NCBI GenBank assembly: GCA_028867675.1
Contig: JAGWGA010000011.1
Coordinates: forward strand, 1-46,692
Source of the DNA: Nitrososphaerota archaeon
GTDB taxonomy: Archaea > Thermoproteota > Nitrososphaeria > Nitrososphaerales > Nitrosopumilaceae
Direction of reading: 5' to 3'
DNA length: 46,692 nucleotides
The notes below the pieces were generated by a model. It did no database searches, was not told the DNA's origin, and saw only the letters and a list, made by a program, of their open reading frames with translations. Positions 1-46,692 of this stretch are shown piece by piece; the stretch's first letter is position 1; each line of letters starts with the position of its first letter. Both the position numbers and the translations under genes were made by a program.

Positions 1-323
1 TATATAGTGAAACTGAAATTAATCAAATTTTTTAAAATATTATAAGATATATAATGAAATATAAACAAAAAATTAATAGATTCACAAAAAAAGTAATTTT
101 AAAAATTGATTTTTATTGTTCTTCATAGTTTATTTCTCTTTATCTAAATATTTGCTATAGTTTCTTTGATCACTACATAGTCACATAGTTAACTATGTGT
201 TCTCTTACGCGATCAATAAGATCGAGTAATTTGATGTCTAATTTATTTTGACTTTATTTCCCAAGTAGTACTTCAAAATCTATTTGGGTCATGTAGATAT
301 TCTCCAAAAATAATCTCGCACCA
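1..323. other. AT-rich upstream region of the phospholipase gene
   Basis: This non-coding stretch is very AT-rich in its first 160 bases and holds no convincing ORF on either strand. Its one clear structure is the 18-bp palindrome at 182-199, with a further TACATAG at 174-180, described separately. AT-rich tracts near 236-248 and 305-313 could hold the TATA box for the gene starting at 324, but none stands out. Confidence 0.6.
182..199. promoter_or_regulatory. perfect 18-bp palindrome, candidate phosphate operator
   Basis: The sequence CACATAGTTAACTATGTG is an exact palindrome about 125 bp upstream of the secreted phosphoesterase start. A further TACATAG lies just upstream at 174-180, so ACATAG occurs twice in direct orientation 9 bp apart and once inverted. 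Related CTATGTA or GAACTA elements lie upstream of both pstS genes, pstC, the histidine kinase and the DUF47-like gene. Operator function is inferred. Confidence 0.5.
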
Positions 324-1889
324 ATGACAAAAATTTTAACGACAACAATCGTAGGACTTCTAATAACATCTATGATGTTCAGCGGTTCAATGTGGGCCTG
401 GGCAGACGACGATGACAGGGCAAAAACACCAATTAAAAACGTGGTCGTGATATTCCAAGAAAACATATCTTTTGATCACTACTTTGGTACCTATCCTAAT
501 GCTGCAGGGTTCACCGCAAAAGCCGGTACTCCAATACCTAACAACTACATCTCAAATCCAACTCTTCTCACAAACAATCCAAACAAGGCTTCAAATGGAA
601 CAGTTTTCAATCCATTCCTTTTGACTGCATCACAGGCAATAACATGTGATTTCGATCACGTATACCTTGATGAACAAAAGGCATTTGATGGTGGTTTAAT
701 GGACAAATTTGTTCAATTTACAGGCAAAACTGGAACAAATTGCAAGCCAGATGGAAGTACTGTGATGGGATATTATGACGGAACAGTTGTTACTGGATTG
801 TGGAATATTGCTCAAAACTTTGCTATGAGTGATAACTCATATAGCACAATGTTTGGGCCTTCAACACCAGGTGCTATTAACCTAGTTTCAGGTCAGACAT
901 ATGGTGCATCAGAAGATGCAGTTGGTGCTGGTTCTGCAATATCGGACACAGACCCAAGATATGATGATTGCTCATCCACTGCATTTCCAACAATTGCTAT
1001 GAGTGGAAAGAACATTGGAGATCTCCTCAATGATAAAGGTGTCACTTGGGGTTGGTTCCAAGGTGGTTTTGCACCAACAGGAACTTCTACTAGTGGAAAG
1101 GCTATCTGTGGCGCAACAACACACAGAACGCAGACTGACAATGCAGCAGTTCCTGCTTACAGTGCACACCATGAGCCATTCGAATACTATGCATCCACTG
1201 CAAATCCTCACCATCTACCACCAGCAAACACTGCTGAGATGGGACATAATGGTCAGGCAAATCACCAGTATGATCTTAAACTCTTCTGGGCAGCAGTTCG
1301 CAATGGTACTTTACCACAGGTAACCTACCTGAAAGCACCAAGAGCTCAGGATGCACATCCAGGAAACTCATCTCCACTAGATGAACAATTGTTCATTGCA
1401 AATGTCACCAACACACTAGAGAATAGTCCATATTGGTCAAACACCGCCGAGATCATCTTATATGATGACTCTGATGGCTGGTATGATCATCAAGTATCTC
1501 CTATAGTGAATCACTCCAATGATCCACTTAATGACGCAGCAATATGCAGTGGTCAGAACGGAGATAAGAAGGCAGATCTAGGTGGTGCAGCTGACAGATG
1601 TGGTTATGGTCCAAGGCAACCATTCTTGGTAGTATCACCATATGCAAAATCAAACTTCATCTCACACAAGGTGACAGATCAATCTTCAGTCCTCAAATTC
1701 ATCGAGGACACCTTTAAGACAGGTGAGATTCCTGACACCCTTGGCATGAAGTCATTTGATGAACGTGCCGGTGACATAAAAGATATGTTTGACTTTGATA
1801 ATCATGGTAACACTCCAAAAGTGTGCTTGAATGCAGCAGGTCAAATAGTCCCACCAGTTGTTGGCATGTGTCCTATAGTGAACTCTTAA
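324..1889 (+). CDS. secreted phosphoesterase, phospholipase C / acid phosphatase family
   Basis: This 521-residue protein matches the phosphoesterase family that includes bacterial phospholipase C and AcpA-type acid phosphatases (PF04185). The N-terminus (about 1-28) is a signal peptide with a hydrophobic core, so the enzyme should act outside the membrane and release phosphate from phospholipids or other organic phosphates. Family motifs are visible: FQENISFDHYFGTYP near residue 44, GPSTPGAINLVSG near 180, YDDSDGWYDHQ near 380 and GPRQPFLVVSPY near 430. Length is normal for the family. It is a single-gene unit with a T-rich tract after the stop and a strong palindrome upstream. The phosphate-gene context supports a scavenging role; the substrate cannot be told from sequence. 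Confidence 0.88.
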   Translation: MTKILTTTIVGLLITSMMFSGSMWAWADDDDRAKTPIKNVVVIFQENISFDHYFGTYPNAAGFTAKAGTPIPNNYISNPTLLTNNPNKASNGTVFNPFLLTASQAITCDFDHVYLDEQKAFDGGLMDKFVQFTGKTGTNCKPDGSTVMGYYDGTVVTGLWNIAQNFAMSDNSYSTMFGPSTPGAINLVSGQTYGASEDAVGAGSAISDTDPRYDDCSSTAFPTIAMSGKNIGDLLNDKGVTWGWFQGGFAPTGTSTSGKAICGATTHRTQTDNAAVPAYSAHHEPFEYYASTANPHHLPPANTAEMGHNGQANHQYDLKLFWAAVRNGTLPQVTYLKAPRAQDAHPGNSSPLDEQLFIANVTNTLENSPYWSNTAEIILYDDSDGWYDHQVSPIVNHSNDPLNDAAICSGQNGDKKADLGGAADRCGYGPRQPFLVVSPYAKSNFISHKVTDQSSVLKFIEDTFKTGEIPDTLGMKSFDERAGDIKDMFDFDNHGNTPKVCLNAAGQIVPPVVGMCPIVNS

Positions 1890-1916
1890 AACTTCCCCTT
1901 CTTTTCTTTTTAAATT
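1890..1916 (+). terminator. T-rich termination tract after the phosphoesterase gene
   Basis: The pyrimidine-rich, U-rich tract that starts right after the stop codon (CTTCTTTTCTTTTT) resembles archaeal intrinsic termination signals, which need a U-tract but no hairpin. A 6-bp inverted repeat (ACACTA at 1922-1927, TAGTGT at 1935-1940) follows it. Confidence 0.5.
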
Positions 1917-2000
1917 ATGATACACTATGATGTGTAGTGTTAATATGATTTTCACATATGTTTTACTTATCAATGGCTTTTCATATACGAATTATTAGAA

Positions 2001-2138
2001 ATGATAGTCTGTTATTTATGTGAACACAAAATTGTACCTGATTCTGATGCGTGGAATATTTCAGATGAAAAGGTCTCATGTGAAGAGTCTGAATGCTTTT
2101 GCACATGTCATGTCAAATGTAATATGATTCTCAATTAG
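2001..2138 (+). CDS. small cysteine-rich ORF, 45 residues
   Basis: This ATG-to-TAG frame encodes 45 residues with seven cysteines and two histidines: CYLCEH near the start and CEESECFCTC plus HVKC near the end. That density suggests a metal-binding (zinc-finger-like) micro-protein rather than a chance frame. A TATA-like CATATA at about 1982-1987 lies some 20 bp before the ATG, compatible with a nearly leaderless transcript. I do not recognise a family. It sits alone between two phosphate-related genes; its role is unknown, and it may not be translated. Confidence 0.45.
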   Translation: MIVCYLCEHKIVPDSDAWNISDEKVSCEESECFCTCHVKCNMILN

Positions 2139-2170
2139 ACTTTATCTTTTAAAAGATATCATAGTCTATG

Positions 2171-2188
2171 TAGACATATGTATGTCTA
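2171..2188. promoter_or_regulatory. inverted repeat upstream of the sensor kinase
   Basis: The sequence TAGACATATGTATGTCTA consists of two perfect 8-bp arms around a TG centre. CTATGTA overlaps its left side at 2166-2172. It lies about 240 bp before the histidine kinase start. It resembles, but is not identical to, the elements before the pst genes. A regulator-binding role is inferred. Confidence 0.4.
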
Positions 2189-2427
2189 TGATGATTTTCA
2201 TAATAAACACCCGAGTGTCTAATAATGTTATTTTTTACAATGTTGTACATGAACATATGCTTTACAAATGTTCTACTTTTTCAAAATGGTGAACACGATT
2301 GATAAAAACACTTCTGATTCTGAACAGTACTACCATAATGTTAATAATATTGATAATATTTTATGCTCAAGAGCAGATTAAACAAGAAACTAGTATAGGG
2401 TTCACTAAATAGGAGTCAAATTTAGAA

Positions 2428-4305
2428 ATGAAATTACAGCTAAAATTCATCCTTATGTTTCTAGCAGTTTCTTTGTCCAGTGTTATAATTGGCTATGTGG
2501 CAATTGTTTCAAGTAGGGAATCATTAGAAAACTCAATTGGTCATAACTCTGTTACATTTTCTTCTAAAATAATGGGCGATATCGATGAAGACATATACAA
2601 TAAAATAATTTTATTTGAGACACTCACCAACACAGATTCTTCTAGAAATGCAATAATTGACTCCAATAATGAATTTTCAAAGATCGCAAACATTGATGAC
2701 TACCTAATCCAAAAGCAAAAGGAATGGATTTCCGGAGATCCATATACAAATACACTAATTCTTCATTCAATTAATAATTCTCTATCCAATCAACTAAAAT
2801 CTACATCTCAATATCTCAAGGATACAAACTATTATTCAGTAATAGCCGAAATGGTGATTACAAATGAATATGGGGCAACTATAGCTGCAACTGGACAGGT
2901 AGCAAACTATGCACACAATGATCAATCATGGTGGCAAGAATCCAAATTAAATTACCTCTACGTTGGTACTGATGATCTAAACCCTCAGAGGGATGCCCTT
3001 GATTTTGGAATGAGAATAGACGATAATGATGGAAAATTCATAGGGGCCAGAAAAGTTGTAATGAATCTTGACGAGATAATTAATGTCATCAAAGATGCTC
3101 AAAGAAAATCAGAGTACAAATCATCAGAAATAATGTTGCTTACTCCAGATGGGAAATTGATCTATTCTACAAAAAATGCCAAAATTTTTGACGATCTCTC
3201 AGGCAGCAAACTTTTCAAGTCCATTACACAAAAAAATGGTTTCGTTGAATATGATGAGAATCAAAAAACTAGTTTAATTGCGTATTCAAAATCTATGGGA
3301 TTTAGTGATTACAGGGGATTGGGATGGATCTTGGTTCTGAAATATGATACTAATGAAATATTAAAACCAGTTTCAGACCTGACTAACTTTATCACGTATA
3401 TTACAATTGCAATTGTCATAATTGCTTCTCTCCTTAGCATATTTATTTCAAGACAATTATCAAGACGAATTACATCATTACGCAATGCTGCAAATAATGT
3501 TGCAGAAGGTGATTTTGCAGTGAAAGTAGATCTATCCGGTAACGATGAAATCCATGATCTTGCAAAAGATATTGATCTAATGGCAAAACGACTTGATCGT
3601 GATACACAGATACTTTTGAAATCTGAGAGGTTATCTGCAATCGGAGAACTTGCTGCAAGAGTTGCCCATGACTTGAGAAATCCACTAAATATAATTAAAA
3701 ACGGACTAGAGTTGCTAATTATTAAAAATCCAAATATGGATGAAAAATCAAAGGAAATCATTGCTAGGATTGAGCGTTCTATATTTAGAATGTCTCACCA
3801 AATAGAAGAGGTTCTGGATTATGTAAGAGTCAAACCATTGGAGTTTTATGAACATAGCATACGAGGAATTCTACATAATGTCGTTGAGCATATGGAAATT
3901 CCAGAGACTGTGAAAATCACTCTTCCTGATAACGATGTAATAATATCATGTGATTCTGAAAAGATGAGAATAGTGTTTTCAAACATTATAACAAATGCAA
4001 TTCAGGCAATGGAAAATGTTGGAAGTGTAGATATTACGATGTCTGAAGATGCAGAATATACAATAATTAAAATAATTGACTCTGGCAAAGGCATACCTGT
4101 AGATCTTCTATCAACAATCTTTGAACCGCTAGTTACCACAAAACAAAAAGGAACTGGTCTTGGACTTGTTAGTTGTAAAAATATAGTTGAACGTCATAAT
4201 GGTTCAATTTCAGCCAAGAATAATCCCACCACATTTACAATTCGCCTACCCAAGAAAAATCTACAAACTATGAATGATAGATTAGAAAAAACGAATATTT
4301 TGTAA
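2428..4305 (+). CDS. membrane sensor histidine kinase (Cache-like sensor, HAMP, HisKA, HATPase)
   Basis: This 625-residue kinase has a transmembrane helix at about 6-26, a large outer sensor region at about 30-315, and a second helix at about 320-341. The outer region looks like a double Cache domain, including the DQSWWQ motif near 165. A HAMP linker follows (345-395), then the dimerisation/phosphoacceptor helix with H414 in RVAHDLRNP. The ATPase domain has an N box at about 519-523, the G1 box DSGKGIP near 551 and the G2 box GTGLGL near 575. All core residues look intact. No response regulator is adjacent, so it is an orphan kinase; the nearest receiver protein is at 27,696. It converges on pstS with a 3-bp gap. 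Phosphate sensing is suggested only by neighbours. Confidence 0.93.
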   Translation: MKLQLKFILMFLAVSLSSVIIGYVAIVSSRESLENSIGHNSVTFSSKIMGDIDEDIYNKIILFETLTNTDSSRNAIIDSNNEFSKIANIDDYLIQKQKEWISGDPYTNTLILHSINNSLSNQLKSTSQYLKDTNYYSVIAEMVITNEYGATIAATGQVANYAHNDQSWWQESKLNYLYVGTDDLNPQRDALDFGMRIDDNDGKFIGARKVVMNLDEIINVIKDAQRKSEYKSSEIMLLTPDGKLIYSTKNAKIFDDLSGSKLFKSITQKNGFVEYDENQKTSLIAYSKSMGFSDYRGLGWILVLKYDTNEILKPVSDLTNFITYITIAIVIIASLLSIFISRQLSRRITSLRNAANNVAEGDFAVKVDLSGNDEIHDLAKDIDLMAKRLDRDTQILLKSERLSAIGELAARVAHDLRNPLNIIKNGLELLIIKNPNMDEKSKEIIARIERSIFRMSHQIEEVLDYVRVKPLEFYEHSIRGILHNVVEHMEIPETVKITLPDNDVIISCDSEKMRIVFSNIITNAIQAMENVGSVDITMSEDAEYTIIKIIDSGKGIPVDLLSTIFEPLVTTKQKGTGLGLVSCKNIVERHNGSISAKNNPTTFTIRLPKKNLQTMNDRLEKTNIL

Positions 4306-4308
4306 AGT

Positions 4309-5514
4309 CTAGTATTTGGAAGTTTTCATGTTGTGTGTTATTGTTATGATTACAATAATGGATATAATGAATATGATGGGCACAATTTGGTCAAACTCTG
4401 GTGTAGTTTCAGCCATCAAGCTTTCTCCATTATACTTGATCATTGCAAGCCCTTCAATATCTTTCTGTTTTACACCGTCTGGCAGTGGTGCATACTCTAA
4501 TGAGGGTGAAAACTGCTGTCCGTCAGTTATTATCCAATTAATCAAATTCACTACCTCCTTTGCTTTTTCCCTTGTCATACCTGGTACCTTTTCTAAGTTC
4601 TGATGAACCAAAAAGTATGTCATACTGGATATGGGATATGAGTTATCTCCTTGTGAATTAATTATGGAAACCTGACTCCAATCACCATCTGAACTTGGTA
4701 ACATGGGTATTCCATTACTTGCTGCACTTTGTATTGATTCCATTGTAGGTGCTACAAAAGATGAACCCTGAGCATTCATGATGTGTGCATAGGTCATGTT
4801 ACGTTGAAGGGCATATGCCAATTCGATATATCCTATGGAATATGGCGTTTGATTTACAGAATTGGCAACACCCTCGTTTTGCGGAGATCCTACTCCTGTT
4901 GGCCAAGATACGGTCTTTCCTTTTCCTATGAATGTATTCCAATCTACACTACTTCTTGACAAGAAATCTGTAAAGACAAAAGTTGTTCCAGAGCCATCGG
5001 AACGGTGAACAGTTGTAATCGGCTGGTCTGGCAATTTCATACCTTGATTAATATCTTGAATACTTGTATCGTTCCAATTAGTTATCTTTCCCTGATAAAT
5101 GTCTGCTATTATTTTTCCAGTTAAGTTCATGCCGGTCTGTATTCCTGGAATGTTGTATGCAACTACATCAGCCCCTATGGTTTCTGGTATGTGTAATACA
5201 TCGCCCGCCTTCACAGATTCCGTTTTAGAAAGTGGAGCATCAGAGGCTCCAAAATCTGTTTGGTAATCCAAAAAGTGTTTTACTCCAGTTCCGCTGCCTA
5301 GTGCCTGATAATTGAATTGAATATTAGGATGTAATTTATTGTATTCATCAGCCCATTTTAAAATTATGGGATATGGAAAAGTTGCTCCATCTGCATTTAT
5401 TTGGATTGAATTACCTTGAGCATATGCTGAATGAAAAATAAAATTAAAACCCGTGATTACAAATAATGATAAAATTACCATTACCAATGACAGCGATGCT
5501 TTAATGAACCGCAT
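4309..5514 (-). CDS. pstS: phosphate ABC transporter substrate-binding protein PstS, membrane-anchored
   Basis: This 401-residue periplasmic-binding-type protein captures phosphate for the Pst importer. An N-terminal signal segment (about 8-32) is followed by the phosphate-binding motifs GADGATFPYP-like near 43, QALGSGTGVKHF near 70, GASDAPLS near 88 and HRSDGSGTTF near 170. The last ~28 residues form a hydrophobic helix with a short basic tail (THNMKTSKY), so the protein is probably tethered by its C-terminus. The second PstS of this window (22606-23796) lacks that helix. It is a monocistronic gene facing the histidine kinase and has a symmetrical element upstream at 5555-5574. The cognate permease is probably pstCAB at 12394-15130. 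Confidence 0.93.
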   Translation of the reverse strand: MRFIKASLSLVMVILSLFVITGFNFIFHSAYAQGNSIQINADGATFPYPIILKWADEYNKLHPNIQFNYQALGSGTGVKHFLDYQTDFGASDAPLSKTESVKAGDVLHIPETIGADVVAYNIPGIQTGMNLTGKIIADIYQGKITNWNDTSIQDINQGMKLPDQPITTVHRSDGSGTTFVFTDFLSRSSVDWNTFIGKGKTVSWPTGVGSPQNEGVANSVNQTPYSIGYIELAYALQRNMTYAHIMNAQGSSFVAPTMESIQSAASNGIPMLPSSDGDWSQVSIINSQGDNSYPISSMTYFLVHQNLEKVPGMTREKAKEVVNLINWIITDGQQFSPSLEYAPLPDGVKQKDIEGLAMIKYNGESLMAETTPEFDQIVPIIFIISIIVIITITHNMKTSKY

Positions 5515-5554
5515 TTAGTTTCTTAACTTGTTTGATATTTACCAATTATCTATG

Positions 5555-5574
5555 TTAACTATGTATTTTACATA
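5555..5574. promoter_or_regulatory. operator-like element upstream of pstS
   Basis: TTAACTATGTA at 5555-5565 overlaps a perfect inverted repeat: TATGTA at 5560-5565, TTT, then TACATA at 5569-5574. For the leftward pstS it lies just upstream of a TATA-like GGTAAATATC (about 5534-5543), the position expected for an archaeal activator site. It shares CTATGTA with the elements before pstC and the second pstS. Confidence 0.5.
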
Positions 5575-5657
5575 CGTTTTCATATCAAATACCTATAATT
5601 AAGACAAAAACTACCTTTAATTGAGAAAGATCTTAATCAAATATTATAAAAAAATTT

Positions 5658-6059
5658 CTATTGAACTAGTTCTATTCTGCGTAAATTCATAATATCGTTG
5701 ACAATATTGTTTTTTACGCTTATTGGATTGAGTAGAGGCCTAGAAATTACTACAATGACATAATTTAGAACATCAAAGGAAAATATGGTAAATTTCTCCC
5801 TCTCAATAATGGTTCCATGAACTTTTCCAAATTCATTATCGTGTTCTTTATTCATTGATGATTTTAGAACAGATTCCATGAAGAACATTTCTCTTTTTTG
5901 TGGCATGAGTTCCTTGTTAATTCCGTCTTCTCTTTCAGATATTTCTATGACTCTGCCCTTGTTGTTTAATATTGCAACCAATTCTATACTGTCATTTATC
6001 TTGGCGATATTGGCACACAAGCTGTCAAATTCATACATGCTGTCTGAATATCCCGTCAT
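5658..6059 (-). CDS. DUF6659-like small cytosolic protein
   Basis: This 133-residue protein resembles the short family annotated DUF6659 that is abundant in Nitrososphaerota. Its layout fits: an N-terminal helix (YEFDSLCANIAKINDSI), then a strand motif VAILNNKGRVIEIS that recalls PAS/roadblock-like folds, a central helix containing MPQKREMFFME, and a C-terminal strand region FSFDVLNYVIVVISR. No catalytic or metal site is evident. It is divergent from the monooxygenase-like gene at 6220, with the AGTTCTATAGAACT palindrome between them. Family function is unknown; a sensory or regulatory role is a guess from its size and strand pattern. Confidence 0.6.
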   Translation of the reverse strand: MTGYSDSMYEFDSLCANIAKINDSIELVAILNNKGRVIEISEREDGINKELMPQKREMFFMESVLKSSMNKEHDNEFGKVHGTIIEREKFTIFSFDVLNYVIVVISRPLLNPISVKNNIVNDIMNLRRIELVQ

Positions 6060-6131
6060 TATGCCTAGTAATTGTATTGGGAGATGAAAAGGATGTACCG
6101 TATAGAATGATATTGTCTATGATATCTCTAT

Positions 6132-6145
6132 AGTTCTATAGAACT
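6132..6145. promoter_or_regulatory. perfect 14-bp palindrome in a divergent promoter
   Basis: AGTTCTATAGAACT is an exact palindrome between the leftward DUF6659-like gene and the rightward ABM-type gene. The same half-sites (AGTTC and GAACT) recur with a 6-bp spacer just before pstC (12359-12378), which suggests a common DNA-binding dimer. Confidence 0.5.
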
Positions 6146-6219
6146 GTGTAAAATATACGATCTTGTAAAGGCGATCAGGTTTTTATCTGACTATTTGGAA
6201 TAATGTTTGATAAAATAAA

Positions 6220-6576
6220 TTGGAATCTATTACCAGAATTGTACAATATAAAGTAAAAAAGAAAAAACTTGACAAGGTAAAAAATACCATATCTGAGTAT
6301 ATTGAGATAGTTCGCAAGAATGAGCCTGGTATAATAGAGTACAAAGTGTACCAGGAAGACGATGATCCTGCCTCTATTGTACATATAATATCATTTACAG
6401 ATAAAAATGCTGAGAAGATTCATGACAAAAGTGAACATATGAAAAAATTGAAAAAAATTCTAGTCCCTATGTCCAAAGGAAAAGCTGTCTATGTTACTTT
6501 GAACAATATTCAATTTATAAAATCTGAGGAAAAACCTGTAGGAACTGACAACACACATTCACACGAACCAATCTGA
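6220..6576 (+). CDS. antibiotic biosynthesis monooxygenase (ABM)-like domain protein
   Basis: The 118-residue product looks like a small dimeric alpha/beta ABM/YgiN-type fold. It starts with a strand RIVQYKVKKKK, then a helix KVKNTISEYIEIVRKNEPGIIEYKVYQ, and ends the domain with ADPASIVHIISF-like strands and an HMKKLKKIL helix. Members are quinol monooxygenases, heme-degrading enzymes or proteins of unknown role; specific catalytic residues cannot be assigned here. The start is TTG at 6220, chosen because translation from it begins directly with the first strand and a TATA-like TTTTTATC lies about 30 bp upstream. The hydrophilic tail (about 100-118) is histidine-rich (THSHEP). It is probably transcribed alone. 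Confidence 0.6.
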   Translation: MESITRIVQYKVKKKKLDKVKNTISEYIEIVRKNEPGIIEYKVYQEDDDPASIVHIISFTDKNAEKIHDKSEHMKKLKKILVPMSKGKAVYVTLNNIQFIKSEEKPVGTDNTHSHEPI

Positions 6577-6597
6577 TTTTACTAGGTAAAAATTTTG

Positions 6598-7326
6598 TTA
6601 ATTACCTACTCGTTTGAGGAAAACATCTATTCTTTTTTGTAGATCGTTGTGGATGTCGATTACTGGTCTATTTCCATTAATTGGTATTAGGCCATATCTT
6701 TTCTGCATCGCATAAAACTCTTGTGAGATCTTTTTCTGATAAATCAAAAATGACTCGTACATATCTTCTGATAATCCAATGTCTGCACCTGATTCATAAT
6801 GATCTAATACCATATTTTTTTGAAATACTCTATGAACCAATACCTCTGGATCAACATCTAAATAAAATACAACATCTGGTTTTATTGAAAATCCATACAA
6901 ATTATGACACCAAGTTCTGTCTAACCCTCTTACCAGGTTTCTCGCTATGAGTGTGTAGATGTACCTGTCTGCAAGGACAATATATCCTGCTTGCAAAGCA
7001 GGGATAATCTTGTATTCAAATTGGTCTGCAAAATCAGCTGCATAAAATAAAGCAAGAGTCTTTCTGCCAAGATTGTAGTCTTGTTTTGCTTCTAATATTC
7101 CCTGGCCTACTAATTCTGATCTTTTAATGCCTGTATTGAGTACTGCATGTCCATCTGCTTCTAATCTTGTAGTTATTGCCTGAATCTGAGTACTTCTACC
7201 TGATGCATCTGGGCCCTCGATTACAATCAAGCGACCTTTAATTTCTATATCTTGTAAATTCTTTAAACCATGACCATAAAATTCAACAGTTCTTTTCCCA
7301 AGATCTTTGTATTTTGTTCGTGTCAT
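6598..7326 (-). CDS. thymidylate kinase-like protein with altered P-loop
   Basis: This 242-residue protein has the thymidylate kinase fold signature: a P-loop region near 38-46, a LADRYIYT (DRY) motif near 120, and the KPDVVFYLDVD strand. The Walker A motif reads GPDASGRST, so the normally invariant lysine is R44. There is also a ~30-residue N-terminal extension before the first strand. It lies 1 bp after the upstream paralogue, so the pair is co-transcribed. TMK normally makes dTDP from dTMP. With a second TMK having a canonical P-loop next door, this copy may be a regulatory partner or have another substrate. The neighbouring SixA, Ppx and CHAD genes suggest phosphate or polyphosphate metabolism, but that is inference. 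Confidence 0.75.
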   Translation of the reverse strand: MTRTKYKDLGKRTVEFYGHGLKNLQDIEIKGRLIVIEGPDASGRSTQIQAITTRLEADGHAVLNTGIKRSELVGQGILEAKQDYNLGRKTLALFYAADFADQFEYKIIPALQAGYIVLADRYIYTLIARNLVRGLDRTWCHNLYGFSIKPDVVFYLDVDPEVLVHRVFQKNMVLDHYESGADIGLSEDMYESFLIYQKKISQEFYAMQKRYGLIPINGNRPVIDIHNDLQKRIDVFLKRVGN

Positions 7327-7327
7327 T

Positions 7328-8014
7328 TTATCTTCTGTCCCTTGCTCGACTTGAGCGAGTCTCAGTCAAAAGAGGCATTATTGCTTTTCTTACCAAGTTT
7401 TGTTGTTCTTCGATGTTTAATGTTCCATCAATTATTGTAAATCCTTCTCTTTCTGCAAGTTCATCATATTGCTCAATTATTCTTCCTTGGAAAATTCTAT
7501 AGCTCTCGTATGGATCATTGCTTAGATTCATGTCCATTCCAGCTTCATAATATTTCAGCTTTGGTCTACCAATCAAAATTCTATCAACTGCAATATCTAC
7601 TGGAACTTTAAAGTAAAAGGCAACATCTGGTTTTACTGCAAAATCATAAACTTTCTTTACCCAGTCTGGGTTACAGCCTCTAACAATATCTCTTGCAAAT
7701 GCTGTGTAGATGTATCTGTCAGCTAATACAAAATACCCTGCTCTTAAAAGTGGAGAAATGTTTCTCTCATATCTATCTGCAAAGTCTGTAGCATGTAGCA
7801 AGCTAAAAGTTGTAGGAGTAAGCAAACCTTTTTTCTTTCCTTTTGATGTAATTTGCTTTACCGTCTCAGATGAATTCCATTCTGATTTGAAAACATTAAT
7901 TCCTTTAAAAGCTAGCCACTTTTGTAAAAGATGAAGCTGTGTAGATTTTCCTGAACCATCAATACCTTCGACTATGATTAATTTTCCCGTAGTCCTCATC
8001 TTCTTAAACACCAT
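7328..8014 (-). CDS. tmk: thymidylate kinase (dTMP kinase)
   Basis: This 228-residue protein has a canonical TMK P-loop GIDGSGKST (17-25), the LADRYIYTAFARD motif near 102 and the KPDVAFYFKV strand, so ATP-dependent phosphorylation of dTMP to dTDP is the expected reaction. It is the first gene of a two-gene leftward unit with the paralogue at 6598-7326. The lid region differs from bacterial TMK and carries long inserts (YYEAGMDMNLSNDPYE) that are shared with the paralogue, so the two form their own subfamily. A TATA-like ATCTAAAAAT at about 8039-8048 predicts a leaderless transcript starting near the ATG. Nucleotide specificity is inferred from family resemblance. Confidence 0.8.
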   Translation of the reverse strand: MVFKKMRTTGKLIIVEGIDGSGKSTQLHLLQKWLAFKGINVFKSEWNSSETVKQITSKGKKKGLLTPTTFSLLHATDFADRYERNISPLLRAGYFVLADRYIYTAFARDIVRGCNPDWVKKVYDFAVKPDVAFYFKVPVDIAVDRILIGRPKLKYYEAGMDMNLSNDPYESYRIFQGRIIEQYDELAEREGFTIIDGTLNIEEQQNLVRKAIMPLLTETRSSRARDRR

Positions 8015-8055
8015 ACTGTATCCTTAGAAAGGTATCATTTTTAGATCTTGCTGTT

Positions 8056-8077
8056 ATGCTAAGCCTAGCATTTTTTT
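8056..8077. promoter_or_regulatory. hairpin-forming inverted repeat with T-run
   Basis: ATGCTAAGCCTAGCAT (8056-8071) has perfect 6-bp arms around AGCC and runs into seven Ts (8071-8077). Read rightward it looks like an intrinsic terminator, but no gene ends there. Read leftward it lies directly upstream of the tmk TATA box, so an operator is the more natural reading. Confidence 0.35.
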
Positions 8078-8262
8078 CATTAGTCATGTAATTTTCTGAA
8101 ACTGTATGAGGTAATGACCTTGATCTATATAGTATTTGTAATGATATGAAAAATCATAAACCACTGTCGAATTTTAGATATCTTTTCAACTTGGTTTTCT
8201 CATATTATGGCATGCAATAGAAGATATATTGTAATTGTTAATTCAACACTGGGTAATTTGAA

Positions 8263-8754
8263 ATGGATTTGCTAGTTCTAAGGCATGGAGAAGCTGGTCA
8301 GCGCTCTAATTTAGCTGGTGATTTTAAAAGGTCTTTAACAGTTGAAGGAAAACAAGAGATTGTAGAAATAGCAAACGGGTTAAAATCATTAGATGTTGAA
8401 CTTGATCATATCCTTACAAGTCCGCTTCTACGTGCCAAGCAAACTGCCGAGCTCGTAGCAAAATCTCTAAAATACAAAAGTAAAATCGAAGAAATTGATT
8501 CCTTAAAACCTGAAGGTAATAGACTAGAATTTTACTCTACCTTGTCCAAGTTCAAGCAGGATTCAGTAGTACTTGTAGTTGGGCATGAGCCATATCTGAG
8601 TGAGATGATAGGTGAGGCAATATCTCAATCCGGATGCAGAATAGATCTCAAAAAGTCTGGATTAGCTAGAGTTAGAGTCTTAGCAACACTTCCTAAAATC
8701 AGAGGAGAGCTAAGATGGTTGCTTACTCCAAAACAGTTGAAGAAATTAGCGTAG
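8263..8754 (+). CDS. sixA: phosphohistidine phosphatase SixA family
   Basis: The 163-residue product is a compact histidine phosphatase. The catalytic RHG motif is LRHGEAG at residues 7-13, an acid/phosphate-pocket segment LTSPLLRAKQTAELV lies near 52, and the second catalytic histidine is in GHEPYLSEM near 108. SixA removes phosphate from phosphohistidine proteins, such as histidine-phosphotransfer domains. It is followed 96 bp later by Ppx. Two phosphohistidine-forming proteins occur in this window, the sensor kinase (H414) and the PPDK-like protein (H467), and either could be a substrate; this is inference. Confidence 0.87.
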   Translation: MDLLVLRHGEAGQRSNLAGDFKRSLTVEGKQEIVEIANGLKSLDVELDHILTSPLLRAKQTAELVAKSLKYKSKIEEIDSLKPEGNRLEFYSTLSKFKQDSVVLVVGHEPYLSEMIGEAISQSGCRIDLKKSGLARVRVLATLPKIRGELRWLLTPKQLKKLA

Positions 8755-8850
8755 GTCTACGTTTCCTATATTTTTCATTTAGTAAAAAAATGTAAATCAG
8801 AACTAGATTAATAGTAACATGTTTGTATTAAAATGGAGTTGTATATCTGA

Positions 8851-10362
8851 CTGAAGATTTCTGTTATTGATCTTGGGTTTAATTCTGCAAAATTGGTTAT
8901 CTATAATGTCAAAGATGATGATTCCTTTGATGTCTATCAACAAGAAGGAATCAAAGTAAGACTTGGAGAAGGACTTGATGAAAAGGGAAAATTGGGTAAA
9001 AAACCCATGATAAGGGCAATTGATACACTTCAAGTTTTTAGAGATATTATCCAATTAAATCCAATAAAATCGGTATTACCTATAGCTACCAGCGCAGTAA
9101 GGGAGGCAAGTAATAGGGAAGAATTTCTAAATATTGTTTCAAAAGAGACTGGATTTGATTTCAAAGTTTTATCTGAACGAGAAGAGGCACTGTATTCCTA
9201 TGTTGGCGCAATAAAATCACTCCACATTCCAGATGCGTTATTTTTTGATATTGGTGGAGGAAGCTTGGAGATTGTTTACGCCGAGAAATTCAAAATAAAA
9301 AAAGTGATTTCATTGCCATTAGGTGCTCTGAGACTAACACACCAGTTTGATGGTAGAAAAGGCAAATTCACTGATAAGAATTTCAAATCTCTGAAACGAC
9401 ATATCTGGGACCTTCTTCCAAACAAAAAAGACTTGGGTCTAAGTAAAGATACAAAGCTAGTTGGTGTGGGTGGCGCATTACGTGCATTAGCAAGATATGA
9501 ACAGCGAATTTCAAAATATCCTTTGGATAAAACTCATAACTATAAAATCAGTCGCAAGTCTCTTGATTTTACTGTAAATGATCTTTCAAGAATCAAACCT
9601 GATGACATGTCAAAGATATCAGTTATAGGTGCTAGTAGAGCTGAGACAATTATTGCAGGTTCCTGTGTGATTGATATGATGATGGAAAAATACGATTTTT
9701 CAGAAATGCATGTTAGTAATCACGGACTCAGAGAAGGTGCACTTTCATTGTTTCTTGAAGATCCAAAGATGTACAATGATGGATATCTAACTGCTGAACA
9801 AATTAGAAAAACAATTGGTCTTGATGAACAACATAAATCGAGTCCTGAAAAAGAGAATTTTATCAATGCATTATTATCCATAAAACTCATTTCTAAACGA
9901 GAACGAAAGATACTTGATCATGCAGAAAAAATCCTGTCCGAGAAATCATCATTTAGTAACCCACAAAGCGTATTTTATTCAATCATGGACGAAGATATGC
10001 CGCTTGAACATAATGATCAACTAGTATTGGGGCTTGCACTAGTACATGCAAGACATACCAAAACCTCCGAATGGCTATTCACTAGATACAAGACAATTCT
10101 GTCTCAACAGGATAAGGTATCTATGAAGAAAATCTCTGCACTAGTAACACTGAGAAGAATCCTTGAGAGAACCAAATCAAGAGTTGAATTAAAATCTCAT
10201 GGTTCAAGAATACTAGAAATCACTGTTATTCAATCAAGGTCTACTCAAAAATTCTTACTCAAAGATGCCTTGAGAAAGTTTGAGATTGCCTTTGATATTG
10301 AAGTGATTCTTTCTACACGTCCTTATGCAGGAAGCTCACAAAACTCAATATTGGAATTCTAA
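8851..10362 (+). CDS. ppx: exopolyphosphatase / Ppx-GppA phosphatase, CTG start
   Basis: This protein belongs to the Ppx/GppA family, which hydrolyses polyphosphate or pppGpp; an archaeal member is most likely an exopolyphosphatase. The first standard start (TTG 8893) would remove the conserved phosphate-binding strand. Translation from CTG at 8851, the codon right after an in-frame TGA, restores KISVIDLGFNSAKLVIY and gives 503 residues. TATTAAAAT at about 8824-8832 sits some 26 bp before that CTG, consistent with a leaderless mRNA. Further motifs are SEREEALYSYVGA near 110, FDIGGGSLEIV near 135 and GVGGALRALA near 208, plus an HD-like helical C-terminal region. Its 3' end overlaps the convergent CHAD gene by 18 bp. 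Confidence 0.9.
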   Translation: MKISVIDLGFNSAKLVIYNVKDDDSFDVYQQEGIKVRLGEGLDEKGKLGKKPMIRAIDTLQVFRDIIQLNPIKSVLPIATSAVREASNREEFLNIVSKETGFDFKVLSEREEALYSYVGAIKSLHIPDALFFDIGGGSLEIVYAEKFKIKKVISLPLGALRLTHQFDGRKGKFTDKNFKSLKRHIWDLLPNKKDLGLSKDTKLVGVGGALRALARYEQRISKYPLDKTHNYKISRKSLDFTVNDLSRIKPDDMSKISVIGASRAETIIAGSCVIDMMMEKYDFSEMHVSNHGLREGALSLFLEDPKMYNDGYLTAEQIRKTIGLDEQHKSSPEKENFINALLSIKLISKRERKILDHAEKILSEKSSFSNPQSVFYSIMDEDMPLEHNDQLVLGLALVHARHTKTSEWLFTRYKTILSQQDKVSMKKISALVTLRRILERTKSRVELKSHGSRILEITVIQSRSTQKFLLKDALRKFEIAFDIEVILSTRPYAGSSQNSILEF

Positions 10363-11160
10363 ATTAAAATTACTTGTCTTTGATTTTCTTTTTTTAAAAG
10401 CAGTCACAAAAGCATTATACTTTTTTCTTCTTTCTAAAATTTCAGATTCTTTGATATCTGAATACTTGGAGCCGTGCTCAGTGTTAAGGTATTCTATGAT
10501 TATATCGCTATCATGAATATCTCCAAGCATGTCTTGAATGTCTTTTAAATTTTTAAGTACTTGGGAAATTTTCTCTTTGTTTGATATCAGTTCAAGTGAA
10601 TATCTTAATTTTTTAAAATCTTTTCTTAACATGTGGAGCTCTTCAACTCTTCTCTCATCTCCAAGTGCAATTATTGTATTTTTTTGTATGTCTAATTCAA
10701 TTCTGTCTAAAACCTTGAGATATCTTTTGTTCAGCTTTGATCTTCCAATGTCTGCCGAAATTTTTGGAATTGATAGATGTAGAATTTTTAAGGCCAATTC
10801 GTTGGCATTTTGAAGGTTTTCTATTCTTAACTTTTTCAGTGATGTTATCATCTCATGAGTTTTTTCCTGATACTTTGACTCCATTTTTGCACATATGATG
10901 TCAATGTCTCTAATCTTTGCATTTAATTTGAAAAGCATCTTGGCTTGTTTTATGTAATTTTTTATTTTCTTTGATTTTCTTTCACTTTTTGGAAGTGTCT
11001 GAAAAGCTGTTTCTAGACGTCTAACTACAACTCTGATATCATGAATATTTTCATCATTTGGGTTTTTTATGTAGTCTTGCAACTTCTGAGAAAACATATC
11101 TGTAATTTTTTTAAATTTCTTAAGAAATAATTTCTTGTCAATTTCTAAAGATTCTTTCAT
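10345..11160 (-). CDS. CHAD domain protein (polyphosphate-binding)
   Basis: This 271-residue all-helical, lysine/arginine-rich protein carries CHAD hallmarks: IHDIRVVVRRLE near 40, LHMLRKDFKKLRYSLEL near 175, and LKDIQDMLGDIHDSDI near 205. CHAD domains have conserved histidines and basic residues and are known to bind inorganic polyphosphate, often beside polyphosphate enzymes. Here it faces ppx tail-to-tail and follows the AbrB-PhoU gene on the same strand after an 86-bp gap. That placement supports a role in polyphosphate granules or in control of polyphosphate turnover. There is no CYTH domain. The start ATG follows a short AT-rich spacer. Confidence 0.85.
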   Translation of the reverse strand: MKESLEIDKKLFLKKFKKITDMFSQKLQDYIKNPNDENIHDIRVVVRRLETAFQTLPKSERKSKKIKNYIKQAKMLFKLNAKIRDIDIICAKMESKYQEKTHEMITSLKKLRIENLQNANELALKILHLSIPKISADIGRSKLNKRYLKVLDRIELDIQKNTIIALGDERRVEELHMLRKDFKKLRYSLELISNKEKISQVLKNLKDIQDMLGDIHDSDIIIEYLNTEHGSKYSDIKESEILERRKKYNAFVTAFKKRKSKTSNFNLEFQY

Positions 11161-11246
11161 TTTACTTGTAATAATATTCTATTTCTTTTAAGTTGTAGTA
11201 AATTCCGCACTTGATGAATGATATTCAAACTTGTCTATTAGTACAA

Positions 11247-12299
11247 TTATGGGGAAATGTTTTCCGAAATAACATCCTGGACTGTTTCGTTAATAACTGC
11301 TTCAGCAATATCACTTGAATACTCCGCAGTCCTTCTAATATCTTCCAAGACAAACTTGATTACACTGGAATATTTCTTTGATTCTTCTAGACTATCAGTG
11401 AATTCTCTCTCTTTTTCTGCTATTCTACAAGCATTAGAGGCAACATTATCTGCAAGAGCATAATCTCTCTTATTTAATGCCAGAATGGAATCTTCGAAGA
11501 CTTTAAGTGAATCTTCACTTAGTTTAGTTATTTTTTGTATCAATGCTGGCTCCAAAGTTGATTTTAAGAATTTTATTCTGCCTGCAATAGATACCGCATG
11601 ATCTGCAATCCTTTCAATTGATTTTACAACTATTCTATAACTTATACAATCTGATGGTTTTTTGAGTCCGATATCTCTTAGAATCTTCTCATGTTCTACT
11701 GCAAGTGTCAAATTTCGTAGAATGTATAGGCTGAATCTATCTACTTCATCATCTAGATGTGAAATCTCTTCTCCTAATTCTACATCCATTTCTTTTAGAG
11801 CATCAATTGCCTGTCTATGCATTGCTGATGTGAGTAGGAACATCCTTTTGAGAGCATCACTAATTGAAAGTTCAGGAAGGCTAGTCAAAATCTGAATTGT
11901 AATAGATTCTGGTGTAGTTTCTACTATTTCGGTTCCAATCATATTTTTTCTTACAAGATCTCTTATTGCTTGTTTGTGTTCCAATTGAACTCTGCCTCCT
12001 TTTGCATGAATTTCGATAATTTGATAACCAGCTAAATACATTGCAATTATCTTTCTCTGAACTGATTCTACGGTATCTTTTTGGCTGATTACTGTTTTGG
12101 ATTTTGAGATCTTTGTAGTTTGGGAATTGGTAGAAGGTAATATTGAAAGAGATTTGTTGACATTTTTGATTATTGAAACAGGATCACCGGTCTTTAATTT
12201 CAATTCATCTACCCATTTTTTAGGAAGTGACAAAACATACGTAGATCCGCCTACGAGCTGTAATTTTCGAATCTCTCTATCATTTAATACTTCTGACAA
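11247..12299 (-). CDS. phosphate uptake regulator: AbrB/SpoVT DNA-binding domain plus PhoU
   Basis: The 350-residue protein joins an N-terminal swapped-hairpin AbrB domain (about 6-50, REIRKLQLVGGSTYVLSLPKKW) to a PhoU-type helical domain from about 135 onward (AMHRQAIDALKEMD; SIERIADHAVSIAGRI). This architecture is common in archaea and is thought to couple phosphate-transport state to transcription. It is divergent from pstC, and the AGTTC/GAACT element lies between them. The start is TTG at 12297-12299, supported by a TATA-like CTTTAATT about 26 bp upstream on the minus strand (12321-12328). It is the best candidate for a local regulator of the pst operon; the bound DNA site is not known. 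Confidence 0.9.
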   Translation of the reverse strand: MSEVLNDREIRKLQLVGGSTYVLSLPKKWVDELKLKTGDPVSIIKNVNKSLSILPSTNSQTTKISKSKTVISQKDTVESVQRKIIAMYLAGYQIIEIHAKGGRVQLEHKQAIRDLVRKNMIGTEIVETTPESITIQILTSLPELSISDALKRMFLLTSAMHRQAIDALKEMDVELGEEISHLDDEVDRFSLYILRNLTLAVEHEKILRDIGLKKPSDCISYRIVVKSIERIADHAVSIAGRIKFLKSTLEPALIQKITKLSEDSLKVFEDSILALNKRDYALADNVASNACRIAEKEREFTDSLEESKKYSSVIKFVLEDIRRTAEYSSDIAEAVINETVQDVISENISP

Positions 12300-12344
12300 T
12301 GAATAAGTTGTATATCTCGTAATTAAAGCACTTGTCCCCCATTT

Positions 12345-12378
12345 CTATGTATTACTATATAGTTCTATATTGAACTAT
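12345..12378. promoter_or_regulatory. operator-like elements in the pstC promoter
   Basis: CTATGTA (12345-12351) is followed by an AT-rich TATA-like ACTATATAG and a perfect 7-bp inverted repeat: ATAGTTC at 12359-12365, TATATT, then GAACTAT at 12372-12378. Because the repeat overlaps the TATA-to-start interval of pstC, binding there would repress, whereas binding at CTATGTA could activate. Roles are inferred. Confidence 0.55.
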
Positions 12379-12393
12379 GATATCTAAGAGATT

Positions 12394-13407
12394 ATGGTCG
12401 ATTCTCTCATATCTGGTATAATTCCTCTGAAAAATGGTATGATGGCTATAAAGATGAAAAAAGGGTCGTCACATATGGATAAAATTTTCAAATATGTCGC
12501 TATAGGCGCAGGCACGTATATTATTGCTCTAGTAGTAATGATTGTAGTTAATCTTAGTACTGGTTCTGCACAAGTATGGCAACAAGAAGGAATTGGATTT
12601 CTTACAGGCTCGGATTGGAATTCTGTAGAGGGCAGAGAAAGCTATGGTGCATTCCCATACATAATGGGTACTCTTGTTAATGCTGGAATTGCTATGATGA
12701 TATCAGTACCACTAAGCTTTGGGATTGCCATGTTCTTATCAGAACTCTCACCGAGATTATTGAGAACTCCTCTAGCTATGGTTATAGAATTACTTGCAGC
12801 TGTTCCAAGTGTTGTGTATGGATTATGGGGATTACTTGTATTTCGAACTTATATTCAGGACTGGATAGAGACTCCACTCCATAATCTCTTTGGAGACCAA
12901 AGTATAATATTTGCTGGAACTCCATTTGGTTTGGATATTCTTACTGCAAGTATAGTTTTAGCTATAATGATAGTTCCAACTATTGCCTCCATTTCTAGAG
13001 AAATAATGTTGGCTGTTCCAAACAGTCAACGTGAAGCAGCATATATGCTTGGAGCAACAAAATGGGAGGCTTTTAGAATTGCAGTCTTACCCTATTCAAA
13101 ATCTGGATTAATAGGGGCAGTAATACTTGGACTGGGAAGAGCTGTAGGAGAAACTATGGCAGTTACAATGTTGATAGGAAACACAACTGGTGCTGCAGCT
13201 ATTCCAACATCTCTATTTCAACCAAGCCAAACATTGGCTAGTATTATGGCAAATGAATTTGCTGAAGCCTCACAAGGTGGTCTGCATCTGGCTGCTCTAG
13301 TTGGTATTGGTTTGATTCTTTTCCTTATTGCATTTCTTATTAATGTAGTTGCACATCTTCTTGTAGCAAGGGTAGTAAAATCGCACGAAGGAGCAGTATT
13401 GGCATGA
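12394..13407 (+). CDS. pstC: phosphate ABC transporter permease PstC
   Basis: This inner permease subunit has about six transmembrane segments and the cytoplasmic coupling loop SREIMLAVPNSQREAAYMLG near 210, the EAA motif that docks on PstB. Together with PstA it forms the phosphate channel. The listed start ATG at 12394 gives 337 residues and is placed about 30 bp after a TATA-like element. An internal ATG at 12475 (MDKIFKYVAIG), directly before the first membrane helix, is an equally good start and would give 310 residues. It is the first gene of a tight operon with pstA, pstB and phoU; its stop overlaps pstA by 4 bp. Confidence 0.94.
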   Translation: MVDSLISGIIPLKNGMMAIKMKKGSSHMDKIFKYVAIGAGTYIIALVVMIVVNLSTGSAQVWQQEGIGFLTGSDWNSVEGRESYGAFPYIMGTLVNAGIAMMISVPLSFGIAMFLSELSPRLLRTPLAMVIELLAAVPSVVYGLWGLLVFRTYIQDWIETPLHNLFGDQSIIFAGTPFGLDILTASIVLAIMIVPTIASISREIMLAVPNSQREAAYMLGATKWEAFRIAVLPYSKSGLIGAVILGLGRAVGETMAVTMLIGNTTGAAAIPTSLFQPSQTLASIMANEFAEASQGGLHLAALVGIGLILFLIAFLINVVAHLLVARVVKSHEGAVLA

Positions 13408-14324
13408 TAACTCCAGAACAGAGAGCAGAATTTAGAAAACATTTTCGATATAATGTCGGTAGAAGGCTTGTATTAGATAAAATTGTCAAGGGAATTGTAT
13501 TTGCATGTGTAATGATTGCGATTATACCGCTAATAGCTATTCTGGTAAATGTCTTTAGTAATGGTGCAGGTGCATTAACTTGGGAATTTCTTACTACAGT
13601 ACCAGGTGCCGTAGGCAGTGATGATCCCGGGGGTATCGGTCCTGCAATTCAAGGAACGATTGTGATTATTGGACTATCAAGCCTTATGGGTGTGCCAATT
13701 GGCGTAATGGGCGGAATATTTCTTTCAGAATATGGCAATAATAGGTATGGAAGAACAATTAGATTCCTTAATGATGTAATGGCAGAATTTCCAACTATTG
13801 TAATTGGTGTATTTGTATTTGTTTTAGTTGTGTTAACTATTGGTGACTTTTCCATGTGGGCCGGTTCCTTTGCACTCTCTATTGTAATGTTGCCAATTGT
13901 GATGAGAACAACCGAGGAATCTCTCAAGCTAGTTCCAGTTACTTATCGAGAAGCAGGTTATGCTTTAGGAATTAGAAGATGGCGCGTAATTATGACAATA
14001 GTGTTAAGCGGTGCAAAAAATGGCCTTATAACAGGAATTTTGTTATCTGTTGCAAGAATTGCTGGTGAAACAGCTCCTCTAGTATTTACAATTCTTGGCA
14101 GCAGTCAATTCATTTCTGGGCTCAGTGGTCCAATCGATGCGCTTCCTCTACGAATATGGAGATTATCATCACTTCCATATGATAGTGCAGTGACTCAAGG
14201 ATGGGGTGGAGCATTTATTTTGATAATTATGGTTCTTTCTATCAATATTGGTGTAAGATATATTTTCTTGAGAAATAAAGAAAAGACATTTATAAAATTC
14301 AGAAAACAAGGAAGGATGTCATGA
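13404..14324 (+). CDS. pstA: phosphate ABC transporter permease PstA
   Basis: This is the second permease subunit, 306 residues, with a basic N-terminus, about six membrane helices and the coupling-loop sequence [22 protein letters not shown] near 170. It pairs with PstC. It starts in an ATGA overlap with pstC and ends in another overlap with pstB, which implies translational coupling. The C-terminus is short and basic ([14 protein letters not shown]). Nothing unusual is seen. Confidence 0.94.
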
Positions 14325-15130
14325 TGGAAACAGCTACTAAAGTACCAATAAAAGTAAATTTTACTGAAGATATAAAATACAAACTTGTAGCTGAAAATAT
14401 TTCTGCAAGTTATGATGGTATAGTTACAGTCAAAAATGTATCAATGAAATTTAGAGACAGAGCTGTTACTGCTCTTATTGGACCGTCAGGATGTGGAAAG
14501 ACAACATTTCTTAGATGTTTGAATAGAATGCATGAACTTACCAAAAATGCTACATTGACAGGAAAAGTTTTACTTGACGGCGAGGATCTTTATTCAAACA
14601 AAGTAGATCCTATAATTAATAGAAGAAAAATTGGAATGGTATTTCAAAAACCAAATCCATTTCCAACTATGTCTATCTATGACAATGTTGCCTGCGGTCT
14701 AAGACTAAACGGTGTTAAAGACAAAAAGATACTAGACGAGGTTGTAGAAGGATGTCTCAAAATGGCATCTCTTTGGAATGAAGTTAAAGGGGATTTGAAG
14801 AAACCTGGAATGAGTCTTTCAGGAGGACAACAGCAGCGTCTGTGTATTGCAAGAGCACTTGCCATACAACCAGAAGTTCTTTTGATGGATGAACCAGCTT
14901 CAGCACTTGATCCTATTGCAACTCAAAAAATAGAAGAGATGATTCAAGAATTAAAAAAAGAATACACGATAATTATTGTAACACATAACATGCAACAGGC
15001 AACTAGAGTATCTGATTATACTGGATTTATGTATCTTGGAGACTTGGTAGAATTTGGAGAAACAAAACAAATCTTTGAAAATCCTAGAAATGAGATAACC
15101 GCAAAGTACGTACAAGGTCAATTCGGATAA
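14321..15130 (+). CDS. pstB: phosphate ABC transporter ATP-binding protein PstB
   Basis: The 269-residue ATPase energises phosphate import. Walker A is GPSGCGKTT near 52, the Q loop is in [13 protein letters not shown] near 108, the signature is LSGGQQQRL near 165, and Walker B is [13 protein letters not shown] near 186, followed by the H loop VTHNMQQ. The KPNPFP motif is typical of PstB rather than other ABC ATPases. It overlaps pstA by 4 bp and is followed after 4 bp by phoU. Two candidate binding proteins (5514-4309 and 22606-23796) are encoded away from the operon. Confidence 0.96.
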
Positions 15131-15134
15131 AAAG

Positions 15135-15761
15135 TTGACTCGTCTAATAGATCCACCTTTAGCAAACCTATCATTGATGATGAAACAAATGTGTGATTTA
15201 TCTGTACAGAGTACTACTCTTGCAATTGATTCGTATCTTGATGGTCAAAATGCTAGAAAAGAGGTACAGCAACTTTCAAACCAAATGATGGAATTGTATG
15301 ACAAAATTGGAGATTTGACATTTGAAATGATCCTTCGCTATCAACCAGTTGCAAGTGATTTCAGACTCATACGTTCTTCACTAGAAATTTCATACGGGTT
15401 TACCAGATTGGGAAGATATTCTTATGATATAGCACAGGTTAGAGATACTTTTGGTGACCTTTCTGAATGTAAAAACATCGTTATCTATTCGTTAGCTGGT
15501 GAAATAAAACACATGATAAACTTGTCTGTAGAATGCTTTGCAACTCTTGATTTACAAAAAGCAAACCAACTACAAACTGATGAAGAATTGGTTGACAAGT
15601 ACTATAACAAACACTTGCCACAACTTATCACATTGAATAGTGTCAAGTGCGCTCTTGCCGATGCGTTAGTTCTGAGATATATGGAACGTATGGCAGATCA
15701 CGCAGCATTTGTTGGAGATTCTGTAAACTATATTGTTAACGGAACAAGAAAATATAGGTAA
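15135..15761 (+). CDS. phoU: phosphate signalling protein PhoU
   Basis: This 208-residue protein has the PhoU three-helix repeat. The second repeat holds the typical ALADALVLRYMERMADHAAFVGDSV segment near 175 with the metal-coordinating E-x3-D-H pattern; the first repeat contains FRLIRSSLEISYGFTRLGRYSYDIA. PhoU links Pst transport state to the regulatory kinase or regulator and limits uptake. The start codon is TTG, 4 bp after the pstB stop, so the gene is the last in the pst operon. Unlike the neighbour at 11247 it has no DNA-binding domain. Confidence 0.92.
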   Translation: MTRLIDPPLANLSLMMKQMCDLSVQSTTLAIDSYLDGQNARKEVQQLSNQMMELYDKIGDLTFEMILRYQPVASDFRLIRSSLEISYGFTRLGRYSYDIAQVRDTFGDLSECKNIVIYSLAGEIKHMINLSVECFATLDLQKANQLQTDEELVDKYYNKHLPQLITLNSVKCALADALVLRYMERMADHAAFVGDSVNYIVNGTRKYR

Positions 15762-15800
15762 TATTTTTTAAAAATTCTCATATTCGCACTAATATTTGGG
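15762..15800 (+). terminator. T-rich tract ending the pst operon
   Basis: The run ATTTTTTAAAAATT directly after the phoU stop is a plausible U-tract terminator, in a 53-bp gap between convergent phoU and the PHA synthase gene. The sequence is nearly symmetrical, so it may serve both strands. Confidence 0.4.
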
Positions 15801-15814
15801 AATGCTTGACAATG

Positions 15815-17179
15815 TTAGGCAGTTAAAATGGATTTTTCATTATCTTTTTTTGATTTGACAGATTTCTTGATATTTTTTTCTAAAATCCATTTGGTTATTT
15901 TTGGCCAAAGCTTTTCATGTGACGATTTACTAATGATCAATCCAACATGTCCTCCTGATATGCGAATCTCTGATATGTCCTTACTTGAAACACAATCTTT
16001 TATTGCCAAGGTGGATTCTGGAGATACTAGATCATCTTTTTCAGAAACGGCTACAAATAGTGGAATGTCAACTTCTTTGAGATTTACTATTTTATCTCCT
16101 ACCTTCAATTTGTTTTCAACCAATAAGTTATTTTTGTATAAATCATTTACAATCTGACGATACATCTTGCCAGGTATTGGAGGAGTATTGTAAAGCCATC
16201 TTTCAACTTCAAAAAAATTCTCCATGAATCTTAGGTCGTTGATACTTTTGAACAGCTTCAAATATTTGTCAACTAAATTTCGATGCGGATTTCTCATCAT
16301 GAATGCATAATCTAACATATTTCCATCTATGTGACCAAACTCATCAATTATTCTGTCTGCATCTACAGCTTTTACCCAAGTTGTAATTAGACTATTGTCT
16401 TTATTAAAATTCACAGGAGCTGCAATAAGAACAAGGCTCTCAACATTTTGTTTGTAAAGTGTTGTATAGATGAGAGAAAGTAAGCCTCCCCAACAATATC
16501 CTATAATTGGTATCTTTTCAAGACCAGTTCTTTCCTTTAGTGCTAATGTTGCTTCATTGAGGAAATTGATATAATCATGTAGGGAATGATGGTCATCCTC
16601 TCTACCTTGATATCCCCAATCAAGAACATAAACATCAAGACCCAACGATGTAAGATTTCTTACTACACTTTTTTCATAATTGATATCCATCAAGTCAAAG
16701 TGATTAATCTGAGCATAAACTAGCATAATTGGAATTGAATTTTTGTTTTCATTCAAGTAATGAAGAAGACGAATTTTTCCTCTTCGATAGACTACTTCTG
16801 AGGGAGTTTCATATTTGTTCTTTTCAAGCATTAATACCGCAGAGTCAAGCACCTTCTTTTTTGCCTCATATGACATGATATCGAAAAACTCAACAGGCAT
16901 ACCTATCTTTCTCATCTGCGCCCTAACGTCTACAAAAGAATCCATGTAAGAAGAGAGTGTTTCTGTAAAGTGAGATTTTCTAAGTTGATGATCAAACTCT
17001 TTGTCCAATTCAGACACAAAATCATTATAAAATTGCTCGTGATTTTCTTTTATTTTGTTAAGTGACTGTCTAAACGCTTCGAGATAAATGGAATAATACA
17101 CCATGTTTAATCTAGTCCAATTTATAGAATGATTTATGGCAATTTTTGGAAAATCAAATATCAAATTTGGTAAACTCAC
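15815..17179 (-). CDS. phaC: poly(3-hydroxyalkanoate) synthase, class III PhaC-like
   Basis: The enzyme polymerises hydroxyacyl-CoA into PHA carbon-storage granules. The alpha/beta-hydrolase core has the lipase-like box GYCWGG with nucleophile C229, the aspartate in SEKDDLVSPEST (about D383) and the histidine in SGGHVGLI (H411). Class III synthases are about 350-360 residues; this ORF is 454, with an added N-terminal ~95-residue helical region before the FFDIMSYE segment. That region might replace part of the PhaE partner, which is not seen nearby. The listed start is GTG; an internal ATG at 17104 would shorten it by 25 residues. Location beside the pst operon suggests carbon storage under phosphate limitation. 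Confidence 0.85.
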   Translation of the reverse strand: MSLPNLIFDFPKIAINHSINWTRLNMVYYSIYLEAFRQSLNKIKENHEQFYNDFVSELDKEFDHQLRKSHFTETLSSYMDSFVDVRAQMRKIGMPVEFFDIMSYEAKKKVLDSAVLMLEKNKYETPSEVVYRRGKIRLLHYLNENKNSIPIMLVYAQINHFDLMDINYEKSVVRNLTSLGLDVYVLDWGYQGREDDHHSLHDYINFLNEATLALKERTGLEKIPIIGYCWGGLLSLIYTTLYKQNVESLVLIAAPVNFNKDNSLITTWVKAVDADRIIDEFGHIDGNMLDYAFMMRNPHRNLVDKYLKLFKSINDLRFMENFFEVERWLYNTPPIPGKMYRQIVNDLYKNNLLVENKLKVGDKIVNLKEVDIPLFVAVSEKDDLVSPESTLAIKDCVSSKDISEIRISGGHVGLIISKSSHEKLWPKITKWILEKNIKKSVKSKKDNEKSILTA

Positions 17180-17272
17180 ATAATTTTATCTAAAAAAACA
17201 AATTTAAAAAATTCCCATATTGATCTCATAAGAATCTGTTTTTATGCATTGAATTATGTATTGTACAGCTAA

Positions 17273-17725
17273 CTATTGAGATGGGTTGCACTTCATTCGA
17301 ATTTCTTTATTTTTGATAAAATACAATAAAGTCGCAAATGCGACTGCGACCAAAGCCGGAATTGCCATTACTCCAAATAAAAATCCGTTAGGAATCACAC
17401 ACATCAATGACGTCAAAATCAATAATGCTGAAGTAATCATCAATGCAAAACCTATTACTGTTGCCAATATTGCGAACCTGTTGTTAAGTAATACTAGAAT
17501 GGATGATATTCCAAAAGGCAAGATTAGTACTCCACCAGCTATGGTTACAGATATCTGAGCCTGCTTAGCATTTAGGTCAAATCCATAAAAACACTCCTTT
17601 CCATCAAAAATAGTCGATATTGAAGATTGTGCGGCAATGGCAAAAAAGATAAACAATGCTCCAATAATTCCTGCATTAACAGAAATCAGATGACTGCTGT
17701 TCACAGGCTCTATAATGCGATGCAT
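17273..17725 (-). CDS. four-helix membrane protein of unknown function
   Basis: The 150-residue product has four hydrophobic segments, at about 13-32, 58-80, 84-106 and 115-138, and a short basic tail. One loop cysteine (KECFYGFD) lies between helices one and two, and another falls within helix three/four (TSLMCVIPNG). I do not recognise a family. It is divergent from the DUF47-like gene and shares a 145-bp promoter region that carries a 7-bp inverted repeat. No role is assigned. Confidence 0.65.
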   Translation of the reverse strand: MHRIIEPVNSSHLISVNAGIIGALFIFFAIAAQSSISTIFDGKECFYGFDLNAKQAQISVTIAGGVLILPFGISSILVLLNNRFAILATVIGFALMITSALLILTSLMCVIPNGFLFGVMAIPALVAVAFATLLYFIKNKEIRMKCNPSQ

Positions 17726-17760
17726 ATTTTACTTTCGACATTTTGTTTTAGAATCTTATC

Positions 17761-17791
17761 TACATAGAATTCATTAGTACATGTATTCTAT
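17761..17791. promoter_or_regulatory. operator-like inverted repeat upstream of the DUF47-like gene
   Basis: ATAGAAT (17764-17770) and ATTCTAT (17785-17791) form a perfect inverted repeat whose arms are 21 bp apart, two helical turns. TACATAG, the complement of CTATGTA, overlaps the left arm at 17761-17767. It lies in the divergent promoter between the membrane protein and the DUF47-like gene. Confidence 0.4.
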
Positions 17792-17870
17792 ATTGGCAAC
17801 TGATTAATTATCAATTTTGATTATTGACTTTTGTACTTATGTATTGTATGGATATTTGTGAGCTGTATCT

Positions 17871-19826
17871 ATGATCTCTAAGACATGGATGATCCACCAA
17901 CTTGGAACGGATGAGCTTCTTCTTCCTAGTATGGTAAATGGTGCACTTGTTGCAAATGACATGGCAAAGTATTTCTTTACGCTATTGCAGGTTGCAAAAG
18001 ATCATGCTACAAACCAAGAAATAGACATCTCAGACCTCAAGAATGAGAGGCTTGCTTGTGGAATTGAGGATTCTGTCTTTGATACAGTAGTAAAAACCAG
18101 CAAAAAGGAGAATCAAAATATCAAAATTCCTCATATTAAAAAAATTCTTGACAATATTATTGAATCAATAAAAAAAATGATACTTCCACTTGATATTGCA
18201 AATAGTGCAAGAATTTCTATTACGTATGAATCCACATCTTACAACGAAAGGCTTGAGAAGATTCTACAAAGAATGACTGCTGTAGACGAATACATCTCTA
18301 GCCAATTAATTGATGAAATTACATCCGTTCAACGAAATCAAAATGATAGCCTACACTTGCTTGTAATGGATCTTCACAAAGAACTCAACCATATACAATC
18401 ACAAATTGCACAGGAATCAATTGATGGTGCAAGAGTCTATGGAGTAACCAAAGACGATCACGAATTGATTAAATCATTTATGGCGGGAATAAATCAAACA
18501 ATAAAACTAAAGTTTGAACACCCGGGACTTGGAACTACTGTAACTAGATCTGCAGACACTCTTGTAATACAAAATGATATTGGCACAACTGATGCACATG
18601 TTCTTGTTATACATGTTAAAGGAAATGTTGTAACTTTGACTTATACTGACATTCACATAGATAGATTGCTTTTCTTCCATTCTTTATTTGAAAAGTTCGA
18701 CATAACATGGAATGATACAATGTCAAAGAAATCTACTGGAATTGATGGTTCTGTATATCACCTAAGTATTGGAACATATTCTGCAAAAAATTCTGATGAC
18801 TTAAAAGCATATCTAAAATTTTTGGGCTCTAGGATAGTATTTCTAATTGACTGGAATCGAGCAAGAAAACAACTAAGAAAATTTGTAAAAAAGAAAGACA
18901 CAATAATGATTCTGAAATGGGCGGCTGATAATCATTATGGACACAGAGGTTTTCTTGAGCTTGGAGGTGCACAATTACTCTTTGATACCATTGAGCAGAT
19001 ATCCAAAGGGTCTCTTAGATTTGGAGAATCATTATACCAAGCAATTGGGGAAGAAAATGCAATTGAACTTCTAAAGTTTATACTCAAGACAACAACTGAA
19101 GGGATTTTAGAAGGAAGATCAATGTTACTGCTTCGCGATGAGGTTAGAACCGAACTTATGAATTATTTACGCACTGCGCATCAAGGATTTTTAGATGTTG
19201 TAATAAATCATGCATCTTTTGTTTTAGAAATTATGACCAGCGTACGAGAAGGATTACTAGAATCTCGTGGAATTCGTTCATCTGAAATTATGGAAAAAAA
19301 TGCAAAGCGTGCTCAAAAATGGGAACAGAAAGGAGATGAATTAGTTAAAAAAGCAAGAGAGATGGTAAAAAAAGAAAACTATCCAAAAATTGTAGAAGAA
19401 ATCATTGTACTTTCCGACGATGTTGCAGATTCTTTGGAAGAGACTGCATTTATGCTAACTCTTATACCAAACAAAGAAATGTCTGAGAATCTATACCAAT
19501 CTCTTAATGATCAGGCCGACCTTGCATTACAGTGCTCTAGAGAATATCTCAAGGCCGTAGAAAATGCACGTTATGTTCATAGGGGAATTTCTCGTGAAGA
19601 CATGGAAGACTTTCTTCATGCTATTGATGGGATAATTACTATTGAACATCAAGCCGATGAAGCAAGTCGTAGTTTACGGGTAGTAATAATGCAGGAATCT
19701 ATTGATTTTAAAGAACTCCACCTTTTTTCACAAATATCACAAAACATGGAAGACTCGATAGATAAAATGACAAGACTAGCTTTTAGAATTAGAGAATATG
19801 TTCTTGAAAATTTGATGGTAATGTAA
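17871..19826 (+). CDS. large protein with C-terminal PhoU/DUF47-like domain
   Basis: This 651-residue protein ends (about 425-645) in a long helical region like the PhoU-related DUF47/TIGR00153 family, with EIIVLSDDVADSLEETAFML near 525 and the metal-site-like ITIEHQADEASRSLR near 590. The first ~420 residues are unlike known PhoU proteins. They contain helices (1-170), a strand-rich part (205-300, VLVIHVKGNVVTLTYTDIHI) and a basic segment (DWNRARKQLRKFVKKKDT). No membrane helix or enzyme motif is seen. The PPDK-like gene follows after 23 bp, so the two are almost surely co-expressed. Likely a phosphate-responsive regulator or partner of that enzyme; the specific function is unknown. Confidence 0.75.
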   Translation: MISKTWMIHQLGTDELLLPSMVNGALVANDMAKYFFTLLQVAKDHATNQEIDISDLKNERLACGIEDSVFDTVVKTSKKENQNIKIPHIKKILDNIIESIKKMILPLDIANSARISITYESTSYNERLEKILQRMTAVDEYISSQLIDEITSVQRNQNDSLHLLVMDLHKELNHIQSQIAQESIDGARVYGVTKDDHELIKSFMAGINQTIKLKFEHPGLGTTVTRSADTLVIQNDIGTTDAHVLVIHVKGNVVTLTYTDIHIDRLLFFHSLFEKFDITWNDTMSKKSTGIDGSVYHLSIGTYSAKNSDDLKAYLKFLGSRIVFLIDWNRARKQLRKFVKKKDTIMILKWAADNHYGHRGFLELGGAQLLFDTIEQISKGSLRFGESLYQAIGEENAIELLKFILKTTTEGILEGRSMLLLRDEVRTELMNYLRTAHQGFLDVVINHASFVLEIMTSVREGLLESRGIRSSEIMEKNAKRAQKWEQKGDELVKKAREMVKKENYPKIVEEIIVLSDDVADSLEETAFMLTLIPNKEMSENLYQSLNDQADLALQCSREYLKAVENARYVHRGISREDMEDFLHAIDGIITIEHQADEASRSLRVVIMQESIDFKELHLFSQISQNMEDSIDKMTRLAFRIREYVLENLMVM

Positions 19827-19849
19827 GGTGTAGGGAATATGGAGAAATT

Positions 19850-21484
19850 ATGAAAATTGATAACTTAATGGAATCACAAACTAGTCACAAAACAGAAAAA
19901 ATATTTTTCTTTGGAATGCAAAATGTTCTATCAGAACCTTCGGTCGGAACCGTTGGATCTAAAGCTTATAATCTTATTAGAATGACCGCAATAGGTCTTT
20001 CAGTTCCACCAGGTTTTGTTCTTGCCACTTCTTTTTGTAATGAATATCTCAAAAACAACAATCAACTGTCAAATGATTTTGAAGGATTAATCGAGTCTAA
20101 CATGAGAAGACTTGAAAATATGACTAGGCTTACATTTGGGGGTCTGAGAAGACCACTTTTGATTTCTGTCAGATCAGGTGCTCCTGTGTCTATGCCTGGG
20201 ATGATGGATACAGTCTTGAATGTGGGATTGACAAACACATCACTTCATGGTCTAATTCGCATGACTGGAAATCCACGACTTGCGTGGGACTCGTACCGCC
20301 GATTAATCCAGACATATGCAACTCTTGTTCATGGATGTCCCTCTGATCCATTTGATAAAAAAATAGATGAGTATTGCAAAAAAGAATCATTACAAACTAG
20401 TGACTTTGATTCCGAGACCCTCAAGTCCTTGACTGGAGAATTTTTAGATATTTATCAAAAAAATGTTGGACTCGAATTTCCACAAAAACCTCTGGAGCAA
20501 CTAATGGGTGCAGTAGAAACAGTCTTCAAGTCTTGGAATAGTCCCAGAGCATCTGAATATAGAAAAATTCATCACATTGGAGATGGTCTTGGTACAGGAG
20601 TAATAATACAAACTATGGTGTTTGGTAATATGGGGTCTACCTCTGGTTCTGGTGTTGCTTTTACAAGAAATCCTTCAACTGGTGAAAACTCTCTGTACAT
20701 GGATTTTATGTTCAACGCTCAAGGTGAAGATGTTGTTTCAGGACGGGTTGGAATACAAGATCCTGACAAACTACGTCGAATTCTTCCAGGTGTTTACAAA
20801 GAAATTCAAAATACAAAAAAAATTCTTGAAATGGAATTCAAAGATGTTCAAGATTTTGAATTCACCATCCAAGAAGGAAGACTTTACATTTTACAATGTA
20901 GAAATGGAAAGAGAACAAATCTTGCAGCACTACAGATTGCAGTTGATCTAGTACGAGAGGGAATAATAGATCCTCCAAAGGCTTTGGAGAGAATAAAAAA
21001 TCTTAATCTTAAAGAAATTGAACAAGTAAATCTTGTTTTAAAATCTGGTTTAAAACCCATATCTGTTGGCATACCTGCAAGTTCTGGAGTTGTAGTGGGT
21101 GAAATTGTACTTGATCCTATGATTGCAAAGCAAAAAGAATCTACTGGGAAAAACTTGATTCTTGTAAGAGATGAGATATCCACTAATGATATAAATGGAA
21201 TTAATTCCTGTTCTGGAATATTGACACATGTTGGAGGAAAGACCTCGCATGCCGCAGTTATAGCAAGACAGATGAACAAAGTCTGTATTGTTGGATGTAA
21301 AAATATGTCAATTGATTTGAAGAGTGGAAAAATTTTGATAGGTGATATTGTTCTTAACGAAGGTGATGTGATATCTCTTGACGGAAATAATGGTAAGATT
21401 TATGGTGAAAAATTAGATATATCGGTTAACAGACCAACCCCTCTCTTAGAAGAGATTGAAAAATGGAACAATAGACTACAGTAA
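19850..21484 (+). CDS. pyruvate phosphate dikinase-like protein lacking the PEP/pyruvate domain
   Basis: The 544-residue protein matches the first two parts of PPDK. The ATP-grasp region shows SVRSGAPVSMPGMMDT (106-121), GVAFTRNPSTGE (268-279) and FTIQEGRLYILQCRNGKRT (338-356). The phosphohistidine domain shows GILTHVGGKTSHAAVIAR with catalytic H467. Full PPDK is about 870-900 residues; the C-terminal PEP/pyruvate TIM-barrel is absent, and only 34 bp separate the stop from uspA, so it was not lost to a local frameshift. The enzyme could phosphorylate its own histidine with ATP and Pi but needs another acceptor or partner. It is co-transcribed with the DUF47-like gene. A Pi-sensing or phosphotransfer role is inferred. 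Confidence 0.88.
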   Translation: MKIDNLMESQTSHKTEKIFFFGMQNVLSEPSVGTVGSKAYNLIRMTAIGLSVPPGFVLATSFCNEYLKNNNQLSNDFEGLIESNMRRLENMTRLTFGGLRRPLLISVRSGAPVSMPGMMDTVLNVGLTNTSLHGLIRMTGNPRLAWDSYRRLIQTYATLVHGCPSDPFDKKIDEYCKKESLQTSDFDSETLKSLTGEFLDIYQKNVGLEFPQKPLEQLMGAVETVFKSWNSPRASEYRKIHHIGDGLGTGVIIQTMVFGNMGSTSGSGVAFTRNPSTGENSLYMDFMFNAQGEDVVSGRVGIQDPDKLRRILPGVYKEIQNTKKILEMEFKDVQDFEFTIQEGRLYILQCRNGKRTNLAALQIAVDLVREGIIDPPKALERIKNLNLKEIEQVNLVLKSGLKPISVGIPASSGVVVGEIVLDPMIAKQKESTGKNLILVRDEISTNDINGINSCSGILTHVGGKTSHAAVIARQMNKVCIVGCKNMSIDLKSGKILIGDIVLNEGDVISLDGNNGKIYGEKLDISVNRPTPLLEEIEKWNNRLQ

Positions 21485-21518
21485 TGATGTATGATTTGTT
21501 TTAATATTCCAAAAATAA

Positions 21519-21956
21519 ATGATTAATAAAATGGTCAAGAACATTCTTGTTGCTTATGATGGTTCAGGACCTTCATATCGAGCACTTGATTTTGCTTTAG
21601 ATTTGGCAAAAAAATATGATGGCAACATAACTGTAGTAACATGTGTGACTCTATATCCAGATGTTGATCCTCATTCTTCAGACTATGCTTCAATGCTTAG
21701 TGTATTAAAACAAGGTAGCCTGAAAACAGTATCTGAATTAGAGCCAAAATTAAAAGAATCCAAAATTGCATACAAAACCGAAGTCATAGAGGCAATTTCA
21801 GTTGCTGATGCAATACTGAATTATTCTGAAAAATTCTCAATTGATCTTATAGTTATGGGTTCACGAGGAATAGGTGGATTCAAAACTTTGCTACTTGGAA
21901 GTGTTACAAATGGTGTTTCTCAGCATTCCAAATGTCCGGTACTGATTGTCAAGTAG
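21519..21956 (+). CDS. universal stress protein UspA family
   Basis: A single Usp domain of 145 residues. The N-terminal strand NILVAYDGSGPSYRALDFAL and the C-terminal nucleotide-binding motif GSRGIGGFKTLLLGSVTN, ending in CPVLIVK, are typical of ATP-binding Usp proteins. The listed ATG at 21519 is followed by another at 21531 (MVKNILVAYDG). The second fits better with the family N-terminus and with a TATA-like TTTTAATATT about 26 bp upstream, giving 141 residues. It is downstream of the PPDK-like gene but probably has its own promoter. Such proteins bind ATP or act as stress-linked regulators; no target is evident. Confidence 0.9.
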   Translation: MINKMVKNILVAYDGSGPSYRALDFALDLAKKYDGNITVVTCVTLYPDVDPHSSDYASMLSVLKQGSLKTVSELEPKLKESKIAYKTEVIEAISVADAILNYSEKFSIDLIVMGSRGIGGFKTLLLGSVTNGVSQHSKCPVLIVK

Positions 21957-22057
21957 TGTTATAATTCTCATCTGATGATATGATTTTAAGATCCACAAAT
22001 CACTTTGTTCATTTTTGGTTATATCTTTAATTCAGATCTAAAATTATATTCACTGAT

Positions 22058-22162
22058 ATGGAATTCAAATTCTTTGGAGGATCGTTCGGATCACGTCTTG
22101 TGCTTCCGAGTTCCTCACTTAATACCTCCACTTATTCTGGAAGAAGTGACAATCTAAAATGA
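22058..22162 (+). CDS. possible 34-residue micro-protein
   Basis: An ATG-to-TGA frame encodes 34 residues beginning MEFKFFGGSFGSRL and rich in serine and glycine, ending SGRSDNLK. The segment is clearly less AT-rich than its surroundings, and TTAATTC and AAATTATATT tracts (about 22027-22050) upstream could form a promoter. It has no cysteine pair, membrane helix or family I recognise. Real translation is uncertain; base composition is the main support. Confidence 0.3.
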   Translation: MEFKFFGGSFGSRLVLPSSSLNTSTYSGRSDNLK

Positions 22163-22520
22163 AAAATCCTAGACTGCATGAATATATATCTCACCCAAAT
22201 TATCTAAGGGTTTACTATTGTTTTTACATATGTTATAGAAATGTACGGTACTTCATTTTGTATAGTGAAAAATCATTATTTGATTTTTGATGATTTCATC
22301 TGATATCTTATCTTTTCATTTATGACAAGGCCTGAATTTGATTATTATCTCTTTTTAGTCATAATTGCCTAAATAATTGTATTTTCTAGAAAAAAATTAC
22401 ACTTGAATCAAAATTTTATATTGTATATGTGATAAAATAAAAATTGTGTAATTCTCGCTGTAAATCCGATTTCTGAATTAATCTATAAAGTGTTTATATA
22501 CTATGGATTGATCGGCAAGT

Positions 22521-22548
22521 GAACTTAATAGAACTATGTAGTATATAG
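22521..22548. promoter_or_regulatory. operator-like cluster upstream of the second pstS
   Basis: GAACT occurs twice in direct orientation (22521 and 22531, 10 bp apart). The second copy runs into CTATGTA (22534-22540) and a TATATAG. The order CTATGTA then TATATAG is also seen upstream of pstC (12345-12361). The cluster lies 60-85 bp before the pstS start. Confidence 0.45.
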
Positions 22549-22605
22549 CTAATTACGTGATCTATGTCGATTATATGTAAATAAACAAGTCATTCATAAA
22601 CATCG

Positions 22606-23796
22606 ATGACAAAGAAAGTCTTCTTAGGATTAGCATTAATGCTGATCCTATTAGTACCGACAACTGTTCTTAGTGCACACGCAGCTTCTGCACCTCCAGC
22701 ACCTGGTGACAGTGATAAATACAATTACAATGCAGGAGGTTCAACTTTTGCATATCCGATTGTTGACAAATGGAGAGTTCAATATCATGCTCTCTATCCT
22801 GGAATCACATTGAATTATCAGGCTATAGGTAGTGGAGCTGGCATTAAGCTGTTTACATCAAAGAAAGTGGACTTTGCAGGAACTGATGCACCATTACAAA
22901 AGTCAGAAATTGCAAAAGCTCCGAAAGGAACCTTGACTATTCCTGAGTCAATGGGTGCGATTGTTGTTACTTACAACGTTCCAGGAATCTACAAAAATGG
23001 ATTAAAGCTAACTGGCGATGTAATAGCAAAAATCTTCATGGGTCAAATCACTAAATGGAATGATCCATCTCTCATAAAACTACAAACCGATTCAAGCATT
23101 ATAAAAGCACTACAGAATGATAGGAACAAAATTAATGTAGTACACAGATCCGATGGCTCTGGTACAACATTTGCATTTAGTAGCTATCTTTCTCAAGTAA
23201 GCTCTGCTTGGAACGGTAAAATAGGACATGCAACATCTGTTCCATGGCCAACTGGAATGGGAGGCTCAGGTAACGCAGGAGTAGCAGCAATTGTAAAGAA
23301 GGTGCCTGAATCAATAGGCTATGTTGAATTGGCATATGCAAAACAAAATACCATGAACACACTTACTGGTAACGCAGGTGTGGGTCTAGGTGCAATACCT
23401 ATGACATATGCTTATGTGCAAAACCATGACAAGACTGCATTTCTTGATGCTACTGTAGCTACTACAGCAGCAGCCGCATCCGGGGCAGTATCTTCACTGC
23501 CTGCAGCAGACGGGGTTTGGAGTAATGTATCAATTAATGATGCACCAGGACCAAACGCATATCCAATTGCTACATTTACCTATCTATTGGTAAATCCTAA
23601 TCTTGAGCAATTGAGTGGTATGAGTCAACAAAAGGCACAAGATCTAGTCCACATGCTCTACTGGTTTGTAACAGACGGCCAACAATACGCTACGAAACTA
23701 TTGTATGTACCACTTCCAAGTACAATACAAGAGTTAGACGAGAAGGGTATTTCAGAAATAAAATTCAATGGCCAACAGCTCTGGTCTTATCCATAG
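22606..23796 (+). CDS. pstS: phosphate ABC transporter substrate-binding protein PstS, soluble
   Basis: The 396-residue protein has a signal peptide (about 1-27, cleavage likely near AHAASA) followed by the phosphate-pocket motifs GGSTFAYPIVDKW near 45, AIGSGAGIKLF near 71, GTDAPLQKSE near 90 and HRSDGSGTTFAFSSYL near 183. It lacks the C-terminal membrane helix of the other PstS and has no lipobox, so it should be free or associated with the S-layer space. It carries an alanine-rich insert near 285-300. A T-rich terminator follows. Two PstS forms with one pstCAB operon suggest different affinities or conditions. Confidence 0.94.
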   Translation: MTKKVFLGLALMLILLVPTTVLSAHAASAPPAPGDSDKYNYNAGGSTFAYPIVDKWRVQYHALYPGITLNYQAIGSGAGIKLFTSKKVDFAGTDAPLQKSEIAKAPKGTLTIPESMGAIVVTYNVPGIYKNGLKLTGDVIAKIFMGQITKWNDPSLIKLQTDSSIIKALQNDRNKINVVHRSDGSGTTFAFSSYLSQVSSAWNGKIGHATSVPWPTGMGGSGNAGVAAIVKKVPESIGYVELAYAKQNTMNTLTGNAGVGLGAIPMTYAYVQNHDKTAFLDATVATTAAAASGAVSSLPAADGVWSNVSINDAPGPNAYPIATFTYLLVNPNLEQLSGMSQQKAQDLVHMLYWFVTDGQQYATKLLYVPLPSTIQELDEKGISEIKFNGQQLWSYP

Positions 23797-23807
23797 ACAC
23801 AACCAAC

Positions 23808-23835
23808 TTTTTTTCTTTTTTATTTTTTATTCCTG
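23808..23835 (+). terminator. strong T-rich terminator after pstS
   Basis: Three consecutive T-runs (CTTTTTTTCTTTTTTATTTTTT) follow the pstS stop within 40 bp, a typical multi-U archaeal terminator for an abundantly expressed gene. Confidence 0.65.
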
Positions 23836-23968
23836 ATGTTGTATAATATGTCGTTTAGATTGTACCGTACATGGACTTTAGATAAAAACGGAATCTATGG
23901 TGAACTACTAAATCTATTATCATTCTACTAAAAGCAAAGATCTTGGTATTGCAAACTGTGGTTGTATA

Positions 23969-24157
23969 ATGCCTGACGAGAGTTGCAGAGGTTGTGGAGG
24001 AGAACTTGCAAAACACCTTTGGTGTACCCAGTGTAGAAAGACTATACAAAAAATATGCAAAATGTGTAATAGGGAAACCATCCCGCATCAGCATATGTCG
24101 TGCTTGTCTAATATTGTAAATTTAGGATATCTGACAAAAGTCGCAATGTCTGTATAA
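23969..24157 (+). CDS. small zinc-ribbon protein, 62 residues
   Basis: The first 50 residues hold three CxxC pairs (CRGCGG, CTQCRK, CKMC) followed by HQHMSC, enough ligands for one or two zinc ions. The remaining residues are a short hydrophobic tail. The pattern resembles stand-alone zinc ribbons found in archaea; no specific family is recognised. The ATG is at 23969. The gene faces tfb convergently and is probably transcribed alone. Possible roles are nucleic-acid or protein binding. Confidence 0.6.
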   Translation: MPDESCRGCGGELAKHLWCTQCRKTIQKICKMCNRETIPHQHMSCLSNIVNLGYLTKVAMSV

Positions 24158-24205
24158 TAATCTAGTTCTATTGTATTGGAATGAAAAATAAGAAAAGAGA
24201 GGGGT

Positions 24206-25168
24206 TTAGTTCTTGACTGGTGATTGTCGTAATGTCACTTTCAACTTGTATGCTGTGAGAATTTCCTTGCATCTGTTTCGTATGGTGACCTCTGTTATTC
24301 CTGCGACGCTTGATACATCTCTTTGAAGGATGCTCTGTCCAAGAAGAGTTGATGCTATGTACAGATAGGCAGCAGCTAACCCATTTGGAGCCTTTCCATC
24401 AGCAAGGCTGTGGTCAGATGTTTTTTCTGCAATTTCTGCAGCAAGTCTTTCTACACGAACTTCAAGTTTTGCCAGGTTTGCTATTTTTGATATGTATTTT
24501 TCAAGAGTTACTACTGGAGCTGTCTTGGAACCAAGTTCCATTACAAGTGTTCTATAGTATTTTGCTGTTAGTTTGACATTGAGCTTATCTTCTTTTGAAC
24601 TTCCTGTTGCAGCACAGATTTCATCTAAGGATCTTACTACATCACATTGTTTGCATGCCATGTAAATTGTTGCAGCAGACATGCATGCAACTGATTTGCC
24701 TTTTGCATCTGCTTGCCCTTGAAAGTTTCTGTATATCATGGATGCTGATTCGATTACATTTCTTGGCAGTGATAGGGCATGACATGTTTCTCCTATCTTT
24801 GCTAGAATGTTTGCAAGTCTTCGTTCTTCTGGTGATGCAACTCTAATTCTTGTCTGCCATTTTCTTAGATTGTACATCTGATTTGCCATGTCGCTTGATA
24901 TGGTCCTTCCACTAAAGTCCTTTGTTCCCATGGCAATTTCTGTTCTGATTCCCAAGTCGTGTTGTGCATAACTTGTCTGACCTGATGCTCTTGTCAACTT
25001 CATCTTATCTTCAGGATTTGTTGCTCTTGATTCATGTCCATAATCTGGCATCTGTTCCATTGCGACCAATCCACAGCCAGAACAAATCTTTTCGCCGCTA
25101 TGAATGTCATCAATTAGATTTGAACGACATTCTGGGCAATGAGTTTGTAATTCTGTTATGGTGGTCAT
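24206..25168 (-). CDS. tfb: transcription initiation factor B (TFB)
   Basis: This archaeal TFIIB homologue recruits RNA polymerase to TBP-bound promoters. The N-terminal zinc ribbon has CPECRSNL and CSGCGLV (about 12-36). It is followed by the B-reader/linker (residues 45-95) and two cyclin-like repeats (about 115-205 and 215-310), with GKSVACMSAATIYMACKQ and GLAAAYLYIASTLLG segments. Length (320) is standard. Its start overlaps the gar1 stop by 4 bp, placing it in the leftward housekeeping cluster. Thaumarchaea often have several TFBs; whether this is the general one cannot be decided here. Confidence 0.96.
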   Translation of the reverse strand: MTTITELQTHCPECRSNLIDDIHSGEKICSGCGLVAMEQMPDYGHESRATNPEDKMKLTRASGQTSYAQHDLGIRTEIAMGTKDFSGRTISSDMANQMYNLRKWQTRIRVASPEERRLANILAKIGETCHALSLPRNVIESASMIYRNFQGQADAKGKSVACMSAATIYMACKQCDVVRSLDEICAATGSSKEDKLNVKLTAKYYRTLVMELGSKTAPVVTLEKYISKIANLAKLEVRVERLAAEIAEKTSDHSLADGKAPNGLAAAYLYIASTLLGQSILQRDVSSVAGITEVTIRNRCKEILTAYKLKVTLRQSPVKN

Positions 25169-25452
25169 CTTCTTCTATTTCCTTTGAATCTTTTTGGTCT
25201 CATCACAGGAGTTTCTTCGACGATGAAAACTTTTTTTCCGATATATTTTTTGATGTTGTTGGTAAGCGGAACTGCCGACGCATATGGTGCATCAACAGGA
25301 CCTATCATTTCTGATACTTTGGCGATTTTGACTCCAGAATGATCTACGACCATCTGGTTATCTCTTAGATGTTTTGTGAGTCTAATGATGACTCTGCCGC
25401 TACTCGCTAGATGCAATACTTCGCCTACCTCCTGCAATTGATTCCTCAACAA
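25165..25452 (-). CDS. gar1: H/ACA ribonucleoprotein subunit Gar1
   Basis: The 95-residue protein is a Gar1/Naf1-type beta-barrel: EVGEVLHLASSGRVIIRL, then VKIAKVSEMIGPVDAPYASAVP, then KYIGKKVFIVEE. It binds Cbf5 in H/ACA guide RNPs that make pseudouridine in rRNA. The basic C-terminus (MRPKRFKGNRRR) replaces the eukaryotic RGG tails. It is encoded directly upstream of tfb with a 4-bp overlap, a gene order seen in many archaea. Confidence 0.9.
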   Translation of the reverse strand: MLRNQLQEVGEVLHLASSGRVIIRLTKHLRDNQMVVDHSGVKIAKVSEMIGPVDAPYASAVPLTNNIKKYIGKKVFIVEETPVMRPKRFKGNRRR

Positions 25453-25511
25453 AATACTGTTATCAATAGAGTTCTGTCAAAATTACTTTAGCTCCAAGCT
25501 ATAAACACTAT

Positions 25512-25811
25512 TTACTTGGTCTGTTTGGCTCTTCTTGAAACTAATTTTTCAGAGATTGCCAAAATTATTTTGGATTTTGGTCGAGCCTTTGCAAGTGTGA
25601 TGTATCCAGACCTGACATATGGTCTTCTTGGAAATCTTGCCTGATCATTTGTCTCAGTTGGCTCCAATCCTGCAGCTTTTGCAGCAGTTATCAACTCATT
25701 TAATGATGGGTCGAAGATACTTTTTTCACGAGAGACTCTCCTTCCCATTTTCATTGTGATGTTTTTATTAAAATAATCCAGCCAGACTACGACGTGTTCG
25801 TAATCCTTCAT
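25512..25811 (-). CDS. srp19: signal recognition particle 19 kDa protein
   Basis: This 99-residue SRP19 homologue contains VVVWLDYFNKNITMKMGRRVSRE at the N-terminus, corresponding to the usual WP-x-Y-x-D start region, and the basic RRPYVRSGYITLAK segment that contacts 7S RNA helix 6. SRP19 orders the 7S RNA so that SRP54 can bind; SRP54 is encoded at 31279-32604. It begins 4 bp after the S8e stop. Confidence 0.88.
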   Translation of the reverse strand: MKDYEHVVVWLDYFNKNITMKMGRRVSREKSIFDPSLNELITAAKAAGLEPTETNDQARFPRRPYVRSGYITLAKARPKSKIILAISEKLVSRRAKQTK

Positions 25812-25815
25812 CTTA

Positions 25816-26196
25816 TCACTTTATCAAGATTGCATTAACTGCGCCATCTTGACCAGGTCTGGAAATTACTCTACATTGACCTGCTTCGGTTTCTAAAATT
25901 GCTCCCTTTGAAATGACTCCGCGTCTTTCATAGTCTTTGTTGGAAGGATTCTTTAGAACTTTTAGAATTTTTAGTTTCTTAACCTTGGAACCTGGAACTG
26001 CGAGATTGACAACATCTGTGGTCTTTAACGATGTTTTCTGATTTCCTCCTCTGGTCTTTCTTGATATGGTGACTTGTTCTCCTGGCACTGCTTCTACAGA
26101 GTATCTGTCGATTTCATATTTTCGTCTTGATCTTAGAGGATATCTTCTACCACCGGTAATCTTACTTGTTGCAAGATTTTCCACAGATTTCTTCAT
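25816..26196 (-). CDS. rps8e: 30S ribosomal protein S8e
   Basis: The 126-residue protein matches archaeal S8e: KITGGRRYPLRSRRKYEIDRY at the N-terminus, VNLAVPGSKVKKLKILKVLKN in the middle, and ISKGAILETEAGQCRVISRPGQDGAVNAI at the end. Highly basic, normal length. It is co-transcribed with srp19 and probably follows scpB. Confidence 0.95.
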   Translation of the reverse strand: MKKSVENLATSKITGGRRYPLRSRRKYEIDRYSVEAVPGEQVTISRKTRGGNQKTSLKTTDVVNLAVPGSKVKKLKILKVLKNPSNKDYERRGVISKGAILETEAGQCRVISRPGQDGAVNAILIK

Positions 26197-26260
26197 GTTG
26201 ATTCGATAAAGTAACTCTAATTTATACCATTTACAGTATATGGCGTTATTTTTGGTTTGA

Positions 26261-26857
26261 TTATTGACTTTGTGTCAAGGGTTCAGTTGATACTTGCGGT
26301 TGCTGCTCAACTGGGACGGCCTGACTTGGATTTCTTACTTTGTTAAACAGCTTTTGCTTTAGAAGATCCTTGTCCCCTTGAATGCCAAAGTATTTTTGGA
26401 ATTTTTCTGTTGTGTTGTAAATCTTGAGTCTTCCAACATTTTGGTGTTCGATATAATCAAGCTGTTGTAGTAACTTTAGATGCATGTATACTCCAGAGCC
26501 CCTGACTTCGACTAGTCTCTTTGAAGAGATTGGTTGCATGTATGCAATATATGATAATGTCTTAAGTGTGGCCGTAGGCAAGAGCGGCTTTGATGCATAC
26601 TTTCGAATTACTGTATTAAACTCTGGTTTTAATTGAAATACATAAGAGCCATCTGGTAAGCTTGCCACCTCAATTGCCCGAAATACTGATTTTGTCTTTT
26701 TAACAAGATTTGTCATAAGTGCCAAAGTCTTGGTTCTAGATTCTGTTCCTGAAGCCCTTATCAATTCCTCTATAGTCAGAGGTCTTCCTGCGGAATATAG
26801 TGACGCCTCTAGTCTTGCCATTGCATCATCGTCTTCTATCTTTCCCATGTAAAACAA
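26261..26857 (-). CDS. scpB: SMC-associated winged-helix protein ScpB
   Basis: The 198-residue protein has the ScpB tandem winged-helix layout: ARLEASLYSAGRPLTIEELIRASG in the first domain and LSYIAYMQPISSKRLVEVRGSGVYMHLKLL in the second. A disordered, glutamine/proline-rich tail follows residue 175. ScpB pairs with ScpA and SMC for chromosome organisation. It lies downstream of scpA on the same strand, with a 58-bp gap. The ATG at 26857 may be preceded by a better start: MGKIEDDDAMARL begins four codons later. Confidence 0.87.
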   Translation of the reverse strand: MFYMGKIEDDDAMARLEASLYSAGRPLTIEELIRASGTESRTKTLALMTNLVKKTKSVFRAIEVASLPDGSYVFQLKPEFNTVIRKYASKPLLPTATLKTLSYIAYMQPISSKRLVEVRGSGVYMHLKLLQQLDYIEHQNVGRLKIYNTTEKFQKYFGIQGDKDLLKQKLFNKVRNPSQAVPVEQQPQVSTEPLTQSQ

Positions 26858-26915
26858 GGGAGTTGATAGATACTTAAATGAAATTCCTACTGACAGTTGA
26901 TCTGCTTGTAAATTT

Positions 26916-27575
26916 CTATTTTATCAGTGATACTACTATGTCGTCTTCTGTCTGTTCAAGATCTACTTTCATGTCTCTTGCCAAAAATAAAATGGCAAAG
27001 AAGCATCTGATTACATCGATTAATTCAAGCTCAGAGACTATACTCTTAAAAGAACCGTAGCCTATTGCCTTGATTTTATTCATGATTAGTTCCTCATACT
27101 GCCCAATTATCTTCTCTAAAGATATGAAATAGTCATCAAAATTGGGAGCTTCAACTGGCTCAAACTCTAACTGTCTTCTACTTGAACGTGGGTTTGCTAT
27201 TGTTCCAATGAGATTTTCAAGAACTGATAACAACTCATCTAGTGTTACAGGATAAGTGGACTCGTGTCTGTATGGCATGTTTATGACTTCGATGTCAACG
27301 TCTTCTCTTTGTGTCAGAGGTTTTTTCTCCATGGCTGCCTTTTGTAATGCAAAAATGCTTTCTACTTTCATCCTATGTATCATGGCAGAAGACAAGGCAG
27401 CAATTCCTGCCACTCTGAGATCTTTTTTATCTGTCTGACTGAGAATCTTAATTAAAATATCCAAAATGCGTATGACATCGATACTCCATACATCCTTCTT
27501 TGAAACATCAAGAGGAGTAAATAGTATGTTTACTGGAGGTTGAGAAATGCCTACTCCTGGATTATCGTTGCTCAT
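26916..27575 (-). CDS. scpA: segregation and condensation protein ScpA (kleisin)
   Basis: The 219-residue protein shows the ScpA pattern: an N-terminal segment ending in DVSKKDVWSIDVIRILDILIKIL, a middle linker, and a C-terminal winged helix with SIVSELELIDVIRCFFAILFLARDMKVDLEQ. This kleisin bridges the SMC heads. It is the first gene of the leftward cluster leading through scpB to S8e. It is divergent from the receiver-domain gene, with 120 bp between the two starts. Confidence 0.88.
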   Translation of the reverse strand: MSNDNPGVGISQPPVNILFTPLDVSKKDVWSIDVIRILDILIKILSQTDKKDLRVAGIAALSSAMIHRMKVESIFALQKAAMEKKPLTQREDVDIEVINMPYRHESTYPVTLDELLSVLENLIGTIANPRSSRRQLEFEPVEAPNFDDYFISLEKIIGQYEELIMNKIKAIGYGSFKSIVSELELIDVIRCFFAILFLARDMKVDLEQTEDDIVVSLIK

Positions 27576-27695
27576 ACTATTGACACCTGTTTTTGTTTAT
27601 AATACGTGTGTTATCTACTCTTTTCCTAGCCCAAGTCAAGAGTTTTCCTCTTGTACACACCAAATATTATAAGCCGATCTTTTGTTTTACTAACA

Positions 27696-28439
27696 ATGGA
27701 AAAGGACATGGAAAAGTTCGAACTTGCATGCACCTATCTGAAAAATGAACAGAGTGGAGCAGCTCATAATCTGTTTACATCTCTTGCTCAAAAGGAAATG
27801 AAAAATAACAGCTACAAAGCTGGGCTATACCTAATCCTTGCATCAGAGTGTAAATCACGACAAGGAAAGGACAGAAAAGACGAACTTTTGGAAGCTGCCA
27901 AATTCTATCTAAAACTTGCAAAAAAGGATTCACCTAATGCAAGTTATGCATATCAATGCGCAGCAAGATGTTTTCTTAGAACTGGCCATTATGATGATGC
28001 CATGAATGCATTTGAATTGGCACAGAGGTATACTCCAAAAATAATTGAGGAAAGAAGATCTATTGTTATTGTTGATGATAGTCCTGCAATTTTACTAAGG
28101 CTCAAAAACTTCCTTCAGCAATTAGGATATGGTGATATTCAAACAGTTACAGATGGCAAGTCTGCAATTACACTCATCTCCGAACTTGTGAAATCAAAAC
28201 AAAATCCGATTGTATTACTTGACATGGATCTACCAGATCTAAAAGGAGATGAGGTTGCAAAAACCCTTCTTGAATCAAAACCCGACATGTCAATCATATT
28301 GATAACTGCCGATGAAAAAACAACCCCGCGTGTTAGAAAGACTATAGGCCTTGGTTCTACAGCATTTGTTCAAAAACCATTCTCGATAAATGAATTGAAA
28401 AATGCACTCGATGCATCAAGGTTATCTGAAATCAACTAA
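27696..28439 (+). CDS. TPR-like helical domain fused to a response-regulator receiver
   Basis: The protein is 247 residues when started at ATG 27696. A TATA-like AATATTATAA at about 27663-27672 lies roughly 26 bp upstream of this ATG, so a leaderless message is likely; a longer frame begins at 27651 upstream of that element and is less credible. Residues 1-115 form helical repeats (SYAYQCAARCFLRTGHYDDAMNAFELAQRY is TPR-like). The receiver domain then has the acidic pair in VIVDDSP, the phosphoacceptor D176 in VLLDMDLPD, ILITAD, and lysine in VQKPF. There is no DNA-binding output, so it may signal through protein contacts. No histidine kinase is adjacent; the orphan kinase at 2428 is the only one in the window. 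Confidence 0.88.
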   Translation: MEKDMEKFELACTYLKNEQSGAAHNLFTSLAQKEMKNNSYKAGLYLILASECKSRQGKDRKDELLEAAKFYLKLAKKDSPNASYAYQCAARCFLRTGHYDDAMNAFELAQRYTPKIIEERRSIVIVDDSPAILLRLKNFLQQLGYGDIQTVTDGKSAITLISELVKSKQNPIVLLDMDLPDLKGDEVAKTLLESKPDMSIILITADEKTTPRVRKTIGLGSTAFVQKPFSINELKNALDASRLSEIN

Positions 28440-28938
28440 GCAACAACATTGACATGTTTAGCAGATTTACATCCTTGATTTGGATTCCACCAATTTTGTA
28501 ATCTATAATCTGATCAGAGAATTTTTCTACTATTCTTGCTCCTGGATTTTTTTCAGTTCCCTCTATCCTTAGTACTGAAATCATGTTCCAATCTCCATCA
28601 ACTGTCGCAACAAAGAGATAATTTGGCAAAGTCTTGATATAATTTTTTATAGACTCTGTTATGGTATCCATGGATCTTGTAATTTTGAGTTTGAGAAATA
28701 ACGCTTCAAACTGATCATTTGATGATATTCCACTTAGAACAGCCTTGTATCCCTTGATGATTCCATTTTTTTCAAGTCTTTCAATTCTTTTTCTAATTGT
28801 TCTATCTGATACATCGACTCCAAAATTTCTTAATTCACTTGCAATATCTTTTGATGGGGTTCTTGCATTCTTGTTGAGAATGTTGATTATCTTTTGATCA
28901 ACCTCATCTAGTGTAGACCAATTTTGATCATTTGACAT
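28432..28938 (-). CDS. Lrp/AsnC family transcriptional regulator
   Basis: The 168-residue protein has an N-terminal winged HTH (DEVDQKIINILNKNARTPSKDIA, then VSDRTIRKRIERLEKNGIIKGYKAVL) and a C-terminal RAM-like effector domain (LFVATVDGDWNMISVLRIEG). The frame is open further upstream, but that extension runs through the tRNA-Tyr gene, so the ATG at 28938 is chosen. Its end overlaps the receiver gene by 8 bp, tail to tail. Effector ligand and targets are unknown. Confidence 0.9.
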   Translation of the reverse strand: MSNDQNWSTLDEVDQKIINILNKNARTPSKDIASELRNFGVDVSDRTIRKRIERLEKNGIIKGYKAVLSGISSNDQFEALFLKLKITRSMDTITESIKNYIKTLPNYLFVATVDGDWNMISVLRIEGTEKNPGARIVEKFSDQIIDYKIGGIQIKDVNLLNMSMLLLS

Positions 28939-28976
28939 GGCTATGTATTTGGGTAATGACTTTTTGAAGTTTATGA

Positions 28977-29100
28977 TGGTCCCACGCGCAGGATTTGAAC
29001 CTGCGACAACCCGGTTTCTGTAAGCCTGATAGGCTGAATGACAGTTAGCCGATGGCCAACCACTACAGCCGGAAGCTCTACCAGGCTGAGCTAGCGTGGG
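28977..29100 (-). tRNA. tRNA-Tyr (GTA) with a 47-nt intron and encoded CCA
   Basis: On the minus strand the acceptor stem CCCACGC pairs with GCGTGGG, D-stem GCTC with GAGC, anticodon stem TCCGG with CCGGG, and T-stem GCAGG with CCTGC around TTCAAAT. The anticodon is GTA. C1-G72, the archaeal tyrosine identity pair, is present. The 3' ACCA is encoded in the genome. The intron is 29016-29062, at the canonical 37/38 position; exons are 29063-29100 and 28977-29015. The anticodon-loop CTGTA pairs with TACAG at the end of the intron, forming the expected bulge-helix-bulge substrate for the splicing endonuclease. TATTTAATA about 26 bp upstream (near 29124-29131) is the likely TATA box. Confidence 0.97.
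29016..29062 (-). other. tRNA-Tyr intron
   Basis: The 47-nt intron lies between tRNA positions 37 and 38. Its 3' part (TTACAG) pairs with the anticodon loop to form the splicing helix. It also contains a CAGCCTATCAGGCTT hairpin with a short AGCCT/AGGCT stem. Confidence 0.9.
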
Positions 29101-29229
29101 ACTGTTTCTCACGCTGTTTTTTCGTATTAAATAACTATCGATAATTCTATATCTTCTAAAAACTCGATCTTGCTTGAAATTTTTTAACTAATCAAATTAC
29201 ATATAAACAGGATAATTAATCTCGATACT

Positions 29230-29841
29230 GTGTCGGTGGTAAATATGTCTCAAGGAGGATATGTTTGTGTGCCCTATTTGCAAAACCCCGCCTTTAATGA
29301 ATTGAAGAATGATTTTGAAAAATCTGATTCTGTAAATGATCTGTATTTTGTTACAGCAACTTTCTCAGAAGATGGTAGAGCATATTTTCCATCTCGCTCA
29401 AATACGTACCTTCTTGCTAGATTCAATGATCGTTCTCAAATAATGACTGAAATTGAAAAGTGTAATCAGGCCACTCCAACGTTTGTATTTACAAAAAATG
29501 AAGAATTATTTGAAAGACTAGAAGAAGAGAGTCTAAACCTACTTTCGATATATTATCTGGAATATGGTGATACACCGTCTGATGTATCTGATCTTGGTTT
29601 TATTGTGGCCAAGCGTAACAGAGTTAGAAGAGCTGAGATGGGAAACCTTCGACTATCTAGTTCTCAAATTCAAAAATTCACTTTTCCATATACTGAAAAT
29701 TTGATAGTTCTTGAGGTTTCAAGTGATAGTAAACATCAAGCTGACAACAAGTATTGTGAGAAGACAAGAAAAGAAGTACAAAGAAAAGGAATTGGAATGA
29801 CTAATCTTCTAAATATGTCCGTAATTGAGAGACTAAAATAG
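29230..29841 (+). CDS. protein of unknown function, about 200 residues
   Basis: The 203-residue soluble protein begins at GTG 29230; an ATG at 29245 (MSQGGYVCVPYLQNP) is the alternative. A TATA-like ACATATAAAC at about 29199-29208 is some 26 bp before the GTG and supports the longer form. I see no transmembrane segment, metal site or nucleotide motif. Strand-rich segments (GYVCVPYL, DLYFVTATFSE, LLSIYYLEYGD) alternate with charged helices (RSQIMTEIEKCNQ), and the C-terminus is basic and polar (KTRKEVQRKGIG). It is alone between tRNA-Tyr and IF-5A. I do not recognise a family, and no function is proposed. Confidence 0.65.
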   Translation: MSVVNMSQGGYVCVPYLQNPAFNELKNDFEKSDSVNDLYFVTATFSEDGRAYFPSRSNTYLLARFNDRSQIMTEIEKCNQATPTFVFTKNEELFERLEEESLNLLSIYYLEYGDTPSDVSDLGFIVAKRNRVRRAEMGNLRLSSSQIQKFTFPYTENLIVLEVSSDSKHQADNKYCEKTRKEVQRKGIGMTNLLNMSVIERLK

Positions 29842-29927
29842 AATTTTTCAGAAATCTCTTAAGAGATCAATTAGAAATTTAAACCGTAATAGAAAAGTTA
29901 TATACTCTTCTAAATTCTGTTTTTGTA

Positions 29928-30335
29928 ATGAGTAAGCCATCTGAGCTTGGTGCGCTAAAAATTGGCTCCTACATATTACTTCCAGTGGGCGGTCCAAATG
30001 AAGAACCATGTAGAATAGTTGAATATGATACAAGTAAACCCGGTAAACACGGTGCAGCAAAGGCAAGAATAGTGGGAGTTGGAATATTTGACAAGAAAAA
30101 ATATTCACACGTCTCACCAGTCAGTGCTCAAGTTCAAGTTCCTCTAATTGACAAAAGAGTTGGTTCTATAATTTCAAAAACTCCTTCCAGTACTCAAATA
30201 ATGGATTCTGAAACATTTGAAGTGTTTGATGCACAACAAATCGAGGATGAAATCCAGGATAAAGTTGTACAAGGTTCTGACGTTGAATACTGGAAAGTCA
30301 TGGACAGAACTATTATAGTCCGAATTAAAAATTAA
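29928..30335 (+). CDS. eif5A: translation factor aIF-5A
   Basis: This 135-residue factor relieves ribosome stalling. The hypusination loop TSKPGKHGAAKARIV is intact near residues 45-59, with the modifiable lysine in PGKHG, followed by the OB-fold C-terminal domain. Normal archaeal length. A C/D-box RNA begins 5 nt after its stop codon, and a 7-bp inverted repeat (30320-30326 with 30336-30342) spans the stop. Confidence 0.95.
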   Translation: MSKPSELGALKIGSYILLPVGGPNEEPCRIVEYDTSKPGKHGAAKARIVGVGIFDKKKYSHVSPVSAQVQVPLIDKRVGSIISKTPSSTQIMDSETFEVFDAQQIEDEIQDKVVQGSDVEYWKVMDRTIIVRIKN

Positions 30336-30340
30336 AATTC

Positions 30341-30406
30341 GGATGCTGATGATGACTAGAAAAGCCAACTGAAGGCATGATGAAGATTATGAGTATTGAA
30401 GCATCC
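30341..30406 (+). ncRNA. C/D-box small guide RNA
   Basis: This 66-nt sequence has every archaeal C/D sRNA element in order: a terminal stem GGATGC (30341-30346) pairing with GCATCC (30401-30406), box C ATGATGA (30349-30355), a 13-nt guide (30356-30368), box D' CTGA (30369-30372), a 4-nt spacer, box C' ATGATGA (30377-30383), a 12-nt guide (30384-30395), and a D box that reads TTGA (30396-30399) instead of CTGA. Spacer lengths are typical. The guides would target RNA complementary to CTAGAAAAGCCAA and AGATTATGAGTA for 2'-O-methylation five nucleotides upstream of each D box. It probably comes from the aIF-5A transcript. Confidence 0.85.
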
Positions 30407-30459
30407 AGGCTTTTCAAATTTTAGAACTAGTTATACAGTATAATTTCCATGGGTATGTA

Positions 30460-30573
30460 GTGAAAGGTCTCTGTCACGTATGTCTGTCATCAAATGTTGA
30501 GATTACGCTCAAAGGCCATCTTACTTTGTGCAATGAGTGTTCAAAAAAAGTAAAGATACTGGAAAAAAGTTGA
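30460..30573 (+). CDS. 37-residue zinc-ribbon micro-protein
   Basis: A GTG-to-TGA frame encodes 37 residues with two clean CxxC pairs, CHVC at 5-8 and CNEC at 25-28, separated by 16 residues containing a strand-turn-strand pattern (VEITLKGHLTL), followed by a lysine-rich helix. This is a minimal zinc ribbon. TTATACAGTATAA at about 30431-30443 is some 26 bp upstream of the GTG, which fits a leaderless mRNA. It lies between the C/D RNA and dph6. Function unknown; nucleic-acid binding is plausible. Confidence 0.65.
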   Translation: MKGLCHVCLSSNVEITLKGHLTLCNECSKKVKILEKS

Positions 30574-30595
30574 TTAATTTAGGAATGGTGTTTGA

Positions 30596-31279
30596 TTGAA
30601 ACTAGCATCTCTTTTTTCAGGTGGAAAAGATAGTACTTTTGCAATATACAAAGCAAAACAATATGGCCATACAATAGAATGTCTTGTCTCAGTATTTCCA
30701 CAATCTGATGAAAGTCATCTATTACATCATCCAAATATCTCGGTAACATCGTTGCAGGCCAAAGCTATGAAGATACCTCAAATTGTAACTAGGATGAATT
30801 CAACTGAACCTCAAATAGAACTAGAAGAATTACAACAATTATTGGAAAAAGCAAAAAAAGATTTTGGAATAGAGGGGATTGTGCACGGCGGATTGTTTAG
30901 TGATTATCAAAGAATCCGCTTTGAGACAATTTCAAATAATCTAAATCTAAAGATTGTATCTCCATTGTGGCATATTGATCAAAAAAATTACCTAAAAGAA
31001 TTACTAGATTCAAAATTCAAATTTATCATAACAAGCGTGAGTTCTGCAGGACTTGATGAGACATGGCTTGGACGGGAAATTACTAGAGAAGACATAGAAC
31101 AACTGATCAGATTATCCACTAAACATGGTTTTAATTTGACATTTGAAGGCGGTGAGGCTGAAACATTTGTTTTAGACTGTCCCATGTTTTATTCTCCAAT
31201 TGTGATAAAAAAAGCAAACAAGATCTGGGATGGTTATCGAGGAAGATTTGAAATAACCGAGGCAGTTTTAGAAAAGTAA
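30596..31279 (+). CDS. dph6: diphthine--ammonia ligase (Dph6-type PP-loop ATPase)
   Basis: The 227-residue protein has the PP-loop SGGKDSTFAIYKA at residues 8-20 and the family segment GLFSDYQRIRFETISNNLNL near 98, with the C-terminal GGEAETFVLDCPMF. It amidates diphthine on elongation factor 2 with ATP and ammonia. The start is TTG at 30596, chosen because the first strand KLASLFSGGKD begins there. Its stop TAA overlaps the srp54 ATG by one base, so the two are co-translated. Confidence 0.9.
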   Translation: MKLASLFSGGKDSTFAIYKAKQYGHTIECLVSVFPQSDESHLLHHPNISVTSLQAKAMKIPQIVTRMNSTEPQIELEELQQLLEKAKKDFGIEGIVHGGLFSDYQRIRFETISNNLNLKIVSPLWHIDQKNYLKELLDSKFKFIITSVSSAGLDETWLGREITREDIEQLIRLSTKHGFNLTFEGGEAETFVLDCPMFYSPIVIKKANKIWDGYRGRFEITEAVLEK

Positions 31280-32604
31280 TGTTAGATGGTCTAAAAACAG
31301 GTCTTAGGGCAGCGCTTAAAAAAATCGTCAATTCTTCGGCAGTTGATGAGGCATTAATCAAGGAACTCTCAAAAGATATCCAAAGAGCATTGTTGCAATC
31401 AGATGTTAACGTAAAACTTGTTTTTCAGATTACAAAAAATCTAGAAGAGCGCTCTATCAAAGAAACTCCGCCTCCGGGACTTTCTAGAAAAGATCACATT
31501 GTAAAAATTTTGTATGAAGAGCTTTCAAAATTATTAGGTACTGAAGAGCAATATGTCTTCCAACCTGGCAAAGTAAACAAAGTCTTGATGCTTGGAATTC
31601 AGGGAAGTGGCAAGACTACTGTAACTTCAAAGCTTGCCAAACTCTTGACAAGACAAGGCTATAGAGTTGCAGTTATTGGAGCAGATACGTATAGGCCTGG
31701 AGCACTAACACAGCTTAAGACCATGTGTGAAAAGGCAAACGTGGAAGTATATGGTGAGGAGGGAACCAAAGACTCACCTGAACTTGTAAAAAACGGTCTT
31801 AAACATTTTGAAGGACAAAATTTTGATGTCATAATTATAGATACAGCAGGAAGACACAAGGAAGAAAAAGATCTTCTTGATGAAATGACAAGAATCAGCA
31901 AGATTGCAAATCCTGATCTTGCATTACTGGTAATTGATGGTACAATCGGGCAACAATGTCATAATCAAGCAGAAGCATTTCATAAAACAGTTCCAGTAGG
32001 TGGTATAATTATAACAAAACTGGATAGTAGTGCAAAGGGTGGTGGAGCACTTGCAGCAGCTGCTGCAACTGGAGCACAAATAATGTACATTGGAACAGGT
32101 GAACGAATTGATGATCTCGAAAAGTTCTCTCCAACAAGATTTGTCGGAAGGATGCTTGGAATGGGTGACATTCAGGCATTACTTGACATGGCAAAAAGGC
32201 TAGAGACTGAAGGTAATGAGGACAGGCTAAAGAGAATCTCGCATGGAAAAATGAACATGGAAGATTTCTACTTTCAAATTGAAGAGGCAACCAAGGCTGG
32301 AGGATTGCGTAACATTCTAGAAAACATGCCAGGTTTTTCAGGAATGGTAAAAGAAGATCAAGTAGATCAACAAGAACAACGAATGGAAAAATGGCGTTAT
32401 ATTATACAGTCTATGACCAAGGATGAAAAATCAGATCCTGATTTGATAAATGCATCTAGAGTAAAAAGAATAGCAAGAGGTTCTGGTTGGCCAGAGCATG
32501 AAGTAAAAGAACTTCTCAAAGCATATAAAAATTCAAAGACCATGATGAAGGCCTCCAAGGGAAGACAAATGCAAGGAATGTTAAGAAAAATGGGATTAGG
32601 TTAG
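31279..32604 (+). CDS. srp54: signal recognition particle GTPase SRP54
   Basis: The 441-residue protein has an N-terminal helical bundle (1-90) and a G domain with GIQGSGKTT near 110, DTYRPGA near 137, DTAGR near 193 and TKLDSSAKGGGAL near 252. A methionine-rich M domain (300-440) binds 7S RNA and signal peptides. It works with SRP19 (25512-25811) in targeting secreted and membrane proteins. Normal length and motifs. Confidence 0.97.
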   Translation: MLDGLKTGLRAALKKIVNSSAVDEALIKELSKDIQRALLQSDVNVKLVFQITKNLEERSIKETPPPGLSRKDHIVKILYEELSKLLGTEEQYVFQPGKVNKVLMLGIQGSGKTTVTSKLAKLLTRQGYRVAVIGADTYRPGALTQLKTMCEKANVEVYGEEGTKDSPELVKNGLKHFEGQNFDVIIIDTAGRHKEEKDLLDEMTRISKIANPDLALLVIDGTIGQQCHNQAEAFHKTVPVGGIIITKLDSSAKGGGALAAAAATGAQIMYIGTGERIDDLEKFSPTRFVGRMLGMGDIQALLDMAKRLETEGNEDRLKRISHGKMNMEDFYFQIEEATKAGGLRNILENMPGFSGMVKEDQVDQQEQRMEKWRYIIQSMTKDEKSDPDLINASRVKRIARGSGWPEHEVKELLKAYKNSKTMMKASKGRQMQGMLRKMGLG

Positions 32605-32661
32605 AATCAATTTTCCAATTAGGATGAATCTAAATATGATATAGAATATAGTATAAACATC

Positions 32662-33339
32662 TTGAACACCTACCAGTGTTACCAAGTCTTAGGTCTCCAT
32701 GAAGGAGCATCAAATAAGGAAGTAAAATCTGCCTACCGAAAACTAGCTTTGCAGTTTCATCCAGACAAGAATGCTACAGATCAAGAAAGTACAAAATTTA
32801 AGATGATTGTTGAGGCATATCAAACATTACGTGCCAAATACAAAAATGAAATAGGAGTAAATCATTCTGAAAAATTCTATAACACAGATTCAAAGAAAAA
32901 ATCTGATTTTGAATCACAAAAATATTCTTGGGGTGCAAGAAAATCAGATAGAACACCAGAAGAAGACTGGACTAGATATACTGGTTATGCCGAAAATGAA
33001 TATCAGAATTTCTGGGCACATTATGAAAAGACATTCTGGGATTATTATGAAAAAGTGAGGTCTGAAACAAGAGCAGAAACTGATCCTATTCAAGTAGAAA
33101 AGGAGGTTTCTGTATCGGTAAATGTTGATCCTGGTAAGTGTATTGCGTGCTGTAGCTGTGAAACAATAGCGCCTACGGTATTTAGAGTAGAAAAGAACGT
33201 CAAGGTAAATCCAAAATCTAAAGTAATTAATGAAAGAGGCGCAAATTCGGAAAAGATACTTGATGCAGCACAGACATGTCCTACAAAAGCTATCAGTGTT
33301 TTAGAAAAAGAATCTTGTAGACGGCTATATCCGTGGTAA
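32662..33339 (+). CDS. DnaJ-ferredoxin fusion protein
   Basis: The 225-residue protein begins with a J domain (about 2-65), HPD at residues 33-35, the motif that stimulates DnaK. A polar, aromatic-rich linker follows (70-150), then a ferredoxin-like domain with C160, C163, C166 and C206-P, enough for one 4Fe-4S cluster; C164 is extra. Such DnaJ-Fer fusions are known from plastids of green plants and from Thaumarchaeota, and horizontal transfer has been proposed for the archaeal form. The start is TTG at 32662. A TATA-like element near 32645-32654 lies shortly upstream. A redox-responsive co-chaperone or Fe-S-related role is likely but unproven. Confidence 0.92.
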
Positions 33340-33369
33340 ATTGTATAATTACGATTAAAACACCTCTAC

Positions 33370-34548
33370 TTGGTGAACATGTTGTTGAAAAAAACTACAA
33401 TGGATCAGGTAATTACAGAAACTAAACAAATCTTAAAAGAATATCATTTATGTGATTACTGCCTTGGAAGAATCTTTGCAAGTAGATTACATCTAGTTTC
33501 TCACAAAAATCTTGGTGGGAAAATTAGAAAAATTATAAAACAAAGTAATCCAAAATCATGTTATCTTTGTAAAAATCTAATGCCAGAACTTGGTGTATTC
33601 TTAACAAAGATGCTTGATATTTCAAAAGATTACGAATTTTCAACATTTTTAATAGGTGCAATTCTTCAACCTTCAATTTTAGACCGGGATGATATTGTTC
33701 GTTCGAAATTCAAGCTTCGTGGAATTGCAGGAATTAAAAGTGATATTACAAGAGAAATGGGGAAACAATTTGGGAAAAAGACTAGAACCAAAGTCGATTA
33801 TCAAAATCCAGATGTTGTATTTATGATTGATTTTAAAAAAGACATATGCGAAATAAAACCAAAAGCAGTGATACTACAAGGAAGATATACAAAAGAGATG
33901 AGAGGAATCCCTCAAAAACAACCCTCTTGTAACAGATGTGACGGAAAGGGATGTTTTGTCTGTGATTTCCATGGGATATCTGAATTTAACAGTGTAGAAG
34001 GTAAAATTGCTAAGTACATGTATGAAAAATTTGGCGCTCAACAAGCTAAAATAACTTGGATTGGAGGTGAAGATGAATCTAGCCTAGTTCTTGGAAACGG
34101 AAGGCCCTTTTTTGTCAAATTGATAAATCCACGCAAAAGAAAAATTTCATTACCAAAAAAGATCCAACTTGAAGGTGTCTCTATTTTGCACCTACGATCA
34201 GTTTCGAAGATTCCTACTGACCAAATTAAATTTAGGACAAATGTATTGTTGGAAATAGAAACAGAAAAAGATCTTGTTCCTGAAGCATTGAATGTATTGG
34301 AGGGTCTAAAAGACATGTCTATTTCAATTAGTGAAAATACATCTTGGAAGAACCAAAAAAGAATCTATGATGTAAAGATAAAAAAAATAGATCCTAGGTC
34401 ATTTACTATTCTTGTAGAATTGGATGGAGGAATACCGCTCAAGAGGTTTGTTACTGGGAATAATGTTGAACCAAACATAAGTGTGCTACTTGAAAATTCA
34501 TGCAAATGCAAAACATTCGATTTTCATAAAATAGCGCTCGGTAATTGA
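33370..34548 (+). CDS. pus10: tRNA pseudouridine synthase Pus10
   Basis: The 392-residue enzyme makes pseudouridine 54/55 in archaeal tRNA. An N-terminal zinc-binding part contains CDYCLGRIFA and CYLCKNL, a THUMP-like region follows, and the catalytic segment IGGEDESSLVLGNGRPFFVKLINP near residue 230 supplies the aspartate. CNRCDGKGCFVCDFHG near 180 forms a further cysteine cluster. The start is ambiguous among TTG 33370, GTG 33373 and ATG 33379, which differ by at most three residues. It is downstream of the DnaJ-Fer gene. Confidence 0.9.
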   Translation: MVNMLLKKTTMDQVITETKQILKEYHLCDYCLGRIFASRLHLVSHKNLGGKIRKIIKQSNPKSCYLCKNLMPELGVFLTKMLDISKDYEFSTFLIGAILQPSILDRDDIVRSKFKLRGIAGIKSDITREMGKQFGKKTRTKVDYQNPDVVFMIDFKKDICEIKPKAVILQGRYTKEMRGIPQKQPSCNRCDGKGCFVCDFHGISEFNSVEGKIAKYMYEKFGAQQAKITWIGGEDESSLVLGNGRPFFVKLINPRKRKISLPKKIQLEGVSILHLRSVSKIPTDQIKFRTNVLLEIETEKDLVPEALNVLEGLKDMSISISENTSWKNQKRIYDVKIKKIDPRSFTILVELDGGIPLKRFVTGNNVEPNISVLLENSCKCKTFDFHKIALGN

Positions 34549-34659
34549 ATTTTTCAAGTGATTAAAACATAGGCCAAGTCTGATCTTTTAACTGAAATAA
34601 AACCATCTGAATTTATCTCATGTCAAGCTTTTATTATAGTCTAATTCAAACTTGTTCGA

Positions 34660-35367
34660 TTGGATCCTTTACTTAGAGTGCACGAAGCTTACAAAAACGG
34701 ACTAATTCCTGAGAAAATTCATTCCTTAATTGTAAAAAGATTTGAGGTTACTTTATCTGGAATACAGCGAATAGAAAAAGCATCTGGAATCAATTTCCCG
34801 CTTGCATATGTAGAACCATCAGTTGTTGTATCTCATCCTTCTCATGGTTCCTTTGACTATGGAATTTTATTTGCAAGGACAATTCCCATTATTTCTAATG
34901 ATAAATTAAACGTCATAATTCAGATTACTGCTCCACTTGTGGCATATGGTCTTAAGGGAACGATTCATGCTATTTTGGCCCATGAGTTTTTACACTATTT
35001 GGAATTAATTAGAAGAATTTCAAAAATGGATATCATATCTGATGAACTAAGTGGAAATCTTTTTGAAAGTAGTTACACCGATTCGACAAAACTCTTTGAA
35101 CCTAGAGCCGTATTTGATGACAAAACCTTACTCTCACATATTACTAAAAAATTCCCAGAAGGATTTAGAGACTATAAACTAGAAGATAAAGTACTCAAAC
35201 TCTGGATAGAAAAGAAACTTCCTATCATAAACATAATGATGGATACTAACATAGCTAAAATTCCTGCAACTGTTATAGCAAATACTACAATAGACCCATC
35301 TCTTTTGCAGAAATTAGATCAAATAGAACAAAAAGCTTCTCGTCTTAGAAAGAAAAAATTATACTAA
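34660..35367 (+). CDS. HExxH putative metalloprotease
   Basis: The 235-residue protein has a single zincin-type motif HAILAHEFLHYLE with H108, E109 and H112, inside an amphipathic helix following APLVAYGLKGTIH. No signal peptide is seen. The C-terminal region is helical and ends in a basic tail (SRLRKKKLY). The third ligand cannot be fixed by eye; acidic residues follow in DIISDELSGN. The start is TTG 34660, about 26 bp after a TTTATTATAG TATA-like element. I do not recognise the family; zinc-protease function is inferred from HExxH only. It ends exactly where the convergent S27ae gene ends. Confidence 0.65.
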   Translation: MDPLLRVHEAYKNGLIPEKIHSLIVKRFEVTLSGIQRIEKASGINFPLAYVEPSVVVSHPSHGSFDYGILFARTIPIISNDKLNVIIQITAPLVAYGLKGTIHAILAHEFLHYLELIRRISKMDIISDELSGNLFESSYTDSTKLFEPRAVFDDKTLLSHITKKFPEGFRDYKLEDKVLKLWIEKKLPIINIMMDTNIAKIPATVIANTTIDPSLLQKLDQIEQKASRLRKKKLY

Positions 35368-35541
35368 TTATTGATTAAATTCTGTAAATCCGCACTTGCC
35401 GCAGCTTTTTCTGTCTTTATGATTTGACATGAATACCCCCTTACCACATCTTGAACATTCTTTTCTTGTTCTTTCTACTTTCTCTCCAGAAACTTTGTAG
35501 TATTTGTAAACGGATGGACTTGAACCTTTCTTGCCTGCCAT
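35368..35541 (-). CDS. rps27ae: 30S ribosomal protein S27ae
   Basis: This 57-residue basic zinc protein reads MAGKKGSSPSVYKYYKVSG at its start and has four cysteines as CSRCG and CGKCG, the S27ae zinc finger. Its ATG overlaps the TAA of S24e by one base, so the two are translationally coupled, as in many archaea. Unlike the eukaryotic form there is no ubiquitin fusion. Confidence 0.93.
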   Translation of the reverse strand: MAGKKGSSPSVYKYYKVSGEKVERTRKECSRCGKGVFMSNHKDRKSCGKCGFTEFNQ

Positions 35542-35894
35542 TACTTACTCTCTTCCTTTGGTGCTTCTGCTTGCTCTGCCGGAGATTCGCCTTCTGCTTT
35601 TGCACCGGCGCCTTTGGCTTTTTCTATTCTTGCAAAAACAGCTGCCTTGAGATGTTCTTTTGCAAGTTTTTCATCTTCATATACGTAGAAACTTCCTGAC
35701 ACTACTGGCCTTCCAGTATCATTTTTCAAAAGAATTGGTATTACAATTTTTCCTTCTAGATTGAATTTTTTTGAAATCATGTCTACTGCTTCGAGTTTTT
35801 TTAGTCTACCCGAAAGCCCTTTGAAATTACAAGTAATCTCTCTTCTTGATAGTAGGGGATTCTTTACATCTCTTGTAACTTCGATCATGGACAT
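35541..35894 (-). CDS. rps24e: 30S ribosomal protein S24e
   Basis: The 117-residue protein begins MSMIEVTRDVKNPLLSRREI and continues through KKFNLEGKIVIPILLKNDTGRPVVSGSFYVYEDEKLAKEH, typical of S24e; a glutamate/alanine-rich tail (GAKAEGESPAEQAEAPKEE) follows. A longer frame starts at TTG 35903, but the ATG at 35894 is about 26 bp after a TATA-like TTTATA (35921-35926, minus strand), so it is preferred. It is the first gene of the two-gene unit with S27ae. Confidence 0.93.
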   Translation of the reverse strand: MSMIEVTRDVKNPLLSRREITCNFKGLSGRLKKLEAVDMISKKFNLEGKIVIPILLKNDTGRPVVSGSFYVYEDEKLAKEHLKAAVFARIEKAKGAGAKAEGESPAEQAEAPKEESK

Positions 35895-35976
35895 GTAATC
35901 CAAGTCCTTTTAATAGTTCATATAAATCTTAACGGCCTTTGAGAACAAATTTAAGAAATCAATATGCTCTTAGTCC

Positions 35977-36537
35977 GTGGATAGATTTATGGTTCACCTG
36001 AAAAACTCAGGTTATGTTCCAACAGATGCCAAAACATTGCTTGCAAGAGCTGATCAATTAACTTCTGAATTGGATGTTGTTGTCCGAGATATGAGAGTCT
36101 CAACAAAACATTTGGAATTTGATGTGTCTGTAAAAAAAGAAGAACTGGATAAAGTTGTAAAAAAATTTGAGCCGATTGGTTCTCTTGACGATGCAAGACA
36201 TGTTGTAGAAGAACATATAGAAAAAGAAGAGGCACTAAAAAGAGCAAGGCAATACTTTGATGACGAAAGGTATTGGGAATGTCACGAAGTTCTAGAGGGC
36301 GTATGGAAAAAAACACATGAAGGAGAAAAAGATCTTGTCCAAGGAATAATTCTTGTTGCAGCGGCATTGGTTCATTATCAAAAAAATGAAAATGAAATAT
36401 GTTTTTCAATAATGAAAAGAGCAATGGAAAAACTATCAAGTGCTTCTGGTATATACCACGATGTGGACATAGACAAGTTTAGGAAGGCAACTGAGAAAAT
36501 AATTTCTTCACAAAAAATTGAGCCGTTTAAGATTTAA
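35977..36537 (+). CDS. DUF309 domain protein
   Basis: The 186-residue protein ends (about 85-165) in the DUF309 helical domain with the diagnostic ERYWECHEVLEGVWKKT and DLVQGIILVAAALVHYQK segments. The histidine/glutamate pair in CHEVLE may bind metal. The first 80 residues are a separate alpha/beta domain. GTG at 35977 or ATG at 35989 could start translation. It converges with ApgM, and the two stop codons overlap by 11 bp. Biochemical function of DUF309 is not established. Confidence 0.8.
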   Translation: MDRFMVHLKNSGYVPTDAKTLLARADQLTSELDVVVRDMRVSTKHLEFDVSVKKEELDKVVKKFEPIGSLDDARHVVEEHIEKEEALKRARQYFDDERYWECHEVLEGVWKKTHEGEKDLVQGIILVAAALVHYQKNENEICFSIMKRAMEKLSSASGIYHDVDIDKFRKATEKIISSQKIEPFKI

Positions 36538-37807
36538 TTGTCTTTATTGCAGTACTAATGACATTTGCCCCTATAAGAAGTCCGATGCTACCTTTCTTTG
36601 CCTGATCCTCTGTAAATCTAGTGGTTCCATCTTTTTTGACAAAATCTCCTGACACTAAAACCGGGACTGGATCATCACTATGGCTTTTGTTTATGCATGG
36701 TGTAGAGTGATCACCTGATATGACAACAGCTACTTTTGATGTATCTATGTTGTCAAGCAGGGTGCCAAAGAATCTGTTATCTATTTCTTCTATGTTTTGC
36801 ATCTTGCCTATTGCATCACCGTCATGGCCAAATTCATCTGGTCCCTTGATATGAACATAAATTGCATTTTGTGTCTCCATGGCTTTAGCTGCAACACGTG
36901 CTTTTTCTTCATAATCCGTTAGACCTCCGGCACTAAATGATTTCATTTTTAGAACATTTGCAATACCAATCTCAACTGGCATGTCTACTATGCATGAAAA
37001 TTGCATTTCATGTAGGCTGTTTATTGGAGCAACATCTGGAAATTTATTTCCTGCATCACGTACAAGAATGGAATTTAACAACTTTTTTCCTTGTTCCGCT
37101 CTTCTCTTGTTTGTAGCACTATCTTTCATTATTTGTAGGGATTTGTCTGTAAATTCATTTACCAGTGATGCAGAAAGCCTAGCACTATCTGATTCGTTTA
37201 AGGGCAATGATTTTTCTACCTTCATGTAATCTCCAACAGCTTTTGCAACTCCCATACCACCTATTCTTGCATAAGCTGGATCAGTATTGCTAATATCTGG
37301 TGTTAGGAATACTCCTTCACATCTTATTCTTACAATTAATCTATGACCTATGGTGGGAGCAACAACAACTGATGCCTTAGGATTTGAAAACTTTAATTTC
37401 TCTTCTATTTCACGCGCTATATCTTGTGCATCTTTCTTTTCTATCAATCGTCCCGCTCTTCTGTCTGTGATAATTCTCTCATCATTTATTGTAGCGAAGT
37501 TTCCACGTAATGCCAAGTCCCCACTTTTAAAATCGATTCCAACTCCAATTGCCTCAATTACTCCACGTCCCACATATTCCACATTTTTAAAATCATACCC
37601 AAGCATGTTGAATACTGCAATGTCTGACTGAGGTGCTATGCCCTTTCCAACTGAAATTACCTCACCACTTGCACCATTTCTTGCAAGTCTGTCTAGATTT
37701 GGTGTTTTTGCATAACTTAGAGGTGTAGATCCTTTCAGGTCGGGATGAGGAAGATCGCCTACCCCGTCTAAAAGTACATACACCATGTGAATGTCCGAAT
37801 TGTTCAT
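36527..37807 (-). CDS. apgM: 2,3-bisphosphoglycerate-independent phosphoglycerate mutase, archaeal type
   Basis: The 426-residue enzyme interconverts 3- and 2-phosphoglycerate. It has the alkaline-phosphatase-superfamily layout: metal-binding MVYVLLDGVGD at the N-terminus, catalytic serine in IAPQSDIAVFNMLGY near 60, and C-terminal metal ligands in IKGPDEFGHDGD and VISGDHSTPC. Length and motifs match archaeal ApgM rather than bacterial GpmI. It appears monocistronic. Confidence 0.94.
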   Translation of the reverse strand: MNNSDIHMVYVLLDGVGDLPHPDLKGSTPLSYAKTPNLDRLARNGASGEVISVGKGIAPQSDIAVFNMLGYDFKNVEYVGRGVIEAIGVGIDFKSGDLALRGNFATINDERIITDRRAGRLIEKKDAQDIAREIEEKLKFSNPKASVVVAPTIGHRLIVRIRCEGVFLTPDISNTDPAYARIGGMGVAKAVGDYMKVEKSLPLNESDSARLSASLVNEFTDKSLQIMKDSATNKRRAEQGKKLLNSILVRDAGNKFPDVAPINSLHEMQFSCIVDMPVEIGIANVLKMKSFSAGGLTDYEEKARVAAKAMETQNAIYVHIKGPDEFGHDGDAIGKMQNIEEIDNRFFGTLLDNIDTSKVAVVISGDHSTPCINKSHSDDPVPVLVSGDFVKKDGTTRFTEDQAKKGSIGLLIGANVISTAIKTIKS

Positions 37808-37928
37808 TTTTTACTCCCCATCTTTTGGTTTTTCCATATCACAGATAAACCTTGATTTTTTTAAGCGATCTAAATTCGAACAAATTTGTATGCTATGTGA
37901 TACGAATTAATTCTTGATAAAAAGAAAA

Positions 37929-38363
37929 TTAAGATGATGCTATGGCAGATAATTTTATCTTGAAATTCAATCTCTTTCCTGCAAGAGGATGATTCAAGTC
38001 TACTGTAACTATTCTACCTTCTATTGATGTAATTATTGCTGGAACCTTCTCTCCTGTTGGAAGTCCAGCTTCGAACAATAATCCTGGTACAAGTTCTGCA
38101 TCTTGCGGGAAAATTTCTTTTGGCACCTTTTGGATTAAGGTTGGATCGTGCTCTCCATATGCTTCTGCTGGAGCAATAGTAAATTGTTTTTCTTCACCTT
38201 CCTTCATTCCAAGTATGACATCATCAAATCCCTTAATCACGTGACCACTACCTACTTCAAATTCTAACAAGTTTCCTTGGTCTACATTACTATCAAAGAT
38301 TGTTCCGTCATCTAGAGTTCCTGTATATTCTATCTTTACTTTATCTCCATTCTTTGCAGTCAA
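37929..38363 (-). CDS. FKBP-type peptidyl-prolyl isomerase, SlyD-like
   Basis: The 144-residue protein has the FKBP core: GDKVKIEYTGTLDDGTIFDSN, VGSGHVIKGFDDVILGMKEGE and DLNHPLAGKRLNFKI. An insert-in-flap region (about 70-115, HDPTLIQKVPKEIFPQDAELVPG) is typical of SlyD-type chaperone isomerases. It has no histidine-rich metal tail. The start is TTG at 38363, about 26 bp after a TTTTAAC TATA-like element, so leaderless. It assists folding in the cytosol. Confidence 0.92.
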   Translation of the reverse strand: MTAKNGDKVKIEYTGTLDDGTIFDSNVDQGNLLEFEVGSGHVIKGFDDVILGMKEGEEKQFTIAPAEAYGEHDPTLIQKVPKEIFPQDAELVPGLLFEAGLPTGEKVPAIITSIEGRIVTVDLNHPLAGKRLNFKIKLSAIASS

Positions 38364-38462
38364 TGTTTTATCATCCTTGCTTGTATGTTAAAACATTCCT
38401 TCATATTTTCCTCACAAATGTGTACTAGAAAAGTTCTTTGGTATTTGGCTTTAAGATGTGTA

Positions 38463-39017
38463 TTATTCCTCGGGAGGAAATTGTTTTGCAAGTTCTTCGG
38501 CAAATCTCTCGTATTCTTCTCTTGTTTTTCCAATTTCTTTGAGTTTTGTACTCTCAACATCGTTTAGACTTTTGTTTACTTGCTCTACGTCATTTCTAAG
38601 TGCCATTTCTGCCATCTCAAATAATCTGTTATTTTCTTTCCATAGGTGTTGTACCACATGATTGATGTATTCTTGCATATCTGTTATCAACTGGGTCGCA
38701 TCCCCGCTCTTGAGATATGTCTTAGAAGAAGCATCCATTCTTGCTGCAATCTTTCGGGTCACTTCGTGTTCCATTAGCATAACTGCAATAGGACCTGTAT
38801 TTCGTGGCATTCCTTTTTTTTCAAGTTCTGGAAAGAGAGAATTTTCTTCCTTTCCATGATGACATACATCTGTAAAGTTTATAGAAAAATCAATTACTTG
38901 ATTTAGGATTGGTTCAGGTATGGACTTGCCAGATTTTAGTAATGGTAAAGTAGACCACATTGATTTTAGTACTTTTTCAATCAAAGCATGATCTTTTCTT
39001 AATGATACTGTTGACAT
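38463..39017 (-). CDS. hemerythrin HHE domain protein
   Basis: The 184-residue (from ATG 39017) all-helical protein carries the HHE iron-binding pattern: HALIEKVLKSMW near the start, VCHHGKEENSLFPELE near 55, MEHEVTRKIAARMD near 90 and HVVQHLWKENNRLFEMAE near 125. These could bind a di-iron centre for O2, NO or redox sensing. A TTG at 39023 would add two residues. A glutamate-rich helix ends the protein. It is apparently transcribed alone. Confidence 0.88.
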   Translation of the reverse strand: MSTVSLRKDHALIEKVLKSMWSTLPLLKSGKSIPEPILNQVIDFSINFTDVCHHGKEENSLFPELEKKGMPRNTGPIAVMLMEHEVTRKIAARMDASSKTYLKSGDATQLITDMQEYINHVVQHLWKENNRLFEMAEMALRNDVEQVNKSLNDVESTKLKEIGKTREEYERFAEELAKQFPPEE

Positions 39018-39166
39018 TAACAATTTGCAAGATCTGATCTTCCAATTTAAGTTTAATTTTTTGCAAAATTATGCTTATAGACTGATAATGCCAAAATTTC
39101 ACTCTGTTGGTAGTGTTTTCCGATCTTTGCAAAGGTTTTAAATTGCTAGATCCAAAATCTAGCAGT

Positions 39167-40183
39167 ATGGGGGATTTAAGGAAGGATTATTCTATTGACA
39201 GGTTTGTAATTGTGTCTTCTGAAAATAACTCTGTAAACGATTCCAAGAAATGTCCTTACTGTCCTGGAAATGAATCAATGACAAATCCTTCGACACTTTC
39301 ACTAGTTGCAAAGGATGGCATGTTGCAAAGACTGCAAGATACAGAGGATAACTATGTTCAAAATTGGTCAGTTAGAGTATTTGAAAGTAAAAATCCTGTT
39401 GTTACTACTACATCTGAAAATTCCTATAGTGACAGACCACTTTACAGCGAACCTGCTTATGGATATCATTATGTAGTCGTAGCTTCCGAAAAGCACAAAG
39501 ATTCTCTTGCAAGTATATCTACTGAACAATGGTCTAATGTTTTAGTAGTTATTCAAGACAGACTGCGATGGCTATACACTCAACGCGGAGTTACATATGT
39601 TGCAATATATGTAAATCATGGGAAAGAAGCTGGCGGTGCCACAAATCATGCACATCTTAACGTTGTAACCTTTTCCACAATTCCTCCTGTAATAGAACAA
39701 GAAGCGGAAGCCGCACACAAAATACTAAATGAAAAAGGAATCTGTCCGATGTGCCAGACTGTGGGTACTGAAACAGGCGGGCCAAGACAAATACTTCAGA
39801 CCGAAGGTTTTGTTGCTTTCTGCCCATGGGCGCCATCTCATCCATATGAATTTTGGATTTATCCAAAAAAACACATAACAAGCTTTTCTAAAATAACTCA
39901 AAAAGAGATAAACGATTTATCTTTGATATTACGTGCAACACTTGGTGGGCTTGCAAATACTATGAAGAGTCTATCCTATAACATGGTCTTTCATTTATCT
40001 CCGGAAAAGAAAAACAATAGACAGATTCATTGGCACATAGAAGTGTATCCACAAGCTGATCCTTGGTCAGGACTTGAAAGGGGATATGGAGTATTTCTTA
40101 ACAAAGTAACTCCTGAAAAATCTGCAGAAGAGCTTGGGGCCGCATGTAGAAAAGAACTTGCAGGTCTTGTCGGAATAGTTTAG
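39167..40183 (+). CDS. galT: galactose-1-phosphate uridylyltransferase family
   Basis: The 338-residue protein has GalT features: MGDLRKDYSIDRFVIVSSEN at the N-terminus, zinc-ligand cysteines CPYCPGN, a first HIT-like segment HYVVVASEKHKDSL, NHGKEAGGATNHAHLNVV, a second cysteine pair CPMC, and QIHWHIEVYPQ with the catalytic HxH-type histidines. The frame is open from TTG 39107, but a TATA-like TTTTAAAT at 39136-39143 puts the transcript start at the ATG 39167. The exact sugar-nucleotide substrate in this organism is unknown; UDP-hexose exchange is the family reaction. Confidence 0.88.
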   Translation: MGDLRKDYSIDRFVIVSSENNSVNDSKKCPYCPGNESMTNPSTLSLVAKDGMLQRLQDTEDNYVQNWSVRVFESKNPVVTTTSENSYSDRPLYSEPAYGYHYVVVASEKHKDSLASISTEQWSNVLVVIQDRLRWLYTQRGVTYVAIYVNHGKEAGGATNHAHLNVVTFSTIPPVIEQEAEAAHKILNEKGICPMCQTVGTETGGPRQILQTEGFVAFCPWAPSHPYEFWIYPKKHITSFSKITQKEINDLSLILRATLGGLANTMKSLSYNMVFHLSPEKKNNRQIHWHIEVYPQADPWSGLERGYGVFLNKVTPEKSAEELGAACRKELAGLVGIV

Positions 40184-40225
40184 ACAATCCTTTGGTTTAT
40201 TTATTGAACTAAAGGATGGATTATC

Positions 40226-40654
40226 GTGGCAATTGAGAAGTGGATAGCTGTTGCAAGTCTTGGATTGTTTATCATGTTCTCAGCCCAGATGATAACGATT
40301 TGCATTTATCTTTCCCATCCATCAGAAGACATTGATCCTTCTTCTCAAATCAAAGAATTTGTTTCAATTAGTATTGCACCTGGATTGGTATTGGTAGGTT
40401 CATCTTTTCTACTTGCAAGAAGATATGGCTCAAGAATAGCTGGCTCACTAATCATAGCCGGAGGAATTGTAACAATCATTGGAATGTCCTATGTAAATAC
40501 GCTAATCCCAAAAATTATTCCTGCATATGTAGTACCAGAACTTACCATGTCTCCTGTTATATTTAGTGTAATTTCAATTCCGGTAATTATTGTAGGGACT
40601 CTATTGTTTAGAACCAAGCCCCTGCCTAAAAGGGATTACTTTTTTGACAGATGA
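40226..40654 (+). CDS. four-helix membrane protein, 142 residues
   Basis: Hydrophobic segments lie at about 7-30, 48-68, 73-95 and 108-130; the C-terminus is short, basic and cytosolic (RTKPLPKRDYFFDR). The start is GTG at 40226. No motif or family is recognised. It follows galT after 42 bp and may be co-transcribed with it. Its end overlaps the convergent GNAT gene by 19 bp. Confidence 0.65.
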   Translation: MAIEKWIAVASLGLFIMFSAQMITICIYLSHPSEDIDPSSQIKEFVSISIAPGLVLVGSSFLLARRYGSRIAGSLIIAGGIVTIIGMSYVNTLIPKIIPAYVVPELTMSPVIFSVISIPVIIVGTLLFRTKPLPKRDYFFDR

Positions 40655-41082
40655 TCAAATCTCATTGAATTTGAATGTCTCTTAAAGCCTAAATTTTCAT
40701 AAAAAGGAATCAGTTCATCTGTACAATCTAGAATAGTTTTGTAACAGCCCTTTTTCTCTGCGTATTGTAACAGTGATTTGACAATCATTTTTCCTACTCC
40801 TTTTCCTTGGTATTCTTTTCTTACTACTACATCTTCAATATGTCCGACTTTTCCTCCATCATGGATGAATTTTTGTTCAATCAATAGGGTGGTAGCACCT
40901 ATTACTTTTCCATTATCTATCGCAACATGGATTACATAATCTGGATTTTTTGAGATTTTATCAAAAATGGTATTTGCTTTTTTTGGTTTTATATGACTTG
41001 ATTTTCTAAGCGAGTCGAGTGATAATAGAAATCCATTATAGAGATCCTTTTTTTGTAATTTACGAATTTTGATAGATGACAT
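40636..41082 (-). CDS. GNAT N-acetyltransferase, GNA1-like
   Basis: The 148-residue protein has a GNAT fold with the acetyl-CoA P-loop region VVRKEYQGKGVGKMIVKSLLQYA and the C-terminal YKTILDCTDELIPFYENLGF, closest in pattern to glucosamine-6-phosphate N-acetyltransferase. It is 8 bp downstream of a sugar-phosphate nucleotidyltransferase, which supports a part in amino-sugar nucleotide synthesis. Substrate is inferred from pattern and neighbour. Confidence 0.78.
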   Translation of the reverse strand: MSSIKIRKLQKKDLYNGFLLSLDSLRKSSHIKPKKANTIFDKISKNPDYVIHVAIDNGKVIGATTLLIEQKFIHDGGKVGHIEDVVVRKEYQGKGVGKMIVKSLLQYAEKKGCYKTILDCTDELIPFYENLGFKRHSNSMRFDHLSKK

Positions 41083-41090
41083 GATTTGGT

Positions 41091-41792
41091 CTAAATCTGA
41101 CCTAATCGGGCGATATAATGCTGATATGCACGTCTGTATGATGCCTTGTCGCCTATGTCCAAAAAGCCCTTCTTAATTAGAAATCCACTAACTTTATTCT
41201 TCTTTGCTATTGCATTTCGTATAACATCATCCATTCCATATGGTTTGTTGGGAGGTATGAACTTGAAAATTCCTGGCTCCATTACATAACATCCAATGTT
41301 GATGTTTCCTTTAACCTCTGGTTTTTCACGCCATGCTTTTACTCTGTTGGCCTTGTCTGTTTCTATGAACCCATATTGTAATTTAGTTTTATATTCAAAT
41401 AATCCCATTGTGACAAATGATTTTTTTCTATGATGATCTGCAATCATACTTTTTAGTTTAAAATCAAATATTGAATCTCCATAGACGCAAACAAATGTAT
41501 CATCAATTAATTCTTCGGCAGTTTTTAACTGACCTGCAGTTGCAAGTGGTCTGTTTGCAATTGCATATTCGATTTTTACACCGAATCTACTACCGTCTTC
41601 AAAATAATCTTCAATTGTCTTTCTTAGATAGCTAACACATAGCACAAACGAATCAACTCCTCCTTCCTTAATCCATTCAATTAGGTGCTCTAAAAGTGGC
41701 TTTTCTCCTAGTGGAAGCATTGCCTTTGGAAGAAATGTGGTATATGGTTGTAATCGTGTGCCTAGGCCACCAGCTAGAATGACTGCTTTCAT
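41091..41792 (-). CDS. sugar-phosphate nucleotidyltransferase
   Basis: The 233-residue protein has the nucleotidyltransferase signature LAGGLGTRLQPYTTFLPKAMLPLGEKPLLEHLI at the N-terminus and the metal-binding VYGDSIFDF near 100. This is the catalytic core only, with no left-handed beta-helix acyltransferase domain. It makes an NDP-sugar from a sugar-1-phosphate; the base and sugar cannot be set from sequence. It precedes the GNAT gene in the same unit. Confidence 0.87.
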   Translation of the reverse strand: MKAVILAGGLGTRLQPYTTFLPKAMLPLGEKPLLEHLIEWIKEGGVDSFVLCVSYLRKTIEDYFEDGSRFGVKIEYAIANRPLATAGQLKTAEELIDDTFVCVYGDSIFDFKLKSMIADHHRKKSFVTMGLFEYKTKLQYGFIETDKANRVKAWREKPEVKGNINIGCYVMEPGIFKFIPPNKPYGMDDVIRNAIAKKNKVSGFLIKKGFLDIGDKASYRRAYQHYIARLGQI

Positions 41793-41831
41793 GTGATATA
41801 GTTTTGAATTTCTGGTATTTATATTGAAGGA

Positions 41832-41892
41832 TGAAATTTTTCTATGTTATAATCTTTGAAATTTTTCTATGTTATAATCTTTGAAATTTTTC
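41832..41892. repeat. 25-bp tandem repeat, 2.4 copies
   Basis: A 25-bp unit repeats exactly at 41832-41856 and 41857-41881, and a third partial copy continues to about 41892. The repeats cover the last codons and stop of thiDN and its 3' flank. Each copy contains the same stop-spanning sequence, so the protein end is unaffected. Likely a replication-slippage duplication. Confidence 0.9.
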
Positions 41893-43177
41893 CTAGTATG
41901 TTTTTTGGGTTTTTCCCAAAGATTATGATCATTGCCTCTTTTCCAAAACCTCCTTTATGATATATGATATCTGGGGGTGTCTTCAATTTGGATATGGAAA
42001 TCTTTGTACCCCATGAGATGGTACTGCCTTCTTTTTCTGAAATTATTTTAGGTTCTTTATCTCTGTCATAAGATGAAGTTTTGAATCCTTTTGAGATTGC
42101 ATTTTTGATTGTTTTTTCATCATATTTCAAATTCAAACCTGACCTGACAGAAGGAAATTTTTTTGACATTTCTAGTACTGCAGAGGCAACATGCTTTGAA
42201 CCTCCATACTTGAGATTTCCTGCAACTGTGACAAATTTTCCCGTTCTTACAATTCTACCTTCTAAACCAATGATGTCTTTTAGTGAATCGGGATTTGATG
42301 TAGAATATACGAAATTTGTTTGACATTCTGGAATGTATTCATAAATGGAGTTTATGACACAAAATTCTGAAATGGCTTCTGATAATTTATTTTCAATCTC
42401 ATCTATCACATTCTTTGTTTTGGTAATTGGCAAACCTCTTCCAATCTTTGCAGCGTTTCTCATGGAATCTACTGTAAAAATACGTGCAAAATCAATGGCT
42501 TCTGATAATTTTTTTCCTTTTGCTATATTTGCACACAAGGCGGCTGAAAAAGTACAACCTCCTCCATGACTTTCAAATTTCATTCTACTATGAGAAAAAA
42601 TCCTGAATTCTTTGCCGTCCAAAAGAAGATCTGAAACTTTATCTCCTTTAAGAAAATGCCCTCCTTTTATTATGACATTTTTAGCACCGATTTTTTGAAT
42701 CTTTATAGCTGCTTTTTTCATATCGTCCAAGGATTCTATCTTGACATTTGCTATTTTTTCGGCCTCCATTATGTTTGGAGTGATAACATATACAAGAGGA
42801 ACTAACAACATTTTGAAATCTGAAAAGGCATTCTCCATTTGTAGAATTCCGCCTGTTGTAGATTTGAATACTGGATCTAATATGATTGGAATTTCTATTT
42901 TTCTAAGTTCAGAGTATATTGCCTGTATAGTTTGTTTATTGTAAACCATTCCTATCTTTATTGCATCTATTTGAAAATCTTCAAGGACAGATCTTATCTG
43001 ACTTTTAACAAGTGATGGTGAGACTGGTTCAACACCAAAAAACTTTGACGTATTCTGACTTGTAACTGCCGTAATTACACTTAAGCCATATGTGCCCAAT
43101 GCGTGAAATGTCTTGATGTCTCCCTGTATGCCTGCACCTGAGGAAGGATCAGAACCTGCAATTGATAACACATGCAT
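41867..43177 (-). CDS. thiDN: bifunctional HMP(-P) kinase ThiD / thiamine-phosphate synthase ThiN
   Basis: Residues 1-255 are a ribokinase-fold ThiD: SIAGSDPSSGAGIQGDIKTFHALG, then DPVFKSTTG, then the anion hole/catalytic SHGGGCTFSAALCANIAKG. Residues 265-436 are ThiN, the archaeal thiamine-phosphate synthase that replaces ThiE, with VAGNLKYGGSKHVASAVLEM and PDIIYHKGGFGKEAMIIIFGK. The enzyme phosphorylates hydroxymethylpyrimidine and joins it to the thiazole phosphate. It is divergent from thiC with only 37 bp between starts. A shared TTTAAA at about 43201-43206 is the likely TATA for this gene (26 bp to the ATG). Confidence 0.94.
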   Translation of the reverse strand: MHVLSIAGSDPSSGAGIQGDIKTFHALGTYGLSVITAVTSQNTSKFFGVEPVSPSLVKSQIRSVLEDFQIDAIKIGMVYNKQTIQAIYSELRKIEIPIILDPVFKSTTGGILQMENAFSDFKMLLVPLVYVITPNIMEAEKIANVKIESLDDMKKAAIKIQKIGAKNVIIKGGHFLKGDKVSDLLLDGKEFRIFSHSRMKFESHGGGCTFSAALCANIAKGKKLSEAIDFARIFTVDSMRNAAKIGRGLPITKTKNVIDEIENKLSEAISEFCVINSIYEYIPECQTNFVYSTSNPDSLKDIIGLEGRIVRTGKFVTVAGNLKYGGSKHVASAVLEMSKKFPSVRSGLNLKYDEKTIKNAISKGFKTSSYDRDKEPKIISEKEGSTISWGTKISISKLKTPPDIIYHKGGFGKEAMIIIFGKNPKNILGKISKIIT

Positions 43178-43214
43178 GATCTTTAGTTTAGAAACTCACG
43201 TTTAAATCCAATTA

Positions 43215-44561
43215 ATGACTAAAAATAGTAAATTGAGTACCCAGATGAACGCCGCCCGCAGGGGTGTTGCTACAGATGAGATGAAGGCAGTTGCCAAAGA
43301 TGAAGATGTTACACTAGAATGGCTTATTCCAAAGATTGCAAACGGATCCATAATAATTCCTCATAATAATTCAAGGCTACAAAAAATTAGAGTGGTTGGA
43401 ATAGGAAAGGGAATGAAGACAAAGGTAAATGTAAACATTGGAAATTCTACTTTAAACCAGAATCTTGAGGAAGAGATCAAAAAAGCCCAAGTTGCAGTAA
43501 AGTATCACGCTGATACTATAATGGATCTTAGCGATGGTGGAGATGTTGGTATGTACAGAAGAAAACTCCTTGAAGTTGCACCAATTGCTTTTGGAACTGT
43601 ACCTGTTTACGAGGCGTATAATTACGGAATAGAAAAACACAAGAATCCTTTGGATATAACAGAAGATGATTTTCTAAATGCTTTTGAGCATAACGTAAAG
43701 GATGGAGTCGACTATACTACAATCCATTCTGGTATCACAAAGGATATTGCAAAACGAATCCTTTCAGTAAATAGACATGCTGGTATTGTAAGCAAGGGAG
43801 GAACCATTACAGCCGCATGGATGTTAAAGTATGATAAGGAAAATCCATACTATGAACACTTTGATTATTTGATAGAACTTGCAAGAAAATATGATGTTAC
43901 TTTTAGCTTAGGTGATGCATTACGACCAGGTTCAATATTGGATTCTCATGATGAACTCCAAGTGCAAGAGATGATCAACATATCTCGGCTAACTAAACAA
44001 GCACACGAAAAAGATGTTCAGGTAATGGTGGAAGGACCAGGACATGTTCCACTAAATGAGGTTGCAGCAAATGTTCGATTAGCAAAATCTCTAATTGGCG
44101 AAGTACCATACTATGTACTAGGACCGTTAGTCACAGATGTGGCATCAGGTCATGATCATATTGCAAGTGCAATTGGTGCTGCGGTATCAGCAAGTGAAGG
44201 AGTAGATTTACTATGTTATCTTACACCTGCAGAACATCTGGCATTACCAACAGCAGAAGAAGTAAAGGCAGGATTGATTGCATATAGAATTGCAGCTCAT
44301 GCAGGGGATTTAGTTAAGCTAAGAGACAAGGCAATAAAATGGGATATGGAAATGACCGAAGCAAGAAGAACACTGAACTGGGAAAAACAGATTGCATTAT
44401 CGATTGACCCTGAAGAGGCATCTAAGATTCATGCAAGAACTGGACAACTCAAAGGAAATACCGTTCCATGTACAATGTGTGGAGGTGCATGTGTCTATAT
44501 CATGCTCCCACAACAAAGGTTTGCAAAAACCGAAGTGGAAAAATTACAGCAAACTGGTTAG
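43215..44561 (+). CDS. thiC: phosphomethylpyrimidine synthase ThiC
   Basis: The 448-residue radical-SAM enzyme makes HMP-phosphate from aminoimidazole ribotide. The family core is clear (YEAYNYGIEKHKNPLDIT, DGVDYTTIHSGI, EGPGHVPLNE, YVLGPLVTDVASGHDHI). The C-terminal cluster motif is CTMCGGAC, that is C-x2-C-x3-C, one residue shorter than the usual C-x2-C-x4-C. ATG 43215 is the listed start; the internal ATG at 43245 (MNAARRGVATDEMK) aligns better with short-form ThiC and leaves a 16-nt leader after a TTTAAA box near 43201. Divergent from thiDN, so HMP synthesis and use are expressed together. Confidence 0.96.
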   Translation: MTKNSKLSTQMNAARRGVATDEMKAVAKDEDVTLEWLIPKIANGSIIIPHNNSRLQKIRVVGIGKGMKTKVNVNIGNSTLNQNLEEEIKKAQVAVKYHADTIMDLSDGGDVGMYRRKLLEVAPIAFGTVPVYEAYNYGIEKHKNPLDITEDDFLNAFEHNVKDGVDYTTIHSGITKDIAKRILSVNRHAGIVSKGGTITAAWMLKYDKENPYYEHFDYLIELARKYDVTFSLGDALRPGSILDSHDELQVQEMINISRLTKQAHEKDVQVMVEGPGHVPLNEVAANVRLAKSLIGEVPYYVLGPLVTDVASGHDHIASAIGAAVSASEGVDLLCYLTPAEHLALPTAEEVKAGLIAYRIAAHAGDLVKLRDKAIKWDMEMTEARRTLNWEKQIALSIDPEEASKIHARTGQLKGNTVPCTMCGGACVYIMLPQQRFAKTEVEKLQQTG

Positions 44562-44948
44562 AACTTTTTCAAGACTAGGAACAGTTTGAAATTTTGTAAT
44601 CTCTGATGGTGTAATCCATCTATATTCCGAATTTTCCCAGTTTAATTTGATTTTAGGATCCTTTACAGAAAATAAGAATGGAAAAATGAGCCATTCATGG
44701 TTGTCATATTGGGGAGAATCCGTTCTAATCTCTACCCCCGCTTTAACTAGGGTAATCTGTTTTTCTAAGATGTTTGTCTCTTCTAATATCTCTATTTTTG
44801 CCCTATAGAGTGGCTCTTCATTTCCTTCTATAATGCCGCTAACTCCTGCCCAAAGATCTTTCATTGTTCTTACTTTGTCACTTCGTTTTAAAATTAAATA
44901 TTGACCATCCTGAGTCAGAAAAGAAGTTACAATTTTCGTAGTTTTCAA
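44544..44948 (-). CDS. Nudix hydrolase family protein
   Basis: The 134-residue protein has the Nudix fold. The Nudix box GIIEGNEEPLYRAKIEILEET keeps the glycine and the EExE-like glutamates, but the usual arginine before the first catalytic glutamate is isoleucine. Activity could be changed. The start is TTG at 44948, immediately after the tyrA stop. The gene ends inside thiC (18-bp convergent overlap). Substrate unknown; it may clean up or process a nucleotide or cofactor. Confidence 0.82.
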   Translation of the reverse strand: MKTTKIVTSFLTQDGQYLILKRSDKVRTMKDLWAGVSGIIEGNEEPLYRAKIEILEETNILEKQITLVKAGVEIRTDSPQYDNHEWLIFPFLFSVKDPKIKLNWENSEYRWITPSEITKFQTVPSLEKVLTSLL

Positions 44949-45803
44949 TTATTTTTCGACAGAGTTTACCATCATGACAAGTTTCTTGTAAGAGTCTTCA
45001 AAATCTACGTTCTTGGCAAGTCTCTCTTTAGCACTTGAGATATATTTTATCATCTCTTCAGTTTTGTTTTCTTGAATCAAAATTAGCATTCTTCCAATAT
45101 CCTTCCAAAATTCTTCTGCATATCTTCTAATTTCTGGATTAGAAATTATCGTTTCAATTAGTTCCTGTGGTTCAGTCATTATTCCTGTAGTGAGAAGCTT
45201 TTGAGCTTTAAAGGTAGTACCTGCCATCTTTTCAACTAGAGAAAAGTTTTCCTCTTTTGCAAATATGTTTGCAAGTGCCAAGTTTATCAAATGTGGCATT
45301 CCTAATACTATGGCAATTTTCTTGTCATGTTCTGTAGCGTCAATTTGAACAAAGCTTGCTTCTTCAAATAATGACTTTGCAACAGCCATCTCTTTTTTTG
45401 CATCTCTGATTGGAATTGATATGATATTTTGACCCTTTAGTTTCTTAGTACCTGGACCAAACATTGGATGAATGCAAATTGGATTTACTTTATCTGGAAT
45501 TTTAGAAAGAGCACCAGCAGTCTTTGTCTTGAGTGATGAAATATCAATCAAGTAAGAATCACGCTTCATTTCTTTTGCAATGAGTCGTATCGTCTCAGGT
45601 GTACGCTTGACTGGTATGCATAGAATAACATAATCTGCTGTAAGAATTGCTCCTACAAGTGAATTGGCCTTAGTTACAGACTTGTTTAAAATCTCTTTTT
45701 CAGAGTCGTAACCTATAATGTCATAATCTTTTTCAAGAAAATACTTGGAAAACCATTTTCCCATCTGGCCCTCCGCCCCAATGATAGCAATCTTCTTTTT
45801 CAT
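44949..45803 (-). CDS. tyrA: prephenate dehydrogenase
   Basis: The 284-residue enzyme oxidises prephenate to 4-hydroxyphenylpyruvate for tyrosine. It has an N-terminal NAD(P) site IIGAEGQMGKWFSKYF, the prephenate-binding ICIHPMFGPGTKKLKGQNI near 112, and a helical dimerisation domain. No chorismate mutase or ACT domain is attached. Its start overlaps the upstream aminotransferase stop by one base and the Nudix gene follows directly, so all three are in one leftward unit. Confidence 0.92.
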   Translation of the reverse strand: MKKKIAIIGAEGQMGKWFSKYFLEKDYDIIGYDSEKEILNKSVTKANSLVGAILTADYVILCIPVKRTPETIRLIAKEMKRDSYLIDISSLKTKTAGALSKIPDKVNPICIHPMFGPGTKKLKGQNIISIPIRDAKKEMAVAKSLFEEASFVQIDATEHDKKIAIVLGMPHLINLALANIFAKEENFSLVEKMAGTTFKAQKLLTTGIMTEPQELIETIISNPEIRRYAEEFWKDIGRMLILIQENKTEEMIKYISSAKERLAKNVDFEDSYKKLVMMVNSVEK

Positions 45804-46692
45804 TATTTACTTCTTAACCTATCCTCTATAATTTGCATTCCCTGATTAAGTGTATCTTCTGGCTGGCAGGCTGATATTCTGACAAATCCCTGATAGTTGC
45901 CAAACCCCTCTCCTGGGGCTATTGCCACCCCTAAATCCAAAAGTTTGTTTGTAAAATCTACTGAATCAAAATTTTCTTGTCTTATTTTGGCGAATAGATA
46001 CATGGCACCATCAGGCTCTATAAAGTCTAATTTCATGGTTCTTGCCTTTTTTAATACTGATTCTAATCTATCTCTGATAGTTTTGGTGTTTCCAGTAGTG
46101 TCAGATTCCAATGCCCTCATGGCAACATATTGCATCGGTTCTGATACGTTTGTCATTGCAAGAGCTTGAATCTTTGCCATTTTTTCTATTATGTCTGGAC
46201 TTGATATGGCGTAACCGATTCTAAAGCCAGTCATTGCATGTGACTTTGAAAATGACTGGGTCACTATTGTCTTGTTATATCCATAAGTGAGAATGCTTTT
46301 CCAGGGTTTGTTTGCATATGAGGAATAGATCTCATCACTTAACACATACAGGTTATTTTTCATTGCCAAGTTCATTATCTCATCTTGTAATTTTTCCGGA
46401 AGTATCTTCCCAGTTGGATTGTTTGGATAATTCAGAACAATCATCTTTGTATTCGCATTTATGGCCTTTTCAATATCTTGTATCTTTGGCTCCCATTTTC
46501 CTTCAATTGTTGTGTGTATGGTTCTGATCTTGACTCCAGAATTGAGAGCATTGTCTCTATATGCAGGCCACGCCGGTTCTATTATTATAATTTCATTACC
46601 TGGATTTAGTAGACTAGAGATTGCCAAAAATATTGAAAAACGCGCACCTGGCGATACCAAAATATCTTCAAATGATGTTTTTACTTTGAATT
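45803..46692 (-). CDS. class I/II aminotransferase, 5' end cut by window edge
   Basis: The PLP enzyme is open to the right edge, so its N-terminus lies outside. The TTG at 46660 is not a credible start, because ten coding codons (FKVKTSFEDI) continue upstream of it. Visible motifs are VLNYPNNPTGK near the substrate loop, VLSDEIYSSY, and SFSKSHAMTGFRIGY with the PLP lysine in SFSKS. It resembles aspartate/aromatic aminotransferases. Overlap with tyrA suggests transamination of 4-hydroxyphenylpyruvate or prephenate in tyrosine/phenylalanine synthesis. Substrate is inferred from context. Confidence 0.92.
   Translation of the reverse strand, partial: FKVKTSFEDILVSPGARFSIFLAISSLLNPGNEIIIIEPAWPAYRDNALNSGVKIRTIHTTIEGKWEPKIQDIEKAINANTKMIVLNYPNNPTGKILPEKLQDEIMNLAMKNNLYVLSDEIYSSYANKPWKSILTYGYNKTIVTQSFSKSHAMTGFRIGYAISSPDIIEKMAKIQALAMTNVSEPMQYVAMRALESDTTGNTKTIRDRLESVLKKARTMKLDFIEPDGAMYLFAKIRQENFDSVDFTNKLLDLGVAIAPGEGFGNYQGFVRISACQPEDTLNQGMQIIEDRLRSK

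Follow-up and report, generated by a model that had tools for sequence, protein, structure and literature searches.

Two groups of proteins are among the closest described systems to the gene pair analyzed here. VadK (Rv1127c; NF004531/PRK05878 group) is a truncated PPDK that shows ATP/Mg-dependent autophosphorylation of its histidine, interacts with metabolic enzymes, has an operonic partner and is encoded by a genome devoid of any PEP-domain gene (PMC13400623). The published two-component dikinases HpeHI, CreHI and PpsAB (phenylphosphate synthase type) act on small molecules and split the ATP-grasp/phosphohistidine chemistry over two components, the second one providing the acceptor site (PMC12167813).

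The stretch of DNA that was analyzed (46,692 nucleotides from a Nitrososphaerota archaeon, hereafter the window) carries two genes on the forward strand that can be likened to these systems. ORF1 (17871..19826, 651 aa) encodes an N-terminal domain (about aa 1-417) followed by a PhoU-like/DUF47 helical domain (about aa 420-650), and PPDKt (19850..21484, 544 aa) encodes the ATP-grasp and phosphohistidine swivel domains of PPDK. The two frames proved exact and the gap between them, read directly in the window, is 23 bp, confirming that the co-occurrence of ORF1 and of a short PPDK is a real observation. As in VadK, only the ATP-binding and histidine domains are present in PPDKt, and the likeness extends to the operonic partner and to the lack of a PEP-domain gene in the genome. 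The original prediction of a "new kind" of system was too strong because VadK with its operonic partner and two-component dikinases were already published (PMC13400623, PMC12167813). However, no description of the ORF1-PPDKt pair itself was found in the literature searched on PPDK with PhoU, DUF47, CHAD or Accumulibacter.

The short PPDK and its relatives

PPDKt matches positions 15-525 of 865 of the PPDK profile TIGR01828 and aligns to residues 18-527 only of the Clostridium symbiosum PPDK, its end lying in the linker that precedes the PEP/pyruvate domain in full-length PPDK. The Pfam scan found PPDK_N (PF01326, 2.3e-42) and PEP-utilizers (PF00391, 5.2e-20) and did not find PEP-utilizers_C. 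H467 (codon 21248..21250, + strand) falls on the phospho-histidine of the C. symbiosum enzyme; it corresponds to H455, the catalytic histidine of PPDK, and is a histidine in 63/63 homologs. The PPDK residues R92, R135, G254, E323, Q335, R337, T453 and H455 are kept in all 63 homologs (in the window protein, R108, R151, G268, E337, Q349 and R351 are invariant in this set), K22 is kept in 62/63, and D321 is D or E in all. Profiles, alignment and residue conservation thus confirm that, as initially proposed, the protein keeps the ATP-grasp and phosphohistidine (H467) domains and is devoid of the PEP domain.

Since the C-terminal third is missing, PPDKt could be viewed as a decaying PPDK fragment without function. 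However, the catalytic residues are conserved in 63/63 homologs that are 41-54% identical to the window protein, and PPDKt spans two domains of life while being truncated at one defined position. This conservation in effect refutes the decay, whose probability we consider negligible.

Over about 510 residues, PPDKt shares with PPDK (TIGR01828) both the ATP-grasp and the phosphohistidine domain and retains the catalytic residues, but it differs from PPDK by (i) the absence of the PEP/pyruvate domain, (ii) a score of 576 bits, below the family cut-off of 843, (iii) its position in the tree, where PPDKt proteins form one clade apart from full-length PPDKs, and (iv) its obligate-looking partner ORF1. 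Membership in the VadK group was also considered and ruled out by the profile score (438.9 on NF004531 for a cut-off of 456), by the tree and by the absence of ORF1 beside VadK-type genes, no ORF1 homolog being found at the VadK-type loci examined. In this tree, whose VadK-type side consists of three rows from actinobacterial genomes that do not include Rv1127c itself, 72 PPDKt are separated from VadK-type and full-length PPDK rows (SH-aLRT 100), and the VadK-type rows group with full-length PPDK and not with PPDKt. Furthermore, the link of VadK is to the methylcitrate cycle and that of PPDKt to phosphate/polyphosphate genes.

As split enzymes are known and PPDKt has intact catalytic residues, it could also be envisaged as part of an ordinary PPDK whose PEP/pyruvate domain is encoded by another gene. 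The search of 34 carrier genomes did not reveal any separate PEP-domain protein that would restore PPDK, whole-genome statements of this type resting on family searches. No consistent stand-alone PEP-utilizers_C gene was found among them, as this domain was only encountered in full-length frames of PpsA/PPDK/PtsI size or in short frames resembling contig-end fragments. Moreover, a full PPDK or PEP synthase is encoded elsewhere in the genomes of the AOA carriers, and PPDKt constitutes a separate clade tied to ORF1. A split PPDK is therefore very improbable.

The two domains of ORF1

The C-terminus of the window ORF1 has no Pfam match from the window sequence alone. Its PhoU relationship, which was part of the original prediction, is backed by matches of 48/70 ORF1 homologs to PF01865/DUF47 (best 2.4e-12), by the match of the ORF1 family profile to the PhoU-like structure 3l39 (2.9e-5) and by the AlphaFold model (pLDDT 89), which matches 3l39 with a TMt of 0.84. 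The three PhoU-type E/DxxxD motifs (E485/D489, D516/D520 and E592/D596; 19323..19661, + strand) are present in 69-70 of the 70 homologs; in PhoU, such motifs bind metal. The helical-bundle fold with E/DxxxD motifs concerns the C-terminal part of ORF1 only, whose approximately 230 aa share profile matches, fold and motifs with PhoU/DUF47 (PhoU_div). However, PhoU/DUF47 proteins are stand-alone proteins of about 210 aa, whereas ORF1 fuses the PhoU-like domain behind a 417-aa domain. The window also includes a separate PhoU gene (15135-15761).

The N-terminus (about 417 residues) has no Pfam family match, whether in the window protein or in its homologs. Modelled alone (pLDDT 91.7, pTM 0.87), it did not match any fold of the PDB at E<=0.001, in agreement with the novelty previously attributed to these residues (about 420). 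The PDB fold search did not show any likeness to a known polyphosphate-binding or phosphotransferase fold; influenza PA (E near 0.02 but TM ~0.13) was rejected as noise. The conserved core of this domain (aa 153-375; 18327..18995, + strand) includes 17 listed residues that are identical in 70/70 homologs: six histidines (H162, H169, H217, H243, H262 and H358) as well as D159, D167, N235, D236, D260, R265, D327, W328, N329, R332 and K333. Judging from this conservation, the core is likely the active site or a phospho-acceptor region. N-terminal-only paralogs of ORF1 were found in five methanogen-class genomes; their motifs have diverged in those that were read (L127-L130), and they gave no hint about function.

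In HpeHI, CreHI and PpsAB, the swivel is located on the acceptor subunit, whose relative is rifampin phosphotransferase. In contrast, ATP-grasp and swivel are together on PPDKt, as in PPDK, and the partner combines an unrelated new domain with a PhoU-like domain; no match of the ORF1 N-terminal domain to an RPH-like acceptor domain was found in the PDB fold search.

Linkage of the pair and its genomic neighbourhood

Distinct ORF1 loci (n = 81) were found in archaea (Nitrososphaeria and Methanomicrobia/Methanosarcina) and in bacteria (Proteobacteria including Accumulibacter, Acidobacteria, Planctomycetes and Actinobacteria). Since PPDKt directly follows ORF1 on the same strand in 77 of them, the adjacency is not due to chance, and the conservation of the pair, which the original prediction proposed to check, is established in both domains of life. 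The median gap is 2 bp, and the genes overlap in 23/69 measured pairs. Among the four other loci, three end at contig ends and one is a true orphan (L112/G590 genome). Furthermore, the distance matrices of ORF1 and PPDKt are correlated (r=0.87, compared to a maximum of 0.11 in 5000 permutations).

Upstream of the pair, the window carries a phosphate transporter operon (pstC, pstA, pstB and phoU; 12394..15761, + strand), pstA and pstB being assigned from sequence and position. Other genes of this context encode a SixA-like phosphatase (His_Phos_1; 8263-8754, + strand), a Ppx/GppA exopolyphosphatase-type protein (8893-10362, + strand), a CHAD polyphosphate-binding-type protein (10345-11160, - strand), a PhaC-like PHA synthase (15815-17179, - strand) and a small hydrophobic protein (17273-17725, - strand). 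CHAD is reported to bind polyphosphate (PMC6537752). PhaC is retained next to the pair in two related Nitrososphaeria loci and the small hydrophobic protein in one; since no more than three loci, all from Nitrososphaeria, have PhaC as a neighbour of the pair, PHA metabolism was rejected as a general role.

In Methanolinea (L070), PPK1, CHAD, Ppx, ORF1 and PPDKt form one cluster. PPK1 is found near the pair in seven loci, CHAD in 10 and Ppx in nine, and pst genes adjoin it in the window and in L068, L105 and L115. The window and several methanogens thus share the neighbourhood of polyphosphate gene clusters (PPK1, Ppx, CHAD, SixA and pst), and no description of ORF1-PPDKt as part of such clusters was found in the literature searched. 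PPK1 is present in 29/29 methanogen-class genomes carrying ORF1 and in 66/120 of those devoid of it (149 genomes, p=3e-7, phylogeny uncorrected), as well as in 28/29 non-AOA carrier genomes (count uncorrected for phylogeny), and PPK2 in 17/18 carriers tested. Of five AOA carriers, none has PPK1, four have PPK2 and one has neither. As PPK1 and/or PPK2 occur in nearly all carriers, PPDKt was dismissed as the only polyphosphate enzyme of its hosts. Accumulibacter, a polyphosphate-accumulating genus, carries the pair. One archaeal group shows the strongest association with polyphosphate enzymes, and most bacterial loci have other neighbours; apart from phosphate/polyphosphate genes, the neighbours vary widely. 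This polyphosphate link, absent from the original prediction, is the stronger clue.

The Pi-dependent relay or sensor of that prediction is partly supported: the intact ATP-grasp/phosphohistidine machinery and the phosphate context stand, and a SixA-like gene is present in the window and beside the pair in three other loci, but Pi sensing, a relay to the PhoU-like domain and an action of SixA are not supported in the form proposed. An explanation close to this earlier idea is a regulatory phosphohistidine relay, in which a VadK-like PPDKt would charge a histidine of ORF1 or use ORF1 as a sensor, the PhoU-like domain would control Pst uptake or polyphosphate enzymes, and a SixA-like phosphatase would reset the system. 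It is consistent with the autophosphorylation of the equivalent histidine of VadK, its interactions with metabolic enzymes and its operonic partner (PMC13400623), and with the PhoU-like domain, E/DxxxD motifs and six invariant histidines of ORF1. SixA-like genes belong to the same cluster in the window and directly adjoin the pair in L070, L077 and L084; however, this represents only 3/81 loci, and no transcription factor is a recurrent partner. Moreover, the invariant residues of ORF1 are a broad polar set, enzyme-like rather than typical of a single phospho-acceptor site, and VadK-type loci lack ORF1 homologs, their proteins branching with full-length PPDKs in the tree. Such a relay is a credible possibility but an unlikely one.

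A proposed two-component dikinase

We propose that ORF1 and PPDKt constitute a two-component PPDK-derived dikinase of phosphate/polyphosphate metabolism, the most likely reading, for which we consider the chances to be about even. The ATP-grasp domain of PPDKt would bind ATP, and phosphate would be moved to H467 with release of AMP. As PPDKt lacks a pyruvate/PEP domain, a second site is needed to receive the phosphoryl group of H467 or to deliver it, and ORF1 would supply this site. The N-terminal domain of ORF1, with its invariant His/Asp/Arg/Lys, would be the acceptor or catalytic side, and the PhoU-like domain would bind metal/phosphate and tune or anchor the enzyme. We infer the binding of ORF1 to PPDKt, the phosphorylation of H467 and the identity of the acceptor. 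The likeliest substrate class would be inorganic phosphate, pyrophosphate or polyphosphate, for example through ATP + Pi + polyP(n) -> AMP + PPi + polyP(n+1), or the reverse reaction, which would yield ATP from AMP.

Alternatively, ORF1 and PPDKt could form a two-component dikinase acting on a small organic substrate unrelated to polyphosphate, as HpeHI/PpsAB do on phenols, the position of the pair in phosphate clusters being secondary. Small molecules are the substrates of the known two-component dikinases (PMC12167813), polyphosphate neighbours are lacking at many bacterial loci, and PhaC adjoins the pair both in the window and in two relatives. However, the pair has no recurrent catabolic gene cluster as neighbour, its presence tracks PPK1, and only phosphate/polyphosphate genes stand out among its widely varying neighbours, making this substrate class improbable.

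A more precise version of the phosphate/polyphosphate dikinase, which we put forward as speculative and rather doubtful, is an AMP-forming enzyme in which the phosphorylated or pyrophosphorylated form of H467 would exchange phosphate with polyphosphate bound by the N-terminal domain of ORF1, the PhoU-like domain being a built-in phosphate sensor. If true, the pair would use ATP to make polyphosphate, or would regenerate ATP out of AMP, PPi and polyphosphate. This polyphosphate route, unrelated to PPK1 and PPK2, would exist in methanogens, in some ammonia-oxidising archaea and in bacteria that accumulate polyphosphate.

Overall, this work reveals a strictly paired two-gene system with an intact dikinase machinery that is common to polyphosphate-storing archaea and bacteria and apparently unnamed in the literature searched. 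It was probably overlooked since one half resembles PPDK and the other DUF47 or a hypothetical protein. The N-terminus of ORF1 defines a large protein domain family for which no structural relative was found in the PDB. Should phosphate or polyphosphate be its substrate, the pair would be a further player in polyphosphate metabolism, the wastewater organism Accumulibacter being one of those concerned, and PPDK annotations in carbon-flux models would be corrected.

Conservation of the ORF1-PPDKt pair

In the window, the gene of the 651-aa protein ORF1 (17871-19826, + strand) is separated by 23 bp from that of PPDKt (19850-21484, + strand; 544 aa), a PPDK devoid of PEP/pyruvate domain, as the original prediction had placed them. 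A genome-wide scan using five homologs as queries found 202 ORF1 relatives. Of these, 80, mostly MAG sequences, were kept; they are mostly full-length (37-51% identity) and come from archaea (Nitrososphaeria, Methanomicrobia, Methanosarcina), Beta-, Alpha- and Gammaproteobacteria (including Accumulibacter, Plasticicumulans and Parvibaculum), Acidobacteria, Planctomycetes, one Myxococcota MAG and one Thermoleophilia MAG. In 77 of the 81 distinct loci, the gene immediately after ORF1 is PPDKt, in the same orientation, with a median gap of 2 bp (≤30 bp in 64 and an overlap in 23 of the 69 pairs measured). The pair is thus conserved across archaea and also bacteria, more widely than could be seen from the window. 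Three of the four exceptions are ORF1 loci running off contigs: the first has its PPDKt and the second a probable 543-aa partner on another contig, and no truncated PPDK copy was found in the assembly of the third. In the fourth (L112, genome G590), ORF1 is a genuine orphan, with no PPDKt.

Within the window's class, a strong ORF1 match is present in 5 of 300 genomes, all five with adjoining PPDKt. The PPDKt of the four other carriers share 52-55% identity with that of the window, and the remaining PPDK matches listed for this class, mainly full-length, ≤45%. ORF1 and PPDKt distances are correlated (r = 0.87). Since the loci were gathered through ORF1, the claim holds in one direction, from ORF1 to PPDKt; Actinobacteria do have truncated PPDKs (VadK type) that lack ORF1. 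In L093 and L102, both genes apparently share one frame with a stop codon between them, almost a natural fusion. IS5-like transposase fragments near the PhaC/ORF1/PPDKt cluster of L041 (417-1227) are in line with a patchy occurrence (5 of 300 genomes of the class).

Domains and conserved residues

PPDKt covers positions 15-525 of 865 of TIGR01828 (PPDK) and carries PPDK_N and PEP-utilizers domains; the domain profile scan detected no PEP-utilizers_C. Its alignment to C. symbiosum PPDK (residues 18 to 527) ends in the linker before the pyruvate/PEP domain. In this alignment, the equivalents of R92, R135, G254, E323, Q335, R337, T453 and H455 (H467 in the window) are identical in 63/63 PPDKt, that of K22 is found in 62/63 and that of D321 is D or E. 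In the tree, PPDKt group as a single clade (SH-aLRT 100), separated both from the full-length PPDKs of archaea and bacteria and from VadK-type proteins. A nearly invariant Trp at the linker position (W539, 60/63) suggests that they descend from a full-length PPDK by loss of the third domain. The original prediction had considered that a separate PEP-domain protein might restore ordinary activity. Across 34 carrier genomes, no recurring stand-alone third-domain partner was found, the matches being PpsA/PPDK/PtsI-size frames or short frames resembling contig-end fragments. In the window's genome (97.5% complete), no full PPDK was found and the sole match is a 743-aa PEP-synthase-like protein.

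Window ORF1 alone matched nothing significant in Pfam, NCBIfam or PDB sequences. Its predicted PhoU-related C-terminus is nevertheless borne out at family level: 48/70 aligned members match DUF47/PhoU_div, the family profile recovers the PhoU-like structure 3l39, and the AlphaFold model (pLDDT 89) resembles 3l39 (TMt 0.84). The N-terminal 417 residues, modelled alone with pLDDT 91.7 and pTM 0.87, have no fold match in the PDB at E ≤ 0.001, in agreement with the predicted novelty of this region. Seventeen core residues are identical in 70/70 sequences (D159, H162, D167, H169, H217, N235, D236, H243, D260, H262, R265, D327, W328, N329, R332, K333 and H358), and the PhoU-type E/DxxxD pairs are present in 69-70/70. 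Methanogen-class genomes also encode ~335-aa stand-alone N-domain paralogs with diverged motifs and no PhoU-like domain (L127 3665-4666; L128 3236-4237; L129 2768-3757; L130 2805-3821).

Phosphate and polyphosphate context

The window is a phosphate/polyphosphate (polyP) island. It encodes two PstS-like proteins (4309-5514 and 22606-23796), SixA-like (8263-8754), Ppx (8893-10362), CHAD (10345-11160), pstCAB-phoU (12394-15761) and UspA-like (21519-21956) proteins. Divergent to pstCAB, a gene (11247-12299, - strand) whose product combines PhoU domains with an AbrB/MazE-type DNA-binding domain likely encodes an archaeal phosphate regulator. Two adjacent ~230-aa thymidylate-kinase-like P-loop genes (6598-8014, - strand), possibly not ordinary Tmk, adjoin SixA/Ppx; a close copy of one (85% identity) lies near the pair in L042. 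A PhaC-like synthase (15815-17179, - strand) and a small hydrophobic protein (together 15815-17725, - strand) flank the pair, PhaC also doing so in two Nitrososphaeria relatives, and a 161-aa ORF, phasin/PhaE-like in appearance, lies downstream of PPDKt in L042 (1249-1734). This suggests a storage-polymer island in the window's lineage.

Across loci, genes of phosphate/polyP metabolism form the chief functional theme that recurs around the pair. Methanolinea L070 carries PPK1-CHAD-Ppx-ORF1-PPDKt on one strand, followed by a convergent SixA; in Methanolobus L064, Ppx-PPK1-CHAD and the pair are transcribed divergently; and PPDKt directly precedes Ppx, then CHAD, in the Thermoleophilia MAG (L081). 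Over 1.05 Mb scanned, PPK1 lies near the pair in 7 loci, CHAD in 10, Ppx in 9 and SixA in 3. PPK1 is present in 28/29 carriers other than ammonia-oxidising archaea and in 0/5 of the latter, and PPK2 in 17/18 carriers tested, including the window's genome. Among 149 methanogen-class genomes, PPK1 occurs in 29/29 with ORF1 versus 66/120 without (Fisher p = 3e-7, kinship ignored). This context is strongest in one archaeal group. In addition, seven loci, most of them from Betaproteobacteria, have a B12-dependent ribonucleotide reductase gene ahead of the pair (L058, L059, L060, L063, L066 and others), and a ~100-120-aa DUF498 gene adjoins it in six methanogen loci (L064 11887-12249; L067 7578-7925; L077; L082; L087; L118).

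A putative phosphotransfer system

The swivel histidine of PPDK is a phosphate shuttle linking the ATP-grasp and pyruvate sites. Since the pyruvate site is deleted and all else conserved, the phosphate on H467 would need another donor or acceptor. The best candidate for this role is ORF1, a near-obligatory neighbor whose polar core is conserved. Given the recurrence of phosphate/polyP genes, Pi, PPi or polyP would most likely be the substrates.

Two known systems make each half of this proposal plausible. One is VadK, a truncated PPDK that phosphorylates itself on His422 and is encoded in an operon with a partner (PMC13400623), but the VadK-type loci examined lack ORF1 and their PPDK-like proteins fall outside the PPDKt clade. 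In the two-component dikinase HpeHI, the acceptor site is on the second protein (PMC12167813), as proposed here for ORF1 from sequence. The original prediction, which favored a phosphohistidine relay, is right on the gene pair and partly right in its interpretation. A role of ORF1 as enzyme subunit has about an even chance, and one as receiver or sensor of a regulatory relay is less likely. With a partner domain undescribed in the open-licence literature searched, the pair would represent a PPDK-derived phosphotransfer system.
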